A stretch of 64,000 nt of DNA. It comes from Desulfoferula mesophila. Its GTDB lineage: Bacteria > Desulfobacterota > Desulfarculia > Desulfarculales > Desulfarculaceae. Shown one piece after another: positions 1 to 64,000 of the stretch (positions within the stretch are counted from its first letter, which is position 1; every line of letters starts with the position of its first letter). A program made the position numbers and the translations under genes. The stretch lies in NCBI RefSeq assembly GCF_037076455.1, contig NZ_AP028679.1:1441501-1505500 (forward strand), read 5' to 3'. The notes under the pieces are model-generated. The model did not search any database, had not been told where the DNA came from, and saw only the letters and a list, made by a program, of their open reading frames with translations.

Positions 1-3
1 GTA

Positions 4-1992
4 ATGGCTGACGATAAGGTTTTGGAGAAGAACGGGCTGTACTACCCTCCCCAGTCCTTTGTGGATAAAGCCCACATCAACAGCTTTGAGCAGTACCAGC
101 AGATGTACAAGCGCTCCATCGACGATCCGGAGGGCTTTTGGGGGGAGATGGCCCAGGGCTTCCATTGGGAGAAAACCTGGGACAAGGTACTGGAGTTCAA
201 CTATCACCGCAGCAAGGGCCCCATCAGCATCGAGTGGTACAAGGGCGCCAAGACCAACATGACCTATAACTGCATCGACCGCCACCTGGAGACCAGGGGC
301 GATCAGCCGGCCCTGCTCTGGGAAGGCAACGAACCCGGCGAAGACCGCATCATCACTTATCGTCAGCTTTATGAGCACGTTTGCAAGTTCGCCAACGTAC
401 TCAAGGGGTTCGGCATCAAAAAGGGTGACCGGGTCACCATCTACCTGCCCATGATTCCCGAACTGGCCATCTCCATGCTGGCCTGCGCCCGCATCGGGGC
501 CATCCACAGCGTGGTCTTCGGCGGTTTCTCGGCCGAGTCCCTGAAGGACCGCATCGTGGACTCCAAGTGCAGCCTGGTCATCACCAGCGACGGCACCTAC
601 CGCGGCGGCAAGGCGGTGACGCTCAAGCAAATCGCCGACGAGGCCATGGACCACTCCGAGAAGGAGGGGGTCACCGTGCCCAAGGTGGTGGTGGTGGAGC
701 GCGTGGGCGCGGGCAAGGGCATCGAGTGCCCCATGAAACAGGGCCGCGACCAGTACTGGCACGACCTGGTGGCTACGGCCGAGGGCGATTGCCCGGTGGA
801 GTGGATGGACGCCGAGGACCCCTTGTTCATCCTCTACACCAGCGGCTCCACCGGCAAGCCCAAGGGAGTGCAACACACCACCGCCGGCTACATGGTCTAC
901 GTGTCCCTGACCCACAAGTACGTGTTCGACTATCACGACGGCGACGTGTACTGGTGCACCGCCGACATCGGCTGGGTGACCGGCCACAGCTACATCCTCT
1001 ACGGGCCCCTGCTCAACGGCGCTCAGAGCCTGATGTTCGAGGGCGTGCCCACCTATCCCGACTCGGGCCGCTTCTGGGACGTGGTGGACAAGTGGAAGGT
1101 GGATATTTTCTACACCGCCCCCACCGCCATCCGGGCGGTGATGCGCATGGGCGACGACTTCGTCACCAAGTATAGCCGCAAGAGCTTGCAGTTGTTGGGC
1201 ACGGTGGGCGAGCCCATCAACCCCGAGGCCTGGCGCTGGTACAACGAGGTGGTGGGCGACAGCCACTGCCCCATCGTGGACACCTGGTGGCAAACCGAGA
1301 CCGGCGGCATCCTTATCACCCCCCTGCCGGGAGCCATCCCCACCAAGCCCGGCTCGGCCACCTTGCCGTTCTTCGGCGTGCAGCCCTGCCTGCTGGACGA
1401 CGAGGGCAAGGAGGTGGAAGGCAACGGGGTGAGCGGCCGTTTGGCCATAAAGGCCCCTTGGCCCGGTCAGCTGCGCACCACCTACGGATCCCATGAGCGC
1501 TTCGAAACGGTGTACTTCAGCGACTTCGACGGGTTCTACTTCACCGGCGACGGCGCCAAGCGCGACGAGGATGGCTACTACTGGATCACCGGCCGGGTGG
1601 ACGACGTGATCAACGTCAGCGGCCACCGCATGGGCACCGCCGAGGTGGAGAGCGCCCTGGTGAGCCATCCCACCGTGGCCGAGGCCGCGGTGGTGGGCTT
1701 CCCCCACGAGATCAAGGGCCAGGGCATCTACGCCTACGTGACCCTCAAGGTGGGCGAGGAGTACAGCGAGCAGCTCAAGAAGGACCTGGTGCTGCACGTG
1801 CGCAAGGAGATCGGGCCCATCGCCTCGCCGGACGTCATCCACTGGGCTCCCGCCCTGCCCAAGACCCGCTCGGGCAAGATCATGCGCCGCATCCTGCGCA
1901 AGATGGCCGCGGGCGAGAGCGACTTCGGCGACACCAGCACCCTGGCCGATCCCAGCGTGGTGGGCACCCTGGTGGAGATGAAAGGCAAGTAA
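4..1992 (+). CDS. acs: Acetyl-CoA synthetase (AMP-forming)
   Basis: Cytoplasmic enzyme that activates acetate to acetyl-CoA through acetyl-AMP. The 662 residues match the usual Acs length (about 650). The adenylate-forming P-loop [11 protein letters not shown] lies near residues 278-288, the [10 protein letters not shown] motif near 426-435, and the [13 protein letters not shown] hinge region near 535. The C-terminal [11 protein letters not shown] motif places the catalytic, classically acetylatable lysine at about K625. The ATG at 4 gives the normal N-terminus; anything upstream is outside the window. The gene is followed by a strong hairpin and lies close to an acetate-type symporter, a symporter-kinase sensor and an acetyl-CoA hydrolase-GNAT fusion, so acetate use is the likely role. 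The identification is firm; substrate range (acetate versus propionate) is inferred. Confidence 0.97.
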
Positions 1993-1999
1993 CTCATAA

Positions 2000-2034
2000 G
2001 GGCCACCGCTCCCGGCTCTTGGGGGCGGTGGCCC
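2000..2034 (+). terminator. Strong GC hairpin after acs
   Basis: The arms GGGCCACCGC (2000-2009) and GCGGTGGCCC (2025-2034) are perfectly complementary and extend inward by CCC/GGG pairs, giving about a 13-14 bp stem with a short loop. There is no immediate T-run; a T-rich stretch begins only about 12 bases later. It could be a terminator, an mRNA 3' stabiliser, or both. Confidence 0.55.
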
Positions 2035-2111
2035 ACGCCTGATAGTTTTGTTTTCGGGCCTTGATGGGGGGCGGGGTGGAAGTTGCCCATCCGACTGCTG
2101 CGGGAGGACGC

Positions 2112-4040
2112 ATGGCCAGGGTCGCTTCGGCCAAAAAACCAACCCAGGAAACCTTGCTGGCCTTTTTGCTGGACACCCCGCCTTTCCAGGAGCTGGGGCG
2201 GGCCGGCCTGGAATCGGTGCTGGGCAATATCACCAGCCAGCGCTTCAAGGCCGGCGAGCTGATTCTGCAGTCCGGGCAGACCCAGGTCACCCATCTGCTG
2301 GTGATCTACCAAGGCAAGGTCCGCTTGTTTCTGCCGGGGCAGGACGGCTCGGAAAACCTGCAGGATTTGCGCGGCCCGGGCGAGACCCTGGGGGCCCTGG
2401 GCATATTTCGGGAGAGCCTTTCCAACCTCAACGCCGAGGCGGTGGAAGACACCCTGTGCCTACTTATCCCCCGCGAAGATTTTCTGCACCTTACTGAAAG
2501 AAGCGCCCGCTTTTCCCAGTTTTACTTGAAGTACCTTTCCGAACACTACGTGGGCAAGGCTCTCACGGAGCTGCGCCGCCCCCACACGGCCACCTCCAGC
2601 GAGGGCGCCCTCTATCTGTTCAGCGCCCAGGTGGGAGACCTGGTGCGGCGTCACCCGGAGATGATCGGGGCCGATCAGCCCATACAGGCCGCCGCCGCCC
2701 AACTCACCAGCGGCAGGGTGGGAGCCATACTGGTCAACGATGCCCGGGGCGAGGTGGTGGGGGTGGTCACCGACCGGGATCTTCGGCGGGTGGTCACCGA
2801 CGGACTGGATCACCAGGCGCCGGTGAGTTCCGTGATGAGCACCCCGGTGCACACCATTGGCTTTCACACCATCTGCTTTGACGCCCTGCTGGAGATGCTC
2901 AGGCGCAAGGTGCACCACCTGGCCATCGAGCGCCGGGGCAAGATCGAGGGCGTGGTCAGCGGTCACGACCTCATGGTGGCCCAGGGTTCCAGCCCCTTTT
3001 ATCTGCTGCGCGAGATACTAACCGCCGAAGGCTTCGACGAGATCTACGACCTCTCGCGCCGGGTGCCCCTGGTGGTGCGCTCGCTCATCTACGAGGGGGC
3101 TCGGCCGGGCAACATCACCCGCATGATCACCCTGCTCAACGACTACCTGCTGGAGCGGGTGTTGAGCCTCTTGCAGGCGGAGTTGGGCACCCCGCCCGCG
3201 CCCTATTGCTGGCTGCTCATGGGCAGCGAGGGACGCAAGGAGCAGACCTTCCGTACCGACCAGGACAACGGCCTGCTATACGCCGACCCAAAAAGCCCGG
3301 CCCACGCCAAGCAGTGCGACGAGTATTTCACCGCCTTCGCCAGCCGGGCCATCGACCACCTGGTGGCCTGCGGTTTTCCCCGCTGCCCCGGCGACATGAT
3401 GGCCTCCAACCCCCTGTGGCGTCAGCCCTACACCAAGTGGCGGGAGTTGTTCGACCGCTGGATTCGCCGGCCCGAGCCCAAAGAGGTCCTTTACGCCACC
3501 ATCTTCTTCGACTTCCGCCCCGGCCACGGGGAGCTGTCTTTGGGCGAACGGTTGCGCGACCACCTGACCAAACAGGTGCGCGGGCAGGATGTTTTCCTGC
3601 GCCTGTTGGCCAAGGACACCTTGACCACGCCGTCGCCTTTGACCATGTTCCGCAACTTCGTGGTGGAGAAAAAGGGCGAGCACAAGAACAAGATCGATCT
3701 CAAGACCAAGGGGCTGGTGCCCTTCGTGGACTTCGCCCGGGTGCTTTCCCTGGCCCACGGCATCAAGGAAACCAACACCCTGGAGCGGTTGCAGCTTTTG
3801 GGGGAGGGCGGGCACATCAGCCCGGAACTGACCACGGAAGCCATGCAGGCCTACGAATTCCAGATGCAGCTCAGGCTGATGCATCAGCAGCGCCTGGACG
3901 AGGAGGGCTTGCCCCCCAACAACTACCTGGACCCCAGCGAACTTTCCGACCTGGAGCGCCATACGCTCAAGGACGCCTTCGCGGTAACGGGGGAATTGAA
4001 GGCGGCCCTCAAGGAAGAGTTCCGGTTGAATCTTGGATAG
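2112..4040 (+). CDS. cNMP-binding / CBS / DUF294 nucleotidyltransferase-like signalling protein
   Basis: A 642-residue cytoplasmic protein with a cyclic-nucleotide-binding-like domain (about residues 15-130), a tandem CBS pair (about 175-300) and a DUF294 module with a GlnD-like nucleotidyltransferase signature (GSEGRKEQTFRTDQDNG, about 371-387), followed by its C-terminal helical domain. I chose the ATG at 2112 because GGGAGG sits 4 bases upstream; an in-frame ATG at 2061 lacks such a site. Proteins of this architecture often lie next to acs or ActP-type permease genes, and here it directly follows acs. It is probably a regulator of acetate metabolism or transport that senses nucleotides. 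The modified target, if any, is unknown. Confidence 0.85.
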   Translation: MARVASAKKPTQETLLAFLLDTPPFQELGRAGLESVLGNITSQRFKAGELILQSGQTQVTHLLVIYQGKVRLFLPGQDGSENLQDLRGPGETLGALGIFRESLSNLNAEAVEDTLCLLIPREDFLHLTERSARFSQFYLKYLSEHYVGKALTELRRPHTATSSEGALYLFSAQVGDLVRRHPEMIGADQPIQAAAAQLTSGRVGAILVNDARGEVVGVVTDRDLRRVVTDGLDHQAPVSSVMSTPVHTIGFHTICFDALLEMLRRKVHHLAIERRGKIEGVVSGHDLMVAQGSSPFYLLREILTAEGFDEIYDLSRRVPLVVRSLIYEGARPGNITRMITLLNDYLLERVLSLLQAELGTPPAPYCWLLMGSEGRKEQTFRTDQDNGLLYADPKSPAHAKQCDEYFTAFASRAIDHLVACGFPRCPGDMMASNPLWRQPYTKWRELFDRWIRRPEPKEVLYATIFFDFRPGHGELSLGERLRDHLTKQVRGQDVFLRLLAKDTLTTPSPLTMFRNFVVEKKGEHKNKIDLKTKGLVPFVDFARVLSLAHGIKETNTLERLQLLGEGGHISPELTTEAMQAYEFQMQLRLMHQQRLDEEGLPPNNYLDPSELSDLERHTLKDAFAVTGELKAALKEEFRLNLG

Positions 4041-4052
4041 GGCTTGTCCGGG

Positions 4053-4883
4053 CTAGGGGCCCGGCGTTGTCATGCGGCGCAACAGGGCCGCGGCTTTTTC
4101 ATCGCCCTTGTCCGCCGCCTCCCGGAGAGCGGGCAAGGCGTCGCGTTTCATCTCTTGCAGCAGTAGACCGCTTTTTGTGCGGGTGCAGTCCAGAACCGGG
4201 TCCACCGAACGACCGCCCAGGCTTAGCCCCGCCACCAGGGCGGGCGCGGCCTCCATTCCCAGGTCGCGCAGCTTGTTCTGGGCGATTCGCTGATCCGCCT
4301 CGCTGCCGATGCATAGGCGCAGGATGAGATCTTTGGGCCCGGCCAAGCTCTGCCAGCCCTGGTTTTGGTACCAGGCGTCTCCGCCCAGAATCACCAGCCA
4401 CAGCACCATGACCCCCAAGGCCAGCCGGCCAATCGGCGCGGGCGCGGTGTGGCGGGCCAACCACATGGTTCTTAGCACCACCAAGCCCAAGGTAAAGGCG
4501 ATCAGGACCAGGACCAGCTGTGGCGACAGGAGCATCAGGGGCTCCAGGGCCTCGCCCAGGCTGTTTATGGGATTGTATTGCCAATATGCCAATAGCGGCC
4601 GCAGGAATGCGATGATGAAGAACACTATGGCCGCCAGACAGGCAGCTAGGGCGGGAAGGCCCGCCCACCAGCGGGCCTTGCGCAACAGGTAGCCCAGGGC
4701 GAACAACTCCACCGCCACGGCCAACAGCCCCCAAAACCCCAGTTTGGCGTTTTGCAGCAGGTTGGTGGGTTCCGCGGCCAGGGCCACGACCAGCACCGCC
4801 AGACCCGGCGCGGCGGCGGCCAGGCCGCCCTTGAGCAGGGTCTTGGAGGTCACCTCTTCCGGCGTCAAGATTCTTTTCTGCAT
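4053..4883 (-). CDS. Membrane protein of unknown function with C-terminal soluble domain
   Basis: I do not recognise the family. The 276 residues show five likely transmembrane helices in the first two thirds (around residues 15-40, 47-65, 72-98, 115-140 and 150-170). A soluble tail of about 100 residues follows, with helical, HEAT-like character (MEAAPALVAGL, MKRDALPALREAADKG). The ATG at 4883 is preferred over an upstream start because GTGAGG lies 3 bases upstream. It runs convergently toward the DUF294 gene with a gap of about 12 bases. Function cannot be assigned. Confidence 0.7.
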   Translation of the reverse strand: MQKRILTPEEVTSKTLLKGGLAAAAPGLAVLVVALAAEPTNLLQNAKLGFWGLLAVAVELFALGYLLRKARWWAGLPALAACLAAIVFFIIAFLRPLLAYWQYNPINSLGEALEPLMLLSPQLVLVLIAFTLGLVVLRTMWLARHTAPAPIGRLALGVMVLWLVILGGDAWYQNQGWQSLAGPKDLILRLCIGSEADQRIAQNKLRDLGMEAAPALVAGLSLGGRSVDPVLDCTRTKSGLLLQEMKRDALPALREAADKGDEKAAALLRRMTTPGP

Positions 4884-4923
4884 GGTCCTCACTTTAGATG
4901 CATAGCGGGCCGGTGGGCAAGTC

Positions 4924-4960
4924 AAAAGCAGGGCGCACCGGATAGCTCCGGTGCGCCCTG
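4924..4960 (-). terminator. Intrinsic terminator of the symporter operon
   Basis: A perfect 14-bp stem (CAGGGCGCACCGGA at 4929-4942 pairing with 4947-4960) and a 4-base loop. Read on the minus strand it is followed directly by CTTTTG. It lies just downstream of the symporter stop codon at 4997. Confidence 0.85.
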
Positions 4961-4996
4961 GCTGGGGTTTTCACGTCTTGCGGGTCTCGTTTCTTC

Positions 4997-6790
4997 CTAG
5001 TGGTCCGTGGCCTCGCCGGAGCCCCTGGGGATGCGCACGCTCTCCACCAGCTCCTGGATCTCCTCAGGCGGAGCCTTGGTGAAGGAGCTGACGACCAGGG
5101 TGATCACCAGGTTGATGATCATGCCGATGGTGCCGATGCCCTCGGGGGTGATACCCAGGAACCAGTTACCCACACCCATGAACTTGGTCTGGATGATGTA
5201 GATACCGGTGAACAGGATACCCGCGATCATGCCGCAGATGGCGCCTTCCCGCGTGGTCTTCTTGTAGAAGATACCTAGCAAGATGACCGGGAAGATGCTC
5301 GAGGCAGCCAAGCCGAAGGCGAAGGCCACCACCTGGGCCACGAACGCTGGAGGGTAGATTCCAAAGTAGCCGGCCAGAACGATGGCCAAGCCGATGAAGA
5401 TACGGGCCACCAGCACGCGCTGTTTCTCCGTTGCCTGCGGGTTGATGACTCGATAGTAGAAGTCGTGGCTGATGGAGGACGACACCGCCAACAGCAGACC
5501 GGCCGCAGTGGATAAGGCGGCCGCCAAACCACCGGCCGCGACCAGGCCGACCACCCAGGCGGACAGACCTCCGATCTCCGGGCTGGCCAACACCATGATA
5601 TCCCGGTCCACGTAAAGCTCGTTTTTGTTGTCGGTGACCTTATTGTTCAGCAGGGGCTGGCCGTACTTGCCCAGTACCCGCTTGCCGTCGGCGATCTTGA
5701 AGTTGGGACGGCCCACAAAGGCCGCGCCCGGACGGTATTGAATTATGCCGTCTCCGTTCTTGTCCACCCAGGCTACCAGGCCGGGCTTTTGCCAGTTGGT
5801 ATACCATTGGGGCCGCTCAGAGTATGGCTTGTCCTCCAATGTGTTGATCATGTTATAGCGGGCGAAGGCCGCCACCGCCGGAGCGGTGGTGTAGAGGATG
5901 GCGATGAACAGCAGGGCCCAGCCGGCGCTGGCCCGGGCCTGACGCACGCCGGGCACCGTGTAGAAACGGATGATGACGTGGGGCAGACCGGCGGTGCCCA
6001 CCATCAGGGCGAAGGTGATGCACAGCACGTTGAGCATGTTGGTGTTCACCGTGGCGAAGGTCGCCGTGTACTGCACAAAGCCTAAATCTTTAGCTATGAT
6101 GTTCAGGGTGTCCAGCAGGTACTTGCCCGCGTCGGCGTGGCCGGCGGCGATGGTGCTGCCGAAGCCGATTTGGGGAATGGGGATCCCGGTGACCTTCATG
6201 GAGATGGCGATGGCGGGAATCAGGTAGGCGAGGATCAGCACGCAGTACTGACACACCTGGGTCCAGGTGATTCCCTTCATGCCGCCCAGGGCCGCGTAGA
6301 TGAACACGATACACATACCGATGATGACACCGGTGTTGATGTCCACCTCTAGGAAGCGGCTGAAGACCACGCCCACGCCGCGCATCTGGCCGCAGACGTA
6401 GGTGTAGGACACGAACACGGTACATGCCGCGGCCACCAGGCGGGCCGCGTTGGAATAGTAACGGTCGCCCACGAAGTCGGGCACCGTGTACTTTCCAAAT
6501 TTACGAAGGTACGGAGCCAGCAGCAGGGCCAGCAGCACGTAGCCGCCGGTCCAGCCCATCAGGTAGTAGGCCCCCGGATAGCCGAGGAAGCTGATGAGTC
6601 CGGCCATGGAGATGAAGCTTGCCGCGCTCATCCAGTCCGCGGCCGTGGCCATGCCGTTGGCCACCGGCGGCACGCCCATGCCGGCGACGTAGAAGCCCTT
6701 GGTGTCGGACACGCGGGACCGCCACGCCACGTAGATGTAAAGGGCAAAGGTGAATCCGACGAATATGTAAGTCCAACCTAGAATACCCAT
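4997..6790 (-). CDS. Sodium:solute symporter, ActP-like (VC_2705-type subfamily)
   Basis: Inner-membrane Na+-coupled permease of the solute:sodium symporter (SSS) family. The 597 residues have about 13 hydrophobic helices and SSS signatures such as GMATAADWMSAASFISMAG (residues about 44-62) and the segment GGLAAALSTAAGLLLAVSSS near residue 425. A long hydrophilic insert (about residues 300-390), typical of this subfamily, separates the middle helices. It is preceded 10 bases upstream by its small DUF4212 partner, with which it probably forms a two-gene transporter. Position between acs and the CrbS/CrbR-like system makes acetate or another short carboxylate the likely substrate; this is inference. 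Confidence 0.9.
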   Translation of the reverse strand: MGILGWTYIFVGFTFALYIYVAWRSRVSDTKGFYVAGMGVPPVANGMATAADWMSAASFISMAGLISFLGYPGAYYLMGWTGGYVLLALLLAPYLRKFGKYTVPDFVGDRYYSNAARLVAAACTVFVSYTYVCGQMRGVGVVFSRFLEVDINTGVIIGMCIVFIYAALGGMKGITWTQVCQYCVLILAYLIPAIAISMKVTGIPIPQIGFGSTIAAGHADAGKYLLDTLNIIAKDLGFVQYTATFATVNTNMLNVLCITFALMVGTAGLPHVIIRFYTVPGVRQARASAGWALLFIAILYTTAPAVAAFARYNMINTLEDKPYSERPQWYTNWQKPGLVAWVDKNGDGIIQYRPGAAFVGRPNFKIADGKRVLGKYGQPLLNNKVTDNKNELYVDRDIMVLASPEIGGLSAWVVGLVAAGGLAAALSTAAGLLLAVSSSISHDFYYRVINPQATEKQRVLVARIFIGLAIVLAGYFGIYPPAFVAQVVAFAFGLAASSIFPVILLGIFYKKTTREGAICGMIAGILFTGIYIIQTKFMGVGNWFLGITPEGIGTIGMIINLVITLVVSSFTKAPPEEIQELVESVRIPRGSGEATDH

Positions 6791-6800
6791 GGCTTACCCC

Positions 6801-7052
6801 CTATTCATCCACGTCGTATTCGCGGTCTAGCCTGCGCATCAACTTGCAGTAAACAAGGATGAGCAGCACGAATACGTAGATGGAGCCCTGCTGGGCGAAC
6901 CAGAAGCCCAGGGGGAACCCGCCCAAGTGGATAGTGTTGAGCGGGTTGACCAAGATGATGCCCAGGCCATAGGACACAAAGGCCCATATGGCCAACAGCC
7001 AAATCATGATGCGAATGTTTTTGCGCCAATACTCCTTTAAATCTTTACTCAC
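6801..7052 (-). CDS. DUF4212 small subunit of the sodium:solute symporter
   Basis: An 83-residue protein with two transmembrane helices (about 13-35 and 50-72) and a basic N-terminus (SKDLKEYWRKN), as in the DUF4212 'solute:sodium symporter small subunit' family, always encoded next to an SSS permease. It starts with GTG at 7052, with AAAGGAGG 5-6 bases upstream. It is the first gene of the symporter operon. Confidence 0.88.
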   Translation of the reverse strand: MSKDLKEYWRKNIRIMIWLLAIWAFVSYGLGIILVNPLNTIHLGGFPLGFWFAQQGSIYVFVLLILVYCKLMRRLDREYDVDE

Positions 7053-7382
7053 CTAGCCCTCCTTTCCCGAGAGTCGTAACTTACCCGGCTCCGTGGGGAT
7101 GGCTGGCCCGTGGCGGCGGTATTGAAGGGCTATGGCGGCGGGCGATGGGGCGGGAAGCGGCTATATGAAAGGGGCCCGCCGTCGTTCGGAGCCCTTCATC
7201 GGTGGGGAGCGTCGTTGCACGCGACGCCCCGAGCCTGTTACGGCCGCTGCTAATGCGAGGCCAGCTTCCCTGAGCATCATGGTAGGAAAACGGCCCGGGG
7301 GGGGGCCATGGGGGGAAACCCGTAAATAGGGGGGGAATGGCCCTACTTTTTCACAAAGTAGGCGGCTGGGGGCCCGCTAGTG
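7053..7382. promoter_or_regulatory. Structured 330-base intergenic region upstream of the symporter operon
   Basis: No credible gene here. As the 5' region of the minus-strand symporter operon it must carry that promoter, but I could not pick a convincing -10/-35. Several hairpins are visible: GCGTCG/CGACGC with flanking GGG/CCC (7205-7230), an imperfect ATGAAAGGG...CCCTTCAT pair (about 7165-7200), and CCTACTTT/AAAGTAGG (7342-7362), which lies just beyond the regulator's stop codon and may end that transcript. No riboswitch class is recognised. Confidence 0.4.
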
Positions 7383-8057
7383 CTAATTTTCCCATAGTTG
7401 CGGGTCGATTATGCCGATACGGATGGCCATTTTGACCAGTTCCAGGCGGTCCTTGAGCCCCAGCTTCTTCATTATGTTGGTGCGGTGCTTTTCCACCGTC
7501 TTGGGGCTGACGCAGAGCACGTCGGCGATCTGATTGGTGCTGTTGCCCTCGGCCACCAGGCGAAAAACCTGCTGCTCGCGCTCGGACAAAAGATCGTAGC
7601 CCTTAACCGCCGGGGCCTGCTTGCGGCTGTCCAGGTAGGCGTTCACCACTTCGGCCTTGATCTTGGAGCTGAGGAAATACTCCCCCTGATGGGCGGCGCG
7701 CACCGCCTTGATCACGTCTTCGGTGGGCGAGGCCTTGAGCACGTAGCCCAGGGCGCCGCCGTCCAAGACCCGGTGCACGAAGGTGTCCTTGCTGTGCATG
7801 GTCAGCACCACCACCTGGCAGGAGGGCACCGCGTCCTTGATCAGGTTCACCGCCTCCAGGCCGCTGACCCCGGGCATGCCGATATCCAACAGCAGCACGT
7901 CCGGCCGGAGCGTCTTGGCCATTTCCAGGGCTTCCAGGCCGTCGCCGGCCTCGCCCACCACCTCCATGTCCTCCTGGGCTCCCACCAGTTGGCGGATGCC
8001 CTCGCGCACGATGGCGTGGTCGTCGGCTATGAGAACCTTGATGGTTTTACGGCTCAA
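7383..8057 (-). CDS. LuxR/NarL-family response regulator (CrbR-like)
   Basis: Cytoplasmic transcription regulator of 224 residues: receiver domain (IADDHAIVREG, phospho-acceptor Asp in DVLLLDIGMPG near residue 56) and a C-terminal LuxR helix-turn-helix (LSEREQQVFRLVAEG...VSPKTVEKHRTNIMKKLG). I set the start at TTG 8057: GGAGGG lies 4 bases upstream and the codon overlaps the kinase stop as TTGA, the usual translational coupling. It is the output partner of the upstream symporter-kinase. In Vibrio and Pseudomonas the analogous CrbSR/MxtR-ErdR pairs control acs; the local acs and symporter genes are the obvious candidate targets here. Confidence 0.9.
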   Translation of the reverse strand: MSRKTIKVLIADDHAIVREGIRQLVGAQEDMEVVGEAGDGLEALEMAKTLRPDVLLLDIGMPGVSGLEAVNLIKDAVPSCQVVVLTMHSKDTFVHRVLDGGALGYVLKASPTEDVIKAVRAAHQGEYFLSSKIKAEVVNAYLDSRKQAPAVKGYDLLSEREQQVFRLVAEGNSTNQIADVLCVSPKTVEKHRTNIMKKLGLKDRLELVKMAIRIGIIDPQLWEN

Positions 8058-11000
8058 GCTTCCCTCCAAATCCGGGGCAGGTCCTCGGGGGCCGGTTCGC
8101 TTTCCAGGGGAGGCCGCTCCGGCAAGGCCACCCGTATGGTGCAGCCCTTGCCTGGCGCGGAACGGATGTCTATGGAGCCGCCCACCGAGGCCACGCGCTC
8201 GCGCATGCTGATCAGGCCGATGCCCTGGCGGCGTTCCAGGCTGGGGTGCTGCTCAGAGGGGTCGAAGCCCCCGCCTTTGTCGCTAATGACCATGATGGCC
8301 GTGGGATGGCTGTAGGTCAGGTTGATGCTCACCCGGTCGGCCTTGGCGTGCTTGACCACGTTGTTGAGCGCCTCCTGCATTATACGATACAAGACGATCT
8401 CCACCCGTGGGTCAAGTCTTCTTTTAAATCCAACCGCTTCGAATTTTATCTCCAGGGGGGCTCGCTGGGCCAGTTCGCGCACGTACCACTCCAGGGTGGG
8501 GATGAGCCCCAGGTGGTCCAGCATGTCCGGCCGGAGGTCGCTGGAGATCTTGCGCACGTTTTCGGCCAACTCCTCGATGGTGTTGGTCAGCGACTCGCAG
8601 CGAGCCTGCTGCTCCTCGAGTTGGGAGGGCAAGGAGCCCGCCAGGGAGCGGACTCCCAGGTGCAGGGCGCTGAGCGACTGGCCGAACTCGTCGTGCAGGT
8701 CGGCGGCCAGGCGTTTGCGCTCCTCTTCGCTGCCCTGGATAAGCCTTCGGGAAAGCTGGCGAATTTCGTCCTCGTGCCGCCGCCGCTCGGTCACGTCGCG
8801 CAGGTAGGCCAGGTTCACGGTGCGCCCCTTGTACAAAACGCTGGTGGCGCTGACCGCGATGAACAACGAGGTGCCGTCCTTGCGCAGTCCCCTGAAGTCG
8901 TAGCGGGCCACGGCCGGGCGGCCGTCACGGCCGGTGGCGCTGATTTCCACCACCCGTTCCCGGTCCTGGGGGTGCACGATGGCGGTGAGGGAGCGCCCCA
9001 CGATCTCCCGCCGGGAGCGGTAGCCGAACATCTCGGCGAACTTGTGGTTCACATACCACAGGGTGTTGTCCTTGATGAGCACCACCCCGTCGTTGGAATA
9101 TTCGATGGCCGTGCGGTAGCGCTCCTCGCTTTCCCGAACTTGCTGCTCGGCCAGCTTGCGCCGCAATATCTGGTTTTGCAGCTCCACCACCTTTTCTTCC
9201 AGCTCCTCGGCGTGGCGGTTGGCCAACTCGTGGCGCTCCTGCAAAAAATTGATGCGCCGCTTGAGATCCTCGGGCCGGGCCCGGAGGCCGGCCAGGATTT
9301 CGCCGTAGACCTCGCTCAACTCCTGGCTTTCCCTGGGGGTGAACACCCCGGCCGAGGCCAGGGCCCGGTGGGCCCCGGCGGTGCCCACCACGCCGGCCAG
9401 GTTTTTCTCCACCTCGTTGTACAGCTCGGCCAACTCGGTGATGGAGATGCGCTCCCGGTCCATGAGGCCGGTTTCGCGCAGGCATTTTTCGGTTACCGCG
9501 GCCGCCCCGGCGGCCTCGAAATAGCGCAGCAAGAGGTTCTCGATGCGCCGCCGCTTGTCGGCCAGGCTTATGTAGGCCTCATGGCGGCCGCCCCGGCTCA
9601 GCACCGTCTCGTCGATGAGGGCTCCCACGAAGGCCTCTGCGTCGCGCTGGGTCTCCTGCTCCGGGCGCTGGGTCAGCGAGCCCAGGATGTACAGCCCCAG
9701 GTTGGCCAGCAGGCTCCAGAACACGCTGTGGCTCACCGGGTCCATGCCGCTGACTCCGAACAGCTGCTCGGGCCTGAGGAAGCTCAGATGCCAGGGGCCC
9801 TCGTTGAGCAGGTGGAGGGAGAACCAGCCGCCGGTGATCAGGGCGGGCAGCAGCATGGTGTAGGCCCACACCAAAAAACCGGCCGTGAGCCCCCACATGG
9901 CCCCCCGGCTGTTGGCCTGGCGCCAGAAGATGCCGCCCACGATGGCCGGGGCGAACTGCAGCACCGCGGCAAAGGAGATGATGCCGATGTTCACCAGCAT
10001 CACCTGGCCCCCCACCAGGCGCTCGAACCAATAGCCCATGAGGATGAAGCAGGTCACCGCCAGCCAGCGGGACTTGAGCAGGTGGCGCTCGATGAAGCCC
10101 AGGGCGGGAATCCAGTCCACCAGGGGCAACAGCAGGTGGTTGCTGATCATGGTGGCCATGGTCATGGAGGTGATGAGCACCATGCTGGTGGCCGCGCTGA
10201 ACCCGCCCAAAAACACCAGCAGGGTCAGCAGGGAATGGCCGCTGCTCAGGGGAAGCTGCAACACGAAGGTGTCCGCCTGTTCCAGGGGCAGGCCGCTGAC
10301 CAGCCCGGCCAAGGCGATGGGGTAGGCGAAGATGGTGATGAGCAGCATGTACAGCGGGAACATCCACATGGCTTTTTTGATGTGGTCTTCGTTTTGGTTT
10401 TCCACCACCGCGATGTGGAACTGACGGGGCAGGAAAAGCACCGCGCTGCCCGCCAGGATCAGATAGCTGCCCCAGGTGATGAAGCTGATGCTCTGGGGCT
10501 TGAGCTGGGCTCCCCGCGGGGTCTCGGTCAGGGCGGCGTATCGGGTGAAGATGTCGCCGAAGCCGTCGAAGAGCTGGTAGACCACGAACACCCCGGCGGC
10601 CATGAACAGCACCAGCTTGACCAAGCCCTCGGCGGCCACGGCCATGACGATGCCTTCGTGGCGCTCGGTGGGGTCCAGGCGGCGCACGCCGAAGATGATG
10701 GTGAACACCACCATGAGGGCCATGACGATGGGGCCCACGTGGCTGCCGATCCAGGCGCTGGCCACACCGGTGTCCTGGGTGATCATGTCAAAGGTGGTGA
10801 GCACCGCCTTGAGCTGCAGGGCGATGTAGGGCATGGTGCCCACCAGGGCGATCAAGGTGGCCAGGCCGGCCAGGGGCACCGATTTCTCGTAGCGGGCCCC
10901 GATGAAGTCGGCGATGGAGGTGATGTGGTGGTTGGTCTTGATGCGCACCAGCTTGCGCAACAGCCCCCACCAGAAGATCACCACCATGGTGGGTCCCAGG

Positions 11001-11218
11001 TAGATGGTCATGAACAGCATGCCGCTGTTGGCGGCGTAACCCACAGAGCCGTAGTAGGTCCAGGTGGTGCAGAAAACGCTGAGGCTCAGCGCGTAGACCA
11101 GCGGGTTGTTGACCACGCTGCGCCCGGCCGCCTGGCGGCGCTCCGCCCAAACGGCCAGGGCGAAGATGAGGCCCATGTAAAAGCAGAAGACGCTTATGAC
11201 CGTCAGGCTCTCGAACAT
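8054..11218 (-). CDS. Hybrid sodium:solute symporter-histidine kinase (CrbS-like)
   Basis: A 1054-residue membrane sensor. Residues 1-490 form a complete SSS-type symporter domain of about 13 helices. They are followed by a linker (about 520-650), a coiled coil (about 655-700), a PAS domain (about 705-815), a HisKA_3-type dimerisation/phosphoacceptor region (LHDEFGQSLSALHLG, about 845) and an HATPase_c domain (N-box MQEALNNVVKHA, G-boxes DKGGGFD and GIGLISMRERV). The kinase is thus NarX-like, matching the LuxR-type regulator next to it. The architecture resembles CrbS, but no receiver domain is attached. It may couple transport or binding of acetate to kinase activity. Start ATG at 11218 follows a 93-residue membrane protein by 6 bases. 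Confidence 0.92.
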   Translation of the reverse strand: MFESLTVISVFCFYMGLIFALAVWAERRQAAGRSVVNNPLVYALSLSVFCTTWTYYGSVGYAANSGMLFMTIYLGPTMVVIFWWGLLRKLVRIKTNHHITSIADFIGARYEKSVPLAGLATLIALVGTMPYIALQLKAVLTTFDMITQDTGVASAWIGSHVGPIVMALMVVFTIIFGVRRLDPTERHEGIVMAVAAEGLVKLVLFMAAGVFVVYQLFDGFGDIFTRYAALTETPRGAQLKPQSISFITWGSYLILAGSAVLFLPRQFHIAVVENQNEDHIKKAMWMFPLYMLLITIFAYPIALAGLVSGLPLEQADTFVLQLPLSSGHSLLTLLVFLGGFSAATSMVLITSMTMATMISNHLLLPLVDWIPALGFIERHLLKSRWLAVTCFILMGYWFERLVGGQVMLVNIGIISFAAVLQFAPAIVGGIFWRQANSRGAMWGLTAGFLVWAYTMLLPALITGGWFSLHLLNEGPWHLSFLRPEQLFGVSGMDPVSHSVFWSLLANLGLYILGSLTQRPEQETQRDAEAFVGALIDETVLSRGGRHEAYISLADKRRRIENLLLRYFEAAGAAAVTEKCLRETGLMDRERISITELAELYNEVEKNLAGVVGTAGAHRALASAGVFTPRESQELSEVYGEILAGLRARPEDLKRRINFLQERHELANRHAEELEEKVVELQNQILRRKLAEQQVRESEERYRTAIEYSNDGVVLIKDNTLWYVNHKFAEMFGYRSRREIVGRSLTAIVHPQDRERVVEISATGRDGRPAVARYDFRGLRKDGTSLFIAVSATSVLYKGRTVNLAYLRDVTERRRHEDEIRQLSRRLIQGSEEERKRLAADLHDEFGQSLSALHLGVRSLAGSLPSQLEEQQARCESLTNTIEELAENVRKISSDLRPDMLDHLGLIPTLEWYVRELAQRAPLEIKFEAVGFKRRLDPRVEIVLYRIMQEALNNVVKHAKADRVSINLTYSHPTAIMVISDKGGGFDPSEQHPSLERRQGIGLISMRERVASVGGSIDIRSAPGKGCTIRVALPERPPLESEPAPEDLPRIWREA

Positions 11219-11224
11219 GAGCGC

Positions 11225-11506
11225 CTAGCCGCTCGCGGGAGGTTTTTTGTCTTCTGATCCTGATGATGGAATAAACAGGCTGAACAAAAAGATCAGGCCG
11301 ATTACCAGGGCCCATCCCGCGAACATGGTTATGAGCCGGTAGGTTGGGGTCCAGTGAGTTTCCTCGGCCAGGTAGGGCCAGTGGAACACCACCAGGCTGA
11401 CGATGAACACCAGCACCGCGAAGGCGGGGGTGCCCACCACCCGGCGCACCCGCGTTTTAAGCCGCGTGCCTTTTCCCGGCGCAACGCCGCCGTTTGTGCC
11501 GGCCAT
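11225..11506 (-). CDS. Small two-helix membrane protein in the sensor operon
   Basis: A 93-residue protein with a basic N-terminus and two hydrophobic helices (about 25-47 and 58-80). I placed the start at ATG 11506 because AGGAGG lies 7 bases upstream; the longer reading frame has no such site. It sits 6 bases upstream of the symporter-kinase gene, the same arrangement as the DUF4212 subunit before its permease. It may be the small subunit of the sensor's symporter domain, but I see no clear family match, so this is a positional inference. Confidence 0.75.
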   Translation of the reverse strand: MAGTNGGVAPGKGTRLKTRVRRVVGTPAFAVLVFIVSLVVFHWPYLAEETHWTPTYRLITMFAGWALVIGLIFLFSLFIPSSGSEDKKPPASG

Positions 11507-11563
11507 AGACAACCTCCTAAAAGACCAGCAGTATTGTAGCAAATGGGCGGCGTGCTGGGGAAC

Positions 11564-13471
11564 TTACCTGTGCACCGGGGCGGGGGGCCGCCCGGAAATC
11601 TCGGCGGGCTCGTCAAAACGGGCGGTTAGGGTGATGACCTCGCCGTCGTAGGCCGAGTGCACCTTGTAGGGCAGTTTCTTGAACAGGGCGATCATGCCCC
11701 GGTTGGCCGGATGGGTGTAGGCCACCAGGCCGCTGATGCCGTGCTCCCGGGCTATGTTGGCCAGCTTGCGCTGCAAAGTGCTGGAGATGCCTTTCTTCTG
11801 CCAATCGCGAGTCACCGAAAAGGCCACCTCGGCCAGGTTGGTGGCCGGCTCCAGGAAATAGTTGCCCACCCCGATGACCTTTTCAAAGCCCGGTTCGCCC
11901 ACCACGGCCACCAGGGTCATGTCGTGGATGTAGTCCACCTGGAACAGCTCGGGCATGTCCTGGCGGGCGAAGCTGACTCGCTCGTGCAAAAAGCGGCGCA
12001 TCACGTCGTCGCGGTCCAGGTTGTAGAAGTGCTCCTGGATTTGGCGCTCGTCAGTGGGCCGGGCCGGGCGGAACAGCACCTCCACGTCGCCGAAGGATCG
12101 GGTCTCCTCCACGGAGCGGGGGTAAACGCTCTTGATGGTTTCGGCCAGGGTGCGCTCGCTGCCCAAGAGCCCGGCCTCCTTGGCCTGCTGGAACAGCTCG
12201 TCGCGGAATTTGGGGTGGGCCACGCTGATCATGGCGATGGCCCGCTCTTGCAGGCTCTTGCCGAACAGGTTGACCACCCCGTACTCGGTGACCACGTAGT
12301 GCACGTCGCCCCGGGGCACCACCACGGCCATGTTGTCCATTTGCACCGCGATGCGGCTGGCCTTGCCGTCCAGGGTGGTGGAGGGCAGCATGAGGATGGA
12401 CTTGCCGCCCTGGGCCATGGAGGCCCCGCGCACGAAGTCCATCACCCCGCTCACCCCGGTGAAGTGGTTGTAGGGCAGGGCGTCGGCCGCGGCCTGGCCG
12501 GTCAGGTCCATGGCCATGGCCACGTTGAGCGCCACCATCTTGTGGTGGCGGGCGATTATCATGGGGTTGTTCACGTAATCGCTGGGGTGGAACTCGATGC
12601 CCGGGTTGTCGTGCATGAATTCGTACAGGTTGGCCGAACCGATGGCCCCGCTGGCCACCAGCTTGCCCTCGTTGAAGCCCTTTTTGCGGTTGGTGATCAC
12701 TCCCCGGCTGACCAGGTTCAAGATGGTGTCGGTGAGAAACTGGGTGTGCACCCCCAAGTCGTTCTTGTCCTTGAGGGCCAACACCGTGGCCTGGTGGGTG
12801 GCTCCCAGGCTCATCTGCAGGGTGGAGCCGTCCTCGATGAGGCGGGCCACGTGCTGGGCGATGAGCTTGGCCGATTCGAACTCCGGCGGGCTGCCCACGC
12901 TGAGCAGGGGCTCGTCTGCCTCCACCACCAGGTCGATGTCGTTGACGTGCAAGAAGCTGCGGCCCAACACCCGGGGCATGGAGGGGTTCACCTGGGCGAT
13001 GACCAGGTCGGCCGAGCGGGCCGCGGCCATGGTCACGTCCACGCTGACCCCCAGGCTGACCCAACCGAAGTCGTCCGGCTCGCTCACCTGGATCAGGGCC
13101 ACGTGAATGGGCATCTGGCGGCTTTGGAACAGGCGCGGTACTTCGGAGAGGTTGATGGGGGTCAAGAAGCGTTTGCTGGAACTCAATACCCTGGGTTTGG
13201 CCGATCCCAGGTAAAAGGAGCGGATGTTCAGGTTGCGGCAGGCGGTTTCATCGGCGATGAGCGTCAGCGGCGCGGTTTCCAGGCTGAGCACCCGCACCAC
13301 TTCCACGTCGGTGAAGTTGCAGCTCTGGTGGGCCAACTCCTTGACCAGGGTTTGCGGCTCCCCGCAGGAGGTGCCCACAAAGACTCGGCGCCCCCGTTTG
13401 ATACGGGAAATGGCCTCGGCAGCGGTGCATTTTTTGGCTTGATAGGCGTCCGGCCAGTAGATGGCGCTCAT
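11564..13471 (-). CDS. Acetyl-CoA hydrolase/transferase fused to a GNAT acetyltransferase domain
   Basis: A 635-residue cytoplasmic protein. Residues about 5-430 are an acetyl-CoA hydrolase/CoA-transferase of the ACH1/Cat family (segments IALIQVSEPDDFGWVSLG-like and VVTEYGVVNLFGKSLQERA; likely active-site Glu in VVTEYGV). Residues about 460-620 are a GNAT N-acetyltransferase domain. The start at 13471 (MSAIYWP) has GAGGA 7 bases upstream. The enzyme would hydrolyse acetyl-CoA or swap CoA between acetate and another acid; the GNAT part could acetylate a protein, Acs being an attractive candidate. It is the first gene of the operon that continues to the sensor kinase and regulator. Confidence 0.9.
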   Translation of the reverse strand: MSAIYWPDAYQAKKCTAAEAISRIKRGRRVFVGTSCGEPQTLVKELAHQSCNFTDVEVVRVLSLETAPLTLIADETACRNLNIRSFYLGSAKPRVLSSSKRFLTPINLSEVPRLFQSRQMPIHVALIQVSEPDDFGWVSLGVSVDVTMAAARSADLVIAQVNPSMPRVLGRSFLHVNDIDLVVEADEPLLSVGSPPEFESAKLIAQHVARLIEDGSTLQMSLGATHQATVLALKDKNDLGVHTQFLTDTILNLVSRGVITNRKKGFNEGKLVASGAIGSANLYEFMHDNPGIEFHPSDYVNNPMIIARHHKMVALNVAMAMDLTGQAAADALPYNHFTGVSGVMDFVRGASMAQGGKSILMLPSTTLDGKASRIAVQMDNMAVVVPRGDVHYVVTEYGVVNLFGKSLQERAIAMISVAHPKFRDELFQQAKEAGLLGSERTLAETIKSVYPRSVEETRSFGDVEVLFRPARPTDERQIQEHFYNLDRDDVMRRFLHERVSFARQDMPELFQVDYIHDMTLVAVVGEPGFEKVIGVGNYFLEPATNLAEVAFSVTRDWQKKGISSTLQRKLANIAREHGISGLVAYTHPANRGMIALFKKLPYKVHSAYDGEVITLTARFDEPAEISGRPPAPVHR

Positions 13472-13522
13472 GGTCAGTCCTCGCATGAGAAATTGCAGAT
13501 TCAAGTTGCGCTTTAATTCCTG

Positions 13523-13551
13523 ATTCTATGGCCTGGGGGCAACCTTGCCAA
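13523..13551 (-). promoter_or_regulatory. Likely sigma-70 promoter of the acetyl-CoA hydrolase/sensor operon
   Basis: On the minus strand a TTGGCA -35 (13546-13551) and TAGAAT -10 (13523-13528) are separated by exactly 17 bases. The position, about 50 bases before the chosen ATG, fits. Confidence 0.6.
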
Positions 13552-13604
13552 GGGCGGCGTTCGGGCCGGGTCAGGTTAAATTTGAGTGACGTACCGGGTA
13601 ATGC

Positions 13605-13634
13605 TTGGCCGTGGGGGGTGATACACCATATAAT
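13605..13634 (+). promoter_or_regulatory. Likely sigma-70 promoter of phoH
   Basis: A consensus TATAAT -10 (13629-13634) with a weak TTGGCC -35 (13605-13610), spacer 18, about 45 bases upstream of the ATG. Confidence 0.55.
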
Positions 13635-13680
13635 GTGGTTGCAACCCTAACGCATCCCATCATGGAGGTGTGCGCATTCC

Positions 13681-15006
13681 ATGAAAAAAACCTATGTGCT
13701 AGACACCAACGTTCTGCTGCACAACCCTTCCTCCCCTTTTCTCTTTCAAGACAACGACGTGGTTTTGCCCCTGGCGGTCATCGAGGAGATCGACGAAAAG
13801 AAAAAACGCCAGGACGAGATCGGGCGCAACGCCCGCCAGGTCTCGCGCGAGTTGGACCGCCTGCGCGCCCAGGGCTCTCTTTCCCAGGGCGTGCCCACCG
13901 GCCAGGGCGGCACCCTGCGCATCGAACTGAACCACACCCGCCTGGCCAAGGGTCTGCCTCCGGTGCTGGGTCTGGAAAAGGCCGACAACCGCATCCTGTG
14001 TGTGGCCTGGGGCCTCAGGGAACAGGACGAGGTGCCGGTGATCCTGGTCACCAAGGATCTGAACCTCAGGGTCAAGGCCGACGCCCTGGGGGTGCCTTCC
14101 GAGGATTTCCGCAACGACAAGGTGGACTTCGACCATCTCTACACCGGCATACGCGAGGTCGCGGTGGAAGGGTCGCTGGTGGACGCTTTTTACCAACAGG
14201 GGCTCATCACCCTGAACGGCCTGGGCCCGGCAGAGCCCAATCAGTTTTTCGTGCTGAAAAGCAGCTCCAGCGCCTCACAGTCGGCCCTGGCCCGCCACCA
14301 GGGCGGGCGGCTGTTGCCCCTTAACTTCGGCGGGGGCGAGTGCTTCGGCATCAGCCCGCGCAACAAGGAGCAGCGCTTCGCCCTGGAGCTGTTGCAGGAC
14401 CCGGCGGTGAAGATAATCAGCCTGGCCGGACCGGCGGGCACCGGCAAGACCCTGCTGGCCCTGGCCGCCGGGCTGGAGCAGGCGGTGGAGGACAAGAAGT
14501 ACCAGCGCCTGCTGGTCACCCGGCCCATCGTGCCCATGGGCCAGGACCTGGGCTACCTGCCCGGCGAAAAAGAGGAGAAGCTGCGCCCCTGGATGCAGCC
14601 CCTCTACGACAACCTGGAGTATCTGTTCCGCGAGTCCCTGGGCGGCAAGAACCGGGGCGGCCCGCCCATGGGCGCGGCCGACTACCTCACCGCCCAGGGC
14701 CTGCTCGAAATCGAGGCCCTGACCTACATCAGGGGCCGCTCCATTCCCGGCCAGTTCATCATCTGCGACGAGGCCCAAAACCTGACCCCCCACATGGTCA
14801 AGACCCTGATCACCCGGGTGGGGGAGGGTTCCAAGATCGTGTTCACCGGCGACCCGGAGCAGATCGACCACCCCTATCTGGACGCCAGCAGCAACGGGCT
14901 GACCTATATGGTGGACAAGCTGCGGGCCCAGGACATAAGCGGGCACGTGACCCTCAAGAAGGGCGAGCGCAGCCAGGTGGCCGAGTTGGGGGCGCGGCTT
15001 TTGTAG
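13681..15006 (+). CDS. PhoH-family ATPase with N-terminal PIN domain (YlaK-type)
   Basis: Cytoplasmic 441-residue protein combining a PIN ribonuclease domain (starts YVLDTNVLLHNP; acidic residues D8 and further Asp/Glu typical of PIN) over about residues 1-150 with a PhoH ATPase domain (about 220-441). The ATPase has Walker A GPAGTGKTLLALAAG near residue 257 and Walker B-like FIICDEAQN near 360. Such PIN-PhoH fusions are thought to unwind and cleave RNA. GGAGG lies about 12 bases before the ATG, somewhat far; an overlapping ATG at 13662 is out of frame. It is transcribed alone and meets mgtE tail to tail. Confidence 0.93.
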   Translation: MKKTYVLDTNVLLHNPSSPFLFQDNDVVLPLAVIEEIDEKKKRQDEIGRNARQVSRELDRLRAQGSLSQGVPTGQGGTLRIELNHTRLAKGLPPVLGLEKADNRILCVAWGLREQDEVPVILVTKDLNLRVKADALGVPSEDFRNDKVDFDHLYTGIREVAVEGSLVDAFYQQGLITLNGLGPAEPNQFFVLKSSSSASQSALARHQGGRLLPLNFGGGECFGISPRNKEQRFALELLQDPAVKIISLAGPAGTGKTLLALAAGLEQAVEDKKYQRLLVTRPIVPMGQDLGYLPGEKEEKLRPWMQPLYDNLEYLFRESLGGKNRGGPPMGAADYLTAQGLLEIEALTYIRGRSIPGQFIICDEAQNLTPHMVKTLITRVGEGSKIVFTGDPEQIDHPYLDASSNGLTYMVDKLRAQDISGHVTLKKGERSQVAELGARLL

Positions 15007-15028
15007 CCGGGAGGCCGAGCAGTCGGGG

Positions 15029-16387
15029 TTAGGGCAGGGTGCCCGTGAGGTGGGGCAGCACCAGGACCGCCAGGCTCAGGAAGATGGAGTAGCCGCCCAC
15101 GTCGGTGGCGGTGGTGACGAAGATGGAGCTGCCCAGGGCCGGGTCCAGCTTGAGACGGCGCAGCACTATGGGCACCATGGCCCCGAACAAACCGGCGATG
15201 ATCAGGTTGCCCACCAGGGCCAGCCACACGATGAGGCCCAGCCAGGGATTACCGAACCAGAAAAAGGCGATGCAGGCGATCACCAGCCCGGCGATCACCC
15301 CGTTGAACATGCCGATGGCCACCTGCTTGGTAAGCACCCGGCGGTTCTGGGCCATGTTGATCTGACCCAGGGCCATGGCCCGCACCACCACGGTGAGCGA
15401 CTGGTTGCCCGCGTTGCCTCCCAGGGAGGCCACGATGAGCATCAGCGAGGCCAGGGCCACCGCGTCCTGAATGGTGCCCGAAAACAGGCTGACCACGTAG
15501 GCGGGCACCAGGCAGGTGCCCAGGTTGCTCAAGAGCCAGGGCAGGCGCAGCTTGACCGAGCGCAGCAGGGGGGAGTCGATCTTCTCGTCGGTGTCCAGGT
15601 TGGCCAGGTGATACATGTCCTCGGTGGCCTCTTCGGTGATGACGTCGTAGAGGTCGTCGAAGGTGATGATCCCCAGCATGCGGCCGCTGTCGTCCAGCAC
15701 AGGCACGGCCAGGAAATCGTAGCGGCTCGACAGCTTGGCCACGTCCTCGATGTCCTCGTCGGCCTTGACGCTGATCACCTGCTTGCTCATTATGTCGCCC
15801 ACCCGGCTGTGCCGGCGGGCCACGATGAGGTCGCGCAAGGACACCAGGCCCTGTAGCCGGCGGGCCGCGTCCACCACGTAGATATAGTAGATGGTCTCCT
15901 TGGTGGCCGCCTGCAGGCGCACCTGCTCCAAAGCGGTCTGCACGTCGCTGTCGGGCCGCAGGATGGCGTAGTCGGTGGTCATGTGGGCCCCGGCGGTGTC
16001 GTCGGGGTATTTGATCAGCCTAAGGACGTTTTCACGTTCGTGGCGCAGCAGGAGCGACAGCAGGCGCTCCTGGAACTCATCGTCCAACTCCTCCACCAGG
16101 TCGGCGCGGTCGTCGGGACTCATGGTGTTCATCAGGTGGGCCAGGGTGGGGCGGTCCAGGTGCTTCAGGGCCTCTTTCTGGGTCTCGAAGGGCAGGAACT
16201 CGAAGACCTGCAGGGCGTCGGCCGTGCCCACCATTTCCACGAAACGGGCGATCTCCTCGGGCTCCAACAGGCCCAGGGCCTCGGCCGCGTCCGCCGGGTG
16301 GGGCTCGGCGATCTCCCCCACCAAGCCGTTACGGTCGCCATCGGCGATGAATTCTCTGAGAAGCAAAACTTTTTCTGGTAGGGTCAT
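15029..16387 (-). CDS. mgtE: Magnesium transporter MgtE
   Basis: Inner-membrane Mg2+ channel/transporter of 452 residues, normal for the family. It has an N-terminal helical superhelix domain (about 1-125), paired CBS domains (about 130-250) and a five-helix transmembrane domain (about 280-450) with the GGNAGNQSLTVVVRAMALGQI signature that lines the pore. The ATG at 16387 has GGAGG 6 bases upstream, so the longer reading frame is not used. No Mg2+ riboswitch was recognised upstream; the leader space (about 110 bases) looks too short for an M-box. Confidence 0.95.
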   Translation of the reverse strand: MTLPEKVLLLREFIADGDRNGLVGEIAEPHPADAAEALGLLEPEEIARFVEMVGTADALQVFEFLPFETQKEALKHLDRPTLAHLMNTMSPDDRADLVEELDDEFQERLLSLLLRHERENVLRLIKYPDDTAGAHMTTDYAILRPDSDVQTALEQVRLQAATKETIYYIYVVDAARRLQGLVSLRDLIVARRHSRVGDIMSKQVISVKADEDIEDVAKLSSRYDFLAVPVLDDSGRMLGIITFDDLYDVITEEATEDMYHLANLDTDEKIDSPLLRSVKLRLPWLLSNLGTCLVPAYVVSLFSGTIQDAVALASLMLIVASLGGNAGNQSLTVVVRAMALGQINMAQNRRVLTKQVAIGMFNGVIAGLVIACIAFFWFGNPWLGLIVWLALVGNLIIAGLFGAMVPIVLRRLKLDPALGSSIFVTTATDVGGYSIFLSLAVLVLPHLTGTLP

Positions 16388-16579
16388 CGCCGGCCTCCGG
16401 CCAAAAAACGCCCTTGCCCTGACCACGCCGTCAGGGGGAGGCGCCGGAAAACATTGGTTTGAAGAGCGGTGTCTATCTTAACACCGGGGGTAAGGTGACG
16501 GCAAGTTAAGGGCTTGTAACAATTGTTGCCGGCGGCCAGCTTAAGCCCATGGCCGTAATTTTACGGGCTTTTCGGCCGA
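16388..16579. other. Intergenic region with a terminator-like hairpin
   Basis: Between the 3' end of the 5-oxoprolinase operon and the mgtE start, both on the minus strand. It holds a CCGTAA-TT-TTACGG inverted repeat (about 16553-16566) nested between AAGCCC and GGGCTT, a plausible but weak 3' end for the oxoprolinase transcript. The mgtE promoter must lie here but I cannot fix it. Confidence 0.35.
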
Positions 16580-18220
16580 TCAGCGGCCCAGGCGGGCGCG
16601 TTGCTCCTGAAACTCCCGGTCCAGACGCCGGGCCTCGGCCACCGCCTGCTCGGCCGAGATGGCCACGAAGCGGATGCTCTGACCGCTCTGGGCCCGGGCC
16701 AGACGGTCCAGGTCCGGGCCGAACACCGTGCCGACCTTGGGGTAGCCGCCCACGGTCTGCTCGCGCAGCATGATGATGGGCTTGCCGCCGTGGGGCACCT
16801 GGATGACTCCGGGAGTGTTGGGCTCGCTGACCAGGGAGGCGGGGCTGCCCGGCGCGAACTCCAGGGGCGGGCCTTCCAGGCGGGCCCCCCGGCGGTCGGC
16901 CTGGGCGGTAAGCTCCCAGGCGGCGCCGTAGAAATTCTCGAGCCCCGGGGCGGAGAAGAACTCCTGGTTGGGGCCGGGCACCACCCGCAGGGTGAGCACC
17001 TCCCCCGGCTCCTCCAGGGCGGGGCCGATCGGACCGGCCGGGGGCAGGGGGCCGGGGGAGACCCGCACCACCTGGCCCTTGGCCAGGGGCGCGCCCATGC
17101 GGCCCAAAAGATAGGTGGAGCGGCTGTCCAGCAGCCTCTCGCTGGCCACTCCCCCGGACAGGGCCAGCACCGCCCGGGCTCCTCCCCGGCGGGGGCCTCG
17201 GAAGCCCAGCACCTGGCCCGCGTCCAAAGACAGGGCCTGGTGGGAGGGCGCGGGCTTGCCGTCGATACTCAGGCCCAAATCGCATCCCGCCACCGCGGCC
17301 ACCACCGGCCGCAACACCTTGAGGCGTGGGCCCAGGAGGGTTATCTCCAGGGCCGCGTCGCCGGGGTCGTTGCCCACCAGAAGATTGGCCCAGGCCAGGG
17401 CGGTCTGGTCGTAGGCCCCGGACACCGGCACGCCCCGGAACTGATGTCCCCAGCGGCCGGCGTCCTGCACCGTGGTGAAGGCCCCCGGAGCCAGCACCTC
17501 CAGAACCTCCCGGCTCCGCTGCTCCCAGCCCAGGCTCAGGGGCGGCGGGTCGGGGAAGCTGGTCTCGCGGCTGGGGGTGAAGCGCACCAGATCTCCGGCC
17601 TCCATGAGGGTGGCCGGGTCGCGGCGCGGATCGTACATCAGCCAGGGGGTGCGGCCGATGACCCACCAGCCGCCGGGGCCGCCTAGGGGGTACACCCCGG
17701 TCTGGCCCCCGGCCAGGGCCACCGAGCCGGGTGGGTTGTCCAGGCGCGGCGAGTCCATGCGCGGCACATTGAGGGCCGGGTCCAGGCCGCCCAGATAGGG
17801 AAAGCCGGGGGTGAAACCCATGACGTAGCAGGGATGGTCCACCGCGCCATGGCGCCGGATCACCTCCTGGGGGGGCAGGCCGGTGCGCCGGGCCACGTAG
17901 TCCAGGTCCGGCCCCGCCTCACCGCCGTAGACCACCGGCAGTTCCAGGCGCCTGCCGGGCCGGGGTTGGCCAGCGGGCATGGAGCGGTGCTCGGCGCGCA
18001 CCCAGGCGGCCATCTCCCGGTGCTCGGTTATCCGGGGATCGAACTGAACCTGCAGGCAGTGATAGGCGGCCAAGACCTCGCGCACGCCGGGCAAGGGCCT
18101 CTCGCCCAGCCGCCGGGCCAACTCCCGCACCCGGCAGTTCAGCGCGAAGTCGATGCCCTGGCCCAGGTAGACCAGCAGGGCGGCCTCGCCCTGGGCCTTG
18201 GCGACAAGTTCTTGCGGCAC
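16580..18220 (-). CDS. pxpBC: 5-oxoprolinase subunits B and C fused (PxpB-PxpC)
   Basis: A 546-residue fusion. Residues about 1-225 are the PxpB/KipI (allophanate hydrolase subunit 1-like) domain with VMGFTPGFPYLGGL and GSVALAGGQTGVYP. Residues about 240-546 are the PxpC/KipA (subunit 2-like) biotin-dependent-carboxylase-type domain with FTTVQDAGRWGHQ. Together with PxpA they form the ATP-dependent 5-oxoprolinase that opens 5-oxo-L-proline to L-glutamate. The two are separate genes in most bacteria, so the fusion is less common. The GTG start at 18220 lies 4 bases after the pxpA stop; the ribosome site is weak, suggesting coupled translation. Confidence 0.92.
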   Translation of the reverse strand: MPQELVAKAQGEAALLVYLGQGIDFALNCRVRELARRLGERPLPGVREVLAAYHCLQVQFDPRITEHREMAAWVRAEHRSMPAGQPRPGRRLELPVVYGGEAGPDLDYVARRTGLPPQEVIRRHGAVDHPCYVMGFTPGFPYLGGLDPALNVPRMDSPRLDNPPGSVALAGGQTGVYPLGGPGGWWVIGRTPWLMYDPRRDPATLMEAGDLVRFTPSRETSFPDPPPLSLGWEQRSREVLEVLAPGAFTTVQDAGRWGHQFRGVPVSGAYDQTALAWANLLVGNDPGDAALEITLLGPRLKVLRPVVAAVAGCDLGLSIDGKPAPSHQALSLDAGQVLGFRGPRRGGARAVLALSGGVASERLLDSRSTYLLGRMGAPLAKGQVVRVSPGPLPPAGPIGPALEEPGEVLTLRVVPGPNQEFFSAPGLENFYGAAWELTAQADRRGARLEGPPLEFAPGSPASLVSEPNTPGVIQVPHGGKPIIMLREQTVGGYPKVGTVFGPDLDRLARAQSGQSIRFVAISAEQAVAEARRLDREFQEQRARLGR

Positions 18221-18224
18221 CTGC

Positions 18225-18992
18225 TTAAGCGGCCCGGCCCATGGCCTTGAGCTCCACCCCGGCCTGGGTGAGGGCGTGGCCCAGGGCCTTGACCAAGGCC
18301 ACCGCGCTGGGGTTGTCGCCGTGCACGCAGATGGTGTCGGCCTTGAGCTCGACCCGCTTGCCGTCGATGCTCTCCACCACCCCCTCGGTGGCCATGCGCA
18401 CGCAGCGGGCGGCCACCACCTCGGGGTCGTGGATCACCGCGCCCTGGGTGCCCCGGGGCACCAGGCGGCCCTCGGCGGTGTAGGCGCGGTCGGCAAAGGC
18501 CTCGCTGGCCACGGTGAGGCCCATTTCGGCGGCGATGGAGCGGAAGGTCTCGCCCGCCGGTCCGGCCAGGGTCACCAGGATCAGGCCGGGGTCGTAGGCG
18601 GCCACCGCCTCGGCGATGGCCCGGGCCGTGGCCGGATGGGCCGCGGCGGTGTTGTAGAGCGCGCCGTGGGGCTTCACGTGCTGCAGGGCCACCCCGTGGG
18701 CCTTGGCGATTCCCGCCAGGGCCCCGGTCTGGTAGAGCACGTCGCTGCGCACCTCATCCGGAGTGGAGTCCAGGTTGCGTCTGCCGAAACCGCGCAGGTC
18801 GGGGTAGCCGGGGTGGGCTCCCACCGCCACACCGTTTTCGGCGCACAGGCGCACGGTGCGGTCCATGACCTGGGGGTCGGAGGCGTGAAAACCGCAAGCC
18901 AGGTTGGCGCTGGTGATGTAACGGATGACTTCGTCGTCGCAACCCAGGCAGTAGTCGCCGAAGCTCTCACCCATGTCGCAGTTGAGGTCCAT
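18225..18992 (-). CDS. pxpA: 5-oxoprolinase subunit PxpA (LamB/YcsF family)
   Basis: A 255-residue cytoplasmic protein of normal length that begins with the family hallmark MDLNCDMGESFG and contains NLACGFHASDP, GAHPGYPDLRGFGRR and KPHGALYN. It is the catalytic subunit paired with PxpB/PxpC, encoded immediately downstream. AAAGGAG lies about 8 bases before the ATG. It is divergent from a D-glutamate cyclase-family gene with 188 bases between starts. Confidence 0.95.
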   Translation of the reverse strand: MDLNCDMGESFGDYCLGCDDEVIRYITSANLACGFHASDPQVMDRTVRLCAENGVAVGAHPGYPDLRGFGRRNLDSTPDEVRSDVLYQTGALAGIAKAHGVALQHVKPHGALYNTAAAHPATARAIAEAVAAYDPGLILVTLAGPAGETFRSIAAEMGLTVASEAFADRAYTAEGRLVPRGTQGAVIHDPEVVAARCVRMATEGVVESIDGKRVELKADTICVHGDNPSAVALVKALGHALTQAGVELKAMGRAA

Positions 18993-19180
18993 GAATCTCT
19001 AACTCCTTTACCAGGGTTTCTCGGGAGTCAGTCTAACCAATGGCCCCAGGTTAGGCAACGACACAATGTCTCAGTGGATTCGCATTGTTAAGAAGGCTGG
19101 CCAAACGTGTAATGATTATCTATAATAAAATGTCCCCACAATGTGAACCCAGGCTACGCCCAGCCATCTGACGAGGCCGG
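18993..19180. promoter_or_regulatory. Divergent promoter/operator region between pxpA and the cyclase gene
   Basis: A plus-strand TATAAT (19121-19126) with TGGCCA 17 bases upstream (19098-19103) can serve the cyclase gene. On the minus strand TTGCCT-N17-TAGACT could serve pxpA. The motif ACAATG recurs: an inverted pair ACAATG (19063-19068) / CATTGT (19083-19088), and CACAATGTG near 19138. It is a candidate operator for a shared local regulator. Confidence 0.45.
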
Positions 19181-19990
19181 ATGTTGAACATCGATACTAC
19201 CTCGCCCCGCCAAGTTCGCGCCGCCATAGCCCGCGGAGAGATAACCGGCAACACCGCCGCTTTTTGTCCTGGTTACGCCCAGGCCAACCTGGTGATATTG
19301 CCCAAGGAATGGGCTTTCGACTTTCTGCTGTTCGGCCTGCGCAACAAGCAGGCCTGCCCCATTCTCGAGGTGTTGGACCCCGGCGACCCCATCAGCAAGG
19401 TGATCGCTCCCGGAGCCGACGTGCGCGACGAGCTGCCCCGCTACCGCCTGTGGCGCGACGGCGAGCTGGTGGAGGAGCCCACCGGCATCCACCATCTGTG
19501 GCGCGACGACCTGGTGAGCTTCTACCTGGGGTGCAGCTTCAGCTTTGACGACGCCCTGAAGGCCGCCGGTCTGCCGGTGCGCCACCAGCAGATGGGGGTA
19601 AACGTGCCCATGTATCGCACCAAGCTGCCCGCCGCCTCGGCGGGGCGCCTGCACGGCCCGCTGGTGGTCTCCATGCGCCCCATGCTGCCGGAGCAGGTGG
19701 ACAAGGCCCGCGAGGTCTCGGCCGCCTTTGCCGAGGCCCACGGCGCTCCGGTGCACGCCGGCGACCCGGCGGCCATCGGCATCGCCGACCTGGAGAGCCC
19801 CGAGTACGGCGACGCGGTGCGCCTGGAGCCCGGCGAGGTGCCGGTGTTCTGGGCCTGCGGGGTCACCCCCCAGGCGGCGGTGGCGGCCAGCCGGGTGGAG
19901 ATGGCCATCACCCACGCGCCGGGGCACATGTTCATAAGCGATATAAAAGCCGAAGATCTCGGCGGCAAGTCCCTGGTGACCTGCGGCTGA
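19181..19990 (+). CDS. D-glutamate cyclase-family / DUF1445 'putative hydro-lyase'
   Basis: A 269-residue cytoplasmic protein matching the DUF1445 (D-glutamate cyclase) family in length and motifs: NTAAFCPGYAQANLVILP near residues 24-41, FYLGCSFSFDDAL near 111, and the C-terminal ITHAPGHMFISD. Mammalian members of this family convert D-glutamate to 5-oxo-D-proline; bacterial members are mostly annotated only as putative hydro-lyases. Here it faces a 5-oxoprolinase operon and precedes a LIV-type transporter, which supports a job in glutamate/5-oxoproline metabolism. Substrate and stereochemistry are not proven by the sequence. Confidence 0.88.
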   Translation: MLNIDTTSPRQVRAAIARGEITGNTAAFCPGYAQANLVILPKEWAFDFLLFGLRNKQACPILEVLDPGDPISKVIAPGADVRDELPRYRLWRDGELVEEPTGIHHLWRDDLVSFYLGCSFSFDDALKAAGLPVRHQQMGVNVPMYRTKLPAASAGRLHGPLVVSMRPMLPEQVDKAREVSAAFAEAHGAPVHAGDPAAIGIADLESPEYGDAVRLEPGEVPVFWACGVTPQAAVAASRVEMAITHAPGHMFISDIKAEDLGGKSLVTCG

Positions 19991-20045
19991 GTGGGGAGTT
20001 CTGGTTAGTGAAACCATCTACTGCCTGATAAGGGAGGAGTATCTG

Positions 20046-21347
20046 ATGCGTAAGATCGCTTTAATCGCCGCCGCAGCCCTGTTGGCGGCCATGTTGGTTC
20101 CGGCCATGGCCTGGTCGGCTCCCAAGGAGATCAAGATCGGGGTGATCTATCCCCTCACCGGCGGCGCCGCGGCGGCGGGTCGGGAGCTGAGGGCCGGGGC
20201 CGAGCTGGCCGCCCAGATCGCCAACCAATCCATGCCCAATATCAACATGGACATGGCCAAAACCGCGGGCGTCAAATCCCTGGGCGGGGCCAAAATCACC
20301 TTGATCTTCAAGGACCACCAGGGCAACCCCCAGCTGGGCGCCGACCTGGCCAAGAAGCTGATCCTGGACGACAAGGTGGTGGGCATCCTGGGTTGCTACC
20401 ACAGCTCGGTGACCAAGACCGTGTCGGCGGTGTGCGAGCGCTACGGCGTGCCCATGATCAACGGCTCCTCCACCAGCCCCGGCCTGACCAAGCGCGGCTT
20501 CAAGTGGTTCTGGCGCACCACCCCCCACGACAAGTGGTTCACCAAGGACCTCTTCGAGTTTTTGGTGGGTCTGAGCAAGGGCAAGGTCAAGGGGGTCAAG
20601 GCGGTGCCCCGTGCGGATATCAACACCCTGGCCTCGGCCTGCGAGAAGACCGAGTGGGGCTCCAACGTGGCCATCGAGATCGAGAACTTCGCCAAGGAGT
20701 ACAAGTTCAACCTGGCCTCCAACATCCTCTATGCGGCCAAGAGCCCGGACCTCTCCTCCGAAGTGCAGAGCATGATCGCCGTCAAGCCGGGGGCCATGCT
20801 GTTCGCCTCTTATACCTCCGACGCCCTGCTGATGATCAAGACCCTCAAGTCCATGAAGGCCAAGCCCAAGGTCGTTTGGGGCCAGGACGCCGGTTTTGAC
20901 AAGCCCGAGTTCGTGGCCCTGGGCGACGACATCGTGGGCATCCTCACCCGCTCGGTGTTTTTGCCCAGCGTGGTCAAGATGAAGCCACTGTCCGGCCAGG
21001 TGAACGCAATGTACGTGAAGATGATGGGCCACGACCTTGGCGGGGCCAGCGCCCGCTCCTTCACCGGCCTGCAGACCTGGGTCTATGTCCTGGAAAAGGC
21101 GGGCAGCACCGAGCCCAAGGCCATCCAGGCGGCCTGCAACACCATCAGCATTCCCGGCGACCAGCTGGTGGTGCCCTGGGTGGGCATAAAGTTCTCCACC
21201 AAGGGAGACGAGATTGGCCAGAACGTGTTGGGCGGCGGCCTCATCGGCCAGTACCAGAAGCAAAAGGACGGCAAGATCGGCCTGGAGGTGGTCTATCCCT
21301 TTGATATCGCCACCGCGCCCATGGTCTATCCCTTCCCGGGCTACTAG
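20046..21347 (+). CDS. LIV-type ABC transporter substrate-binding protein
   Basis: Periplasmic binding protein of 433 residues with a clear Sec signal peptide (residues 1 to about 25, ending MAWSA) and a LivK-type fold start (IKIGVIYPLTGGAAAAG). GGGAGGAG lies 6-7 bases upstream. It is followed by permease and ATPase genes of the same transporter. The ligand cannot be read directly; position beside D-glutamate cyclase and 5-oxoprolinase genes suggests an acidic amino acid, 5-oxoproline or a peptide-derived compound. Confidence 0.92.
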   Translation: MRKIALIAAAALLAAMLVPAMAWSAPKEIKIGVIYPLTGGAAAAGRELRAGAELAAQIANQSMPNINMDMAKTAGVKSLGGAKITLIFKDHQGNPQLGADLAKKLILDDKVVGILGCYHSSVTKTVSAVCERYGVPMINGSSTSPGLTKRGFKWFWRTTPHDKWFTKDLFEFLVGLSKGKVKGVKAVPRADINTLASACEKTEWGSNVAIEIENFAKEYKFNLASNILYAAKSPDLSSEVQSMIAVKPGAMLFASYTSDALLMIKTLKSMKAKPKVVWGQDAGFDKPEFVALGDDIVGILTRSVFLPSVVKMKPLSGQVNAMYVKMMGHDLGGASARSFTGLQTWVYVLEKAGSTEPKAIQAACNTISIPGDQLVVPWVGIKFSTKGDEIGQNVLGGGLIGQYQKQKDGKIGLEVVYPFDIATAPMVYPFPGY

Positions 21348-21378
21348 ACCGGCCTTTGATCCAACCTGCTAGCTAAGC

Positions 21379-21420
21379 TGCGTTTCCGGGCCGGGCCCGG
21401 AGCCCGGTCCGGAAACGCAG
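21379..21420 (+). repeat. Inverted repeat between binding-protein and permease genes
   Basis: CTGCGTTTCCGG...CCGGAAACGCAG forms a perfect 12-bp stem with an inner GC-rich loop. There is no T-run after it. It is placed as is typical of the attenuating or mRNA-stabilising hairpins that follow binding-protein genes in ABC operons. Confidence 0.65.
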
Positions 21421-21463
21421 CTCCCCACCCGGGCGGGCGGAGCCCCGGCTCCGCGGAGAAGGC

Positions 21464-22390
21464 ATGGAAGAACTAGGCATCCAAATCCTCAAATCAGCGG
21501 TCTCCGGGCTTTTGATGGGGCTGGTGTTCGCCCTGGTGGCCCTGGGGCTCACGGTGATCTTCGGGGTGATGGACATCGTCAACTTCGCCCATGGCGAGTT
21601 TTTGATGGTGGGCATGTACACCACCCTGCTCACCAGCCCCCTGTTGGGAGTGGACCCGGTGTTGACCCTGCCCCTGGCCGGGTTGGTGGGCGCGGCCCTG
21701 GGCGTGCTGTGCTACTTCGGGCTGATCCGCTTTTTGTTGCGCGGGCCCATGATCGCCCAGCTCTTCGGCACCTTCGGGCTGATGATCTTTTTGCGCAACC
21801 TGGCCCTGTTGTTCATGGGCAGCGAGCCCCGCATCGTGCACGAGGGCTGGCTGGTGGGCAAGAGCTTCCTGGTGGGGCCGGGGGTGGTGCTGGAATCCAC
21901 CAAGCTGGCCGCGGCGGTGCTCAGCCTGGTCAGCTTCGCGGTGGTGTGGTGGCTCATCAACCGCACCAAGGTGGGCCGGGCCCTGACCGCCACCAGCCTG
22001 GACGCCGAAGGCGCCCGCTACATGGGCATTTCCACCGAGTTCATGAACGCCCTGGCCTGGGCCGTGGGCGGGGCCTCGGTGGGGGTGGCCGGGGGGCTGT
22101 TGGTCAACTTCTGGCCGGTGGACCCGGGGGTGGGCCTATTGTTCACCATGATCGCCTTCGCCACGGTGGCCCTGGGCGGCTTCGGCAGCGTGCGCGGCGC
22201 CCTGGTGGCGGGCATCCTCATCGGCTTCATCGTCAACCTGCCCCCGGTGTGGGACGCCATCCTGCGCTCCATCGACGCGGCGGGTCTCAAGGGGCTGGAC
22301 ATCCACAGCTTCAAGTACACCATGGTGTACGCCATCTATTTCTTGATCATGGTCTTGCGGCCACAGGGGCTCTTCGGATGGAAGCAATAA
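21464..22390 (+). CDS. LIV-type ABC transporter permease, LivH family
   Basis: Inner-membrane permease of 308 residues with about eight helices and the family segment TVIFGVMDIVNFAHGEFLMVGMY (shown here in shortened form: residues about 29-50). It partners with the LivM-type permease whose gene overlaps its last 13 bases. A GC-rich inverted repeat between the binding-protein gene and this one (GCGTTTCCGG / CCGGAAACGC, about 21379-21418) may reduce expression of the distal genes relative to the binding protein. Confidence 0.93.
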   Translation: MEELGIQILKSAVSGLLMGLVFALVALGLTVIFGVMDIVNFAHGEFLMVGMYTTLLTSPLLGVDPVLTLPLAGLVGAALGVLCYFGLIRFLLRGPMIAQLFGTFGLMIFLRNLALLFMGSEPRIVHEGWLVGKSFLVGPGVVLESTKLAAAVLSLVSFAVVWWLINRTKVGRALTATSLDAEGARYMGISTEFMNALAWAVGGASVGVAGGLLVNFWPVDPGVGLLFTMIAFATVALGGFGSVRGALVAGILIGFIVNLPPVWDAILRSIDAAGLKGLDIHSFKYTMVYAIYFLIMVLRPQGLFGWKQ

Positions 22391-23379
22391 AAAACGCCTT
22401 CGATTTCGGAGATCTGCCCCGTAGCGAGCTGGGCCTGGCCGCTGCGGCCCTGGCCTTTTTGCTGTGGTTCCCGGCCATGCCCCACTCCAGCTTCGGCATG
22501 GCCACCATGATCCAGTTCCTCATGTTCAGCCTCTACGGCATGGGTTGGAACCTCATCGGCGGCTACGGCGGCCAGGTGGATTTGGGCAAGGCCCAATACG
22601 TGGGCATCGGGGCCTACACCACGGCGGTGATGATGATCCGCTGGGACGTGCCTTTCTGGTTTTCCATGCCCGTGGGCATGGGCCTGGCCGTGTGTTGGTC
22701 CTTCATCATCGGCTACCCCCTGTTTAGGCTCAAGGGCCACTACTTCGCCATCGCCACCATCGCCACCAGCCTGGTGCTCAAGGATCTGTTCGAGGTGTGG
22801 GACTTCGTGGGCGGGGCCAGGGGCCTGGAAATCCCCCTCAAGGGCGACTTCCCCAACTGGCTCTACCTCCAGTTCCGCGAGGATTACTACTACTACTACA
22901 TCCTGCTGGTCATGTTCCTGCTGGGCCTGGTGTACATGAACGGCTTCAGGCATTCGCGCCTGGGCTACCAGCTTCGGGCCATCAAGGACAACGAGCACGT
23001 GGCCCGCAGCCTGGGCATCGACGTGCACTGGTCCAAGATCAAGGCCTACGCCACGGCCACGGCCTACGTGGCCATGGTGGGCTCCTTCCACGCCTGCTAC
23101 AACTTCAACATCGAACCCGAGGACACCATGAGCCTGGACCTGTCGGTGCTCATCGCCCTGATGGCCATGCTGGGCGGGGCGGGTTCCATCTGGGGGCCCA
23201 TCATCGGCGCGGCCATCCTGGTGCCCATGAAAAACTACCTGGGCTCCTGGCTGGGGGGCCAGGCGGGCCTGGCGGGCATGGACCTGGCCCTGTACGGCCT
23301 GATCATCATGGTCATCGCCGCCGCCCAACCGCGCGGCGTATACGGCATCGTGGAAGCGATGCGGGCGCGGCGGAGGTAG
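22378..23379 (+). CDS. LIV-type ABC transporter permease, LivM family
   Basis: Inner-membrane permease of 333 residues. The ATG at 22378 lies within the end of the preceding permease gene (13-base overlap) and gives MEAIKNAFDF; a longer upstream reading in this frame is only the shadow of livH. About eight to nine helices, with LivM motifs such as WNLIGGYGGQVDLGKAQYVG and RAIKDNEHVARSLGID. It pairs with the LivH-type subunit to form the channel. Confidence 0.92.
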   Translation: MEAIKNAFDFGDLPRSELGLAAAALAFLLWFPAMPHSSFGMATMIQFLMFSLYGMGWNLIGGYGGQVDLGKAQYVGIGAYTTAVMMIRWDVPFWFSMPVGMGLAVCWSFIIGYPLFRLKGHYFAIATIATSLVLKDLFEVWDFVGGARGLEIPLKGDFPNWLYLQFREDYYYYYILLVMFLLGLVYMNGFRHSRLGYQLRAIKDNEHVARSLGIDVHWSKIKAYATATAYVAMVGSFHACYNFNIEPEDTMSLDLSVLIALMAMLGGAGSIWGPIIGAAILVPMKNYLGSWLGGQAGLAGMDLALYGLIIMVIAAAQPRGVYGIVEAMRARRR

Positions 23380-23383
23380 GGCC

Positions 23384-24133
23384 ATGGCGCTATTGCAGGT
23401 AGACAAGGTGACCAAGCGCTTCGGGGGGCTGGTGGCCAACCACGATGTCTCCTTCGAGGTGGGCCAGGAGGAGGTGGTTGGGCTCATCGGGCCCAACGGG
23501 GCGGGCAAGACCACCCTGTTCAACTGCATCGCCGGTTTCCACCAGATAACCTCCGGCCGGGTGGTCTTTGACGGCCGGGACATCACCGCCCTGAGCGACT
23601 TCCAGGTGGCCCGTCTGGGCCTGGCCCGCACCTTCCAGATTTTCCAGGCCTCGGGCGATCTCAAGGTGGTGGAAAACGTGATGGTGGGCTCGTTCATGCG
23701 CACCGGCTCGCGAACCGCGGCGCGCAAGGCGGCCCTAGAGACCATGGAGTTTTTGGGCATCGCCGACGCGGCCAAGGCCATGATGACCGAGCTGCCGGTG
23801 GCCGCCCAGAAGCGGGTGGCCCTGGCCACCGCCCTGGCCAGCGACCCCAAGCTGATCCTGTTGGACGAGGTGGGCGCCGGGCTCAACCCTTCGGAAATCG
23901 AGGGGCTCATAGAACTGCTCCGGCGCATCCACGGCGAGCGGGGGGTGGCTCTGCTGCTCACCGAGCACGTGCTGGAGATGGTCATGAAGCTTAGCCACCG
24001 GGTGGTGGTCTTGGAGAGCGGGGAGAAAATCGCCGAGGGCGACCCCGCCGCGGTGGTCAAGGACCCGGAGGTGGTGCGCGCCTATTTGGGCGATCATTAC
24101 GTAAAGCGGCAACAGGAGAACGGCGATGCTTGA
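23384..24133 (+). CDS. LIV-type ABC transporter ATPase, LivG family
   Basis: A 249-residue ATPase with Walker A GPNGAGKTTLFN (residues about 37-48), Walker B LILLDE and a LivG-type C-terminus. The signature region reads ELPVAAQKRVALATALA, lacking the glycine normally present (LSGGQ or the LivG variant LAYGEQ). The site it contributes to the composite nucleotide site may therefore be weak. It starts 4 bases after the permease stop and overlaps the next ATPase gene by 8 bases. Confidence 0.92.
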   Translation: MALLQVDKVTKRFGGLVANHDVSFEVGQEEVVGLIGPNGAGKTTLFNCIAGFHQITSGRVVFDGRDITALSDFQVARLGLARTFQIFQASGDLKVVENVMVGSFMRTGSRTAARKAALETMEFLGIADAAKAMMTELPVAAQKRVALATALASDPKLILLDEVGAGLNPSEIEGLIELLRRIHGERGVALLLTEHVLEMVMKLSHRVVVLESGEKIAEGDPAAVVKDPEVVRAYLGDHYVKRQQENGDA

Positions 24134-24833
24134 GGTCAAGGGCATCACCGTCCGCTATTCCGGCCTGCCGGTGATGCGCGATCTGTCCATAAACGTGCGG
24201 CTCAACCAGACCGTGGGCGTGGTGGGGGCCAACGGGGCGGGCAAGAGCACCCTGCTCAAGGCCATCATGGGCGCGGTGAAGCTCTCAGCCGGGGAGATCC
24301 GCTTCGCCGGCCAACGCATCGACCGTCTGCGCACCGAGGAGATCGTGCGCCGGGGGGTGATCTACGTGCCCGAGGGGCGGCGGCTCTTCGGCCCCCTGAG
24401 CGTGGAGGACAACCTCCTGCTGGGGGCCTACACCGTGGCCGACGAGGCGGCCAAGCGGCGCAACCTGGAGCACGTTTACGAGCTGTTCCCCCGCCTGGCC
24501 GAGCGCAAGAAACAGGCGGTGGGCTCCATGAGCGGCGGCGAGCAGCAGATGGCGGCCATTGGGCGCGGCCTGATGAGCAAGCCCAAGCTGCTGATGCTAG
24601 ACGAGCCCAGCCTGGGCCTGGCCCCGCTCATGGTTTCCGAGGTGTTCGAGACGGTGCGCCGCCTGCAGGCCGAGGGCGAGACCACGGTGCTGTTGGTGGA
24701 GCAGAACGTTTTGGAGGCCCTGGAGCTTTCCGACTGGGCCTATATCCTGCAAACCGGCAGCATCCGTCAAGAGGGGCCGGCCAAGGAGCTGCTGGCCTCC
24801 GACGAGGTGCGCCGGGCCTTTCTGGGCCTGTAA
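24126..24833 (+). CDS. LIV-type ABC transporter ATPase, LivF family
   Basis: A 235-residue ATPase of standard length with Walker A GANGAGKSTLLK, canonical signature MSGGEQQMAAIGRGLM, Walker B LLMLDEPSLGL and the H-loop region near the C-terminus (here VEQNV). Last gene of the transporter operon; it meets a minus-strand histidine kinase gene tail to tail. Confidence 0.94.
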   Translation: MLEVKGITVRYSGLPVMRDLSINVRLNQTVGVVGANGAGKSTLLKAIMGAVKLSAGEIRFAGQRIDRLRTEEIVRRGVIYVPEGRRLFGPLSVEDNLLLGAYTVADEAAKRRNLEHVYELFPRLAERKKQAVGSMSGGEQQMAAIGRGLMSKPKLLMLDEPSLGLAPLMVSEVFETVRRLQAEGETTVLLVEQNVLEALELSDWAYILQTGSIRQEGPAKELLASDEVRRAFLGL

Positions 24834-24854
24834 AAATCCGCGCCGGGTTGCCGA

Positions 24855-25985
24855 CTACTTCATCTCGGGTAGGCGGGGGCTGCCGTTGGGGGCGCGCTCG
24901 TCCAGCAAGCCGCCGCTCTGGGGAATGGTCAGGGTGAAGGTGGTGCCCTTGCCGGGGCGGCTGATCACCGTGAGGTCGCCCTGGTGCTCCATGGCGATGC
25001 GCTTGGCCACGGCCAGGCTCATGCCCACCGCGTCGGTCTTGGTGGTGAAAAAGGGATCGAAGACATAGGGCAGGTCCGCCGGGTTCATGCCCTTGCCGTT
25101 GTCGATTACCGAGATAACTCCGCTGATTTTATCGCACGACAGCTCTATCTTGAGCCGTCCCCCCTTGGGCATGGCCTCCAGGGCGTTGGTTATGACTATT
25201 TGCATGATCTGGCGCAGCAGGGAAGGGTCGATAAGGGCCTCGGTGTTTTCGCGGCCCTTGACCACCCCGCTCAAGGTTAGCCGCACCCCTTGCCGCCGGG
25301 CCTTGCTGCGGAAGGGGGCCACCGTGTCGATCAACCACTTGGCCAGGTTGACCTTGCGGTGCACCGGAGTGGGCAGGTCGGCGTAGCCCCGCACCTCCTC
25401 CACCACCCGCTCCAAGCGGGCGGTGCCATCCAAGATACGCTTTAAATAGAGGGCGTCGCGGCTGTCTGCGGGCTTGTCGCTCAACAGGCGGGCGGCCAGG
25501 CCCCCGATGGTGGTCACCGGGTTGCGTATCTCATGGGCCACCGCCCGGGCCAGGCGGTCCAGGCTCTCCAGCTTTTCCTGGAACAGTCGCTGCGACTGGC
25601 GCAGCAACTCTCGCGAACGGCGGTGCAGCTGGGTCAGTTCGCTCACGTCCTTGAACATGACCAGCACCCCGCCCACCTCGCCCTTCTGGTCGGCGCTGGG
25701 CAACAAGGCGGTGGTGATGATCAGATCCTTGGTCGCGCCGTGGGGCACCTTGTAGGTGACCTGCTTGTTGTAGTGGTAGATGCGCTCGGTAACCACGTCC
25801 ACGATGATCTGGTTGAACTCGCGGTTGGCCGATTCATTAAAGAACAGCTCGGCCCAGCCCCGGCCCAGCATCTCGTCGGGCAACAGGTCCAGGATGCCGC
25901 TCAGGGCGGGGTTGGTGAAGATGATCTCCCCGTCCTGGTTGATGACCATGAGCCCGTCGCTCATGGAGGCCACCACGTTGCGCAT
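24855..25985 (-). CDS. Soluble PAS-histidine kinase (NtrB-like)
   Basis: Cytoplasmic kinase of 376 residues with no transmembrane segment: an N-terminal PAS domain (about 5-110), a HisKA region with H-box AVAHEIRNPVTTIGG (about 155-170), and an HATPase_c domain (N-box ITNALEAMPKGG, G1 DNGKGMNPAD, G2 GKGTTFTLTIP). I used ATG 25985 (AGGAGG close upstream); a TTG at 26060 would add 25 residues and is also possible. A much longer frame upstream overlaps the next gene and is not real. No response regulator lies adjacent, so its partner is elsewhere. Confidence 0.85.
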   Translation of the reverse strand: MRNVVASMSDGLMVINQDGEIIFTNPALSGILDLLPDEMLGRGWAELFFNESANREFNQIIVDVVTERIYHYNKQVTYKVPHGATKDLIITTALLPSADQKGEVGGVLVMFKDVSELTQLHRRSRELLRQSQRLFQEKLESLDRLARAVAHEIRNPVTTIGGLAARLLSDKPADSRDALYLKRILDGTARLERVVEEVRGYADLPTPVHRKVNLAKWLIDTVAPFRSKARRQGVRLTLSGVVKGRENTEALIDPSLLRQIMQIVITNALEAMPKGGRLKIELSCDKISGVISVIDNGKGMNPADLPYVFDPFFTTKTDAVGMSLAVAKRIAMEHQGDLTVISRPGKGTTFTLTIPQSGGLLDERAPNGSPRLPEMK

Positions 25986-26146
25986 GGCCTCCTGTTGCCC
26001 CAGGCCGTGACCGGCGGCGGTGGGAGGCGGGGCGGGCGTCTTGTCTTGGTCTTTGGGCAAGGCTCGATTCCGCTTGGGGTGAGGTGGCTCGGAAACCACT
26101 TGGCTACAACTTAGTATAAGCCGGGGCCCCGGCCAAGGCCAGCACC

Positions 26147-26977
26147 CTAGGCGGACAGCAGTCCTTGGGCCAGGGCCAGGTGGTCCGGCGTCCGGCCCTC
26201 CAGGTAGGCGGTGGTTACCAGGGAAGCCAGGGGCAGGGCGAATTCCCGGAAGTAGGCCTCCAGGCTCTCCAGTGATACCCGCAAGGCGCCTTGGGGGTCC
26301 AGGTAGTTGCCGCTGAACACGCAGCCCAACTGCTCCCCGCCCTCGGGCCAGGGCAGGCCCAGAATCTTCTCGATCTCCCGGCCGTCGGTAACCTGGGCCA
26401 GCGGCAAGGCCAGTTCCAGGCCATAGCCATGGAACAACTCTTGGTAGGCCTTTTGGGCCGGGGCCACCTGGTTGAGCTTTTCCCGTCCGTCGTGGCTGAG
26501 GCGCTCGCCCGCCACCACCGGCACTCCGCCCAGGCTCTGGGCCAAGGGAATGCGTGCCGCGTGCAAGTAAAGGTGGCAGCCGGGACACACCGGGCTGAAG
26601 CCGTAGCGGCGGGTCAGCTCTTGCAAATAGCGGCCGTTGAGGGCCCGCCAGAACCGGGGAGAGCCCATGACCAGCAGATCGGTCAGCTCCACCGCCTCGG
26701 GCAGGGCGTGGCGCAGGCGCCGCCAGGCCTGGGGCACCTCCTCCCAGGAACCGTGCTCGCTGCCGGTGTACACGTAGGTGGGTATCAGGGTTTTAAACCC
26801 GGCCTCATCCACCGCCTTGAGGGCGGCGGCCACGCTGTCGCGCCCGGCCAACTCCACCACCGCAACCCCGGAGGCGCGCCTCAGGCGCTCCAGTTCCTCG
26901 GGGACCAGCAGGTCGGGGGGGGGCAGGGGCAGGGCCTCGGGCTTGTCCCGGTATACGCGCTCGGCTGTTTGCTGCAT
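26147..26977 (-). CDS. PP-loop-like ATP-utilising protein of unknown function
   Basis: A 276-residue soluble protein. Near residue 40 it has VVELAGRDSVAAALKAV, which resembles a degenerate PP-loop (SGGxDS) nucleotide-binding motif. Near residue 135 a CPGCHLYLHAARIPLAQ segment carries a Cys pair suited to metal or Fe-S binding. This pattern recalls PP-loop RNA-modifying or 7-deazaguanine-type enzymes, but I cannot name a family. The ATG at 26977 lies 8 bases beyond the stop of the phosphomutase-like gene (26986), so the two form an operon. Confidence 0.7.
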   Translation of the reverse strand: MQQTAERVYRDKPEALPLPPPDLLVPEELERLRRASGVAVVELAGRDSVAAALKAVDEAGFKTLIPTYVYTGSEHGSWEEVPQAWRRLRHALPEAVELTDLLVMGSPRFWRALNGRYLQELTRRYGFSPVCPGCHLYLHAARIPLAQSLGGVPVVAGERLSHDGREKLNQVAPAQKAYQELFHGYGLELALPLAQVTDGREIEKILGLPWPEGGEQLGCVFSGNYLDPQGALRVSLESLEAYFREFALPLASLVTTAYLEGRTPDHLALAQGLLSA

Positions 26978-26985
26978 GATGCGGC

Positions 26986-28296
26986 TCAATCTTTCAGGGA
27001 CAGGGCCCGCCGGGCGGCGGGGTAATAGGGCAGGTCGCGGGGGTTGTCCCTCAGGCCCCAAAGCTTGCCCCGGTCCAGGCCGTTAAGGATAGTGTACATC
27101 AGCTCCGGCCCGCGCAAGAGGCCCAGGGCTCCCCGGGCGCAGGCGGTTTCATGAAAGGCGTCGGCCTGGTCGCGCCACACGTCCGGGCCGTGCATGAGCA
27201 GGGGCGAGGGCTCGCCGGAGTGCACCATCGCTCCCGAGCAGGCGGTGGAGTGGTCCCCGGTGACCACCAGCAAGACCTCGCGCCCCTTTAGGGCCTGGAG
27301 GCCCTCGCCCAGCCCCGCGTCCAGGGCGGCGATGGCCTCGCGCTTGCGTTGGGGGTCCTTGGCGTGGCCCGCTTCGTCCGGGGCCTTGCTGTGCACGTGG
27401 ATGAGATCGAATTCATCCAGGCGCTCCGCCGCCAAGGCCAGCTTGGCCGTTAGGTCGCGGCCCGGGTTCGCGCCTTCTGGCACCACCAGGGCCGAGGCCC
27501 CCAGGGCCCGGAACACCCCCCGGTAGATGGGGGCCGAGGAAATGGAGAGCGCCCGCAGCCCCCAGCGCTGGGCAATGGTGGACAAGCCGCGAGGCGCGCG
27601 GCCCGCCCGCTGGGTGATCACCGCGTTGACCGGCCGGGCGGCCTCGGTGTTCAGGGGATGGACCGCCAGGCGACGATGGGCCCAGGCCAGGTAGTCGGCG
27701 AGTAGGGCGCAGGTATTGAGGGCGGCGGGATCGCTTTCGGCTCCCTCCCAGGGCAACGGCTCCATGAGGGGCAGACCAGGATACATGGGGTCGCTGTCGG
27801 TGATCGAGGCCGCCAGCGCCCCGCCGCTTAATATCAAAACGCCGCTGGAGCCCTTGGTGTGCTCCAACCGGGCCGCGCCCCGCGGGCCCTGGTAGGCGCG
27901 CACCAGGGAGAAAAACTCCTTGGCCTCCTCCTCGGGCAGGCGCGGTTTTTTCTCGGCCAAGACCAGGCGGTCGCCCTCCCGGCGAGCACGGGCCAGGTGG
28001 GCCAGCAGGAGGATGTCCTCCGGTCCGAATTCCAGTTCCTCGCCCAGGGCCTCCAAATAACCCCGGCCGGGAAATTCCTCCGGGGAGTAGCCCATCATGA
28101 AAAAGTGGGCCGCCTCGCTGGACAGGGCCTGGCCCGGGGACAAGGCATGGAAATAGCCGCAAGCTCCCTCGGCGGCCAGGCTGTCTAGGTTGGGGGTCTC
28201 GGCCGCCTCCAAGGGCGTCCGCCCCCGCAAGGAGGGCTGCGCGCGGTCCGCCAAACCGTCCAATAGCACCAGGATGCATTTACGTTCTAAGCTCAT
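26986..28296 (-). CDS. Cofactor-independent phosphoglycerate mutase-like protein (ApgM / alkaline phosphatase superfamily)
   Basis: A 436-residue cytoplasmic enzyme of the alkaline phosphatase superfamily, related to archaeal-type 2,3-bisphosphoglycerate-independent phosphoglycerate mutase. Metal-site motifs are visible: LVLLDGLADR at the N-terminus (Asp), LSSEAAHFFMMGY where the nucleophile Ser/Thr is expected, HVHSKAPDEAGHAKDP, and VTGDHSTACSGAMVHSGEPSP. Normal members are about 400 residues. A GTG two codons upstream (28302) is an alternative start. The partner PP-loop-like gene is unusual, so a phosphotransfer reaction other than glycolysis is possible. Confidence 0.85.
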   Translation of the reverse strand: MSLERKCILVLLDGLADRAQPSLRGRTPLEAAETPNLDSLAAEGACGYFHALSPGQALSSEAAHFFMMGYSPEEFPGRGYLEALGEELEFGPEDILLLAHLARARREGDRLVLAEKKPRLPEEEAKEFFSLVRAYQGPRGAARLEHTKGSSGVLILSGGALAASITDSDPMYPGLPLMEPLPWEGAESDPAALNTCALLADYLAWAHRRLAVHPLNTEAARPVNAVITQRAGRAPRGLSTIAQRWGLRALSISSAPIYRGVFRALGASALVVPEGANPGRDLTAKLALAAERLDEFDLIHVHSKAPDEAGHAKDPQRKREAIAALDAGLGEGLQALKGREVLLVVTGDHSTACSGAMVHSGEPSPLLMHGPDVWRDQADAFHETACARGALGLLRGPELMYTILNGLDRGKLWGLRDNPRDLPYYPAARRALSLKD

Positions 28297-28302
28297 GGCC
28301 AC

Positions 28303-28452
28303 CGGCCCCCTTCCAAACCTACTATTTATTTATCCGACAATAAATACTATTTAAAATAGAAAAAACCAATATGAGGCGCGAAAACCATCCGGCTTGCCTC
28401 CTCCGCTTTTCGCGTTTATGCTGGGCGCAATGGCCCAGCCGGAGGAGGATTC
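28303..28452. promoter_or_regulatory. AT-rich divergent control region with two palindromes
   Basis: In a very GC-rich neighbourhood, about 28321-28370 is strongly AT-rich. It holds TATTTATT (28323-28330) inverted as AATAAATA (28339-28346) with an 8-base spacer, and CTATTT-A-AAATAG (28347-28359). Both fit operator sites for a dimeric repressor over the divergent promoters of the phosphomutase-like and MaoC genes. Confidence 0.55.
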
Positions 28453-28926
28453 ATGAGCCGCATGCGTGAAAAGGCCGCCCAAGGCTTGAAGGCCGGTGAC
28501 GTCTTCACCGTGACCCGCACTTTCAGCCAGACCGAGACCGAGGCGTTTGGGGAACTGACCCGCGACTACAACCCGGTGCACTACGACCCGGAATTCGCCG
28601 GAGTCAGGGGCTTTCCCCAACTCATTCTGCACGGGCTTTTGACCGCGGGCATGGTCTGCGAGGTGGGCGGACAGTTGGCCTGGCTGGCCACGGGCATGGA
28701 TTTTCGTTTTCGGGGGCCGGTGTTTTTCGGCGACACCATTACCTGCACCGTGACCGTGACCTCGGTGGACCAGCGGGGCTGGGCCAAGGCCGAGGCCCTC
28801 TATACCAATCAGGACGGTGCAGTGGTGGTAAGCGCCAAGATGGAGGGCCAACTCCCGCGGGGGGAGGCACAGGCCAGACTCCAAGAACGCCTGGAGCATG
28901 GCGACCCCTACAATCCCCTGCGCTGA
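28453..28926 (+). CDS. MaoC-like (R)-specific enoyl-CoA hydratase
   Basis: A 157-residue hot-dog-fold protein with the catalytic motif DYNPVHYD (Asp and His, about residues 38-45) and the typical FPQLILHGLLTAGM and GDTITCTVTVTSVD segments. It would hydrate trans-2-enoyl-CoA to the (R)-3-hydroxyacyl-CoA. GGAGGAGG lies 4-6 bases upstream of the ATG. It is transcribed alone and converges with the acyl-CoA synthetase-like gene, with a 3-base gap. Confidence 0.9.
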   Translation: MSRMREKAAQGLKAGDVFTVTRTFSQTETEAFGELTRDYNPVHYDPEFAGVRGFPQLILHGLLTAGMVCEVGGQLAWLATGMDFRFRGPVFFGDTITCTVTVTSVDQRGWAKAEALYTNQDGAVVVSAKMEGQLPRGEAQARLQERLEHGDPYNPLR

Positions 28927-28929
28927 TTC

Positions 28930-30645
28930 TTATTCCATATGGCTGGTGTCGCCCAGGGGCAGGCCCAGGTCCGCCGCCCGAAGCGCCCGGCGCAACAAAC
29001 GCCCGGCCGCGTTGCGGGGCATGGAGTCCACGAACTCCATATCGGCCAAGGGGGTGAGGGGGGCCAGGCGCGATAGGGCGTGGTCCAGCAACTCCCGCCG
29101 CAACCGCGTGCTGGGAGCCCAACCCGCCCTGGGCACCACGAAGGCCTTGAACACCGGCCGATACTCGTCTCCGGGGCGCGCGATCACCGCCACTTCCTCC
29201 ACGGCCGCGTGGGCGGCCAGCAGGCTTTCCACCTCGTGGGGTCCCACCATGTGGTCCTGCACCCGGATAAGGTCGTCGGCGCGGCCTTGCATGTAGAAAT
29301 ATCCGTCCTCGTCGGTCAAGGCCAGGTCCCCGGTGCGCAACCATTGGTTGGGGTCGTGCTCCAGGGGGACCACGTGCCCCTGTTCCCAGAAGCCGCCCGC
29401 CAGGCCGGGCCAGTCCGGCCGTAGGGACAGCTCGCCCAGGGTCAGCAGGCTTTGGGCCCGTCCCTGGCCATCGACCACCGCCGCCTCGATGCCCGGCAGG
29501 GGCTTGCCGCAGGAGGCCAGGCGGATGTCCAGGCAGGGCAGGTTGGCCAGGGAGATGATGCCGGTGTAGGCCGACCACCAGGTGTCGTGGGGCGGCAGGC
29601 CCAGGTTGTTGCGGGTCCAGAAAAACAGCTTGGCGTCCAGGGGCTCGCCCAGGGTGGCCAGGTGTTGCAGGCGGCTCAGGTCATATCGGCCCGGCAAGTC
29701 GTCGCCAGCCTCGACCAGTTGGCGCAAGCGCTCCGGGCTGCTGTAGAGGGTGGTTACCTTCAGGGCCTCCAGGGTGCGGTACCAAGTGGAGGCGGGCATG
29801 GGCTCGGCCTGGGTCACGCTGGTCACTCCGCAGAGCCAGGGGGCCCAGGCGCCGTACACCGTGGCCGCGATGCCCCAGGGGTCCAGATCGCACCACAGCA
29901 CCGAGGCGTCCTTGAGATCAAGCACCCAGCGGGCGCTCATCAGTTGCCCGGCCATGTCGCCGTGGGAGTGCACCACCGCCTTGGCCGGGCCGTCCGGCGA
30001 GTTGGTGAAGCTGATGGACAGGGGGTGCTGGGCTCCCACCCAGACGGGTTCGTGCTCCAGGGCCTGACCCCGCGCGGCCTCGTTCAGGCACAGGTCGCCG
30101 GGCTCCATGCCCCCGGCCGGCTCGCAGATATAGATTACCTTGATGCCCGCGGGACGGTGTTCCCAGGGGAGGCGCTGGGCCAGGCCGGGCTCGGTTACCA
30201 AAACGGCGGGGAGCAGGCAGCCCAGCTTCTCGATAAGCTGCTCGCGGGTGAGGTAGGGGGAAAGGCAGCAGTAGGGCACTCCCAGGCGGGCGCAGGCCAC
30301 CTGGATGAAATAGCTCTCCACCGTGGCGGGCAGCAATATGGCCAGGCACTGGCCCTGACTCAGGCCCAGGGAAGCCAGCAGGTTGGCCAGGCGGCAGGAT
30401 TCCCGATGCAGGCGGCGAAAGCTAACGGACTCGGACTCGCCGCCCCGGGCGAACATGAGCGCGGTGTGATCGGCCTTGGAGCCCAGGGCCCAGCGGTCCA
30501 CCGCCTCGTAGGCCAGGTTGAGCCGGCCGCTTTGGCTCCAGGAAAACTCTGATTCGCACTGGCCCCAGGAAAAATGGCGGCGCGCCGCTTGGTAGTCGGG
30601 AAGATTGGCCCCTTCCTGGTGGCTGGCTATGCGGGCTCTCTCCAT
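28930..30645 (-). CDS. Degenerate AMP-dependent acyl-CoA synthetase-like protein
   Basis: A 571-residue adenylate-forming fold protein related to acetyl-CoA synthetase. The key motifs are altered: the P-loop expected as [10 protein letters not shown] reads TNSPDGPAKAVVHSHG, the DTWWQTE motif reads DTWWSAYTG, the hinge region reads GRADDLIRVQDHM, and the C-terminal PKTxSGK motif reads PRNAAGRLLRR, so the catalytic lysine is an arginine. TGDLAL remains. The fold is clear, but normal adenylation activity is doubtful. It starts 8 bases after the HDAC-like gene stop, so the two are co-transcribed, recalling the AcuC-Acs pairing. Confidence 0.85.
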   Translation of the reverse strand: MERARIASHQEGANLPDYQAARRHFSWGQCESEFSWSQSGRLNLAYEAVDRWALGSKADHTALMFARGGESESVSFRRLHRESCRLANLLASLGLSQGQCLAILLPATVESYFIQVACARLGVPYCCLSPYLTREQLIEKLGCLLPAVLVTEPGLAQRLPWEHRPAGIKVIYICEPAGGMEPGDLCLNEAARGQALEHEPVWVGAQHPLSISFTNSPDGPAKAVVHSHGDMAGQLMSARWVLDLKDASVLWCDLDPWGIAATVYGAWAPWLCGVTSVTQAEPMPASTWYRTLEALKVTTLYSSPERLRQLVEAGDDLPGRYDLSRLQHLATLGEPLDAKLFFWTRNNLGLPPHDTWWSAYTGIISLANLPCLDIRLASCGKPLPGIEAAVVDGQGRAQSLLTLGELSLRPDWPGLAGGFWEQGHVVPLEHDPNQWLRTGDLALTDEDGYFYMQGRADDLIRVQDHMVGPHEVESLLAAHAAVEEVAVIARPGDEYRPVFKAFVVPRAGWAPSTRLRRELLDHALSRLAPLTPLADMEFVDSMPRNAAGRLLRRALRAADLGLPLGDTSHME

Positions 30646-30653
30646 GGCCTACC

Positions 30654-31691
30654 TCAGTCCATCCACACGCCGTAGCGGCGGTGCACCGCCCGGGCCTGCT
30701 CGGCCCACTGGGCCCCCCGGTCGCTGGAGGCGCGCTCCAGCATGGTGGGATCGCCCTGCCAGGCCAGGAGCACCTGGCGCAGGCATTCGGCCAGGTCGGT
30801 GGGCTCGTAGCCGCCCTCCAGGGCCAGGAGCACGGGCGCCCCGCAGCCCCGGGGGCCCAGGTCGGCCACCAGCTGCCCCAAAGCGCCGAAACCGGCGGCG
30901 CTCATGCTCAGGTTGCTCAGGGGGTCTTCCCGGTGGGCGTCGAAACCGGCGGCCACCAGGATTATCTGGGGCCGGTAGCGCTCCACCACCGTGGGCAGCA
31001 ACTGGCGGTAAAGCTCCACCACGTCGTTATCGTCCGCGCCGGGTGGCAGGCACAGGTTCACGGTGTAGCCCTCGCCGGCCCCGGCCCCGGCCTCCTCCCA
31101 GTCTCCGGTGTGGGGGTAGGAGTGCAGGTGGTGGCTGGAGAAGTAGAACACCTCGGGGGATTCGTAAAAGACCTTTTGCAGCCCGTTGCCGTGGTGCAGG
31201 TCCCAGTCCACGATGAGCACGCGCTTGAGCCCCCGGCGCACCAACTCCAGGGCGGTGATGCCCAGGTTGTTGAGGATACAAAAACCCTCGGCCTTGGCCG
31301 GCTGGGCATGGTGTCCCGGTGGGCGCACCAGGGCCAGGGCCGCCTGATAGTCTCCGGCCAAGAGCTCCCGCGCCCCCCGGATGCAGGCCCCGGCGGCCAG
31401 AAACGAGGTGAAGCAGCTCTCGGAACTGGCGGTGGTGTCGGCGGCCAGGTTGGTGAAGCGTCGCCGGGCGGTGGCGATGACCATGCGCACGTAGTCCGGG
31501 GTGTGCAAGGCCTCCACCTGTTCCAGGGTGGCGGGCTCGGCCGAACGCTCGCGAAAGGAAGCGGCGAAATCGTAGTCCAACATGCGGTGAACCACGGACA
31601 GACGCTGGGGAGTTTCGGGGTGGGACAGGCCGGTTTGGTGCCGCAAAAACCTCTCGTCGCGGATTATGCCGATGTTGAGAGGGGGGACCAT
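30654..31691 (-). CDS. Histone deacetylase-family (AcuC/HDAH-like) deacetylase
   Basis: A 345-residue class I/II-type zinc deacetylase. The catalytic features are present: RPPGHHAQ (His-His pair), DWDLHHGNG (Asp and His zinc ligands), GFDAHREDPL (third zinc Asp) and a final EGGYEPTDLAE loop. In bacteria such enzymes remove acetyl groups from proteins such as Acs, or act on acetylated amines. The ATG at 31691 has GGAG 7 bases upstream; an ATG at 31721 with GGAGG 4 bases upstream would add 10 residues and overlap phoR. Upstream genes are phoB-phoR, downstream is the degenerate synthetase. Confidence 0.92.
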   Translation of the reverse strand: MVPPLNIGIIRDERFLRHQTGLSHPETPQRLSVVHRMLDYDFAASFRERSAEPATLEQVEALHTPDYVRMVIATARRRFTNLAADTTASSESCFTSFLAAGACIRGARELLAGDYQAALALVRPPGHHAQPAKAEGFCILNNLGITALELVRRGLKRVLIVDWDLHHGNGLQKVFYESPEVFYFSSHHLHSYPHTGDWEEAGAGAGEGYTVNLCLPPGADDNDVVELYRQLLPTVVERYRPQIILVAAGFDAHREDPLSNLSMSAAGFGALGQLVADLGPRGCGAPVLLALEGGYEPTDLAECLRQVLLAWQGDPTMLERASSDRGAQWAEQARAVHRRYGVWMD

Positions 31692-31713
31692 GCCCGAACT
31701 CCACCGCTTGGAT

Positions 31714-33510
31714 TCATGCATCCTCCGCTTGGCTCAGGGGGAGGATGAGCCGGAAGGTGCTGCCCTCTCCGGGGGTGCTCGTCACCTCCACCTTGCCATG
31801 ATGCACCTGGGCGATGTGTTTGACAATGGCCAATCCCAGGCCGGTGCCTCCCAGTTCGCGGGAGCGGTTGTTGTCCACCCGGAAAAAGCGCTCGAACAGA
31901 CGGGGCAGATACTCGGCGGCAATGCCCGGCCCGGTGTCGCTCACGCTGATGACCGCCTGGCCGTCGTCTTCTTCCATGGCCAGGGTCACCCGGCCCCCCT
32001 GGCCGGTGTATTTGATGGCGTTGTCCAAGAGGTTCAGCACCGCCTGCTCCACCTGGCGGCCGTCGGCGGCGAACACCAAGGGGTCGCGCGGCAGGCGCCT
32101 CCCCAGCTCCACGCCCTGGGCCTGGGCCAGGTCGGTCACTCCCTCCAGCACCGAGTCGGCCAGCTCGGCCGCGTCGATTTCCCTGAGGCGCGGCGGCGAC
32201 TCGCCGGACTCCAGGCGGGCCAACTCCATGAGGTCCTGTACCAGGCGCTCCATGCGGTGGCTCTGCCGCAGGATCAACTCGGCGAAGTGGCGGGCGTATT
32301 GGGGGCTGTCCAGGGCGCCGTCCAGGAGAGTCTCGGCCGCGCCGCGCACCGCGGTGAGCGGGGTGCGCAGCTCGTGGGACACGTTGGCCACCAGGTCGCG
32401 GCGGGTCTTTTCCAGGCGCTTGCGCTCGGTGATGTCGTGCAACACGCACACCAGGCCCGGCTCGCCGGCGGCGCCGCCGTTGATGCGCACCACGTGGGCC
32501 TCCAGGAAGCGGGGGGTGCTGCCCAAGGTCTGGATCTCGCGCCAGACGTAGTCCTCGCCGGCCCGCGCCTCGTCCAGGGCCTCCAGCAGGTCCGCGTTGC
32601 GGATTATCTCCGAGGGCAGGCGGCCGGGGGGCACCGCCTTTAGCTCCAGCATCTTCATCAGGGCCCGGTTGGCCAACAGCACCTGGCCGTCGTTGTCGAT
32701 GACCAGGACCCCTTCCACCATGCCCCTGAGGATGGCCTCCAGGCGGTCGCGGGATTCGGTGATGTCGTTGATGGTGCTTTGCAGGTTGTCGGCCATCTGG
32801 TCGAAGGCCTGACCCAGCTCCCCTATCTCGTGGCGGGGGTATCGGATGAAGCGCTTGGACAGGTCGCCGGCGGCGATGCCGGCCGCGGTGCGGGTAAGCA
32901 ACTGCACCGGGCGGCTCAGGCTGCGGGCCACCAGATAGGCCACCCCGATGGACAGCAGCACGCCCAAAAACACCGCCCAGAGCACCAAATCCCTGGTGCG
33001 GCTGAGCGCTTGTTGCACCTGGCTGAGCGGCAAGGCCAGGCGCACGAAGAGAACCTTGCCTTCCGGGCCGGTGAGGCGCAGGGCGGTGTACATCAAATCC
33101 AGGCCCAGGGTGGAGCTGTAGCGCACCGAGGAACCCTCGCCCTCCTTCATGGCCTGGATGATCTCGGGCCGGTCGGAGTGGTTCATCATCTCCGGGACCT
33201 TGTCCTCGGCCATCTGGCTGTCGCCCACCACCTTGCCCTGGGGGGTGATGAGGGTGACCCTGGCCCCCACGATGCGGCCCAGCTCGTCGGCCAGCTTGTC
33301 CCCGGCGGCGATGCCCTCGCCGGGACGCCAGCGGTCGCGCACCACCTCGCGCACCGTAAGAATTTCCCGCTGCATGGAGCTGCGCACCACTTCGAGCATG
33401 TGGCTGCTCAACGAGCGCTCCATCACCACGGCCACGAATATCAGGGTGCTGACCACCACCACCAGGCAGCCCCCCAATATCCAGCCCTGGAAGCTCAGGC
33501 GCGCTTTCAC
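31714..33510 (-). CDS. phoR: PhoR-like membrane sensor histidine kinase
   Basis: A 598-residue inner-membrane kinase. TM helix 1 (about 10-30), periplasmic domain (about 31-170), TM helix 2 (about 172-193), HAMP (about 194-247), PAS (about 255-365), HisKA with H-box LVANVSHELRTPLTAVRGAAE (shortened: SHELRTPLTAVRG, about 380), HATPase_c with NLLDNAIKYTG, DTGPGIAAEYLPRLF and GTGLGLAIVKH. The GTG start at 33510 overlaps the regulator stop as GTGA, so it is translationally coupled to phoB. Phosphate sensing is inferred from the PhoR/PhoB architecture; no pst or phoU genes are in view. Confidence 0.88.
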   Translation of the reverse strand: MKARLSFQGWILGGCLVVVVSTLIFVAVVMERSLSSHMLEVVRSSMQREILTVREVVRDRWRPGEGIAAGDKLADELGRIVGARVTLITPQGKVVGDSQMAEDKVPEMMNHSDRPEIIQAMKEGEGSSVRYSSTLGLDLMYTALRLTGPEGKVLFVRLALPLSQVQQALSRTRDLVLWAVFLGVLLSIGVAYLVARSLSRPVQLLTRTAAGIAAGDLSKRFIRYPRHEIGELGQAFDQMADNLQSTINDITESRDRLEAILRGMVEGVLVIDNDGQVLLANRALMKMLELKAVPPGRLPSEIIRNADLLEALDEARAGEDYVWREIQTLGSTPRFLEAHVVRINGGAAGEPGLVCVLHDITERKRLEKTRRDLVANVSHELRTPLTAVRGAAETLLDGALDSPQYARHFAELILRQSHRMERLVQDLMELARLESGESPPRLREIDAAELADSVLEGVTDLAQAQGVELGRRLPRDPLVFAADGRQVEQAVLNLLDNAIKYTGQGGRVTLAMEEDDGQAVISVSDTGPGIAAEYLPRLFERFFRVDNNRSRELGGTGLGLAIVKHIAQVHHGKVEVTSTPGEGSTFRLILPLSQAEDA

Positions 33511-34196
33511 CGTTCTTCCCGGAAACGGTAGCCGATGCCGCGCACCGTTTCGATGCGGTCGGCCAGGGCGCCCAGCTTTTTGCGCAGGCGGCGGATGTGG
33601 GTGTCCACGGTGCGGGCGTAGCCCTCGTAGGCATAGCCCCACACCCGCGACAGGAGTATTTCACGGGTCTGCACCTTGCCGGCGTGGGCGGCCAGGTAAT
33701 GCAAGAGCTTGAACTCGGTGGCGGTAAGGTCCAGCACCTCGTCGCCGGCCTGGGCCACGTGACGCTCCGGGTCTATGCTCAGACCGGCAATGGTCAGGTG
33801 CCCGGTGTCCACGGCGGGTTCCTGGCTGCGGCGCAGGATGGCCTGCACCCTGAGCGCCAGCTCCCGGGGGCTGAAGGGCTTGGTAAGATAGTCGTCGGCC
33901 CCGATCTCAAAGCCGATAATGCGGTCGGTCTCGCTGGACAGGGCGGTGAGCATGAGCACCGGGATGCCCCGGGTGTCCTCCCCGGCCTTGAGCCGCCGGC
34001 ACACTTCCTTGCCGTCCATGCCGGGCAACATCAGGTCCAGCACCACCAGGTCGGGTACCTCGTGCTTGGCCAGGCGCAGGCCCTCGGCCCCGTCGGTGGC
34101 CTTGAACACCCGGTAGCCCGCTTGGCGCAGGTTGAAATCCACCACGTCGAGGATGTCCTTTTCGTCCTCGACCACCAGAACCGTCGCCTTGGCCAT
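33507..34196 (-). CDS. phoB: PhoB-like OmpR-family response regulator
   Basis: A 229-residue regulator: receiver domain (VLVVEDEKDILDVVDFNL; phospho-acceptor Asp in DLVVLDLMLPGMDG near residue 53; TKPFSPREL Lys) and winged-helix DNA-binding domain (LTATEFKLLHYLAAHAG, VDTHIRRLRKKLG). It is the first gene of the minus-strand operon phoB-phoR-HDAC-synthetase-like. It could also be a PhoP-type regulator with another stimulus; PhoB is the best fit by motif style. Confidence 0.88.
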   Translation of the reverse strand: MAKATVLVVEDEKDILDVVDFNLRQAGYRVFKATDGAEGLRLAKHEVPDLVVLDLMLPGMDGKEVCRRLKAGEDTRGIPVLMLTALSSETDRIIGFEIGADDYLTKPFSPRELALRVQAILRRSQEPAVDTGHLTIAGLSIDPERHVAQAGDEVLDLTATEFKLLHYLAAHAGKVQTREILLSRVWGYAYEGYARTVDTHIRRLRKKLGALADRIETVRGIGYRFREER

Positions 34197-34365
34197 GTAT
34201 GCACTCCATGGAAAAACTTACAAACTACGACCACTTCAACCACCCTATATCTTGAAACTGGCCTTGGCAATAGCGTAGATGTCGATGTAACCACGTTGAC
34301 ATATGCTATAGGGGTGGTATTTTTCGCTGTGGTATCCGCCAGATAACCCTAAGGGTCACAAAAGT
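34197..34365. promoter_or_regulatory. Divergent phoB/ClC promoter region with a mirrored 11-base element
   Basis: A plus-strand TTGACA (34296-34301) with TATTTT (34318-34323), spacer 16, can serve the ClC gene. ACCACCCTATA (34239-34249) recurs inverted as TATAGGGGTGGT (34307-34318), differing by one extra G, which suggests a pair of sites for one regulator. No clear Pho box was recognised. Confidence 0.45.
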
Positions 34366-36180
34366 ATGATCCCCGCGGCCGCAAAAGCCAAACGTTCCAT
34401 CTTTCACCTGACTGATTTGATGGCGTTTTACCGCCAAGACCCTACTCGGCGCATCGCCATTAGCGTGCTCATCGGGGCGGTGTCCGGCCTGGGGGCCATC
34501 GCCTTTTTCGTGGCCCTGGAATGGTCCCGCTGGTTCTGCCTGGCCTATCTGGCCGGCTCCCCGGCTCCGGAACCGGCGGGCGAGCAACTGGTCCATCTGG
34601 TGGCCAATACCCCCTACCGGCCCTGGCTGTTGTTTTTCATCCCGGCCATCGGCGGGCTCATCTCCGGCCTGGTGGTCTATACCTTCGCTCCTGAGGCCGA
34701 GGGTCACGGCATGGACGCCATGATCTCGGCCTTTCACAATCTTAAGGGCTTCATCCGCACCAGGGTGCCGTTTATAAAGGCCTTTGCCTCCATCGTCACC
34801 CTGTCCACCGGCGGCTCGGCCGGGCGCGAGGGACCCATAGCCCAGATCGGGGCCGGGTTCGGTTCCTGGGTGTCGCGTATCCTTAAGCTGTCGGTGCAGG
34901 AGCGGCGCATCTTCATGCTGGCCGGTTGCGCGGGCGGCCTGGGGGCCATCTTCCGGGCCCCCCTGGGCGCGGCCATCACCAGCGTCGAGGTGCTCTACCG
35001 CGAGGACTTCGAGAGCGAGGCCATCATCCCCTGCGTCATAAGCTCGGTGATCGCCTTTTCCATATTTACCTTTGTCTTTGGTTTTGATCCCATCTTCGCC
35101 ACCCCCGGCTTCGTGGCCCACGACCCCCGCCAGCTTCCCATCTTCGCGGTGCTGGGCCTGGTCTGCGCCCCGGTGGGCGGGCTGTACGTCAAGGTGTTCT
35201 ACGGCACCCGCGACGCCTTTCGCCGCCTGAGCATTCCCAAGCATTTCCGCCCCATGCTGGGCGGCCTGGGGGTGGGGGCCATCGCCCTGTTCGTGCCCCA
35301 GGCCATCGGCGGCGGCTACGGCTATCTGCAAGCGGCCATCTACGGCCAGCTGAGCATCCTCATCATGTGCCTAGCCGCCTCGGCCAAGATCGCCACCACC
35401 AGCTTGACCATCGGCAGCGGGGGCAGCGGCGGGGTGTTCGGCCCCACTCTGTTCATCGGCGGCATGATCGGCGGAGTGGTGGGCCAGGTGGGGCACATGC
35501 TCTTTCCCGAGGTGGTCACCCAGCCGGGGGCCTACGTCCTGGTGGGCATGGCCGCCTTCTTTTCCGGCGCGGCCAAGGCTCCCCTGGGCGCCTTGATCAT
35601 GGTCACCGAGATGACCCAGTCCTACGCCCTGTTGCCCCCCCTTATGCTGGTGTCGGTCATCGCCATCCTGTTCAACCGGGGCAGCAGCATCTACGAAAAG
35701 CAGGTGGCCGACAAATTCAACTCCCCGGCCCACGAAGGCGACCTCACCGTCAACGTCATGGAAAAGCTGACCGTGGGCGAGGTGTTCCAGCCGGACAAGC
35801 CATTCCAGACCCTGCCCGCCTCCACCCGGTTCGTGGACCTGCGCCGGGCGGTAGCCGCCAGCGGTCAGGCGGTATTTCCGGTCACCAACGCGCAGGGCAC
35901 CATGATCGGGCTGCTCTCGGTGACCAACGTGCGCACCGTGCTGTTTGAGGACGCCCTCAAGGATCTGGTGGTGGTGGGCGAATTGTGCACCCCGCCGGTC
36001 AGCCTGCGGCTGGATCAGAGCCTCTACGACGCCCTGCTGGTCTTTTTGGAGAGCGGCTACGGCCAACTGCCGGTAACCGAGCATAAAGACGGCAAGTTGT
36101 CCATCCTGGGCATGCTGGACCACAGCGAGGTGGCCGCCGCCTATCACCGGGAAGTGAGCCGCCGCGCAAGCCAGGAATAG
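34366..36180 (+). CDS. ClC-family chloride channel/antiporter with CBS domains
   Basis: A 604-residue membrane protein: about residues 25-450 form the ClC core with the gating-glutamate motif GGSAGREGPIAQIG (Glu at about residue 157), the GSGGSGGVFGPTLFIGG segment near 345, and AGCAGGLGAIFRAPLGAA. A paired CBS domain occupies about 465-600. The gating glutamate suggests H+/Cl- exchange rather than a pure channel. The first selectivity motif, normally GSGIP, reads GHGMD here, so anion preference may differ. It stands alone and is divergent from phoB. Confidence 0.92.
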   Translation: MIPAAAKAKRSIFHLTDLMAFYRQDPTRRIAISVLIGAVSGLGAIAFFVALEWSRWFCLAYLAGSPAPEPAGEQLVHLVANTPYRPWLLFFIPAIGGLISGLVVYTFAPEAEGHGMDAMISAFHNLKGFIRTRVPFIKAFASIVTLSTGGSAGREGPIAQIGAGFGSWVSRILKLSVQERRIFMLAGCAGGLGAIFRAPLGAAITSVEVLYREDFESEAIIPCVISSVIAFSIFTFVFGFDPIFATPGFVAHDPRQLPIFAVLGLVCAPVGGLYVKVFYGTRDAFRRLSIPKHFRPMLGGLGVGAIALFVPQAIGGGYGYLQAAIYGQLSILIMCLAASAKIATTSLTIGSGGSGGVFGPTLFIGGMIGGVVGQVGHMLFPEVVTQPGAYVLVGMAAFFSGAAKAPLGALIMVTEMTQSYALLPPLMLVSVIAILFNRGSSIYEKQVADKFNSPAHEGDLTVNVMEKLTVGEVFQPDKPFQTLPASTRFVDLRRAVAASGQAVFPVTNAQGTMIGLLSVTNVRTVLFEDALKDLVVVGELCTPPVSLRLDQSLYDALLVFLESGYGQLPVTEHKDGKLSILGMLDHSEVAAAYHREVSRRASQE

Positions 36181-36246
36181 ACCCGGCCTTGCGCCTCCCG
36201 TCCGGGGATACTAGAATTCTTTTTAATTATTTGCCTTAGGGGTTTT

Positions 36247-37413
36247 ATGCAAGGCATGGTGGTGGCGGTGGTGCCCGCCGCCGGGGCGGGGACCCGCCTG
36301 GGCGGGGAGCGCCCCAAACAATTTTTGCCCCTGGCCGGGCGTCCCCTGCTTACCCGCACCCTCATGGTGCTGGAGGCCACGCCCCAGGTCCAGGCGGTGG
36401 TGGTGGTTTGCCCGCCCGGCGCGGAGGATGAAACCTGGCGCGCCTGCGTGGAGCCCTACGGCCTGGCCAAGGTGGCCGCCGTGGTGCCCGGCGGGGCCCA
36501 GCGCCAAGACAGCGTGGCCGCCGGGGTGGCCCGGGCCGCCCGTTTGGGCGCGGAGTGGCTGGTGGTGCACGACGCGGCCCGGCCCCTGGCTCGGCCCGAG
36601 TTGTTCGCCCGGGTGCTGGCCGCCGCCGCCCAGACCGGGGCGGCCATCGCTGCGGTGCCGGCGGCCGACACGATCAAGCAGGCCGGGGAGGGCGATCTGG
36701 CCCAGTCCACCCTGGACCGCTCCCAATTGTGGTTGGTGCAGACACCCCAGGTTTTCCGGCGCGACCTGCTGGAGCGGGCCCTGGCCCAGGCAACGGCGGA
36801 TGGCTTTTACGCCACCGACGAGGCCGGTCTGGTGGAGCGCATGGGGGAAAAGGTGAAGCTGGTCATGGGCAGCCGCGACAATTTGAAAATCACCACCCCC
36901 GAGGACCTGGCCTTGGCCCAGGGGATCATGGGCCCGGCCATGCGGGTGGGGCAGGGGTTTGACGCCCACCGCCTGGCGCCGGGCCGCCGCCTGGTCTTGG
37001 CCGGGGTGGATATCCCCCATGAGACCGGGCTGCTGGGCCACTCCGACGCCGACGTGGCCGTCCATGCCCTGATGGACGCCCTGCTGGCCGCCGCCGGGCT
37101 GGGGGACATCGGGCAGATGTTCCCGGACAGCGACCCGGCCTACAAGGACGCCGACAGCATGGAGCTGTTGGCCCGAGTGCTGGAGCGCCTGGCCGCCCAG
37201 GGTTGGCGGCCCGCCCAGGTCAGCCTGACCATCCTGGCCCAGCGGCCCAAGATCGCCCCCCACTACCCGGCCATGCGGGCCAAGCTGGCCCAGGCTATGG
37301 ACCTGGAGACCGGCGAGGTCAACCTGGCGGCCAGCACCACCGAGGGCCTGGGGTTCGTGGGCCGCGAGGAAGGCCTGGCCGCCTGGGCCACAGTGGTGAT
37401 CGCCCCTCGATAA
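36247..37413 (+). CDS. ispDF: Bifunctional IspD/IspF (MEP pathway)
   Basis: A 388-residue fusion. The N-terminal part (about 1-228) is 2-C-methyl-D-erythritol 4-phosphate cytidylyltransferase (VPAAGAGTRLGGERPKQFLPL; VVHDAARPLA). The C-terminal part (about 230-388) is MECDP synthase (RVGQGFDAHRLAPGRRLVLAG; HSDADVAVHALMDALLAAAG zinc-site region). It carries two non-consecutive steps of isoprenoid synthesis; ispDF fusions are common in alpha-, epsilon- and some deltaproteobacteria. First gene of a housekeeping operon continuing to cysS. Confidence 0.96.
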   Translation: MQGMVVAVVPAAGAGTRLGGERPKQFLPLAGRPLLTRTLMVLEATPQVQAVVVVCPPGAEDETWRACVEPYGLAKVAAVVPGGAQRQDSVAAGVARAARLGAEWLVVHDAARPLARPELFARVLAAAAQTGAAIAAVPAADTIKQAGEGDLAQSTLDRSQLWLVQTPQVFRRDLLERALAQATADGFYATDEAGLVERMGEKVKLVMGSRDNLKITTPEDLALAQGIMGPAMRVGQGFDAHRLAPGRRLVLAGVDIPHETGLLGHSDADVAVHALMDALLAAAGLGDIGQMFPDSDPAYKDADSMELLARVLERLAAQGWRPAQVSLTILAQRPKIAPHYPAMRAKLAQAMDLETGEVNLAASTTEGLGFVGREEGLAAWATVVIAPR

Positions 37414-37447
37414 AAAACTCAACCTGCCTGCGTAAGCGGAGAAGCTG

Positions 37448-38950
37448 ATGTCCCTGGTTATCTACAACACCCAGACCCGGCAAAAAGAAGAGTTTCAGCC
37501 CCTGGTGCCCGGCCAGGTGAGCATGTACGTGTGCGGGGTGACGGTCTACGACTCGCCCCACATCGGCCACGCCCGCTGTTACGTGGCCTTTGACGCCATC
37601 CACCGCCATTTCCGCTCCAAGGGGTGGAAGGTCGCCTATGTGCGCAACTTCACCGACATCGACGACAAGATCATCAAGCGGGCGGGTGAAACCGGCCAGG
37701 ATTGGCGGGAACTGACCAAGGACAACATCGCGGCCTTCACCCGGGCCATGGAAGCCCTGAAGGTGCTCCCGGCCACCCAGGAGCCCCGGGCCACCGAGCA
37801 CATCCAGGGGATCATCGACTCGGTGCAAAAGCTCATCGACAAGGGCCACGCCTATCCCGTGGAGGGCGGCGATGTGCTGTTCGCGGTGAACAGCTTCCCC
37901 GAGTACGGCAAGCTGAGCCACCGGGAGCTGGACCAGATGCAGGCCGGGGCCCGCATCGCGGTGGACGAGCGTAAGAAGAACCCCGTGGACTTTGTGCTGT
38001 GGAAGGGCTCCAAGCCCGGCGAACCCTCTTGGGACAGCCCCTGGGGGCCGGGCCGTCCCGGCTGGCACATCGAGTGCTCGGTGATGAGCCAGGAGTACCT
38101 GGGCGCCACCTTTGACATCCACGGCGGCGGCGAGGACCTCCTGTTCCCCCACCACGAGAACGAGGTGGCCCAGTCCGAGGCGCTCAACGACCAGCCCTTT
38201 GCCCGTTACTGGATCCACAACGGCTTTGTCAGGGTGAACCACGAGAAGATGTCCAAGTCCCTGGGCAACTTCTTTACCGTGGACGACATCCTCAAGACCG
38301 TGAAGCCCGAGGCGCTTCGGCTGTTCCTGCTGTCCAAGCACTACCGCTCGCCCCTGGACTTCAGCGACCAGGCCCTCAAGGAGGCCGGGCAGGGCCTGGA
38401 GCGGCTCTACCTGGCCCTGCGCGAGTCCGCCCCGCCCGCCGACCTGACCCTGGCCCAGCGCCTGACCCGCCCCGAGGAGCTGGAGTGGATGCGCGAGATC
38501 GACGGCCACGCCGCGGAGTTCGAGGCGGCCATGGACGACGACTTCAACACCCCCCGCGCCTTGGGAGCCCTGTTCAGCCTGGCCAAGACCGCCAACCGCC
38601 TGGCCGCCGCGCCGGAGCCGGCCCCCCGCCAGCCCATGCTGGGCAAGGGCGGGCAAAAGGAGGTCTCGGCCAAGCAGGCGCTGCTGGCCCTGGCCGCCGC
38701 CCGCCTGAAGCAGTTGGGCGGCCGTTTGGGCCTCTTGGGCGAGAACCCGGTGGAGTTCTTGCAGTCCAGCGCCCCGGAAGCCGGGGATGGGCCGGACCCG
38801 GCCCATATCGAGGATCTCATCGCCCAGCGGGCCCAGGCCCGCCAGGACAAGGACTTCGCCACCGCCGACCGCATCCGTGACGAGATCACCGCCCTGGGGG
38901 TGGTGTTGGAGGACAGCCCCACCGGCACCCGCTGGCGGCTGGCCGAATAA
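37448..38950 (+). CDS. cysS: Cysteinyl-tRNA synthetase
   Basis: A 500-residue class I synthetase. It shows YVCGVTVYDSPHIGHAR (HIGH box and Cys zinc ligand), FTDIDDKIIKRA, WHIECSVMS and the KMSKS loop (HEKMSKSLGN, about residues 266-275), followed by DALR/anticodon-binding regions. The ATG at 37448 has GCGGAGAAG upstream and lies 34 bases after ispDF. It is slightly longer than the usual 460-490 residues because of a linker around residues 385-440. Confidence 0.97.
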   Translation: MSLVIYNTQTRQKEEFQPLVPGQVSMYVCGVTVYDSPHIGHARCYVAFDAIHRHFRSKGWKVAYVRNFTDIDDKIIKRAGETGQDWRELTKDNIAAFTRAMEALKVLPATQEPRATEHIQGIIDSVQKLIDKGHAYPVEGGDVLFAVNSFPEYGKLSHRELDQMQAGARIAVDERKKNPVDFVLWKGSKPGEPSWDSPWGPGRPGWHIECSVMSQEYLGATFDIHGGGEDLLFPHHENEVAQSEALNDQPFARYWIHNGFVRVNHEKMSKSLGNFFTVDDILKTVKPEALRLFLLSKHYRSPLDFSDQALKEAGQGLERLYLALRESAPPADLTLAQRLTRPEELEWMREIDGHAAEFEAAMDDDFNTPRALGALFSLAKTANRLAAAPEPAPRQPMLGKGGQKEVSAKQALLALAAARLKQLGGRLGLLGENPVEFLQSSAPEAGDGPDPAHIEDLIAQRAQARQDKDFATADRIRDEITALGVVLEDSPTGTRWRLAE

Positions 38951-38966
38951 AAAAAGGAGCCCGGCC

Positions 38967-39686
38967 ATGAGCATGCAGCGCTACGTCAGCGATGAACTGA
39001 CCCACTTCGTGGGCCGCAGCTTCCGCCATGAGTACAACGCCCATGAGCAGCAGTTCGAGCTGTTGGTGCGAATCCTGCGCTCGGGCACCCTGGGCAAGAA
39101 CGTTGACGGCCGGGTGGCCTTTCAGCCGGACATGCCCTTTTCGGGCAACGAGGCCTACCGCTCCAACGTGGTGTGCTTCTCCGACATCCCGGTGCCCGAC
39201 CTGGGCATCCACATGGGCAAGTTCAGCCGCTTCGGCCTGTCGTTTCGCAAGAAGTTCCTCATCGAGCGCGGGGCCAACCCGGTGTATTACGTGGCCCGCA
39301 ACTCCCTGATCACCGCCCCCGAGGGCCGGGCCAAGACCCTGGCCGCGTTGTTCGACGAAAAACACGACCAGCTCTGGGCCTTTTACGACGCCTACAAGAG
39401 CGGCCAGGCCGCTCCGCCAGAGGGCGAGGCCCGGCCGGGCGAGCCCCCCGACCTGACCGACCTGTTCAATTTCCTGGTCTACCACTTCTTCAGCTTCGTG
39501 AAGTTCTACGAGGAAGGCCTTCCCCCGGCCGACGAGAAGAACTACTACATGGAGCGGGAGTGGCGGGTCTTCGGCAACCTGGGGTTCGAGATCGGCGACG
39601 TGCGCCGGGTCATCTTCCCCGAGCGCTTCGCCCGCTCCTTCCGGGAGCGGGTGCCCGACTATTACGGCGAGATCACCTTTTCCTAG
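38967..39686 (+). CDS. AbiGi-like (putative abortive-infection antitoxin family) protein
   Basis: A 239-residue soluble protein that starts MSMQRYVSDELTHFVGRS and contains VCFSDIPVPDLGIHMGKFSR and a C-terminal YMEREWRVFGNLGF segment, which resemble the AbiGi family (antitoxin of the AbiG abortive-infection pair). AAAAAGGAG lies 6 bases before ATG 38967; longer upstream reading is a cysS shadow. No AbiGii-like toxin gene is adjacent: it sits 16 bases after cysS and 11 before a flavoprotein gene, inside a housekeeping operon. Family assignment is from recalled motif similarity, so function is uncertain. Confidence 0.75.
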   Translation: MSMQRYVSDELTHFVGRSFRHEYNAHEQQFELLVRILRSGTLGKNVDGRVAFQPDMPFSGNEAYRSNVVCFSDIPVPDLGIHMGKFSRFGLSFRKKFLIERGANPVYYVARNSLITAPEGRAKTLAALFDEKHDQLWAFYDAYKSGQAAPPEGEARPGEPPDLTDLFNFLVYHFFSFVKFYEEGLPPADEKNYYMEREWRVFGNLGFEIGDVRRVIFPERFARSFRERVPDYYGEITFS

Positions 39687-39697
39687 GAGCAAGCGCC

Positions 39698-40300
39698 ATG
39701 CAGCTTCTGGTGGTGCTGGCCCATCCCGATCCGGCCAGCTTCAACGCGGCCATCGCGGACACGGCAGTGGCCGCCCTGCGCGGCTTGGGCCACGAGGTGG
39801 TGCTGCGCGACCTCTGCGCCGAGGGCTTCGACCCCCTGCTGGGCGCGGGGGAGATAAGCGAGCAGGCCGAGCTGCCGCCTTCGGTGGAAGCGCACTGCCG
39901 CGACCTGGAGCGGGCACAGGGCATCGTCATCGTGCACCCCAACTGGTGGGGCATGCCCCCGGCCATCATGAAGGGCTGGATCGACCGGGTGTTTCGTCCC
40001 GGCCGGGCCTATCGTTTCCTGGAGGGCGACGGCGGGGAGGGGGTGCCCCAGGGCCTGCTGCCCGCCAAGGCGGCGGTGGTCTACAACACCGGCAACACCC
40101 CGGCGGCGCGGGAGCTGGAGGCCTTCGGCGATCCCCTGGAGCGCCTGTGGCGCGACTGCGTGTTCGGCCTGTGCGCGGAGCTTGAGTTCCACCGCCGCCT
40201 GTTCGGGGTGGTGTGCCTGAGCGACGCCGCCCAGCGGGCGGCCTGGCTAAAAGAGGTGGAGCAAGACATGGCCCGCCTTTTCCCGGGGGAGGGCGCATGA
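39698..40300 (+). CDS. NAD(P)H-dependent (quinone) oxidoreductase, flavodoxin-like fold
   Basis: A 200-residue flavoprotein of the MdaB/KefF/YwrO group. The N-terminus [19 protein letters not shown] binds the FMN/FAD phosphate, and [20 protein letters not shown] is the hallmark middle segment. It would carry out two-electron reduction of quinones or similar acceptors. AGGAGC lies 7 bases upstream of the ATG; the stop overlaps the uvrB start as ATGA. Confidence 0.9.
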
Positions 40301-42345
40301 GCCGGGAAAGCGACTTCACCTCCCACTGGTGGCGCACCGCGCCCAGCCGGGCCGACTTCGAGCTGGTGAGCGAGTTCTCCCCCCAGGGCGACCAGCCCCG
40401 GGCCATCGAGGAGCTTACCCACGGCCTGGCCGAGGGGATCAAGCACCAGGTGCTCCTGGGGGTCACCGGCAGCGGCAAGACCTTCACCATGGCCAACGTG
40501 GTGGCCAACGCCGGCCTGCCCGCCCTGGTGCTGGCCCCCAACAAGACCCTAGCCGCCCAGCTCTACGGCGAGTTCAAGGCCCTGTTCCCCCACAACGCGG
40601 TGGAGTACTTCGTCTCCTACTACGACTACTACCAGCCCGAGGCCTACATCCCGGCCAGCGACACCTACATCGAAAAGGATTCGTCCATCAACGAGCGCAT
40701 CGACAAGATGCGCCACGCGGCCACCTATGCCCTGCTCTCCCGCCAGGACGTGATCATCGTGGCCAGTGTGTCGTGTATCTACGGCCTGGGCTCGCCCGAG
40801 GTCTATGCGGACATGATCGTCTATTTGGAGCAGGGCCAGGAGGCGGACCGCGACGAAATCCTGCGCAAGCTGGTGGAGATGCTCTACGAGCGCAACGAAT
40901 ACTCCTTTCACCGGGGCACCTTTCGGGTGCGCGGCGACACGGTGGAGATCTTCCCCGCCTACGAGGAAGACCGGGCGGTGCGCATCTCCTTTTTCGGCGA
41001 CGAGGTGGAGGAGATCGCCTTCATCGACCCCCTGCGCGGGGTGGCCCTGGAGCGGGCCCCCCGGGTGACCATCTTCCCGGCCAGCCACTACGTGACCAAC
41101 GAGACCATCCGGGTGCAGGCCATGAGCGCCATCCGCAGCGAGTTGGGCGAACGCCTGGCCGAATTCGAGGCCCAGGGCAAGCTCATCGAGGCCCAGCGCA
41201 TCCGCGAGCGCACCCTGTTCGACCTGGAGATGATGAAGGAGCTGGGCTACTGCCACGGCATCGAGAACTACTCCCGCCACCTCACCGGCCGGGCTCCGGG
41301 CCAGGCCCCGCCCACCCTGCTGGACTATTTCCCCAAGCGCTGGCTGTTGATCGTGGACGAGAGCCACATCAGCATGCCCCAGGTGCGGGGCATGTACTTC
41401 GGCGACCGCTCCCGCAAGGAGACCCTGGTGGAATACGGCTTCCGCTTGCCCAGCGCCCTGGACAACCGGCCGCTGAACTTTGGCGAGTTCGAGACCCACA
41501 CCGACCAGATCGTCTACGTTTCGGCCACCCCGGCCGACTACGAGCTGACCCAGGCCGAGGGGGTGGTGGTGGAACAGATCATCCGCCCCACCGGGCTGAT
41601 GGACCCCGTGATCGAGGTGCGCCCCGCCTCGGGCCAGGTGGACGACCTGTTGGGTGAACTGCGCCTGGTGGTGGGACGGGGCGAGCGGGCCCTGGTGACC
41701 ACCCTGACCAAGCGCATGGCCGAGGAGCTCACCGAATATTTCGACGAGATGGGCCTCAAGGTGCGCTACCTGCACAGCGATATCGACACCATCGAGCGGG
41801 TGGAGATCATCCGCGACCTGCGCAAGGGCGTGTTCGACGTGCTGGTGGGCATCAACCTGTTGCGCGAGGGCCTGGATTTGCCCGAGGTGAGCCTGGTGGC
41901 CATCCTGGACGCCGACCGCGAGGGCTTCCTGCGCTCCACCCGCTCGCTGATCCAGACCACGGGCCGGGCGGCGCGCAACGTTGACGGCCGGGTTCTGCTC
42001 TACGCCGACAAGGTGACCGATTCCATGGCCCAGGCCATGGAGGAGACCGAGCGGCGGCGGCAGGTGCAGATGGAGTACAACCAAGAGCACCACATCACCC
42101 CGGTGAGCATCAAGAAGGCCATCGGGGCCATGCTGCCCCATGAGCTGGAGGCCGACTACACCACGGTGCCCCTGGCCGAAACCGGCCCGGAGCTGGAGCC
42201 CGAGGAGATACCCCAGGAGATCGCCCGCCTGCGCCAGGAGATGGAGCAGATGGCCAAGGACCTGCGCTTCGAGGAGGCGGCGCTGATCCGCGACCAGATC
42301 AAGGAGCTGCAGGCCCAGGAGTTGGCCTGGAAGGAATTGGCATGA
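40297..42345 (+). CDS. uvrB: Excinuclease ABC subunit B
   Basis: A 682-residue DNA-damage helicase-like subunit of nucleotide excision repair. Walker [14 protein letters not shown] (about residues 52-64), the beta-hairpin [12 protein letters not shown] that clamps the damaged strand, DESHISMPQ (Walker B region), TSRxxRNVDGR-like motif VI ([13 protein letters not shown]), and a C-terminal UVR domain (residues about 640-675) that binds UvrC. The start at ATG 40297 overlaps the previous stop. uvrC lies one gene downstream. Confidence 0.98.
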
Positions 42346-43244
42346 AGCGTTGCTGGAAGATAGTGGCCGCCTGTTTGCTGGCCCTGGCCATAATGCTGCC
42401 CGCCCTGGCCTCAGCGGGGCCGGGGGCCTACGCCACCCTGGACGGGCACAAAGTCTATTACACCGACCAGGGGCAGGGTGGGCCCGCCCTGGTGCTTATC
42501 CACGGCTGGTTGTGCAACCAAAAGTTTTGGCGGGAGCAGGTGCCCGCCCTGGCCAAGGGCCACCGGGTCATCGCCCTGGATATGATCGGTTTCGGCCAAA
42601 GCGACGCGCCCCGGGTGAGCTACACCCAGGAGCTCTTGGCCCGCTCGGTGCTGGCGGTGATGGACCAGGCCGGGGTCAAGAGCGCGGTGCTCATGGGCCA
42701 CAGCATGGGCGCGGCGGTGGCCCGGCGGGTGGCCTTGCGGCATCCGGATAGAGTGCGAGGCATCATCTCCATGGACGGGGCTCTGGACCGGCCGCCCCAG
42801 GACCCGGCGGCCCGCGAAAAATGGCTGGCGGAGGCGGCCGCCTTTGGCGCCCAGTTCGCGGGCCCTGACGGCCAGTCCAAGGTGAAGCCCTTTTTCGCGG
42901 CCATAGAGGGCCCCAACGCCCCGCCCGCCCTGCGCCAGTGGATTCTGGCCCAGGCCCTGGCCACGCCCTGGCACGTGGGCCAAAGCTCCATGGCCGAGTT
43001 CATCAAGCCGGCCAACTGGGATATGCAACCTAGCCAAGTGCCCGCTCTGGCCATCGTCGCCCTGACCCCTTATGTGCCGCCGGATCAGGAGCAGCAGTTG
43101 CGCGTCCTGTTCCCCAGTCTGACCTACCGCACCGTCGACGGGGTGGGGCATTTCCTCATGCTGGAGAAGCCGGAAGTGGTCAACCCCCTGATCCTGGAGT
43201 TCGTGGACGGCGAGGCGATGAAGGTAAGCCAGGCGGGAAAGTAA
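42342..43244 (+). CDS. Exported alpha/beta hydrolase
   Basis: A 300-residue protein with a signal peptide (residues 1 to about 25, [19 protein letters not shown] then ASA) and an alpha/beta-hydrolase domain. The triad is visible as nucleophile GHSMG (Ser about residue 119), the acid residue further on, and His in [12 protein letters not shown]; the oxyanion region is [10 protein letters not shown]. It begins at an ATGA overlap with the uvrB stop, a tight coupling that seems coincidental to function. Substrate unknown. Confidence 0.9.
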
Positions 43245-43269
43245 GAGAAAAGAGTCTCAGGGCAATCGT

Positions 43270-43301
43270 GTAGGTTGGGTGGAGCGAAGCGAAACCCGAC
43301 A
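43270..43301 (+). repeat. Short imperfect hairpin repeat of the 'GTAGGTTGGGT...GAAGCGAAACCC' type
   Basis: GTTGGGT and ACCCGAC flank GGAGCGAAGCGA, giving a short stem-loop (one G-U pair). It resembles a dispersed intergenic element I know from many proteobacterial genomes. It is the only copy I noticed in the window. Confidence 0.5.
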
Positions 43302-43327
43302 AAAACTAATCACGGCTAGAGTAGCGC

Positions 43328-45187
43328 TTGGCCACCACGCAGACCACAGACAAGCCCCGTGGCGCCGAGGTCATAAAACAGGCCCTGGCCCACGTGCCCC
43401 TGAACCCCGGCGTGTACCTGATGAAGGACGCCCGGGGACGGGTGATCTACGTGGGCAAGGCCAAGCATCTCAAGAACCGGCTGACCTCCTACACCCGCCC
43501 GCCCGCCGGCCCCACCTGGTACGCCAACAAGGTGGCCACCATGGTCAAGCAGGTGGCCGCGGTGGATTTCGTGATCACCGCCAGCGAGAAGGAAGCCCTT
43601 CTGCTGGAAAACACCCTGATCAAAAAGCACCGCCCCCGCTACAACGCCGACTTGCGCGATGACAAATCCTACCCTTACTTCCGCCTGAACCTGGAGCACG
43701 ACTTCCCCCGCCTGTCCCTGGTGCGCCGCCCCAAACTCAGCGACGGGGCCCAGTATTACGGGCCCTTCGGCAGCGCCGGAGCAGCCCGCCAGACCATGTA
43801 CCTGTTGCAGCGCATCTTCCCCCTGCGCCGCTGCTCGGACCACACCATCCGCAACCGGGCCCGCCCCTGCCTGGACTACGAAACCGGCCGCTGCCCCGCC
43901 CCTTGCGCCGAGAAGATAAGCAAACAGGACTACGCCGGGCTGGTCAAACAGATGCAGGCGTTTTTCGCGGGCCAGGGCGAGGAGCTGGCCAAGCGGCTGC
44001 ACGAGGAGATGGACCAGGCGGCCCAGGCCGAACGCTTCGAGGAGGCGGCCCTGTTGCGCGACCGTTGGCAGGCCCTGAGCCGCACCCTGGAGCGCCAGCG
44101 GGTGTCGGCCCCCCAGGAGGAGGACCTCGACGCGGTGGCCCTGCACCACAGCGAGGAAGGCGTGCGCCTGGCCCAGGTGCGGGTGCGCGGGGGGCAGGTG
44201 GTGGGCAGCCGGGTGCACGACCTTAGCCGGGCCGCCCAGGAACCGGGCGAGACCATGTCCCAGGCCTTGCTGGCCCTGTACGAGGTGGCCGTGCCGCCGC
44301 CGTTGGTGCTGGTCTCCCAGATGCCCGCCGACCCTTCGCTGGTGGCCGAGGTGCTGGGCGAGAAAGCGGGGCGCAAGGTGGAGCTGCGCCTGCCCCAGCG
44401 GGGCGAGAAACGCAAGCTAATGGACATGGCCCAGCTCAACGCGGCCCAGCCCCGCCACGAGGGCCCCGGCCCGGCGGCGGCCCTGGCCCGCCTGGGCGAC
44501 CGGCTGGGCCTGGAGCGGCCGCCCGAGACCATGGAGTGCCTGGACATCTCCCACCTGGGGGGCAGCCTCACCGTGGCCGGGCTCTCGGCCATGCAGGGGG
44601 GCGCGGCGGACAAGAACGCCTACCGCCGCTACAAGGTGATGGGCGGCGAGGGCGGGGGCGACGACTACGCGGCCATGGCCCACGTCTTGGCCCGCCGGCT
44701 GGGCGGCGACGACCCTCCGCCGGATCTGCTCATCGTGGACGGCGGCAAGGGTCAGTTGGCCATGGCGGTGCAGGCCCTGGCCGCCGCCGCGCCGGAGCAC
44801 CCCCCGGCCCTGGCCTCCATAGCCAAGGGCCGCGCGCCCGGCGAACCGGATCGCATTTACCTGCCGCTGCGCAAGAACCCGGTGAACCTCAAGGCGGGCG
44901 ATCCGGCGTTGCTGTTGGTGATGCGCCTCAGGGACGAGGCCCACCGTTTTGCCATCAGTTACCACCGCCTGCTGCGCAAGAAGGCCCTTACCCGCTCCAT
45001 TCTGGAGGAGGTGCCGGGCATCGGGCCCAAGAAGCGCTCCCGTTTGCTCAAGAGCTTCGGCTCACTGGCGGCGGTGAAAAAAGCGGGGCCAGAGGAGCTG
45101 CAAGACAGGGGAGGGCTGGACCAAACCACGGCGCAACGCCTGGCCTCTTTTTTGGCCGCCCTTGACACTGCCCATGGGCCAAAGTAG
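43328..45187 (+). CDS. uvrC: Excinuclease ABC subunit C
   Basis: A 619-residue dual-incision nuclease. GIY-YIG domain at the N-terminus (NPGVYLMKDARGRVIYVGKA), Cys-rich segment (CLDYETGRCPAPC), UVR motif (about residues 220-250), RNase H-like C-terminal nuclease domain (ECLDISHLGGSLTVAG, LLIVDGGKGQL) and terminal helix-hairpin-helix repeats (VPGIGPKKRSRLLKSFG). The only suitable start giving the normal N-terminus is TTG 43328, with a weak ribosome site, which implies low expression. Confidence 0.96.
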   Translation: MATTQTTDKPRGAEVIKQALAHVPLNPGVYLMKDARGRVIYVGKAKHLKNRLTSYTRPPAGPTWYANKVATMVKQVAAVDFVITASEKEALLLENTLIKKHRPRYNADLRDDKSYPYFRLNLEHDFPRLSLVRRPKLSDGAQYYGPFGSAGAARQTMYLLQRIFPLRRCSDHTIRNRARPCLDYETGRCPAPCAEKISKQDYAGLVKQMQAFFAGQGEELAKRLHEEMDQAAQAERFEEAALLRDRWQALSRTLERQRVSAPQEEDLDAVALHHSEEGVRLAQVRVRGGQVVGSRVHDLSRAAQEPGETMSQALLALYEVAVPPPLVLVSQMPADPSLVAEVLGEKAGRKVELRLPQRGEKRKLMDMAQLNAAQPRHEGPGPAAALARLGDRLGLERPPETMECLDISHLGGSLTVAGLSAMQGGAADKNAYRRYKVMGGEGGGDDYAAMAHVLARRLGGDDPPPDLLIVDGGKGQLAMAVQALAAAAPEHPPALASIAKGRAPGEPDRIYLPLRKNPVNLKAGDPALLLVMRLRDEAHRFAISYHRLLRKKALTRSILEEVPGIGPKKRSRLLKSFGSLAAVKKAGPEELQDRGGLDQTTAQRLASFLAALDTAHGPK

Positions 45188-45214
45188 ACTTCGGCTGAAT
45201 TATAGGAGGGTTGC

Positions 45215-45676
45215 ATGTTCGGCATCGGCATGCCCGAGCTTCTCATAATTTTGGTGGTCGCCCTCATCGTGGTGGGCCCCAAAAAGCTGCCGGATATGGC
45301 CAAAAGCTTGGGCAAGGGCCTAAGCCAGTTCCGCAAGGCCGCCGATGAGATCAAGGAAGAGTTTTCCGAGCACGAGACCTATCAAGACCTCAAGGGCCTG
45401 AACAAGTCCTTCCGCGAGACCCTGGACGAAGTCAATCCCCGCAAGCTTCTGGACGAAGTGAACCCCTTGGTTACCCCCAAGGAGCCCACCCTGGACCTCT
45501 CGGGGCGCGACGCCCTGATGAAGGAAATCAAGAAGCAGACCGAGGATCCCCAGGAGCAGGCCTCCGTGGAGGTGGCCCAGGCCCCGGCCCAACCGGTCGA
45601 GCCCCCGGCGGCGGAAAACCCCAAACCGGCCCCAGAACCCCAGACCACCCCCAGCCCAGATCGCAAAGAATCCTAG
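45215..45676 (+). CDS. tatB: Twin-arginine translocase subunit TatB
   Basis: A 153-residue protein: short N-terminal transmembrane helix (MFGIGMPELLIILVVALIVV), then the TatB-like hinge GPKKLPD, an amphipathic helix and a long charged, Pro-rich tail. The VGP hinge and length favour TatB over TatA. AGGAGG lies 7 bases upstream; tatC follows without a gap (stop TAG directly followed by ATG). A separate TatA would be needed elsewhere or TatB may serve both roles. Confidence 0.9.
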   Translation: MFGIGMPELLIILVVALIVVGPKKLPDMAKSLGKGLSQFRKAADEIKEEFSEHETYQDLKGLNKSFRETLDEVNPRKLLDEVNPLVTPKEPTLDLSGRDALMKEIKKQTEDPQEQASVEVAQAPAQPVEPPAAENPKPAPEPQTTPSPDRKES

Positions 45677-46525
45677 ATGTCGGACCAGGAACAGACTCCA
45701 GGGGCCGCCCCGCCGGACCCGGAAGAGAATCGCTACGCGCATCCCGATACGGAGGATGACGATTCGCGCATGCCCTTCCTGGCCCACCTGGAAGAGCTGC
45801 GTTCCCGCCTGGTGCGTTCGGCCATCGCGGTGGGGGTGTGCTTTTTAGGCACCTATCTGTTCAAGGAAGAGCTTTATCAGGGCCTGGCCCAGCCCCTGAA
45901 GGCGGCCATGCCCGCCGGGGCCAAGCTGATCTACACCGCGCCGGCCGAGGCCTTTTTCACCTACCTGAAGATATCCCTCTTGGCGGCCATCGTGGTGGCC
46001 TCGCCGATCATCTTCTATCAATTCTGGCGTTTCATCGCCCCCGGCCTTTATGACCACGAGCGCAAGGCGGTATGGCCCTTTGTCCTGGTCTCCTCGGTAC
46101 TGTTCATGGTGGGCTCGGTGTTCTGCTACACCATGGTGTTCCCCTACGCCTTCCAGTTTTTCATGAGCTTCGCCACCGACGACATCGTGCCCATGCTCAG
46201 CCTCAAGTCCTATCTGAGCTTCAGCGCCACCCTGCTGTTCGCCTTTGGGGTCATCTTCGAGATGCCCCTGGTGCTGGTGTTCTTGGGCCGCATCGGGGTG
46301 GTGAGTGCCAAGGGTCTCAAGAAAAATCGCAAGTACGCCATTCTCATCATGTTCGTGGCCGGAGCCATGTTTACCCCGCCGGACGTGGTCACCCAGATCA
46401 TGATGGCCGTGCCTCTGATCATCCTCTACGAGATATCCATCTGGATGGTGGTGGCCACGGAAAAGAAAAAGGCCGAGCGCCAGGCCGCCGAAGAGGCCGA
46501 GTTCACCAACGACGAGGAACAATAG
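45677..46525 (+). CDS. tatC: Twin-arginine translocase subunit TatC
   Basis: A 282-residue inner-membrane protein with six helices. The cytoplasmic N-terminal signature FLAHLEELRSRLVRS (about residues 34-48), the segment between helices 3 and 4, and APGLYDHERKAVWPF are typical of TatC, the receptor for RR-signal peptides. The protein carries a hydrophilic N-terminal extension (residues 1-30) longer than in E. coli. Confidence 0.97.
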   Translation: MSDQEQTPGAAPPDPEENRYAHPDTEDDDSRMPFLAHLEELRSRLVRSAIAVGVCFLGTYLFKEELYQGLAQPLKAAMPAGAKLIYTAPAEAFFTYLKISLLAAIVVASPIIFYQFWRFIAPGLYDHERKAVWPFVLVSSVLFMVGSVFCYTMVFPYAFQFFMSFATDDIVPMLSLKSYLSFSATLLFAFGVIFEMPLVLVFLGRIGVVSAKGLKKNRKYAILIMFVAGAMFTPPDVVTQIMMAVPLIILYEISIWMVVATEKKKAERQAAEEAEFTNDEEQ

Positions 46526-46608
46526 GCGTCTATCCACCGCCCTTGACCCTCCCCGGCGCAATCATTAGCTTTTAAGTAAGAAATAGGTTTTTCGAGGGAG
46601 GATGTGCC

Positions 46609-47223
46609 ATGCTCAAGGCGGCCGGTCTGGCCCTGCTCGCGCTGGCTCTCGTCTGCGTCCCGGCGGCGGCCCAAGACGAGATCAAGACCTACGACGGGGT
46701 GAAGCTCAGCCCCTATCATCGCGACTACGACAACTCCATCCGCGGTCCCCAAAAGGTGGCCCAGGACACCTACCGCCTCAAGGTGGAGGGACTGGTGGGC
46801 AAACCCCTCAGCCTGACCTACCAGCAGGTGCTGGCCTTGCCCACGGTCAAGGAGGTGGTCAAGATGCCCTGCGTGGAGGGTTGGGACGAAATCCTGCTCT
46901 ACCAGGGGGTGCGCCTGCGCGACCTGCTGGCCCTGGCGGGGCCCCGGCCCGAGGCCACCTGGGTCATGTTCCACACCGCCGAGGGCTATTCCACCGGACT
47001 GCCCCTCGAGTACCTGCGCGGGGACAAGGTGCTGTTAGGCTATAAAATCAATGGCTTGTCCCTGGACGCCAATCGGGGGTGGCCCTTCCAGCTGGTGGCG
47101 CCGGGCAAACTGGGCTACAAGTGGGCCAAGTGGATCGTGCGCCTGGAACTGACCGCCAAGCCCCAGGAGGGGTTCTGGGAAAAGCGGGGCTATTCCAACA
47201 CCGCCGACGCACTGCGGCGCTGA
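46609..47223 (+). CDS. Exported SUOX-fold molybdopterin oxidoreductase domain protein
   Basis: A 204-residue protein with a Sec-type signal peptide (residues 1 to about 20, ending AAA) and a molybdopterin-binding domain of the sulfite oxidase/YedY group. A Cys suited to molybdenum coordination lies in VKMPCVEGW (about residue 87), followed by GVRLRDLL and YSTGLPLEYL. It is shorter than YedY (about 330) and lacks the twin-arginine motif expected for a cofactor-loaded export substrate, although it is encoded beside tatBC. GGGAGG lies 8 bases upstream. Its activity is not predictable. Confidence 0.85.
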   Translation: MLKAAGLALLALALVCVPAAAQDEIKTYDGVKLSPYHRDYDNSIRGPQKVAQDTYRLKVEGLVGKPLSLTYQQVLALPTVKEVVKMPCVEGWDEILLYQGVRLRDLLALAGPRPEATWVMFHTAEGYSTGLPLEYLRGDKVLLGYKINGLSLDANRGWPFQLVAPGKLGYKWAKWIVRLELTAKPQEGFWEKRGYSNTADALRR

Positions 47224-47239
47224 GCCGAAAAATTTGCCC

Positions 47240-47267
47240 TTGACAAAAATCGGTCAAAGGCCATACT
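47240..47267 (+). promoter_or_regulatory. Promoter of the trpE-aro operon
   Basis: A consensus TTGACA -35 (47240-47245) and CATACT -10 (47262-47267), spacer 16, about 30 bases before the leader ATG. The -35 forms part of an inverted repeat TTGAC (47240-47244) / GTCAA (47253-47257), a possible operator. Confidence 0.8.
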
Positions 47268-47295
47268 GAACAGCATCACGGGAGTTGTATACGAA

Positions 47296-47436
47296 ATGCA
47301 AAGGATCCAGACCAACCAGGAAGGCACGAGCGCCCGCCCCATGGCGGCAGCCGCCGGCGCCCCTGTGTTCGGGGTCTGGTTTTATTGGTGGCGTTCACCG
47401 ATGACGGTGTGCTCCGCCGGGAGGAAACCAGCTTAG
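47296..47436 (+). CDS. Attenuator leader peptide with Trp-Phe-Tyr-Trp-Trp run
   Basis: A 46-codon ORF (ATG 47296, TAG 47434-47436) that begins MQRIQTNQEG and carries the run Val-Trp-Phe-Tyr-Trp-Trp at codons 27-32 (TGG 47377-47379, TGG 47386-47388, TGG 47389-47391). GGGAG lies 11 bases upstream. The content of rare aromatic codons, its place between a strong promoter and a terminator, and the gene it precedes (trpE) identify it as a ribosome-sensing leader. Its mix of Trp, Phe and Tyr codons fits an operon that feeds all three pathways. Confidence 0.88.
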   Translation: MQRIQTNQEGTSARPMAAAAGAPVFGVWFYWWRSPMTVCSAGRKPA

Positions 47437-47498
47437 GTCCTTAAACTCCCACGCTTAACAGCGAGCCCACCGTCAGATTGACGGTGGGCTTTTCTTTT
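47402..47498 (+). promoter_or_regulatory. Attenuator of the trpE-aro operon (antiterminator/terminator switch)
   Basis: Strand 2, TGACGGTGTGCTC (47402-47414, inside the leader ORF), can pair with strand 3, GAGCCCACCGTCA (47463-47475), in 12 of 13 positions. Strand 3 alternatively joins the terminator stem (47464-47475 with 47479-47490). A short 1:2 hairpin, CACCG (47396-47400) / CGGTG (47405-47409), is also possible. Stalling at the aromatic codons would hide strand 1 and favour readthrough. Confidence 0.82.
47464..47498 (+). terminator. Attenuator terminator before trpE
   Basis: A perfect 12-bp stem AGCCCACCGTCA (47464-47475) / TGACGGTGGGCT (47479-47490), GAT loop, followed by TTTTCTTTT (47490-47498). 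It ends 17 bases before the trpE ATG. Confidence 0.93.
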
Positions 47499-47514
47499 GC
47501 CGCGAAGGATGAAC

Positions 47515-48903
47515 ATGGGAAGCTTGCAAGCCTATACCAAGGAGCTTTTGGCCGACGCCGACACCCCGGTGTCCGCCTATGTGAAGCTGTGCCAGGGGGA
47601 GGAGACCTCCTTCTTGTTCGAAAGCGGGGAGGGGGTGGACTCGGTGGGCCGCTACTCCATCGTGGCCTGGGAGCCCCTGCGCACCTTGCGTTTACAGGGC
47701 GGCCAGACGCTGGTGAGCAACGGAAACGGGGAGCAGGCCCGGCCCGAGGGCGAGTTCTTCGCGGCGGCCCAGGAGCTTAGCGACGCCCTGGCCGTGGAGG
47801 ACTTGCCCGAGCTGCCCTTTGTGGGCTCGTTCATGGGCTATGTCAGCTACGAGGCGGTGCGCCTGGTGGAAAAACTGCCGCCGGTAGAGCCCCACCGGCT
47901 GCCCGTGGCCTGGCTCTGCTTCCCGGCCTGCTTCGCGGTTTTCGACCATCTGCACCGCCGCCTGATCCTGGTGGCCCTGGCCGACGGCCCCGAGCGAGGC
48001 CGGGCCAAGCTGGCCGAGATCGTGGAGCGCCTGCACCGGCCGGCCCGCCTGGTCTCCCCGCCGGGGAGGTTCGAAGTCAACCCGCCGGCCAAGGAGCCCT
48101 TCATGGCCGCGGTGGAAAAGGCCAAGGAGTACATCATGGCCGGGGACATCTTCCAGGTGGTGCCCTCGGCCCGCTTCACCGGCGAGACTGACATCGACCC
48201 CCTGGCCGTGTACCGCTGGCTTCGGGTCAAGAGCCCCTCGCCCTACATGTTTTTCCTGAAATACCCCGGCTTCTCCCTGGCCGGCTCCTCGCCCGAGACC
48301 CTGGTCAAGGTCAAGGAGGGCCAGGTGTATCTGCGGCCCATCGCGGGCACCCGGGGCCGCTCGGCCGATCCGGAGAAGGACCTGGCCCTGGAGCGGGAGA
48401 TGATGAGCTCGGTCAAGGAGCGGGCCGAGCACGTGATGCTGGTGGATTTGGCCCGCAACGACGCCGGGCGGGTTAGCCGCTACGGCACGGTGCAGGTGAG
48501 CCCCTACATGACCGTAGAGCGCTACAGCCACGTGATGCACATCGTCTCCCAAGTCATCGGCCGGGTGGAGCCGGAGCTCTCGGTATGGGACGCCTTCCAG
48601 GCCTCCTTCCCGGCGGGCACCCTGTCCGGCGCGCCCAAGGTCAGGGCCATGGAGATAATCAACGAGCTGGAAGGAGTGGCCCGCGGCCCCTATGGCGGGG
48701 CGGTGGGCTGCTTCGGGCCGGGCCAATACATGGATACCTGCATCGGCATCCGCATGATGCTCTTCGACCAGGGCCGCTACACCCTGCAGGCCGGGGCGGG
48801 CATCGTGGCCGACAGCGACCCGGCCATGGAATACGAGGAAATCTGCCACAAAGCCGCCCAGGGCCTGGCCGCCCTGAAGCTGGCCTCGGAGGGATTGGCA
48901 TGA
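47515..48903 (+). CDS. trpE: Anthranilate synthase component I
   Basis: A 462-residue chorismate-using enzyme, first of the Trp branch. It has the N-terminal Trp-feedback region (SFLFESGEG, LLES-like motif near residues 31-39) and the catalytic C-terminal chorismate-binding domain (FQVVPSARF, PIAGTRGR, VERYSHVMHIVS, AGTLSGAPKVRAME, QAGAGIVADSDP). I chose ATG 47515 over 47509 because GAAGG would directly abut the latter. It overlaps trpG by 4 bases (ATGA). Allosteric Trp inhibition is predicted from the LLES-type motif, so the enzyme has both attenuation and feedback control. Confidence 0.96.
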   Translation: MGSLQAYTKELLADADTPVSAYVKLCQGEETSFLFESGEGVDSVGRYSIVAWEPLRTLRLQGGQTLVSNGNGEQARPEGEFFAAAQELSDALAVEDLPELPFVGSFMGYVSYEAVRLVEKLPPVEPHRLPVAWLCFPACFAVFDHLHRRLILVALADGPERGRAKLAEIVERLHRPARLVSPPGRFEVNPPAKEPFMAAVEKAKEYIMAGDIFQVVPSARFTGETDIDPLAVYRWLRVKSPSPYMFFLKYPGFSLAGSSPETLVKVKEGQVYLRPIAGTRGRSADPEKDLALEREMMSSVKERAEHVMLVDLARNDAGRVSRYGTVQVSPYMTVERYSHVMHIVSQVIGRVEPELSVWDAFQASFPAGTLSGAPKVRAMEIINELEGVARGPYGGAVGCFGPGQYMDTCIGIRMMLFDQGRYTLQAGAGIVADSDPAMEYEEICHKAAQGLAALKLASEGLA

Positions 48904-49532
48904 TCGTGGTAATCGACAACTACGACTCCTTCACCTACAACATCGTGCAGGCCTTGGGCAGCCTGGGCTGCGAGCTCAAGGTGTTTCGCAATGATGCCGT
49001 TCAGGTGGAGGCAATCGAGGAACACGCGCCCGAGGCCATGATCATCTCGCCGGGGCCGGGGCGCCCCGAGGATTCGGGCATAACCCTGGCGGCCATCGAG
49101 CGCTACGCGGGGAGCTTCCCCATCCTGGGAGTCTGCCTGGGCCACCAGGCCATCGCCCAGGTCTTCGGGGCCCAGGTGGTGCGTTCGGGCAAGCCCATGC
49201 ACGGCAAGGTCAGCGAGGTGTTCCACGACGGCAAGGGCCTGTTCCAGGGCCTGCGCAACCCCTTCCTGGCCTGCCGCTACCATTCGTTGGTGGTGCCCGA
49301 GGCCAGCGTGAGCGCGCCTCTGGTAATATCGGCCTACACCATGGAGGGTGAGGTCATGGGCCTCAGGCACCGGGAGCTGCCGGTGGAGGGGGTGCAGTTC
49401 CACCCCGAGTCCATCGCCACCGCCCAGGGCATGACCCTGTTCCAAAACTTTTTGCGCCAACACCTGGGCGAGGCCGCCGGCAAGGGGCGCACCCAAGAGC
49501 GCGCCGCCCAAGCGGCCCCAGCGCGGGTTTAA
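48900..49532 (+). CDS. trpG: Anthranilate synthase component II (glutamine amidotransferase)
   Basis: A 210-residue class I glutamine amidotransferase: starts MIVVIDNYDSFTYN, nucleophilic Cys in GVCLGHQAIA (about residue 79), and the His-Glu pair in QFHPESIAT (about residue 170-172). It supplies ammonia to TrpE. Residues 195-210 are an Ala/Gln-rich extension of no obvious role. As no pabB lies nearby it may also serve para-aminobenzoate synthesis. Confidence 0.95.
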   Translation: MIVVIDNYDSFTYNIVQALGSLGCELKVFRNDAVQVEAIEEHAPEAMIISPGPGRPEDSGITLAAIERYAGSFPILGVCLGHQAIAQVFGAQVVRSGKPMHGKVSEVFHDGKGLFQGLRNPFLACRYHSLVVPEASVSAPLVISAYTMEGEVMGLRHRELPVEGVQFHPESIATAQGMTLFQNFLRQHLGEAAGKGRTQERAAQAAPARV

Positions 49533-49544
49533 AGGAGAAACGTC

Positions 49545-50585
49545 ATGGTCATCACCATGCAGCCGGGCTGCCCCAAGGGCGACGTGGCCAAGGTGATCTC
49601 GGTTCTGCGCCGGGAAGGTCTGGAGCCGCGCATCATCGCTCCCGATCCCCGGGTGGTGCTGGGAGTGGTGGAGGAGATCAGCCCCGCCCAGGCCGAGCAG
49701 CTCAGCCAGGAAGTGGCCGGGATGTCCGGGGTGGAGGAGATCACCAACTTCGAGAAATCCTGGAAGCTGGTGTCCAAGAGCTTCAAGCCCGAGACCACCA
49801 CGGTGCAACTGGGCGACATGCTGGTGGGCGGCCCGGAGGTGATGGTGGCCGCCGGACCCTGCGCGGTGGAGAGCCGAGAAAACTTTTTGGAGACCGCCGC
49901 CCTGCTGCACCGGGCCGGGGCCGGGGCGCTCAGGGGCGGGGCCTTCAAGCCGCGAACCAGCCCCTACTCCTTCCGGGGCCTGGGCGAAGAGGGCCTCAAG
50001 ATCATGGCCGAGGCCCGCGAGGTGACCGGCCTGCCCATCGTCACCGAGGTGCTCAACGCCTCGGACGTGGAGCTGGTGGCCCGCTACGCCGACGTCTTGC
50101 AGATCGGCACCCGCAACATGCAGAACTTCGCGCTGCTGGAGGCGGTGGGCGAGACCGACCGCCCGGTGCTGCTCAAACGGGGCATGATGGCCAGCATCAA
50201 GGAGCTTTTGCTCTCGGCCGAGTACATCGTGGCCCGGGGCAACTGGCAGGTGATGCTCTGCGAGCGGGGCATCCGCACCTTTGAGACCGAGACCCGCAAC
50301 ACCCTGGACCTCAGCGCGGTGCCCCTGCTCAAGCAGTACACCCATCTGCCGGTGGTGGTGGACCCCAGCCACGCGGCGGGCAAGCGGGAGCTGGTGCCCG
50401 CCCTGGCCCTGGCCGCGGTGGCCGCCGGGGCGGACGGCATCTTGGTGGAGGTGCACCCCGAGCCGGAAAAGGCCTTCAGCGACGGCCGCCAGAGCCTTCG
50501 GCCCGAGCAGTTCGCGGCCATGATGGCCGATCTGCGCCGGGTGGCCGGGGCGGTGGGCCGCCAGGTGCGGGAGATGGCGGCATGA
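49545..50585 (+). CDS. aroF: DAHP synthase with N-terminal ferredoxin-like regulatory domain
   Basis: A 346-residue 3-deoxy-7-phosphoheptulonate synthase of the Ibeta type. Residues 1-70 form a ferredoxin-like domain like that of Thermotoga DAHP synthase, which binds Tyr/Phe. Residues about 85-346 are the TIM barrel with [36 protein letters not shown] and [18 protein letters not shown] precedes the ATG by 7 bases; its stop overlaps aroA (ATGA). It starts the shikimate pathway in this operon. A second copy without this domain lies at 56053. Confidence 0.95.
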
Positions 50586-51829
50586 GCCTACAGGGTTCGG
50601 TGACTCCGCCGGGGGACAAGTCCATCTCCCACCGGGCCGGGCTGTTCTCCCTGTTGGCCTCGGGCATCTGCCGGGTGGCCAACTTCTCGCCCTGCGCCGA
50701 CTGCGCCAGCACCCTGGCGGCGGTGGAGAGCCTGGGGGGCAAGGTGGAGCGTGAAGGCGGCGAGGTGATCCTGCACGGCGCCCAAGGCAAGCTCATTAGC
50801 GCGGCGGTGGATTGCGGCAACTCCGGCACCACCATGCGCCTGCTCATGGGCCTGCTGGCCGGGCGTCCGGGCAGCTACGCCCTGGACGGCGACGCCTCCC
50901 TGCGGCGGCGGCCCATGGCCCGGGTGGCCGACCCGCTCACGCGCATGGGAGCCAAGGTCTCCACCAGCGAGGGCCGCCCGCCGGTGACCATCGAGGGCGC
51001 CCAACTCACCGGCCAACGCCACGAGTTGGCCGTGGCCAGCGCCCAGCTCAAGAGCGCCCTGCTGTTGGCCGGGGTGCAGGCCGTGGGCGAGACCTTGGTC
51101 ATCGAGCCGCACCTGAGCCGCGACCACACCGAGCGCCTGCTGGCGGCCATGGGCGCGGACATCGCCCAGGCCGAGGGCGGCTGGCGGGTGCGGCAATCGG
51201 ACCTTGAGCAGCTGCCCCGCCTGCGGGTGCCGGGCGACGTGTCGGCCGCCGCCTTCCTGTTGGTGGGCGCGCTGATAACCCCGGGCAGCCGGGTGACCAC
51301 CCTGGGGGTGGGGCTCAACCCCGGCCGGGTGGGGCTCATCACCGTGCTGCAACGCATGGGGTCCAAGCTGGAGGTGAGCCAGGAGGGCGACGAGCCCGAG
51401 CCCTGGGGCCGGGTGAGCGCTGCCTATGCCCCGGAGCTCAAGGCCACCGAGGTGTTGGCCTCGGAGATTCCCCTGCTGGTGGACGAAGTGCCCATCCTGG
51501 CCCTGGCCGCCACCCAGGCCCAAGGCACCACGGTGCTGCGCTCCATCGGCGAGCTGCGGGTAAAGGAATCGGACCGCATCGCGGCCATCGTCACCCAGTT
51601 GGGGGCCCTGGGCGCGCGCCTGTGGGAAGAGGGCGACGACCTGTTCATCGCGGGGCCCACGCCCCTGAAGCCCCAGGGGAGCTACGATTCCTACGGCGAC
51701 CATCGCATCGCCATGACCCTGGCCATGGCCGGGGCGCTGTGTGGCCAGACCCTGGAGGTGGCGGATGCCGCCTGCGCCGGGGTATCCTATCCCGACTTTT
51801 ACCGCGACCTGGAGGCATTGCAGCAGTGA
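50582..51829 (+). CDS. aroA: EPSP synthase
   Basis: 5-enolpyruvylshikimate-3-phosphate synthase of 415 residues (usual about 430). It begins with the substrate-binding [40 protein letters not shown] and [14 protein letters not shown] mark the active site. The CGNSGTTMR form resembles class II-type enzymes. Overlaps at both ends (ATGA with aroF, GTGA with aroE) show tight translational coupling. Confidence 0.96.
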
Positions 51830-52644
51830 TTCGTCTGGCGGTGATAGGCGATCAGCGGGTAACGCACTCGCTGTCGCCGCGCATGCACAACGCGGTTCTT
51901 CGCCAGGAGGGCTTGGCCGGGAGCTATGCGGCCATACCCGTGGAGACGGAGCGCTTGGGCGCTTTCCTGGGCAGCCTGGCCGAAGAGGGCTACGCGGGGA
52001 TAAACGTCACCGTGCCCTACAAACGGTTGGTATTGCCGTTTCTGGACCACCTGGACGAAGAGGCGGCCATCTTGGGCGCGGTGAACACCATCGTGGTAAA
52101 AGGAAAACGTCTGGAGGGCGGCAACACCGACTGCCCCGGCTTTGCCCAGGCCCTGATCGAAACCGGCTACGCGGCGGCGGGGCAGCCCGCCCTGGTGATG
52201 GGCGCGGGCGGGGCGGCCCGTTCGGTGGTGCTGGCCCTGGCCCGGCTGGGGGCCGCGCCGCTGTGGGTGGCCGCCCGGCGGCCGGTGCAGGCCCGGGCCC
52301 TGTGCGCCGAGCTGGGCGGCGAGGCCATCGACCTGGAACAGGCGGCCCGGGTCGCGGCCCAGGCGCGGCTGCTGGTAAACGCGGCCGCCGTCTCCAGCCC
52401 GGCTGAATCACCCAAAATGGCCGCCTGGGTGCGAGCCTTGCAGGCGTCCCGCTTGGAGCAGGTAATGGACATCAACTACGGACGCGGCGAAAATTTCTGG
52501 GCCGACCTGGCCCGTGCGGCGGGGGCCCGCTTCAGCGATGGCCTGGTCATGCTGGCCCACCAGGCGGCCCTGAGCTTCACCCGCTGGACCGGCCGGTCGG
52601 TGCCTGGGGCGCGCTTTTTGGCTGCCCTGGAGGGCGCGGCATGA
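51826..52644 (+). CDS. aroE: Shikimate dehydrogenase
   Basis: A 272-residue NADP(H)-dependent enzyme: GDQRVTHSLSPRMHNA (shikimate-binding Ser-x-Ser region), NVTVPYKRLV with catalytic Lys, GNTDCPGF with catalytic Asp, and nucleotide-binding GAGGAARSVVLAL (about residues 125-137). It starts with GTG 51826 overlapping the aroA stop and ends in an ATGA overlap with the next gene. Confidence 0.95.
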   Translation: MIRLAVIGDQRVTHSLSPRMHNAVLRQEGLAGSYAAIPVETERLGAFLGSLAEEGYAGINVTVPYKRLVLPFLDHLDEEAAILGAVNTIVVKGKRLEGGNTDCPGFAQALIETGYAAAGQPALVMGAGGAARSVVLALARLGAAPLWVAARRPVQARALCAELGGEAIDLEQAARVAAQARLLVNAAAVSSPAESPKMAAWVRALQASRLEQVMDINYGRGENFWADLARAAGARFSDGLVMLAHQAALSFTRWTGRSVPGARFLAALEGAA

Positions 52645-54209
52645 CCGGCAACATCTACCTCACCGGCTTCATGGGCGCGGGCAAGAGCACCGTGGGCCGC
52701 CTTTTGGCCACGGCCCTGCGCCGCCGTTTGGTGAGCCTGGACCAGCGCATCGTGCGCCGGGCCCGCAGACCCATCCCAGAGGTTTTCGCCCAAAAGGGCG
52801 AGGCGGCCTTTCGGCAGCTGGAAAACGAGGAGTTGGCCAAGCTGGCCGATGAGAAGGGCCTGGTGGTGGACACCGGCGGCGGGGCGGCGGTGAGCCCGGC
52901 CAACCGCGCGCTCATGCACCAAAGCGGGCGGATCGTGCACTTGGACGCCTGCCTGGACACCTGCTGCATGCGCCTGGGGCCCCATGAGGCTTCCACCCGG
53001 CCCATGTGGCAGGACGCCGACGCGGTGGAGCGCCTGTTCCAGGCCCGGCAAGAGGCCTACGCCGATTGCGACCTCAAGGTGGAGGTGGACCATCTGGACG
53101 CCGAGCAGGCGGCCCAGACCGTGGCCGCCGGGCTGTTGGGGGTGGAGGAGTTTCCCCTGGAGTTGGAGGGCAAGCTGTGCCTGGTGCACAGCTCCTGGGA
53201 AGGGGCCGCCGCGCTGCGGGAAACGGTGGAGGGCCGCCGGGTGGTGCTCCTGACCGACCGCAAGGTGGCCGCCCTGCACGCCGACCGCTATCGCCGGGTG
53301 CTGGGCGACGACCTGCTCATCACCCTGGCCCCGGGCGAGAACAGCAAGAGCCTTAAGACCGCCGAGCGGGTCTACAAGCAGATGCTGGCCGCGCGCATCG
53401 AACGCGGGGACATGCTGCTGGCCCTGGGCGGGGGGGTGATGACCGACCTGGGGGCCTTTGTGGCCGCCACCTACAAGCGGGGCATCGACTTCCTGCTGGT
53501 CTCCACCACCCTGCTGGGCTGCGTGGACGCAGCGGTGGGCGGCAAGGCGGCGGTGAACCTGGGCACCGCCAAGAACCAGGTGGGCTGCTTCACCCAGCCG
53601 CGCATGGTCATTCTGGACTTGCAGGCCCTGGCCACCCTGCCCAAGGCCCAGCGGGTGGAGGGGTTGGCCGAGGCCTACAAGACCGGCCTGGTGGCCGACC
53701 CCGAGCTGGCCCGCTTGTGTGAACAAGACATGGAGTTGCTGTTGGGCGGCGAGGTGCTGGGTCTGGCCGAGGTGGTGCGCCGCTCGGTGCGGGCCAAGGC
53801 CGGGGTGGTGGGCCAGGACTTCCGCGAGGGCGGGCGACGGGCCATACTGAACTTCGGGCACACCTATGGCCACGCCCTGGAAGGCTGGCACCGCTATCGC
53901 CTGGGGCACGGCCAGTCCGTGGCCGGGGGCATGCTGGTGGCCGCGGCCATTTCCGCCGGGCGGGGCCTGCTGGCCTCGGCCCAGGCCGAGGCCATAAGCC
54001 GCGCCGTGAAGCCCCTGTTGCCCCAGGACCTGGCCTGGGCTCCGGCCGAGGAGGCCTGGGAGATCATGCTGGACGACAAGAAAAACGTGAAGGGCAAGGT
54101 GCGCTTCGTGCTGCTCAAAGGGGTGGGCGAGCCGCTGGTGGTGGACGACGTGACCCCCACCGAGCTGGGCCGGGCCCTGGCCATAGCCAAGGAAATTTGC
54201 CATGGGTAG
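52641..54209 (+). CDS. aroKB: Shikimate kinase / 3-dehydroquinate synthase fusion
   Basis: A 522-residue bifunctional protein. Residues about 1-165 are shikimate kinase (Walker A GFMGAGKSTVGRL; TGGGAAVS; RPMW LID region). Residues about 175-522 are 3-dehydroquinate synthase (GGGVMTDLGAFVAATYKRG; GKAAVNLGTAKNQVG; zinc ligand region NFGHTYGHALEGWHR). The two steps are not consecutive in the pathway, so the fusion is organisational rather than channelling between neighbours. In the kinase the substrate segment reads SLDQRIVRRARRPIPEVF. Overlaps both neighbours (ATGA with aroE, 8 bases with aroC). Confidence 0.95.
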   Translation: MTGNIYLTGFMGAGKSTVGRLLATALRRRLVSLDQRIVRRARRPIPEVFAQKGEAAFRQLENEELAKLADEKGLVVDTGGGAAVSPANRALMHQSGRIVHLDACLDTCCMRLGPHEASTRPMWQDADAVERLFQARQEAYADCDLKVEVDHLDAEQAAQTVAAGLLGVEEFPLELEGKLCLVHSSWEGAAALRETVEGRRVVLLTDRKVAALHADRYRRVLGDDLLITLAPGENSKSLKTAERVYKQMLAARIERGDMLLALGGGVMTDLGAFVAATYKRGIDFLLVSTTLLGCVDAAVGGKAAVNLGTAKNQVGCFTQPRMVILDLQALATLPKAQRVEGLAEAYKTGLVADPELARLCEQDMELLLGGEVLGLAEVVRRSVRAKAGVVGQDFREGGRRAILNFGHTYGHALEGWHRYRLGHGQSVAGGMLVAAAISAGRGLLASAQAEAISRAVKPLLPQDLAWAPAEEAWEIMLDDKKNVKGKVRFVLLKGVGEPLVVDDVTPTELGRALAIAKEICHG

Positions 54210-55263
54210 TTTCAGCGGCGAAATCCTCAAGGTGGCCACCTTTGGCGAGTCGCACGGTGTCGGCGTGGGAGTGGTGGTGGAGGGCGTCCCGGCCGGGATC
54301 GCCCTGGAGCAAGAGGCCATCCAGGCCGAGTTGGACCGCCGCCGCCCCGGAACCTCGCCCCTGGCCTCGGCTCGCCAGGAGGCCGACCAGGTGGAGATAC
54401 TCTCCGGGGTGGCCGAGGGCCGCACCCTGGGCAGCCCCATCGCCCTGCTGGTACGCAATGTCGACGCCCGCTCCAAGGACTATTCCGCCCTGGCCGACAA
54501 GTTCCGCCCCGGCCATGCGGACTACACCTTTTGGCGCAAGTACGGCTTGCCGCCCCAGCCGGGCGGGGGCCGCTCCTCGGGCCGCGAGACCGTGGGCCGG
54601 GTGGCCGCCGGGGCGGTGGCCCGGGCCCTGCTGGCCCCCTTGGGGGTGGCGATCGCGGCCTACACCATCCAGGTGGGGCCGGTGAAGGCCACGGCCATTG
54701 ACCCGGCCTTTGCCCGGGAGCACCCCCTGCGGGCCGCCGACCCGGCCACGGCCCAGGCCATGGTGGACGAGGTAATGGCCGCCCGCTCCGACGGGGACTC
54801 GGTGGGTGGGGTGCTGGAGCTGGCGATAGACGGCGTGCCCGCCGGACTGGGCGACCCGGTTTTTAACAAGCTGGACGCCCGCCTAGGCGGGGCCATGTTT
54901 TCCATCGGCGCGGTCAAGTGGGTGGAGATCGGCGACGGTTTAGCCGTGGCCGCCCGGCGGGGCTCGGCCAACAACGACCAGATGGACGCCAAGGGCTTTT
55001 TGTCCAACCACGCGGGGGGCATCCTGGGGGGCATCAGCAACGGCATGCCCCTGGTGCTGCGTCTGGCCATCAAGCCCACCCCTTCCATCGCCCAGCCCCA
55101 GCGCACCCAAAACCTGGACGGCCAGGCGGTGGAGATATCCATCGGCGGGCGGCACGACCCCTGTTTGTGCGGGCGCATCGCCCCGGTGGCCGAGGCCATG
55201 GCCGCCCTGGTGCTGGCCGACCTGTGGCTCATGCAAAAGACCCAGGCAAGGAGCGAGGCATGA
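54202..55263 (+). CDS. aroC: Chorismate synthase
   Basis: A 353-residue FMN-dependent enzyme that makes chorismate from EPSP. Family motifs: FGESHGVGVGVVVEGVPAG, RPGHADYTFWRKYG, GGGRSSGRETVGRVAAGAVAR and RHDPCLCGRIAPVAEAM. The start ATG 54202 lies inside the end of aroKB (8-base overlap) and the stop overlaps aroQ. Confidence 0.97.
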   Translation: MGSFSGEILKVATFGESHGVGVGVVVEGVPAGIALEQEAIQAELDRRRPGTSPLASARQEADQVEILSGVAEGRTLGSPIALLVRNVDARSKDYSALADKFRPGHADYTFWRKYGLPPQPGGGRSSGRETVGRVAAGAVARALLAPLGVAIAAYTIQVGPVKATAIDPAFAREHPLRAADPATAQAMVDEVMAARSDGDSVGGVLELAIDGVPAGLGDPVFNKLDARLGGAMFSIGAVKWVEIGDGLAVAARRGSANNDQMDAKGFLSNHAGGILGGISNGMPLVLRLAIKPTPSIAQPQRTQNLDGQAVEISIGGRHDPCLCGRIAPVAEAMAALVLADLWLMQKTQARSEA

Positions 55264-55700
55264 AAATCCTGGTGCTCAACGGCCCCAACCTGAACATGCT
55301 GGGCCGCCGCGAGTCCGAGCATTACGGCAGCCTGACTCTCTACGAGATCAACCGACGCCTGGACAAGCTGGCCGAGGAGCTGGGCCTGGAGCTGGCCTTT
55401 GCCCAGTCCAACCACGAGGGCGAGCTGGTGGACCTGTTGCAAGAAGCCTCCCCCCAATACGCCGGGGTGGTGCTCAACGCCGGAGGCTACACCCACACCA
55501 GCGTGGCGATACGCGACGCGGTGCTCTGTTGCGGGGTGCCGGTGGTGGAGGTGCACCTGAGCCAACCCGCCGCCCGGGAGGAGTTCCGCCGTTTCTCATA
55601 CCTCTCGGGGGCCTGCGCGGGCACGGTGGCCGGCTTCGGCTGGCGCTCCTACGCCCTGGCCCTGCGCTGGTTTGCTGCGTTGCGCGACGAGGAAAAATAG
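55260..55700 (+). CDS. aroQ: Type II 3-dehydroquinate dehydratase
   Basis: A 146-residue enzyme (family usual about 145-150) with LNGPNLNMLGRRE (active-site Asn and Tyr/Arg loop), QSNHEGELVDLLQ, NAGGYTHTSVAIRDAV and EVHLSQP. It is the last gene of the first block and completes the seven-step shikimate pathway in one operon. No intrinsic terminator is visible just after it. Confidence 0.95.
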   Translation: MKILVLNGPNLNMLGRRESEHYGSLTLYEINRRLDKLAEELGLELAFAQSNHEGELVDLLQEASPQYAGVVLNAGGYTHTSVAIRDAVLCCGVPVVEVHLSQPAAREEFRRFSYLSGACAGTVAGFGWRSYALALRWFAALRDEEK

Positions 55701-55810
55701 GCTTCTTGGAAAGGCGCGCGTTTTTTGCCCTTGACAGGCCGAACCATGAGGCGTTTACTTGACACAACCCAACTCGGTCCCCAAGGACCGGCAAGGAACT
55801 TGTTAGAATC
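55701..55810 (+). promoter_or_regulatory. Promoter region of the aroF2-pheA-tyrA block
   Basis: TTGACA -35 (55731-55736) and TTTACT -10 (55754-55759), spacer 17, about 50 bases before the leader ATG. A second TTGACA starts at 55759. A GGTCC/GGACC hairpin (55776-55789) lies just before the leader ribosome site. Confidence 0.7.
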
Positions 55811-55921
55811 ATGACGGGCAACGGCAAAATAAATCTGGACGGTCAGGGGCGATTTAGCTCCGGCGTCTTTTTTTATTTTTATTATTTTACCGCCGTCTGC
55901 CCAAGGGCTGGGGAGGGTTAG
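55811..55921 (+). CDS. Attenuator leader peptide with Phe/Tyr run
   Basis: A 36-codon ORF (ATG 55811, TAG 55919-55921) that starts MTGNGKINLDGQGRF and carries Phe-Phe-Tyr-Phe-Tyr-Tyr-Phe at codons 20-26 (55868-55888), with no Trp codon. AAGGA lies about 13 bases upstream. It precedes genes for DAHP synthase, PheA and TyrA, so it is best read as a Phe/Tyr-sensing leader, analogous to pheL and to pheA leaders in enteric bacteria. Confidence 0.9.
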   Translation: MTGNGKINLDGQGRFSSGVFFYFYYFTAVCPRAGEG

Positions 55922-55993
55922 AGCCGAACTAGGCTAAACCAAGCAAGCAACCAAGGCCATGGGCAGACTGAGAAAGTCGCCCATGGCCTTTTT
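55895..55993 (+). promoter_or_regulatory. Attenuator of the aroF2-pheA-tyrA block
   Basis: Strand 2 GTCTGCCCA (55895-55903, within the leader ORF, just after the Phe/Tyr run) pairs perfectly with strand 3 TGGGCAGAC (55960-55968), 9 bp. Strand 3 is part of the terminator 5' arm. A GCCCAAGGGC hairpin (about 55899-55908) may be the 1:2 pause structure. Confidence 0.82.
55953..55993 (+). terminator. Attenuator terminator before aroF2
   Basis: A perfect 12-bp outer stem AAGGCCATGGGC (55953-55964) / GCCCATGGCCTT (55979-55990) with a further inner GACT/AGTC, followed by TTTTT (55989-55993). Confidence 0.93.
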
Positions 55994-56052
55994 GCGTTTG
56001 GGGCAGGCCGGGCGGCGGGGAGTCGGCTCAGGCAGGAACAAGGAAGAGAAAG

Positions 56053-56955
56053 ATGGCACTGGCAAGCAAGATGGAAATCGAAGTAGAGGCGGTAGAAGCG
56101 ATGGCCGCCGGGGCGGTGGCGCACAAGCTCAAACCCCAGGCGCTTCTGGTGAGCCGCGAGGCCAAACCCCAAGACACCGTGGTGCACGCCGGTCCGGTGA
56201 GCGTGGGCGGCGGCGGCTTCACCGTGATCGCCGGACCCTGCTCGGTGGAAAACCCAGAGCAGATGCTCTGCACCGCCCGCTGGGCCCAGCGCTACGGCGC
56301 GGCCATCCTCCGGGGTGGGGCCTACAAGCCGCGCACCTCCCCCTACAGCTTCCAGGGCCTGGGCCGCGAAGGCCTGGAGCTTCTGGCCCAGGCGAGGCGC
56401 CTCACCGGGCTGCCCATAGTCACCGAGGTGATGGACAGCAGCGACATCGACCTGGTGGCCGAGTACGCCGACGTGATCCAGGTGGGGGCGCGCAACGTGC
56501 AGAACTTCTCCCTGCTGCGCAAGCTGGGCGAGATCCGCAAGCCCATCTTCATGAAGCGCGGCCTGATGACCACCATCAAGGAGTTCCTTAGCGCCGCCGA
56601 GTACATCCTGGCCGGAGGCAACGACCAGGTGATCCTGTGCGAGCGGGGCATCCGCACCTTCGAGACCGCCACCCGCAACACCCTGGATCTCAGCGCGGTA
56701 TGCGTGCTCAAGGAAAAGACCCACCTGCCCGTGGTGGTGGACCCCAGCCACGCCGTGGGCAACCGCCGCTACGTAAAGCCCCTGGCCCGCGCCTCCCTGG
56801 CCGTGGGGGCCGACGGCATCATGGTGGAGATGCACTGCGACCCCGAAAAGGCCCTGTGCGACGGGGACCAGTCCCTGACCCCCGCCGAGTTCAAGGCCAT
56901 GATGGAAGAACTGAACGCCATGACCGCCCTGCGCCGGGGCTGGCTGGCCTGTTAG
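56053..56955 (+). CDS. aroF: Second DAHP synthase (short form)
   Basis: A 300-residue 3-deoxy-7-phosphoheptulonate synthase. The barrel motifs match the first copy: [51 protein letters not shown]. The N-terminal 45 residues do not look like the ferredoxin-like regulatory domain of the copy at 49545, so this enzyme probably lacks direct Tyr/Phe inhibition; its expression is instead gated by the Phe/Tyr leader. AGGA lies about 8 bases upstream of the ATG. Confidence 0.94.
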
Positions 56956-56968
56956 AGGGAACATCGTC

Positions 56969-58090
56969 ATGAACAGCGCGCCCAGCCAAATCCAGCCCCC
57001 CAGCGACCAGGCCCAGACGGCCATCAACGCCCTGCGCGAGGAGATCGACCAGGTGGACCGCGAGCTGATGAGCCTGCTCAACCAGCGGGCCCGTCTGGCC
57101 CTGGACATCGGCCGGCTGAAAAAGAACGCCGGATTGCCGGTGTTCGTGCCCGAACGCGAGAGCGACCTGTTGGACAAGCTGGCCCAGGGCAACCACGGCC
57201 CCCTGCCCAACCGCTACCTGGTCAGCGTCTTCCGCGAGGTCATCTCCGCCTGCCGTTCCGTGCAGCAGCCGCTCAAGGTGGCCTTCCTGGGCCCGGAGTT
57301 CACCTTCAGCCATCAGGCCGCGGTGCAGCATTTCGGCAGCTCCTGCGGCATGGCCCCCCAGAGCGGCATCGCCGAAGTGTTTCGCGAGGTGGAGAGCGGC
57401 CGCTGCCAGGTGGGCTTGGTGCCGGTGGAGAACTCCGGCGAGGGCGCGGTGGGCGCGTCTCTGGACCAGTTCATGACCACCCAGCTCAAGGTGTGCGGCG
57501 AGGTGTACACGCCCATCAATCACGTGCTCATGTCCCAGGGGGATGACCTGGACGCCATCACCACGGTCTATTCCCATCCCCAAGCCCTGGCCCAGTGCCG
57601 TGGTTGGCTGACCCGCAACCTGCCCCAGGCTCGGGTGGCCGAGGCCCCCAGCACCGCCGCCGCCGCGCGCCAGGCCGCCGAGACGCCCGGCTCCGCCGCC
57701 ATCGGGGCGGTGGCCGCCGCCCGGCACCATTGCCTCAAGGTGCTGGCCGAGGGCATCCAGGACTACACCTACAACACCACCCGCTTTCTGGTGATCGGCA
57801 AGCAGGACGTGCCCCCCTGCGGCCAGGACAAGACCTCCATCGTCTTCCTCACCGCCCACCGCCCCGGTTCTCTGTACAAGGCCCTGGGCGAGCTGGCCGA
57901 GCTGGGGGTAAACCTGAGCCGCATCGAAAGCCGTCCCACCAAGGACCGCCCCTGGGAATACGCCTTTTTCGTGGACCTGAACGGTCACCGCCAAGACCCC
58001 GAGGTGGCCCAGGCCCTGGCCGCCCTGGAGAGCCAGGTGGAACGTTTGCGCGTGCTGGGCTCGTTCCCGGCCGGGGAGATGCTCTCATGA
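56969..58090 (+). CDS. pheA: Chorismate mutase / prephenate dehydratase (P-protein)
   Basis: A 373-residue bifunctional enzyme. An AroQ-type chorismate mutase domain (about residues 15-100; LREEIDQVDRELMSLLNQRA), prephenate dehydratase (about 105-280; FLGPEFTFSHQAA, VPVENSGEGAVGASLD, NTTRFLVIGKQ) and a C-terminal ACT domain (about 295-370; ESRPTKDRPWEYAFFVDL, the Phe-binding ESRP motif). It commits chorismate to phenylalanine and is likely feedback-inhibited by Phe. The stop overlaps the tyrA start. Confidence 0.96.
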   Translation: MNSAPSQIQPPSDQAQTAINALREEIDQVDRELMSLLNQRARLALDIGRLKKNAGLPVFVPERESDLLDKLAQGNHGPLPNRYLVSVFREVISACRSVQQPLKVAFLGPEFTFSHQAAVQHFGSSCGMAPQSGIAEVFREVESGRCQVGLVPVENSGEGAVGASLDQFMTTQLKVCGEVYTPINHVLMSQGDDLDAITTVYSHPQALAQCRGWLTRNLPQARVAEAPSTAAAARQAAETPGSAAIGAVAAARHHCLKVLAEGIQDYTYNTTRFLVIGKQDVPPCGQDKTSIVFLTAHRPGSLYKALGELAELGVNLSRIESRPTKDRPWEYAFFVDLNGHRQDPEVAQALAALESQVERLRVLGSFPAGEMLS

Positions 58091-58938
58091 ACTCGGAGGA
58101 TGACTTTGGCGGCTTTGGCCGCGCCGCCTCGGCCGAAGCCGCCGCCGGGCTCACCGTAGGCATCATCGGGGCCCAGGGCCGCATGGGCTCCTGGCTGTGC
58201 CGCCTGTTGGAGCCCTTGGTGGGCCGCCTGCTTATCGCCGACATAGCGGGCGAGCCGCTCACCCCGGAGTGGGTGGCCGCCTGCCGGGTGATAATCCTGG
58301 CGGTGCCGGTGCACGCGGTGGAGGGGGTGATGCAGTTCATCGGCCCCCACACCGACCCCGAGGGGGTGGTGGTGGACATCTCCTCGCTCAAGCAGACCCC
58401 ACTGACCGCCATGCTGGCCCACGCCCGGGGCGAGGTGGTGGGCGCCCACCCCTTGTTCGGCCCCGGCGCGCCTTCCCTGCAAGACCAGACCGTTTTTCTG
58501 AGCCCCGGCCGGGGGCGGCTATGGCTGACCCGGCTGCGTCGCTTTTTGCAAGGGCAGGGGGCCCGGCCGGTGATCATGGAGCCGGAACGCCACGACCGCC
58601 TCATGGCCCAGGTGCAGACCCTTCGTCATCTCTTGCTCTACGCCTTTGGCTGGAGCCTGATGCAGCTGGGCTACCAACCGGAGACCGACGAGGAGGTTTC
58701 CGGCCCCTGGTTCCGGGAACTCTTGAACATGTTGACCCATCAGAGCGATCAACCCGCCGAACTCTACGCCGACTTGGCCCTGCACAACCCGGACGGCCTG
58801 AAAGCGGCGCGCACCCTGCTGCAAGGCATGAACTCCATGGTCTCTGCCCTGGAGGACAGGGACCGGGGGGCCCTGGTGGCCACCATGGAGCAGGTGGGCG
58901 CCTATATAAAAAACAGCCAAGCCCAACTATCTGCTTGA
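58087..58938 (+). CDS. tyrA: Prephenate dehydrogenase
   Basis: A 283-residue enzyme with N-terminal nucleotide-binding region IIGAQGRMGSWLCRLLEP (about residues 23-40) and segments GAHPLFGPGAP and RHDRLMAQVQTLRH. It converts prephenate to 4-hydroxyphenylpyruvate for tyrosine. No ACT domain is attached and there is no chorismate mutase domain; chorismate mutase is supplied by PheA. Starts at ATG 58087 (ATGA overlap). Confidence 0.95.
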   Translation: MNSEDDFGGFGRAASAEAAAGLTVGIIGAQGRMGSWLCRLLEPLVGRLLIADIAGEPLTPEWVAACRVIILAVPVHAVEGVMQFIGPHTDPEGVVVDISSLKQTPLTAMLAHARGEVVGAHPLFGPGAPSLQDQTVFLSPGRGRLWLTRLRRFLQGQGARPVIMEPERHDRLMAQVQTLRHLLLYAFGWSLMQLGYQPETDEEVSGPWFRELLNMLTHQSDQPAELYADLALHNPDGLKAARTLLQGMNSMVSALEDRDRGALVATMEQVGAYIKNSQAQLSA

Positions 58939-58976
58939 CCGACGCCGCGTTTGGGAGTAGCTTCTGTATACAGAAT
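58935..58976 (+). promoter_or_regulatory. Candidate promoter and 14-base palindrome before the trpD block
   Basis: TTGACC (58935-58940) is followed 17 bases later by TAGCTT (58958-58963), a weak -10. Immediately downstream is a perfect palindrome TTCTGTATACAGAA (58962-58975), a possible operator for a repressor. Its centre GTATAC also occurs 5' of the first leader (TTGTATACGAA, 47285-47295). Confidence 0.5.
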
Positions 58977-58994
58977 ACGGAAGGAGACCGGATA

Positions 58995-59066
58995 ATGTTT
59001 GGCAACGCGTGGCGCTATTGGTGGCAAAGCTGGAACAGGAGTGGTCCACCCGCGCCCGTGCGTTAG
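58995..59066 (+). CDS. trpL: Trp leader peptide 1 of the tandem attenuator
   Basis: A 23-codon ORF (ATG 58995, TAG 59064-59066) reading MFGNAWRYWWQSWNRSGPP and a short tail. Four Trp codons (6, 9, 10, 13) plus one Tyr. AAGGAG lies 8 bases upstream, a strong ribosome site. It precedes trpD-trpC-trpF-trpB-trpA and is the first of two attenuators in series. Confidence 0.93.
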   Translation: MFGNAWRYWWQSWNRSGPPAPVR

Positions 59067-59137
59067 GCATACCCGGAAACACAGACAATCACCGGGGCCG
59101 TGGACCAAAGCAAGGTTCACGGCCCCGGTTCTTTTTT
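59020..59137 (+). promoter_or_regulatory. Trp attenuator 1 (tandem pair, first unit)
   Basis: GGTGG (59020-59024, over the tandem Trp codons) can pair with CCACC (59046-59050) as the 1:2 hairpin; GGTCCAC (59043-59049) pairs perfectly with GTGGACC (59100-59106) as antiterminator; the latter is the 5' arm top of the terminator. Confidence 0.85.
59091..59137 (+). terminator. Terminator of Trp attenuator 1
   Basis: 16-bp stem ACCGGGGCCGTGGACC (59091-59106) / GGTTCACGGCCCCGGT (59114-59129) with one G-U pair and a 7-base loop, followed by TTCTTTTTT. Confidence 0.95.
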
Positions 59138-59151
59138 GGTCGAAGGTAAAC

Positions 59152-59232
59152 ATGCGATCCCAGCGGCAAGACAAGCAGGAATTTTATTGGTGGCGGTGGA
59201 GCGGCACGGGCCGGGAGTCCGTTTTGCCCTAG
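59152..59232 (+). CDS. Trp leader peptide 2 of the tandem attenuator
   Basis: A second, 26-codon leader ORF (ATG 59152, TAG 59230-59232), starting MRSQRQDKQE and carrying Phe-Tyr-Trp-Trp-Arg-Trp at codons 11-16 (59182-59199). AAGG lies 5 bases upstream. It begins only 15 bases after the first terminator's T-run, with no promoter between, so it should be transcribed only on RNA that reads through the first terminator. Confidence 0.9.
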   Translation: MRSQRQDKQEFYWWRWSGTGRESVLP

Positions 59233-59297
59233 CACGCCCCCAAGGCGCCGGGCCGAACAACCGCGGACTCCCGAGAGGGGTTCGCGGTTTGGTTTTT
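59212..59297 (+). promoter_or_regulatory. Trp attenuator 2 (tandem pair, second unit)
   Basis: Strand 2 CGGGAGTCCG (59212-59221, in the leader ORF) pairs perfectly over 10 bp with strand 3 CGGACTCCCG (59264-59273). Strand 3 overlaps the 5' arm and loop of the second terminator, so the two foldings exclude each other. Confidence 0.85.
59259..59297 (+). terminator. Terminator of Trp attenuator 2
   Basis: A continuous 13-bp stem: AACCGCGGACTCC (59259-59271) with GGGGTTCGCGGTT (59277-59289), including two G-U pairs, a 5-base loop, then TGG and TTTTT (59293-59297). It is slightly weaker than terminator 1 because of the three-base gap before the T-run. Confidence 0.82.
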
Positions 59298-59321
59298 GTT
59301 AAACGGCAGGAGAAGGCAGTC

Positions 59322-60368
59322 ATGATTCAGCAAGCCATTGCCAAGGCGGTAAGCGGCAGCGATCTGAGCGAGCAGGAGATGGTCCGGGCCATGGATCAGA
59401 TCATGGAGGGCCAGGCCACCCCGGCCCAGATCGGGGCCCTGCTCATCGCCCTGCGCATGAAGGGCGAGAGCCTGGAGGAGATCAGCGGGGCGGCCCAGGT
59501 GATGCGGGCCAAGGCCACCCCGGTGGCCTGCAACTGCGCGGCGGGCGGCGGGGCGCTGGTGGACATCGTGGGCACCGGCGGCGACGGGGCCGGCACCTTC
59601 AACGTTTCCACCACCAGCGCTTTCGTGGCCGCCGCCGCCGGGCTGCGGGTGGCCAAACACGGCAACCGGGCGGTGAGCAGCTCCTGCGGGGCGGCCGATC
59701 TGTTGGAGAGCCTGGGGGTGCCCCTGGACCTGGACGCCGAGCAGATCGCCCTGTGCGTGGACCAGGTGGGGGTGGGCTTTCTCTTCGCCCCGGCCCTGCA
59801 CGGGGCCATGCGCCACGCCATCGGCCCCCGCAAGGAGATCGGCCAGCGCACCATCTTCAACCTGCTGGGCCCCCTGACCAACCCGGCCGGGGCCTCGGTG
59901 CTCTTGGTGGGGGTGTACGACCCCAAGCTGGTGGAGCCCCTGGCCCACGTGCTGGGGCGCCTGGGAGCCAAGAGCGCCTTTGTGGTGCACGGCGAGGGCG
60001 GCATGGACGAGATCACCGTCACCGGGGTCACCAAAATGGCCCGCCTCCGGGACGGCCGGGTGAGCACCCTGGAGACATCCCCCGAGGAGCTGGGCCTCAC
60101 CCGTGCCACCTTGGCGGACATCCGGGGCGGCACGGTGGAGCAATGCCGGACCCACACCCTGGAGGTGCTCTCCGGCCAAAAAGGCCCCAAGCGCGACATG
60201 GTGCTCATGAACGCGGCGGCGGCCCTGGTGGCCGCGGACAAGGCCCCGGACCTGGCCCAGGGGGTGGCCCTGGCCGCCAAGCTCATCGACTCCGGCGCGG
60301 CCCTGGGCAAGCTGGAGGACCTTATCTCCTTCAGCAAGAGCCTGCGTCTCCAAGTGGCGGAGGCCTAG
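59322..60368 (+). CDS. trpD: Anthranilate phosphoribosyltransferase
   Basis: A 348-residue enzyme of usual length that joins anthranilate to PRPP. PRPP site GTGGDGAGTFNVST (about residues 84-97), KHGNRAVSSSCGAADLLE, and GPRKEIGQRTIFNLLGPLTNP. CAGGAGAAGG lies before ATG 59322; longer upstream reading in this frame runs through the attenuator and is not real. First structural gene behind the tandem attenuators. Confidence 0.96.
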   Translation: MIQQAIAKAVSGSDLSEQEMVRAMDQIMEGQATPAQIGALLIALRMKGESLEEISGAAQVMRAKATPVACNCAAGGGALVDIVGTGGDGAGTFNVSTTSAFVAAAAGLRVAKHGNRAVSSSCGAADLLESLGVPLDLDAEQIALCVDQVGVGFLFAPALHGAMRHAIGPRKEIGQRTIFNLLGPLTNPAGASVLLVGVYDPKLVEPLAHVLGRLGAKSAFVVHGEGGMDEITVTGVTKMARLRDGRVSTLETSPEELGLTRATLADIRGGTVEQCRTHTLEVLSGQKGPKRDMVLMNAAAALVAADKAPDLAQGVALAAKLIDSGAALGKLEDLISFSKSLRLQVAEA

Positions 60369-60369
60369 G

Positions 60370-61167
60370 GTGAAGACCGGCGATCTGGGGGTGCTGGACC
60401 GCATCCTGGAGACCAAGCGGGCCGAGGTGGCCGCGCTCAAGGCGGCGCGACCCCTGGCCGAGCTGCGCCGGGCGGCCGAGGCCGCGCCTCCGGGCCGGGG
60501 CTTTTTGGCGGCCCTGCGCGACGCGCCGGGGGTGGCGCTGATCGCGGAGATAAAGCGGCGCTCGCCTTCCCGGGGCGATCTGGCCCCCGGCGAGGCGGTG
60601 CCCCAACGGGCCCGAGCCTATCAGGCGGGCGGGGCGGCGGCCTTGTCGGTGCTCACGGACCGGCACTATTTCGGCGGCAGCCTGGGAGACCTGGCCGAGG
60701 CCCGCCGGGCGGTGACACTGCCCGCCCTGCGCAAGGATTTCATCATCGATCCGGCTCAGATATACGAGGCCAAGGCCGCCGGGGCCGATGCGGTGCTGCT
60801 CATAGCCGCCGCCTTGGAGAAGGCGGAACTGGCCGAGCTGTACCACCTGGCCCGGAGCCTGGGCCTGGACGTGTTGCTGGAGGTGCACCAGGCGGCCGAA
60901 CTGGAGCCGGTCTTGGCCCTGGACCCGCCCTTGGTGGGCATCAACAACCGCAACCTCAAGACCATGCAGGTCAGCCTGGACACCAGCCGGGAGCTGCGCA
61001 AGCTCATTCCCGCGCCGGTGACCGTGGTGGCCGAGAGCGGGGTGAGCCGCCCGGAGCAGGTGCGTGAGCTTCGGGCCGCCGGGTTGAACGCCTTTTTGGT
61101 GGGCACCAGCCTGATGTTGGCCCCGGACCCCACCGCCACCCTGCGCGGCCTGGTGGAGGCGGCGTGA
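60370..61167 (+). CDS. trpC: Indole-3-glycerol-phosphate synthase
   Basis: A 265-residue TIM-barrel enzyme. IAEIKRRSPSRGDL holds the catalytic Lys, LRKDFIIDPAQIYEA another catalytic Lys, followed by GINNRNLKTMQVSLDTS and VAESGVSRPEQV. It starts with GTG 60370, one base after the trpD stop, and overlaps trpF. Confidence 0.95.
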   Translation: MKTGDLGVLDRILETKRAEVAALKAARPLAELRRAAEAAPPGRGFLAALRDAPGVALIAEIKRRSPSRGDLAPGEAVPQRARAYQAGGAAALSVLTDRHYFGGSLGDLAEARRAVTLPALRKDFIIDPAQIYEAKAAGADAVLLIAAALEKAELAELYHLARSLGLDVLLEVHQAAELEPVLALDPPLVGINNRNLKTMQVSLDTSRELRKLIPAPVTVVAESGVSRPEQVRELRAAGLNAFLVGTSLMLAPDPTATLRGLVEAA

Positions 61168-61728
61168 CACCTCGCGTCAAGATATGCGGCATCACCCGCC
61201 TGGAGGACGCCCTGGCCGCCTGCCGCCTGGGGGCCGACGCCCTGGGCTTCGTCCTGGCCCCCAGCCCCCGCCAGGTGAGCCCGGAGCGGGCCCGGGAGAT
61301 CATCGCGGCGCTGCCGCCCCTGGTGAGCACGGTGGGGGTGTTCGTGGACGCCCCCCTGGACGAGGTGCGGGGGCTGCGCACCTTTTGCGGCCTGGACTGG
61401 GTGCAGCTGCACGGCGGCGAGGACCAGGCCTACGCCGCCGCCCTGGGGCCACGGGTCATCAAGGCAGCCAGGGTGTCCGCCCAGCGGCCAGTGGAAGAGG
61501 GGGCCTATCCCGGCTGCGCCCTGCTACTGGACACCTACGACCCCCAGGCCGTGGGGGGCACGGGCCAAAGCTTCGACTGGAGCCTGGCCCAATCCATCGC
61601 CCGGGCGCGCCCGATAATCCTGGCCGGGGGGCTGACCCCGGAAAACGTGGGCCGGGCCATAAAACAAGTGCAACCCTTTGCCGTGGACGTATCCAGCGGC
61701 GTGGAAAAAGAGAAAGGCGTCAAAGACC

Positions 61729-62954
<1,226 letters not shown>

Positions 62955-62958
<4 letters not shown>

Positions 62959-63755
62959 ATCCCGACATCCGCGAAAAATTCGCCAACGCGGCCGAGCAGG
63001 GCCGGGCCGCCTTCGTGCCCTACGTCACCGGCGGCTATCCCAACGCCGACACCTGCCTGGAGTTGATCAGCGCCCTGGACGAGCTGGGCTCCGAGGTGAT
63101 CGAGGTGGGCCTGCCTTTCTCCGATCCCCTGGCCGACGGCCCCACCATCCAGCTCTCCAGCCAGCGGGCCCTGGAGGCGGGCGCCACTCCGGTAAACGTT
63201 TTGCAAACCATGGAGCGGGCCGCGGCCAAGACCAGCGCCGCCCTGGTGGCCATGACCTACGTGAACCCCGTGCTGTCCATGGGTTACGAGGAGTTCGCCA
63301 AGCGGGCGGTGGGTTCCGGGGTCAGCGGGGTGATCATCCCCGACCTGCCCCCGGAGGAGGCGGGAGAGTGGCTGGAGGCCTGCGCGGTCCACGGCCTGGA
63401 CCCGGTGTTCATGGCCGCGCCGGGCACCCCCATGGAGCGCCTGGATAAAATCCTGGCGAAAGCCGGGGGCTTTTTGTACTACGTGTCCATGGATGGGGTG
63501 ACCGGCACCGAGCTGGAACTGCCCCCCGAGCGGCTGGCGGCCATGGCCAAGGTGCGGGCCCGTTCCTCCCTGCCGGTGGCGGTGGGCTTTGGGGTGGCCA
63601 CCCCGGCCCAGGCCGCGGCCCTGGCCCCGGTGGCCGACGGGGTGGTGGTGGGCAGCGCCCTGGTGCGCCAGGTGCACGAGGCGGCCACGCCCACGGCGGC
63701 CGTCAAGGCGGTGCGCGCCCTGGCCGGTGAGCTTCGCGCCGCCCTGGCGCGCTGA
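62955..63755 (+). CDS. trpA: Tryptophan synthase alpha chain
   Basis: A 266-residue TIM-barrel subunit that releases indole from indole-3-glycerol phosphate. Catalytic Glu in [17 protein letters not shown] (about residue 49) and Asp in the same stretch, with phosphate site [25 protein letters not shown] (shortened: VGFGVATP...VVVGSALV). Last gene of the block. No clear intrinsic terminator follows. Confidence 0.97.
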
Positions 63756-63927
63756 AAATGGGCTGGGTGGAAGGTTGAGGTAATCTCTGATATTAAATAC
63801 CATTAACTTTTTCGAGGGTGGATCGCCGATTAGCGCGGCCGCCGTGTCCCAGCTAGGCTAGGGCGCCCCCGGCCCTCCGCAGCGTAGGCCGTGTAAAACA
63901 TCATCGCTTGCCCGACACAGGGGGGGG
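63756..63927. other. Region between trpA and the last gene
   Basis: 172 bases with an AT-rich patch (about 63781-63812) and then GC-rich inverted-repeat-like sequence (about 63836-63890). No intrinsic terminator with T-run and no riboswitch class is recognisable; the promoter of the following gene probably lies here. Confidence 0.3.
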
Positions 63928-64000
63928 CTTGAACTACGAACTGATCATCTTGATGATAGAGGCGCTGGCGGTTTACCTGCTGGTTTTGGGCACCCATTCC
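63928..64000 (+). CDS. Partial membrane protein gene cut by the window edge
   Basis: From TTG 63928 (after a G-run) an open frame reads NYELIILMIEALAVYLLVLGTHS to the edge (split here as NYELIILMIEALA and VYLLVLGTHS), a hydrophobic N-terminal helix. An in-frame ATG at 63952 is an alternative start. The start resembles those of membrane-anchored signalling proteins, but too little is visible to name it. Confidence 0.4.

Follow-up and report, generated by a model that had tools for sequence, protein, structure and literature searches.

Textbook accounts of transcription attenuation usually pair a single leader with a single amino acid and a single operon. The Escherichia coli trpL (Rfam Trp_leader) and pheL-pheA leaders each follow a single amino acid, whereas the E. 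coli ilvGMEDA and thr leaders are multivalent, with several end products of a branched pathway read by one leader. Tandem attenuators are known from Salmonella mgtCBR, where the signals are ATP and Mg2+/proline. The mgtCBR leader region holds two attenuating leader ORFs (PMC3641672). In Corynebacterium glutamicum, the AroR leader, with Phe-Tyr-Phe before aroF, responds to Phe and not to Tyr (PMC11802643), and the aromatic supraoperon of Desulfovibrio vulgaris has a putative attenuator in front (Song et al. 2005, PMC1173090, Table 7).

Here we describe a 16-gene cluster from a sulfate-reducer-related bacterium, in which Trp, Phe and Tyr synthesis lie together. The cluster is part of the window, the whole 64-kb stretch of DNA that was analysed. 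Positions 47296–47491, before trpE, very probably form a ribosome-mediated transcription attenuator, the first of a codon-matched series of four. This head module has in common with E. coli trpL a Trp-codon leader ORF, alternative 2:3 and 3:4 helices, in part a 1:2 pairing, and a terminator before trpE, but its codons are mixed Trp/Phe/Tyr, its trpE heads the whole chorismate pathway and its strand 2 lies inside the ORF. As in pheL-pheA, pheA here appears to be under leader control, except that the leader (FFYFYYF) has Tyr as well as Phe codons and would govern a DAHP synthase gene and tyrA along with pheA. The ilvGMEDA and thr leaders read branched-chain amino acids or threonine/isoleucine at a single attenuator, in contrast to the three aromatic amino acids here. 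AroR is likewise a short leader with Phe and Tyr codons before a DAHP synthase gene, but it is one module in a different phylum, with no Trp and with Tyr not sensed (PMC11802643). In D. vulgaris, from a related phylum, an attenuator is likewise predicted in front of a large aromatic cluster linked to a trp operon; its gene order is different, and its description includes neither leader codons nor a codon-matched series of internal leaders (PMC1173090). The two leader ORFs of mgtCBR stand in tandem, as they do before trpD here, with other signals and other genes (PMC3641672).

No relevant Rfam family was found in the whole window at the gathering cut-off or in 47200–47560 at E-values up to 5; the head leader was unmatched by Trp_leader and by other curated leader covariance models. 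In the openly readable literature we found no account of a Trp/Phe/Tyr leader heading an entire aromatic cluster, nor of a codon-matched series, although an earlier mention is possible. Single-amino-acid trp and pheA leaders, multivalent ilv and thr leaders and tandem mgtCBR attenuators being already known, what appears new is a predicted trivalent aromatic leader within a modular, codon-matched attenuator series.

The genes of the cluster, with identities assigned by NCBIfam, are:

47512–48903, + strand: trpE
48903–49532, + strand: trpG
49545–50585, + strand: DAHP synthase 1 (aroF1), type I-beta-like
50582–51829, + strand: aroA
51829–52644, + strand: aroE
52641–54209, + strand: aroK-aroB fusion
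54202–55263, + strand: aroC
55260–55700, + strand: aroQ (type II dehydroquinase)
56053–56955, + strand: DAHP synthase 2 (aroF2)
56969–58090, + strand: pheA (chorismate mutase-prephenate dehydratase)
58087–58938, + strand: tyrA (prephenate dehydrogenase)
59322–60368, + strand: trpD
60370–61167, + strand: trpC
61164–61772, + strand: trpF
61729–62958 (start approximate), + strand: trpB
62955–63755, + strand: trpA

The original prediction had placed trpEG and every shikimate step in the operon, and the NCBIfam assignments of trpE, trpG, a DAHP synthase, aroA, aroE, aroK-aroB, aroC and aroQ agree. It had also described a 46-codon leader with a Trp-Phe-Tyr-Trp-Trp run before trpE, which we recover as codons 28–32 of the head leader ORF. 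The head module consists of:

47240–47267, + strand: sigma-70-type promoter TTGACA-16-CATACT, its TTGACA kept in relatives
47296–47436, + strand: leader ORF, 46 sense codons, core VWFYWW, mixed Trp/Phe/Tyr
47377–47391, + strand: control codons W28 F29 Y30 W31 W32 (TGG TTT TAT TGG TGG)
47402–47414, + strand: strand 2 (antiterminator), pairing with 47463–47475
47463–47491, + strand: strands 3 and 4, intrinsic terminator, then TTCTTTT

The encoded peptide is MQRIQTNQEGTSARPMAAAAGAPVFGVWFYWWRSPMTVCSAGRKPA, and a ribosome site, GGGAG, stands 11 nt 5′ of the ATG, a long spacing. Strand 2 sits within the leader ORF, ahead of the stop, and its partner is the 5′ arm of the strong terminator. The predicted 12 matches in 13 were recomputed as 12 Watson–Crick pairs of 13, a pairing score equalled in 2 of 1,000 dinucleotide shuffles of the spacer, and the fold of 47360–47495 has z = −4.4. 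Of the hallmarks of a trp-type attenuator, the sequence shows a leader ORF with a start and ribosome site, clustered end-product codons, a terminator between leader ORF and first gene, and an antiterminator with compensatory change, this last being weak in the first Trp module when taken alone.

From this anatomy we infer termination in vivo, stalling and the set of amino acids sensed. With undelayed translation of the leader, the ribosome would cover strand 2, the 3:4 helix would form and RNA polymerase would stop before trpE. Were charged tRNA-Trp, -Phe or -Tyr short, the ribosome would stall within codons 28–32 and leave strand 2 free just ahead, so that 2:3 could form, the terminator would be blocked and trpEG and the seven-step chorismate pathway would be transcribed. 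An equilibrium stall model, in which the RNA was folded with ViennaRNA with the ribosome footprint masked, gave a 2:3 probability of 0.89 with the A site at W28, F29, Y30, W31 or W32, against 0.10 at V27, 0.47 at R33 and 0.01 at S34; stalls from S34 to K44 left the antiterminator closed. With the ribosome at the stop codon the same model gave 0.87, and with no ribosome 0.03–0.73, varying with the length of 5′ RNA included. Because the model permits 2:3 with the ribosome at the stop codon, a low basal level must rest partly on timing and kinetics. Across 25 modules, 90% of control codons exposed strand 2 (at least 6 antiterminator pairs freed), as did only 2% of codons more than 2 past the run. 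The first codons before the run expose it too (90%), so the exactly placed part is the 3′ edge of the run. One ortholog (L035) misfits the model.

Three further modules of the same design, absent from the original prediction, lie within the two large gaps of the cluster:

55811–55921, + strand: Phe/Tyr leader ORF of 36 codons, Trp-free, with core FFYFYYF
55895–55912, + strand: Phe/Tyr module strand 2, pairing with 55951–55968
55953–55990, + strand: Phe/Tyr module terminator
58995–59066, + strand: first Trp leader ORF, 23 codons, core WRYWWQSW
59042–59049, + strand: first Trp module strand 2, pairing with 59100–59107
59091–59129, + strand: first Trp module terminator
59152–59232, + strand: second Trp leader ORF, 26 codons, core FYWWRW
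59212–59222, + strand: second Trp module strand 2, pairing with 59263–59273
59259–59289, + strand: second Trp module terminator

The Phe/Tyr leader peptide, MTGNGKINLDGQGRFSSGVFFYFYYFTAVCPRAGEG, is encoded upstream of aroF2-pheA-tyrA, and its module pairs at 15 of 18 positions (1 of 1,000 shuffles as good). Upstream of trpDCFBA stand tandem Trp-rich leaders, MFGNAWRYWWQSWNRSGPPAPVR and then MRSQRQDKQEFYWWRWSGTGRESVLP. The antiterminator of the first is short, with 8 of 8 pairs, and is not significant alone (144 of 1,000 shuffles as good); that of the second has 10 Watson–Crick pairs and one G·U in 11 (6 of 1,000 shuffles as good, scored on ten pairs). A 1:2 protector pairing is partly present in the head and first Trp modules; the Phe/Tyr and second Trp modules would rely on the ribosome covering strand 2. 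A scan of both strands of the whole window for short ORFs that begin with ATG, contain an aromatic or Trp run and are followed by a terminator returned exactly these four modules, all in the aromatic cluster; locally shuffled windows averaged 0.35 matches and reached 2 at most.

The phylogenetic comparison proposed along with the original prediction found the leader, its mixed codons and compensatory changes in both alternative helices. A leader before trpE is recognisable in 14 relatives within the order; it is kept throughout the Desulfarculaceae and in Desulfomonile/Syntrophaceae-like MAGs. The aromatic runs of the head leaders read WFYWW, WLYWW, FYWWW, FYWWRW, FFSYYWW, FFGYYWWW, FFYFWW and FYFWW, with FLFYWWR in the Desulfomonile/Syntrophaceae-like MAGs; a rearranged cluster (L063) has FDYYYGWWWPY, and a locus with aroA in front and without trpE (L061) has YWFFYSYFHW. 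Leader peptides otherwise diverge among orthologs: the aromatic run is constant, the residues around it and the spacing vary freely, and peptide conservation is confined to the run and the part overlapping RNA helices. In an alignment of 16 head modules made without any structure information, antiterminator cells were 86% paired, with both sides changed at 4 pairs, and terminator cells 97% paired, with both sides changed at 3; these counts are slightly too low, because MAFFT misplaced strand 3 of one sequence (L034). In sliding-partner controls, pairing fell to 34–46% for the antiterminator and 26–63% for the terminator. Swapping head strands between species lowered the score from 25.0 for own pairs to 21.3, but the core is too conserved for such swaps to decide the matter, and we do not use them as proof of the antiterminator.

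The internal leaders are also found in relatives. Those before aroF2-pheA-tyrA read FFYFYYF, FYFYFYYF, YFYFSFYYF and similar, and Trp is absent from 17 of 20; a single Trp occurs only in the Desulfomonile/Syntrophaceae-like group. Leaders before trpD read WRYWWQSW, WRYWWWY, WRNWWWR, SWRYWRW and WRNWRVRW, with at least three Trp codons in 12 of 12 first leaders before the gene. In five Desulfomonile/Syntrophaceae-like MAGs (L052, L054, L058, L060 and L078), the aroF2 leader has one Trp codon (YFYFWRFYYF) and the cluster lacks the gene for DAHP synthase 1; the isozyme that is left may have to respond to Trp as well.

Sequences that could start or repress transcription accompany the modules:

47285–47297, + strand: GTATAC-centred palindromic box, candidate repressor operator, overlapping the head leader start
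55731–55759, + strand: Phe/Tyr module promoter TTGACA-17-TTTACT, its TTGAC kept in relatives
58935–58963, + strand: weak candidate promoter of the Trp modules, TTGACC-17-TAGCTT, at the same place in relatives
58962–58976, + strand: palindrome TTCTGTATACAGAAT, candidate operator by the first Trp leader

Promoter-like TTGAC(A) sites precede each of three blocks in most relatives, and the G001 counterpart of the Trp-module promoter is TTGACG-16-TAAAAT. The cluster is therefore best seen as three predicted promoter–attenuator blocks in series. Because every block carries a predicted promoter, control by the head leader is probably confined in the main to trpEG and the shikimate genes. Polymerase started at the head would be stopped short of trpD by a closed Phe/Tyr attenuator, and the Trp block thus needs a promoter to itself. 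The original reading of a mixed Trp/Phe/Tyr leader is supported by the comparative evidence but was incomplete, both in the number of modules and in the reach of the head leader. By the logic of these blocks, the common pathway would answer to any of the three amino acids, the Phe/Tyr branch to Phe and Tyr, and the Trp branch to Trp, gated twice. The GTATAC-type palindrome, found at the head and first Trp leaders in most family members and never at the Phe/Tyr leader, occurs also before a trpB2-like gene in the same genome (G000:C1:137532) and looks like a candidate operator of some tryptophan regulator. TrpR was rejected in this role: a profile search of the genome for PF01371 returned no match, with a positive E. 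coli control.

The codons of trpE leaders follow the make-up of the operon behind them. At least two Phe/Tyr codons stand beside Trp in the core of 17 of 17 supraoperon leaders, some of them from incomplete genomes whose contig holds the cluster head only and which were counted by readable gene order, and in 0 of 17 leaders of operons without pheA/tyrA (16 plain trp operons and the split cluster of G001). Fisher's test gives p = 9 × 10⁻¹⁰, but these are not 34 independent events, as the mixed leaders form one TrpE clade. That clade is well supported in the TrpE tree, where three changes suffice, and within it Trp-only leaders returned twice, in G001 and G015. The plain trp operons, sampled at 16 loci from different parts of the phylum, are headed by Trp-only leaders (NWCWWC, NNWWWW, KWWWRR and others). 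G001 has its cluster broken up over three sites. There, aroF2-pheA-tyrA stands apart but still follows a Phe/Tyr leader (GVYYFSYFYF), and trpDCFBA, likewise separated, still follows a Trp leader. In G015 the contig ends early. Both genomes have shikimate genes behind trpE and yet Trp-only leaders, so shikimate linkage alone leaves the mixed codon set unexplained; a rule by which shikimate genes in the operon call for a mixed leader is contradicted by G001 and probably by G015. The proposal of a mixed leader serving the common chorismate operon gains from the comparison and the stall model, with the shikimate link itself subject to these two exceptions. We consider it fairly probable that each leader's codon set corresponds to the end products of the genes behind it, the attenuators being modular and their codons rewritten when operons join or split.

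In L192 (G094, 3955–6738), an unrelated aromatic cluster runs aroE-aroA-aroK-aroC-pheA and then trpEG. Immediately ahead of trpE stand a Trp-only leader and its terminator, so that a predicted internal attenuator occurs here again, in another gene order. L150 (G072) comes from a different family and has a closely related TrpE; its trpEG is immediately preceded by trpBA, and no leader was found there.

The alternative that deserves most weight, although we regard it as unlikely, is that the head is a Trp-only attenuator: only W28, W31 and W32 would count, Phe29 and Tyr30 being incidental or dictated by RNA pairing. Trp codons do occur in every trpE leader compared, G001 and G015 make do with only Trp codons in the same operon setting, and the Tyr of the C. 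glutamicum Phe-Tyr-Phe leader is silent (PMC11802643). Against this, the number and order of Phe/Tyr codons vary (FFSYYWW, FFYFWW, FYFWW, FDYYYGWWW), yet at least two are present in every supraoperon leader and in 0 of 16 plain trp operons; F29 and Y30 fall within the modelled stall window; and T is the third base of 14 of the 15 Phe/Tyr codons in the four leaders, compared with 64 of 235 in the operon genes, where T-ending codons are the minor ones (p = 4 × 10⁻⁷). Sensing of Trp, Phe and Tyr by the head leader is thus the likely reading.

Much less probable is that the hairpins merely separate independent operons, as ordinary terminators between genes do, and that the short ORFs play no regulatory part. 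Each block does have a promoter-like site, and a terminator between blocks would be expected, but these terminators lie between promoter and first gene rather than upstream of the promoter, the complement of the 5′ arm is inside the 3′ part of the leader ORF in all four and is conserved with compensatory changes, and the scan found no further aromatic ORFs of this kind in the window. Ribosome stalling by nascent peptides rich in aromatic residues is known from TnaC, and by that precedent the leader peptides might halt translation when they bind a free aromatic amino acid, instead of through slow decoding. We give this hardly any credence: the residues around the run and their spacing vary freely among orthologs, the codons follow the products of the pathway in each of three slots, and the sign is wrong, as biosynthetic genes would open when their product was plentiful. 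An equally slight chance attaches to action of the leader peptide in trans, the model put forward for Sinorhizobium meliloti peTrpL (PMC7298713), given that conservation is missing outside the aromatic run and the overlap with RNA helices; such action would in any case not exclude cis attenuation.

If attenuation by a codon-matched series is the correct reading, a whole amino-acid family is run by attenuators within a single gene cluster: codon choice alone would tie the supply of the shared precursor to all the products, and each branch to its own product. Natural variation in operon make-up provides ready material for testing how the specificity of attenuators evolves.

Some minor observations concern the genes themselves. 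In Desulfarculus sp. SURF_10 (G004), the tblastn-matched stretch of the aroK-aroB frame (L030, 11933–13489) holds one stop codon, reflecting either a frame or coordinate problem or a genuine split of the fusion. A 275-base gap separates trpD from trpC in one close relative, G005 (L024/L043), where the window has no gap. Finally, aroA beside an aroK-aroB fusion that is 51–55% identical to the fusion of the window occurs in Victivallales, Lentisphaerae and Verrucomicrobia MAGs (L056, L059, L065 and other loci), a likeness across phyla that suggests transfer between them or mixed bins.

Follow-up and report, generated by a model that had tools for sequence, protein, structure and literature searches.

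Two tryptophan attenuators predicted in series upstream of trpD in Desulfarculaceae

The gap between tyrA and trpD in Desulfoferula mesophila, a sulfate-reducer-type member of the Desulfarculaceae, holds two leader open reading frames (ORFs), with one intrinsic terminator after each. Does a polymerase heading for trpD face one decision about tryptophan, or two in succession? We analyzed a stretch of 64,000 nucleotides of contig NZ_AP028679.1 (the window), the plus strand of which carries a contiguous aromatic cluster. With names read from ORF translations, the order is trpE, trpG, DAHP synthase, aroA, aroE, aroKB, aroC, aroQ, second DAHP synthase, pheA, tyrA, trpD, trpC, trpF, trpB, trpA. The genes checked with NCBIfam were trpE, the second DAHP synthase gene, pheA, trpD, trpC and trpF. 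Downstream of trpD, the cluster continues through trpC and trpF (NCBIfam) and trpB and trpA (ORF translations) to about position 63755. trpDCFBA encodes the last steps of tryptophan synthesis. A plasmid DNA similarity search gave matches limited to the trpD coding sequence.

It is highly probable, judging from the sequence and its relatives, that the leader RNA of trpDCFBA carries a series of two complete ribosome-mediated attenuators of transcription and that each of them senses the charging of tRNA-Trp.

Anatomy of the tyrA-trpD gap

We found the parts of two attenuators between tyrA and trpD, as follows.

58935-58963, plus strand: probable trpD leader promoter, TTGACC (58935-58940), 17 nt, TAGCTT (58958-58963), from conservation in relatives
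58962-58975, no strand: perfect 14-bp palindrome TTCTGTATACAGAA, candidate repressor operator at -10/+1, from sequence
58981-58986, plus strand: Shine-Dalgarno sequence AAGGAG of leader 1, from sequence; GGAG-type core kept in six genus-level sequences
58995-59066, plus strand: leader ORF 1, MFGNAWRYWWQSWNRSGPPAPVR and stop, 4 Trp codons
59042-59049, plus strand: unit 1 antiterminator strand 2, TGGTCCAC, within leader 1; 8-bp pairing with 59100-59107
59091-59137, plus strand: terminator 1, 16-bp stem plus U-tract, from sequence and energy
59100-59107, plus strand: unit 1 antiterminator strand 3, GTGGACCA, overlapping the terminator 1 5' arm (59091-59106)
59152-59232, plus strand: leader ORF 2, MRSQRQDKQEFYWWRWSGTGRESVLP and stop, 3 Trp codons
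59212-59221, plus strand: unit 2 antiterminator strand 2, CGGGAGTCCG, within leader 2; 10-bp perfect pairing with 59264-59273
59259-59297, plus strand: terminator 2, 13-bp stem plus U-rich tail, from sequence and energy
59264-59273, plus strand: unit 2 antiterminator strand 3, CGGACTCCCG, overlapping the terminator 2 5' arm
59322-60368, plus strand: trpD, the first structural gene under control; identified by NCBIfam TIGR01245 at 400 bits (cut-off 199)

The original prediction had placed both leader ORFs and both terminators correctly to within a base or two. It had also described mutually exclusive antiterminators of 7 and 10 bp. Both are indeed exclusive, because strand 3 overlaps the terminator's 5' arm in each unit. 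The second has 10 bp (11 if a G-U pair is counted), but the first has 8. The stem of terminator 1 (59091-59129) has 16 pairs and a predicted energy of -34.6 kcal/mol (z -7.3), and that of terminator 2 (59259-59289) has 13 pairs and -22.0 kcal/mol (z -3.9). Both leaders have Shine-Dalgarno-like sequences upstream and 3-4 Trp codons each. Counts by codon position, 8/8/8 (leader 1) and 9/10/13 (leader 2), show no strong third-position bias, which the overlapping RNA constraint would hide. Leader 2 adjoins unit 1 closely, as had been described, with 14 bases rather than 15 from the T-run to its ATG. The window sequence has no promoter-like match between the two units, in agreement with the same description.

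We folded each unit with a stalled ribosome masked. When the RNA ended just past strand 3, the antiterminator was predicted in both units, and it was lost in both when the ribosome was masked at the stop codon. The second Trp codon of the WW pair lies approximately 20 nt before strand 2 in both units. On the complete RNA the terminator was still favored despite the stall mask, so antitermination must be kinetic. A kinetic decision is usual in known attenuators. We set aside a fold in which the whole 321-nt leader pairs over long range (-148 kcal/mol), because it requires RNA not yet made when terminator 1 decides.

The -35 element of the trpD leader promoter overlaps the tyrA stop codon. The -10 element in the window genome (TAGCTT) is weak, and this step therefore rests on the relatives. 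A sigma70-like TTGAC and a -10-like hexamer are conserved directly upstream of leader 1, e.g., TTGACG-16-TAAAAT (L011), TTGACC-17-TAAAAA (L012) and TTGACC-17-TAAGAT (L009). From these we infer the start site of the trpD leader transcript. Neither this conserved promoter nor the cluster's other aromatic leaders figured in the original prediction. Another promoter-like sequence, TATACA-18-GATAAT at 58967, was rejected because it overlaps the leader 1 start codon.

The palindrome TTCTGTATACAGAA has GTATAC at its center, overlaps the presumed promoter, and is the sole such site in the genome, exact or with one mismatch. At the corresponding position, many relatives carry GTATACNGTATAC or a TTGTATACAA-like site. 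Of 20 family genomes, 15 contain the GTATACNGTATAC pattern, all but one of them as a single copy, and a reversed control gave zero matches. Most GTATACNGTATAC sites examined are just upstream of a Trp leader, which belongs either to trpD or to a TrpB-like gene outside the cluster (in the latter case the leader contains LLWWRWQPP). TrpR of the E. coli type (PF01371) was absent from all 20 family genomes and is ruled out as the repressor. It is reasonable to suppose that some other Trp-pathway repressor may act on the palindrome-bearing promoters. GTATAC-centered palindromes also occur at 47287-47292, near the trpE leader start, and at L115 1501-1513, at the TrpB-like gene. Two more exact TTGTATACAA sites (L058 and L059; window genome C1:29046 and C1:2243677) are without recognizable trp genes downstream.

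Conservation among Desulfarculaceae

We found that the tandem arrangement recurs in relatives. The closest named trpD relatives include Dethiosulfatarculus sandiegensis, Desulfocarbo indianensis and Desulfarculaceae metagenome genomes. Of the 15 Desulfarculaceae loci whose sequence upstream of trpD was readable, 9 had both units (G000, G007, G005, G004, G002, G010, G011, G018, G008; several genera) and 6 had one (G001, G006, G009, G013, G015, G016). This conservation suggests that the pair is real, a two-checkpoint form of the textbook trp attenuator, and not a product of chance. The proposal that two Trp attenuators are met serially is thus backed by both anatomy and conservation across genera.

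The individual parts are conserved as well. The WRYWW and RSGPPA motifs of leader 1 are invariant in six genus-level sequences, and leader 2 has counterparts with clustered Trp in eight relatives. The U-tract and Trp cluster of unit 2 are intact in the tandem genomes. A terminator follows every leader in the relatives (the automatically picked stem of L013 unit 2 is doubtful). The distance from the first clustered Trp codon to the antiterminator start is 21-32 nt in 24 of 24 units.

Antiterminator pairing is better conserved in unit 2 than in unit 1. The unit 2 strands keep 9 of 9 pairs, as GGGAGTCCG/CGGACTCCC, GGTCTGCCC/GGGCAGACC, GGTCTGTCC/GGACAGACC or GGTCTGTCT/GGGCAGACC (the last with two G-U pairs); in L012 and L013 they pair in a shifted register. 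The strands differ and yet the pairs are kept, which points to compensatory change. In unit 1, closer relatives have TGGTCCAC/GTGGACCA, L017 has GTCTGTCC/GGACAGAC, and others have a bulged GGTCGTCC/GGACCTGACC. Weak or bulged forms occur in L009, L010 and the L008/L013-L015 group.

Dinucleotide shuffling of position-constrained helices, with one p-value per lineage, gave combined p-values for antiterminator strength of 5e-7 (unit 2) and 4e-5 (unit 1). The position constraint was applied because automatic picking selected the wrong helix for some copies of unit 1 and for unit 2 of L013. Taken individually, unit 1 p-values were often above 0.05. Together with a whole layout that recurs in nine genomes, the window's included, the combined values indicate more than chance. 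The genome pattern TGGTGG-T-run-TGGTGG was not diagnostic (21 matches, mostly in coding-like sequence).

The 3' arm of terminator 1 is 20-32 nt from the leader 2 start codon in 9 of 9 tandem genomes, and this spacer consists of the U-run and a ribosome-binding region. With so little room between the units and a promoter ahead of leader 1, both are most likely met by a single transcript.

Single-unit genomes usually retain a leader of the unit 1 type, adjacent to the promoter (L006, L007, L014, L015). The TrpD tree calls for about four changes between tandem and single states. An ancestral pair from which unit 2 was lost repeatedly seems likelier than gain of unit 2, because the GGNCAGAC core of unit 2 is found in several genera. 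In L017 (Dethiosulfatarculus-like), the two terminators upstream of trpD, AAGGCCCTGGACAGAC and AAGGCCGCGGGCAGACC, are alike, and both resemble the Phe/Tyr terminator AAGGCCATGGGCAGAC. This likeness suggests duplication of one module.

Action of two units in series, and alternatives

In the proposed mechanism, polymerase would start at the promoter overlapping the end of tyrA, with read-through from tyrA also possible, and transcribe leader 1. With ample Trp, the ribosome would pass the Trp codons and cover strand 2, and terminator 1 would form. When Trp is short, the ribosome would stall at the Trp cluster, ~20-30 nt before strand 2, the antiterminator would form, and polymerase would pass. 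It would then meet an independent second copy of the same test. Since both units must be passed, the read-through probabilities would multiply, giving less leak and a steeper response than one unit. From the layout we infer leader translation and stalling, the termination efficiencies, the independence of the units and the multiplicative output. An AND-like, multiplicative response would follow if both terminators are regulated. For illustration, a 10-fold rise in single-unit read-through, from 5 to 50 percent, would become 100-fold with two units in series, at a lower maximum output. Serial attenuators for one amino acid, with single-unit relatives as natural controls, would make response-sharpening by repeated peptide attenuators directly testable; sharpening by repetition has already been proposed for tandem riboswitches and T-boxes.

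The two units might instead have different roles. Unit 1 could mainly be a regulated boundary terminator that blocks tyrA read-through from the Phe/Tyr section into the Trp section, leaving unit 2 alone to set trpDCFBA expression. Such read-through is plausible where the promoter -35 overlaps the tyrA stop codon, and terminator 1 is far stronger than terminator 2 (-34.6 versus -22.0 kcal/mol). However, the promoter in relatives is upstream of leader 1, so initiating transcripts also cross terminator 1, and where one unit is missing the leader left is usually of the unit 1 type (the four loci named above). We consider a boundary role unlikely. The converse idea, in which unit 2 is a redundant or decaying copy that adds no effect of its own, would fit its absence from 6 of 15 relatives and its loss or gain several times. 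We regard it as quite improbable, because unit 2 has kept its pairing better than unit 1 has, with compensatory changes between genera, and its U-tract and Trp cluster are intact where it occurs.

The original prediction also had the leaders sensing different codon sets, with Trp and Tyr read by leader 1 and Phe, Tyr and Trp by leader 2. Combinatorial aromatic control of this kind would account for the codons present in the window sequence, and Phe and Tyr codons do serve in other leaders of the cluster. However, among close relatives only the window genome has the leader 2 Phe; the others have LY, CY or VY, so that it is not conserved even within the genus. Tyr is not retained in most other genera, where Trp clusters predominate (WGWWWR, WRWWR, LWWWWP, RPWWWR), and nearly all units keep a cluster of Trp codons. 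Since Trp is conserved in both leaders and the leader 2 Phe is not, the idea of different codon sets fails, and we judge combinatorial control very unlikely. Two serial units that both read Trp codons remain our preferred reading.

Known systems and other leaders of the cluster

Each unit shares its working principle with the classical ribosome-mediated trp attenuator (E. coli trpL, rhizobial peTrpL type): a short leader with clustered Trp codons, an exclusive antiterminator, an intrinsic terminator, and ~20 nt from the stall to strand 2. The E. coli trp attenuator has a stall-to-strand-2 spacing of about 20 nt. In both trpD units, the Trp-clustered short ORF and the terminator precede the first structural gene, and the stall position is predicted to free the exclusive antiterminator. 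The trpD leader differs from the classical case in having two units serially, in having strand 2 inside the leader ORF rather than past its stop, and in its location inside an aromatic cluster before trpD, not before trpE. An Rfam scan of the window gave no match at the gathering score, to a Trp leader or otherwise, and none relevant at E up to 5. The trpD leader thus works on the same principle as the Rfam Trp leader family but does not belong to it. The scan also gave no T-box match (motif, specifier stem) in the window.

The nearest described analogue is the tandem T-boxes on Firmicute trp operons. These share the type of operon, the tRNA-Trp charging signal and repeated units in series, and a pseudo-cooperative output has been proposed for repeated identical sensors (PMC12452182). 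T-boxes bind tRNA directly, whereas the sensor of the trpD units would be the ribosome translating a Trp-rich leader. The Salmonella mgtCBR leader, which its authors call singular, likewise has two ORFs in one leader RNA that both control elongation. These sense ATP and proline, act additively and lack intrinsic terminators (PMC3641672), whereas in the trpD leader both units would read Trp codons and an intrinsic terminator follows each of them. Tandem riboswitches at metE of B. clausii also form two complete sensor-terminator units serially, but they bind two different metabolite ligands through RNA, without a leader peptide (PMC3641672). Our search of the open literature brought up no case in which one amino acid is sensed by tandem ribosome-mediated attenuators that have two intrinsic terminators. 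This agrees with the earlier statement that tandem peptide attenuators are rare. Relative to the open literature, and with Desulfarculaceae as the genomes compared, what appears new is a series of two classical units that serve one amino acid, with an intrinsic terminator for each unit.

We found other leaders within the cluster.

47296-47436, plus strand: trpE leader, MQRIQTNQEG...VWFYWWRSPMTVCSAGRKPA; terminator 47463-47496; antiterminator TGACGGTG/CACCGTCA
55811-55921, plus strand: Phe/Tyr leader MTGNGKINLDGQGRFSSGVFFYFYYFTAVCPRAGEG before DAHP synthase-pheA-tyrA; terminator 55953-55993

The trpE leader has a promoter, TTGACA-CATACT, at 47240, and most relatives have Phe and/or Tyr beside its Trp codons (WFYWWR, FYWWWR, FYFWW, SYYWW). 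The Phe/Tyr leader has a conserved promoter-like TTGACA-17-TTTACT at 55731 and was matched in 9 of 12 relatives' stretches. It keeps Phe and Tyr codons without a Trp cluster (FFYFYYF, FYFYFYYF, YFYFSFYYF). Its antiterminator, GTCTGCCCA/TGGGCAGAC, has 9 bp (55895-55903 with 55960-55968) and takes the form GTCCGCCC/GGGCGGAC in L132. The core is the same as the unit 2 core of L009 (Desulfocarbo-like), which suggests duplicated modules with changed codons.

We lean slightly toward a broader reading in which the Desulfarculaceae aromatic cluster is cut into sections, each with a codon-matched attenuator: Phe-Tyr-Trp for trpEG and the common pathway, Phe/Tyr for DAHP synthase-pheA-tyrA, and Trp only, two in series, for trpDCFBA. 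The modules would have arisen by duplication within the cluster and codon retargeting. If so, the codon-matched leaders along one cluster would be a clear case of attenuator modules duplicating and changing specificity.

Another Trp leader (MTRIHPALINLLWWRWQPPG...) and terminator, a single unit, is outside the cluster at L115 1531-1717 (window genome C1 near 137530). The gene behind it is TrpB-like (NF009057, TIGR01415).
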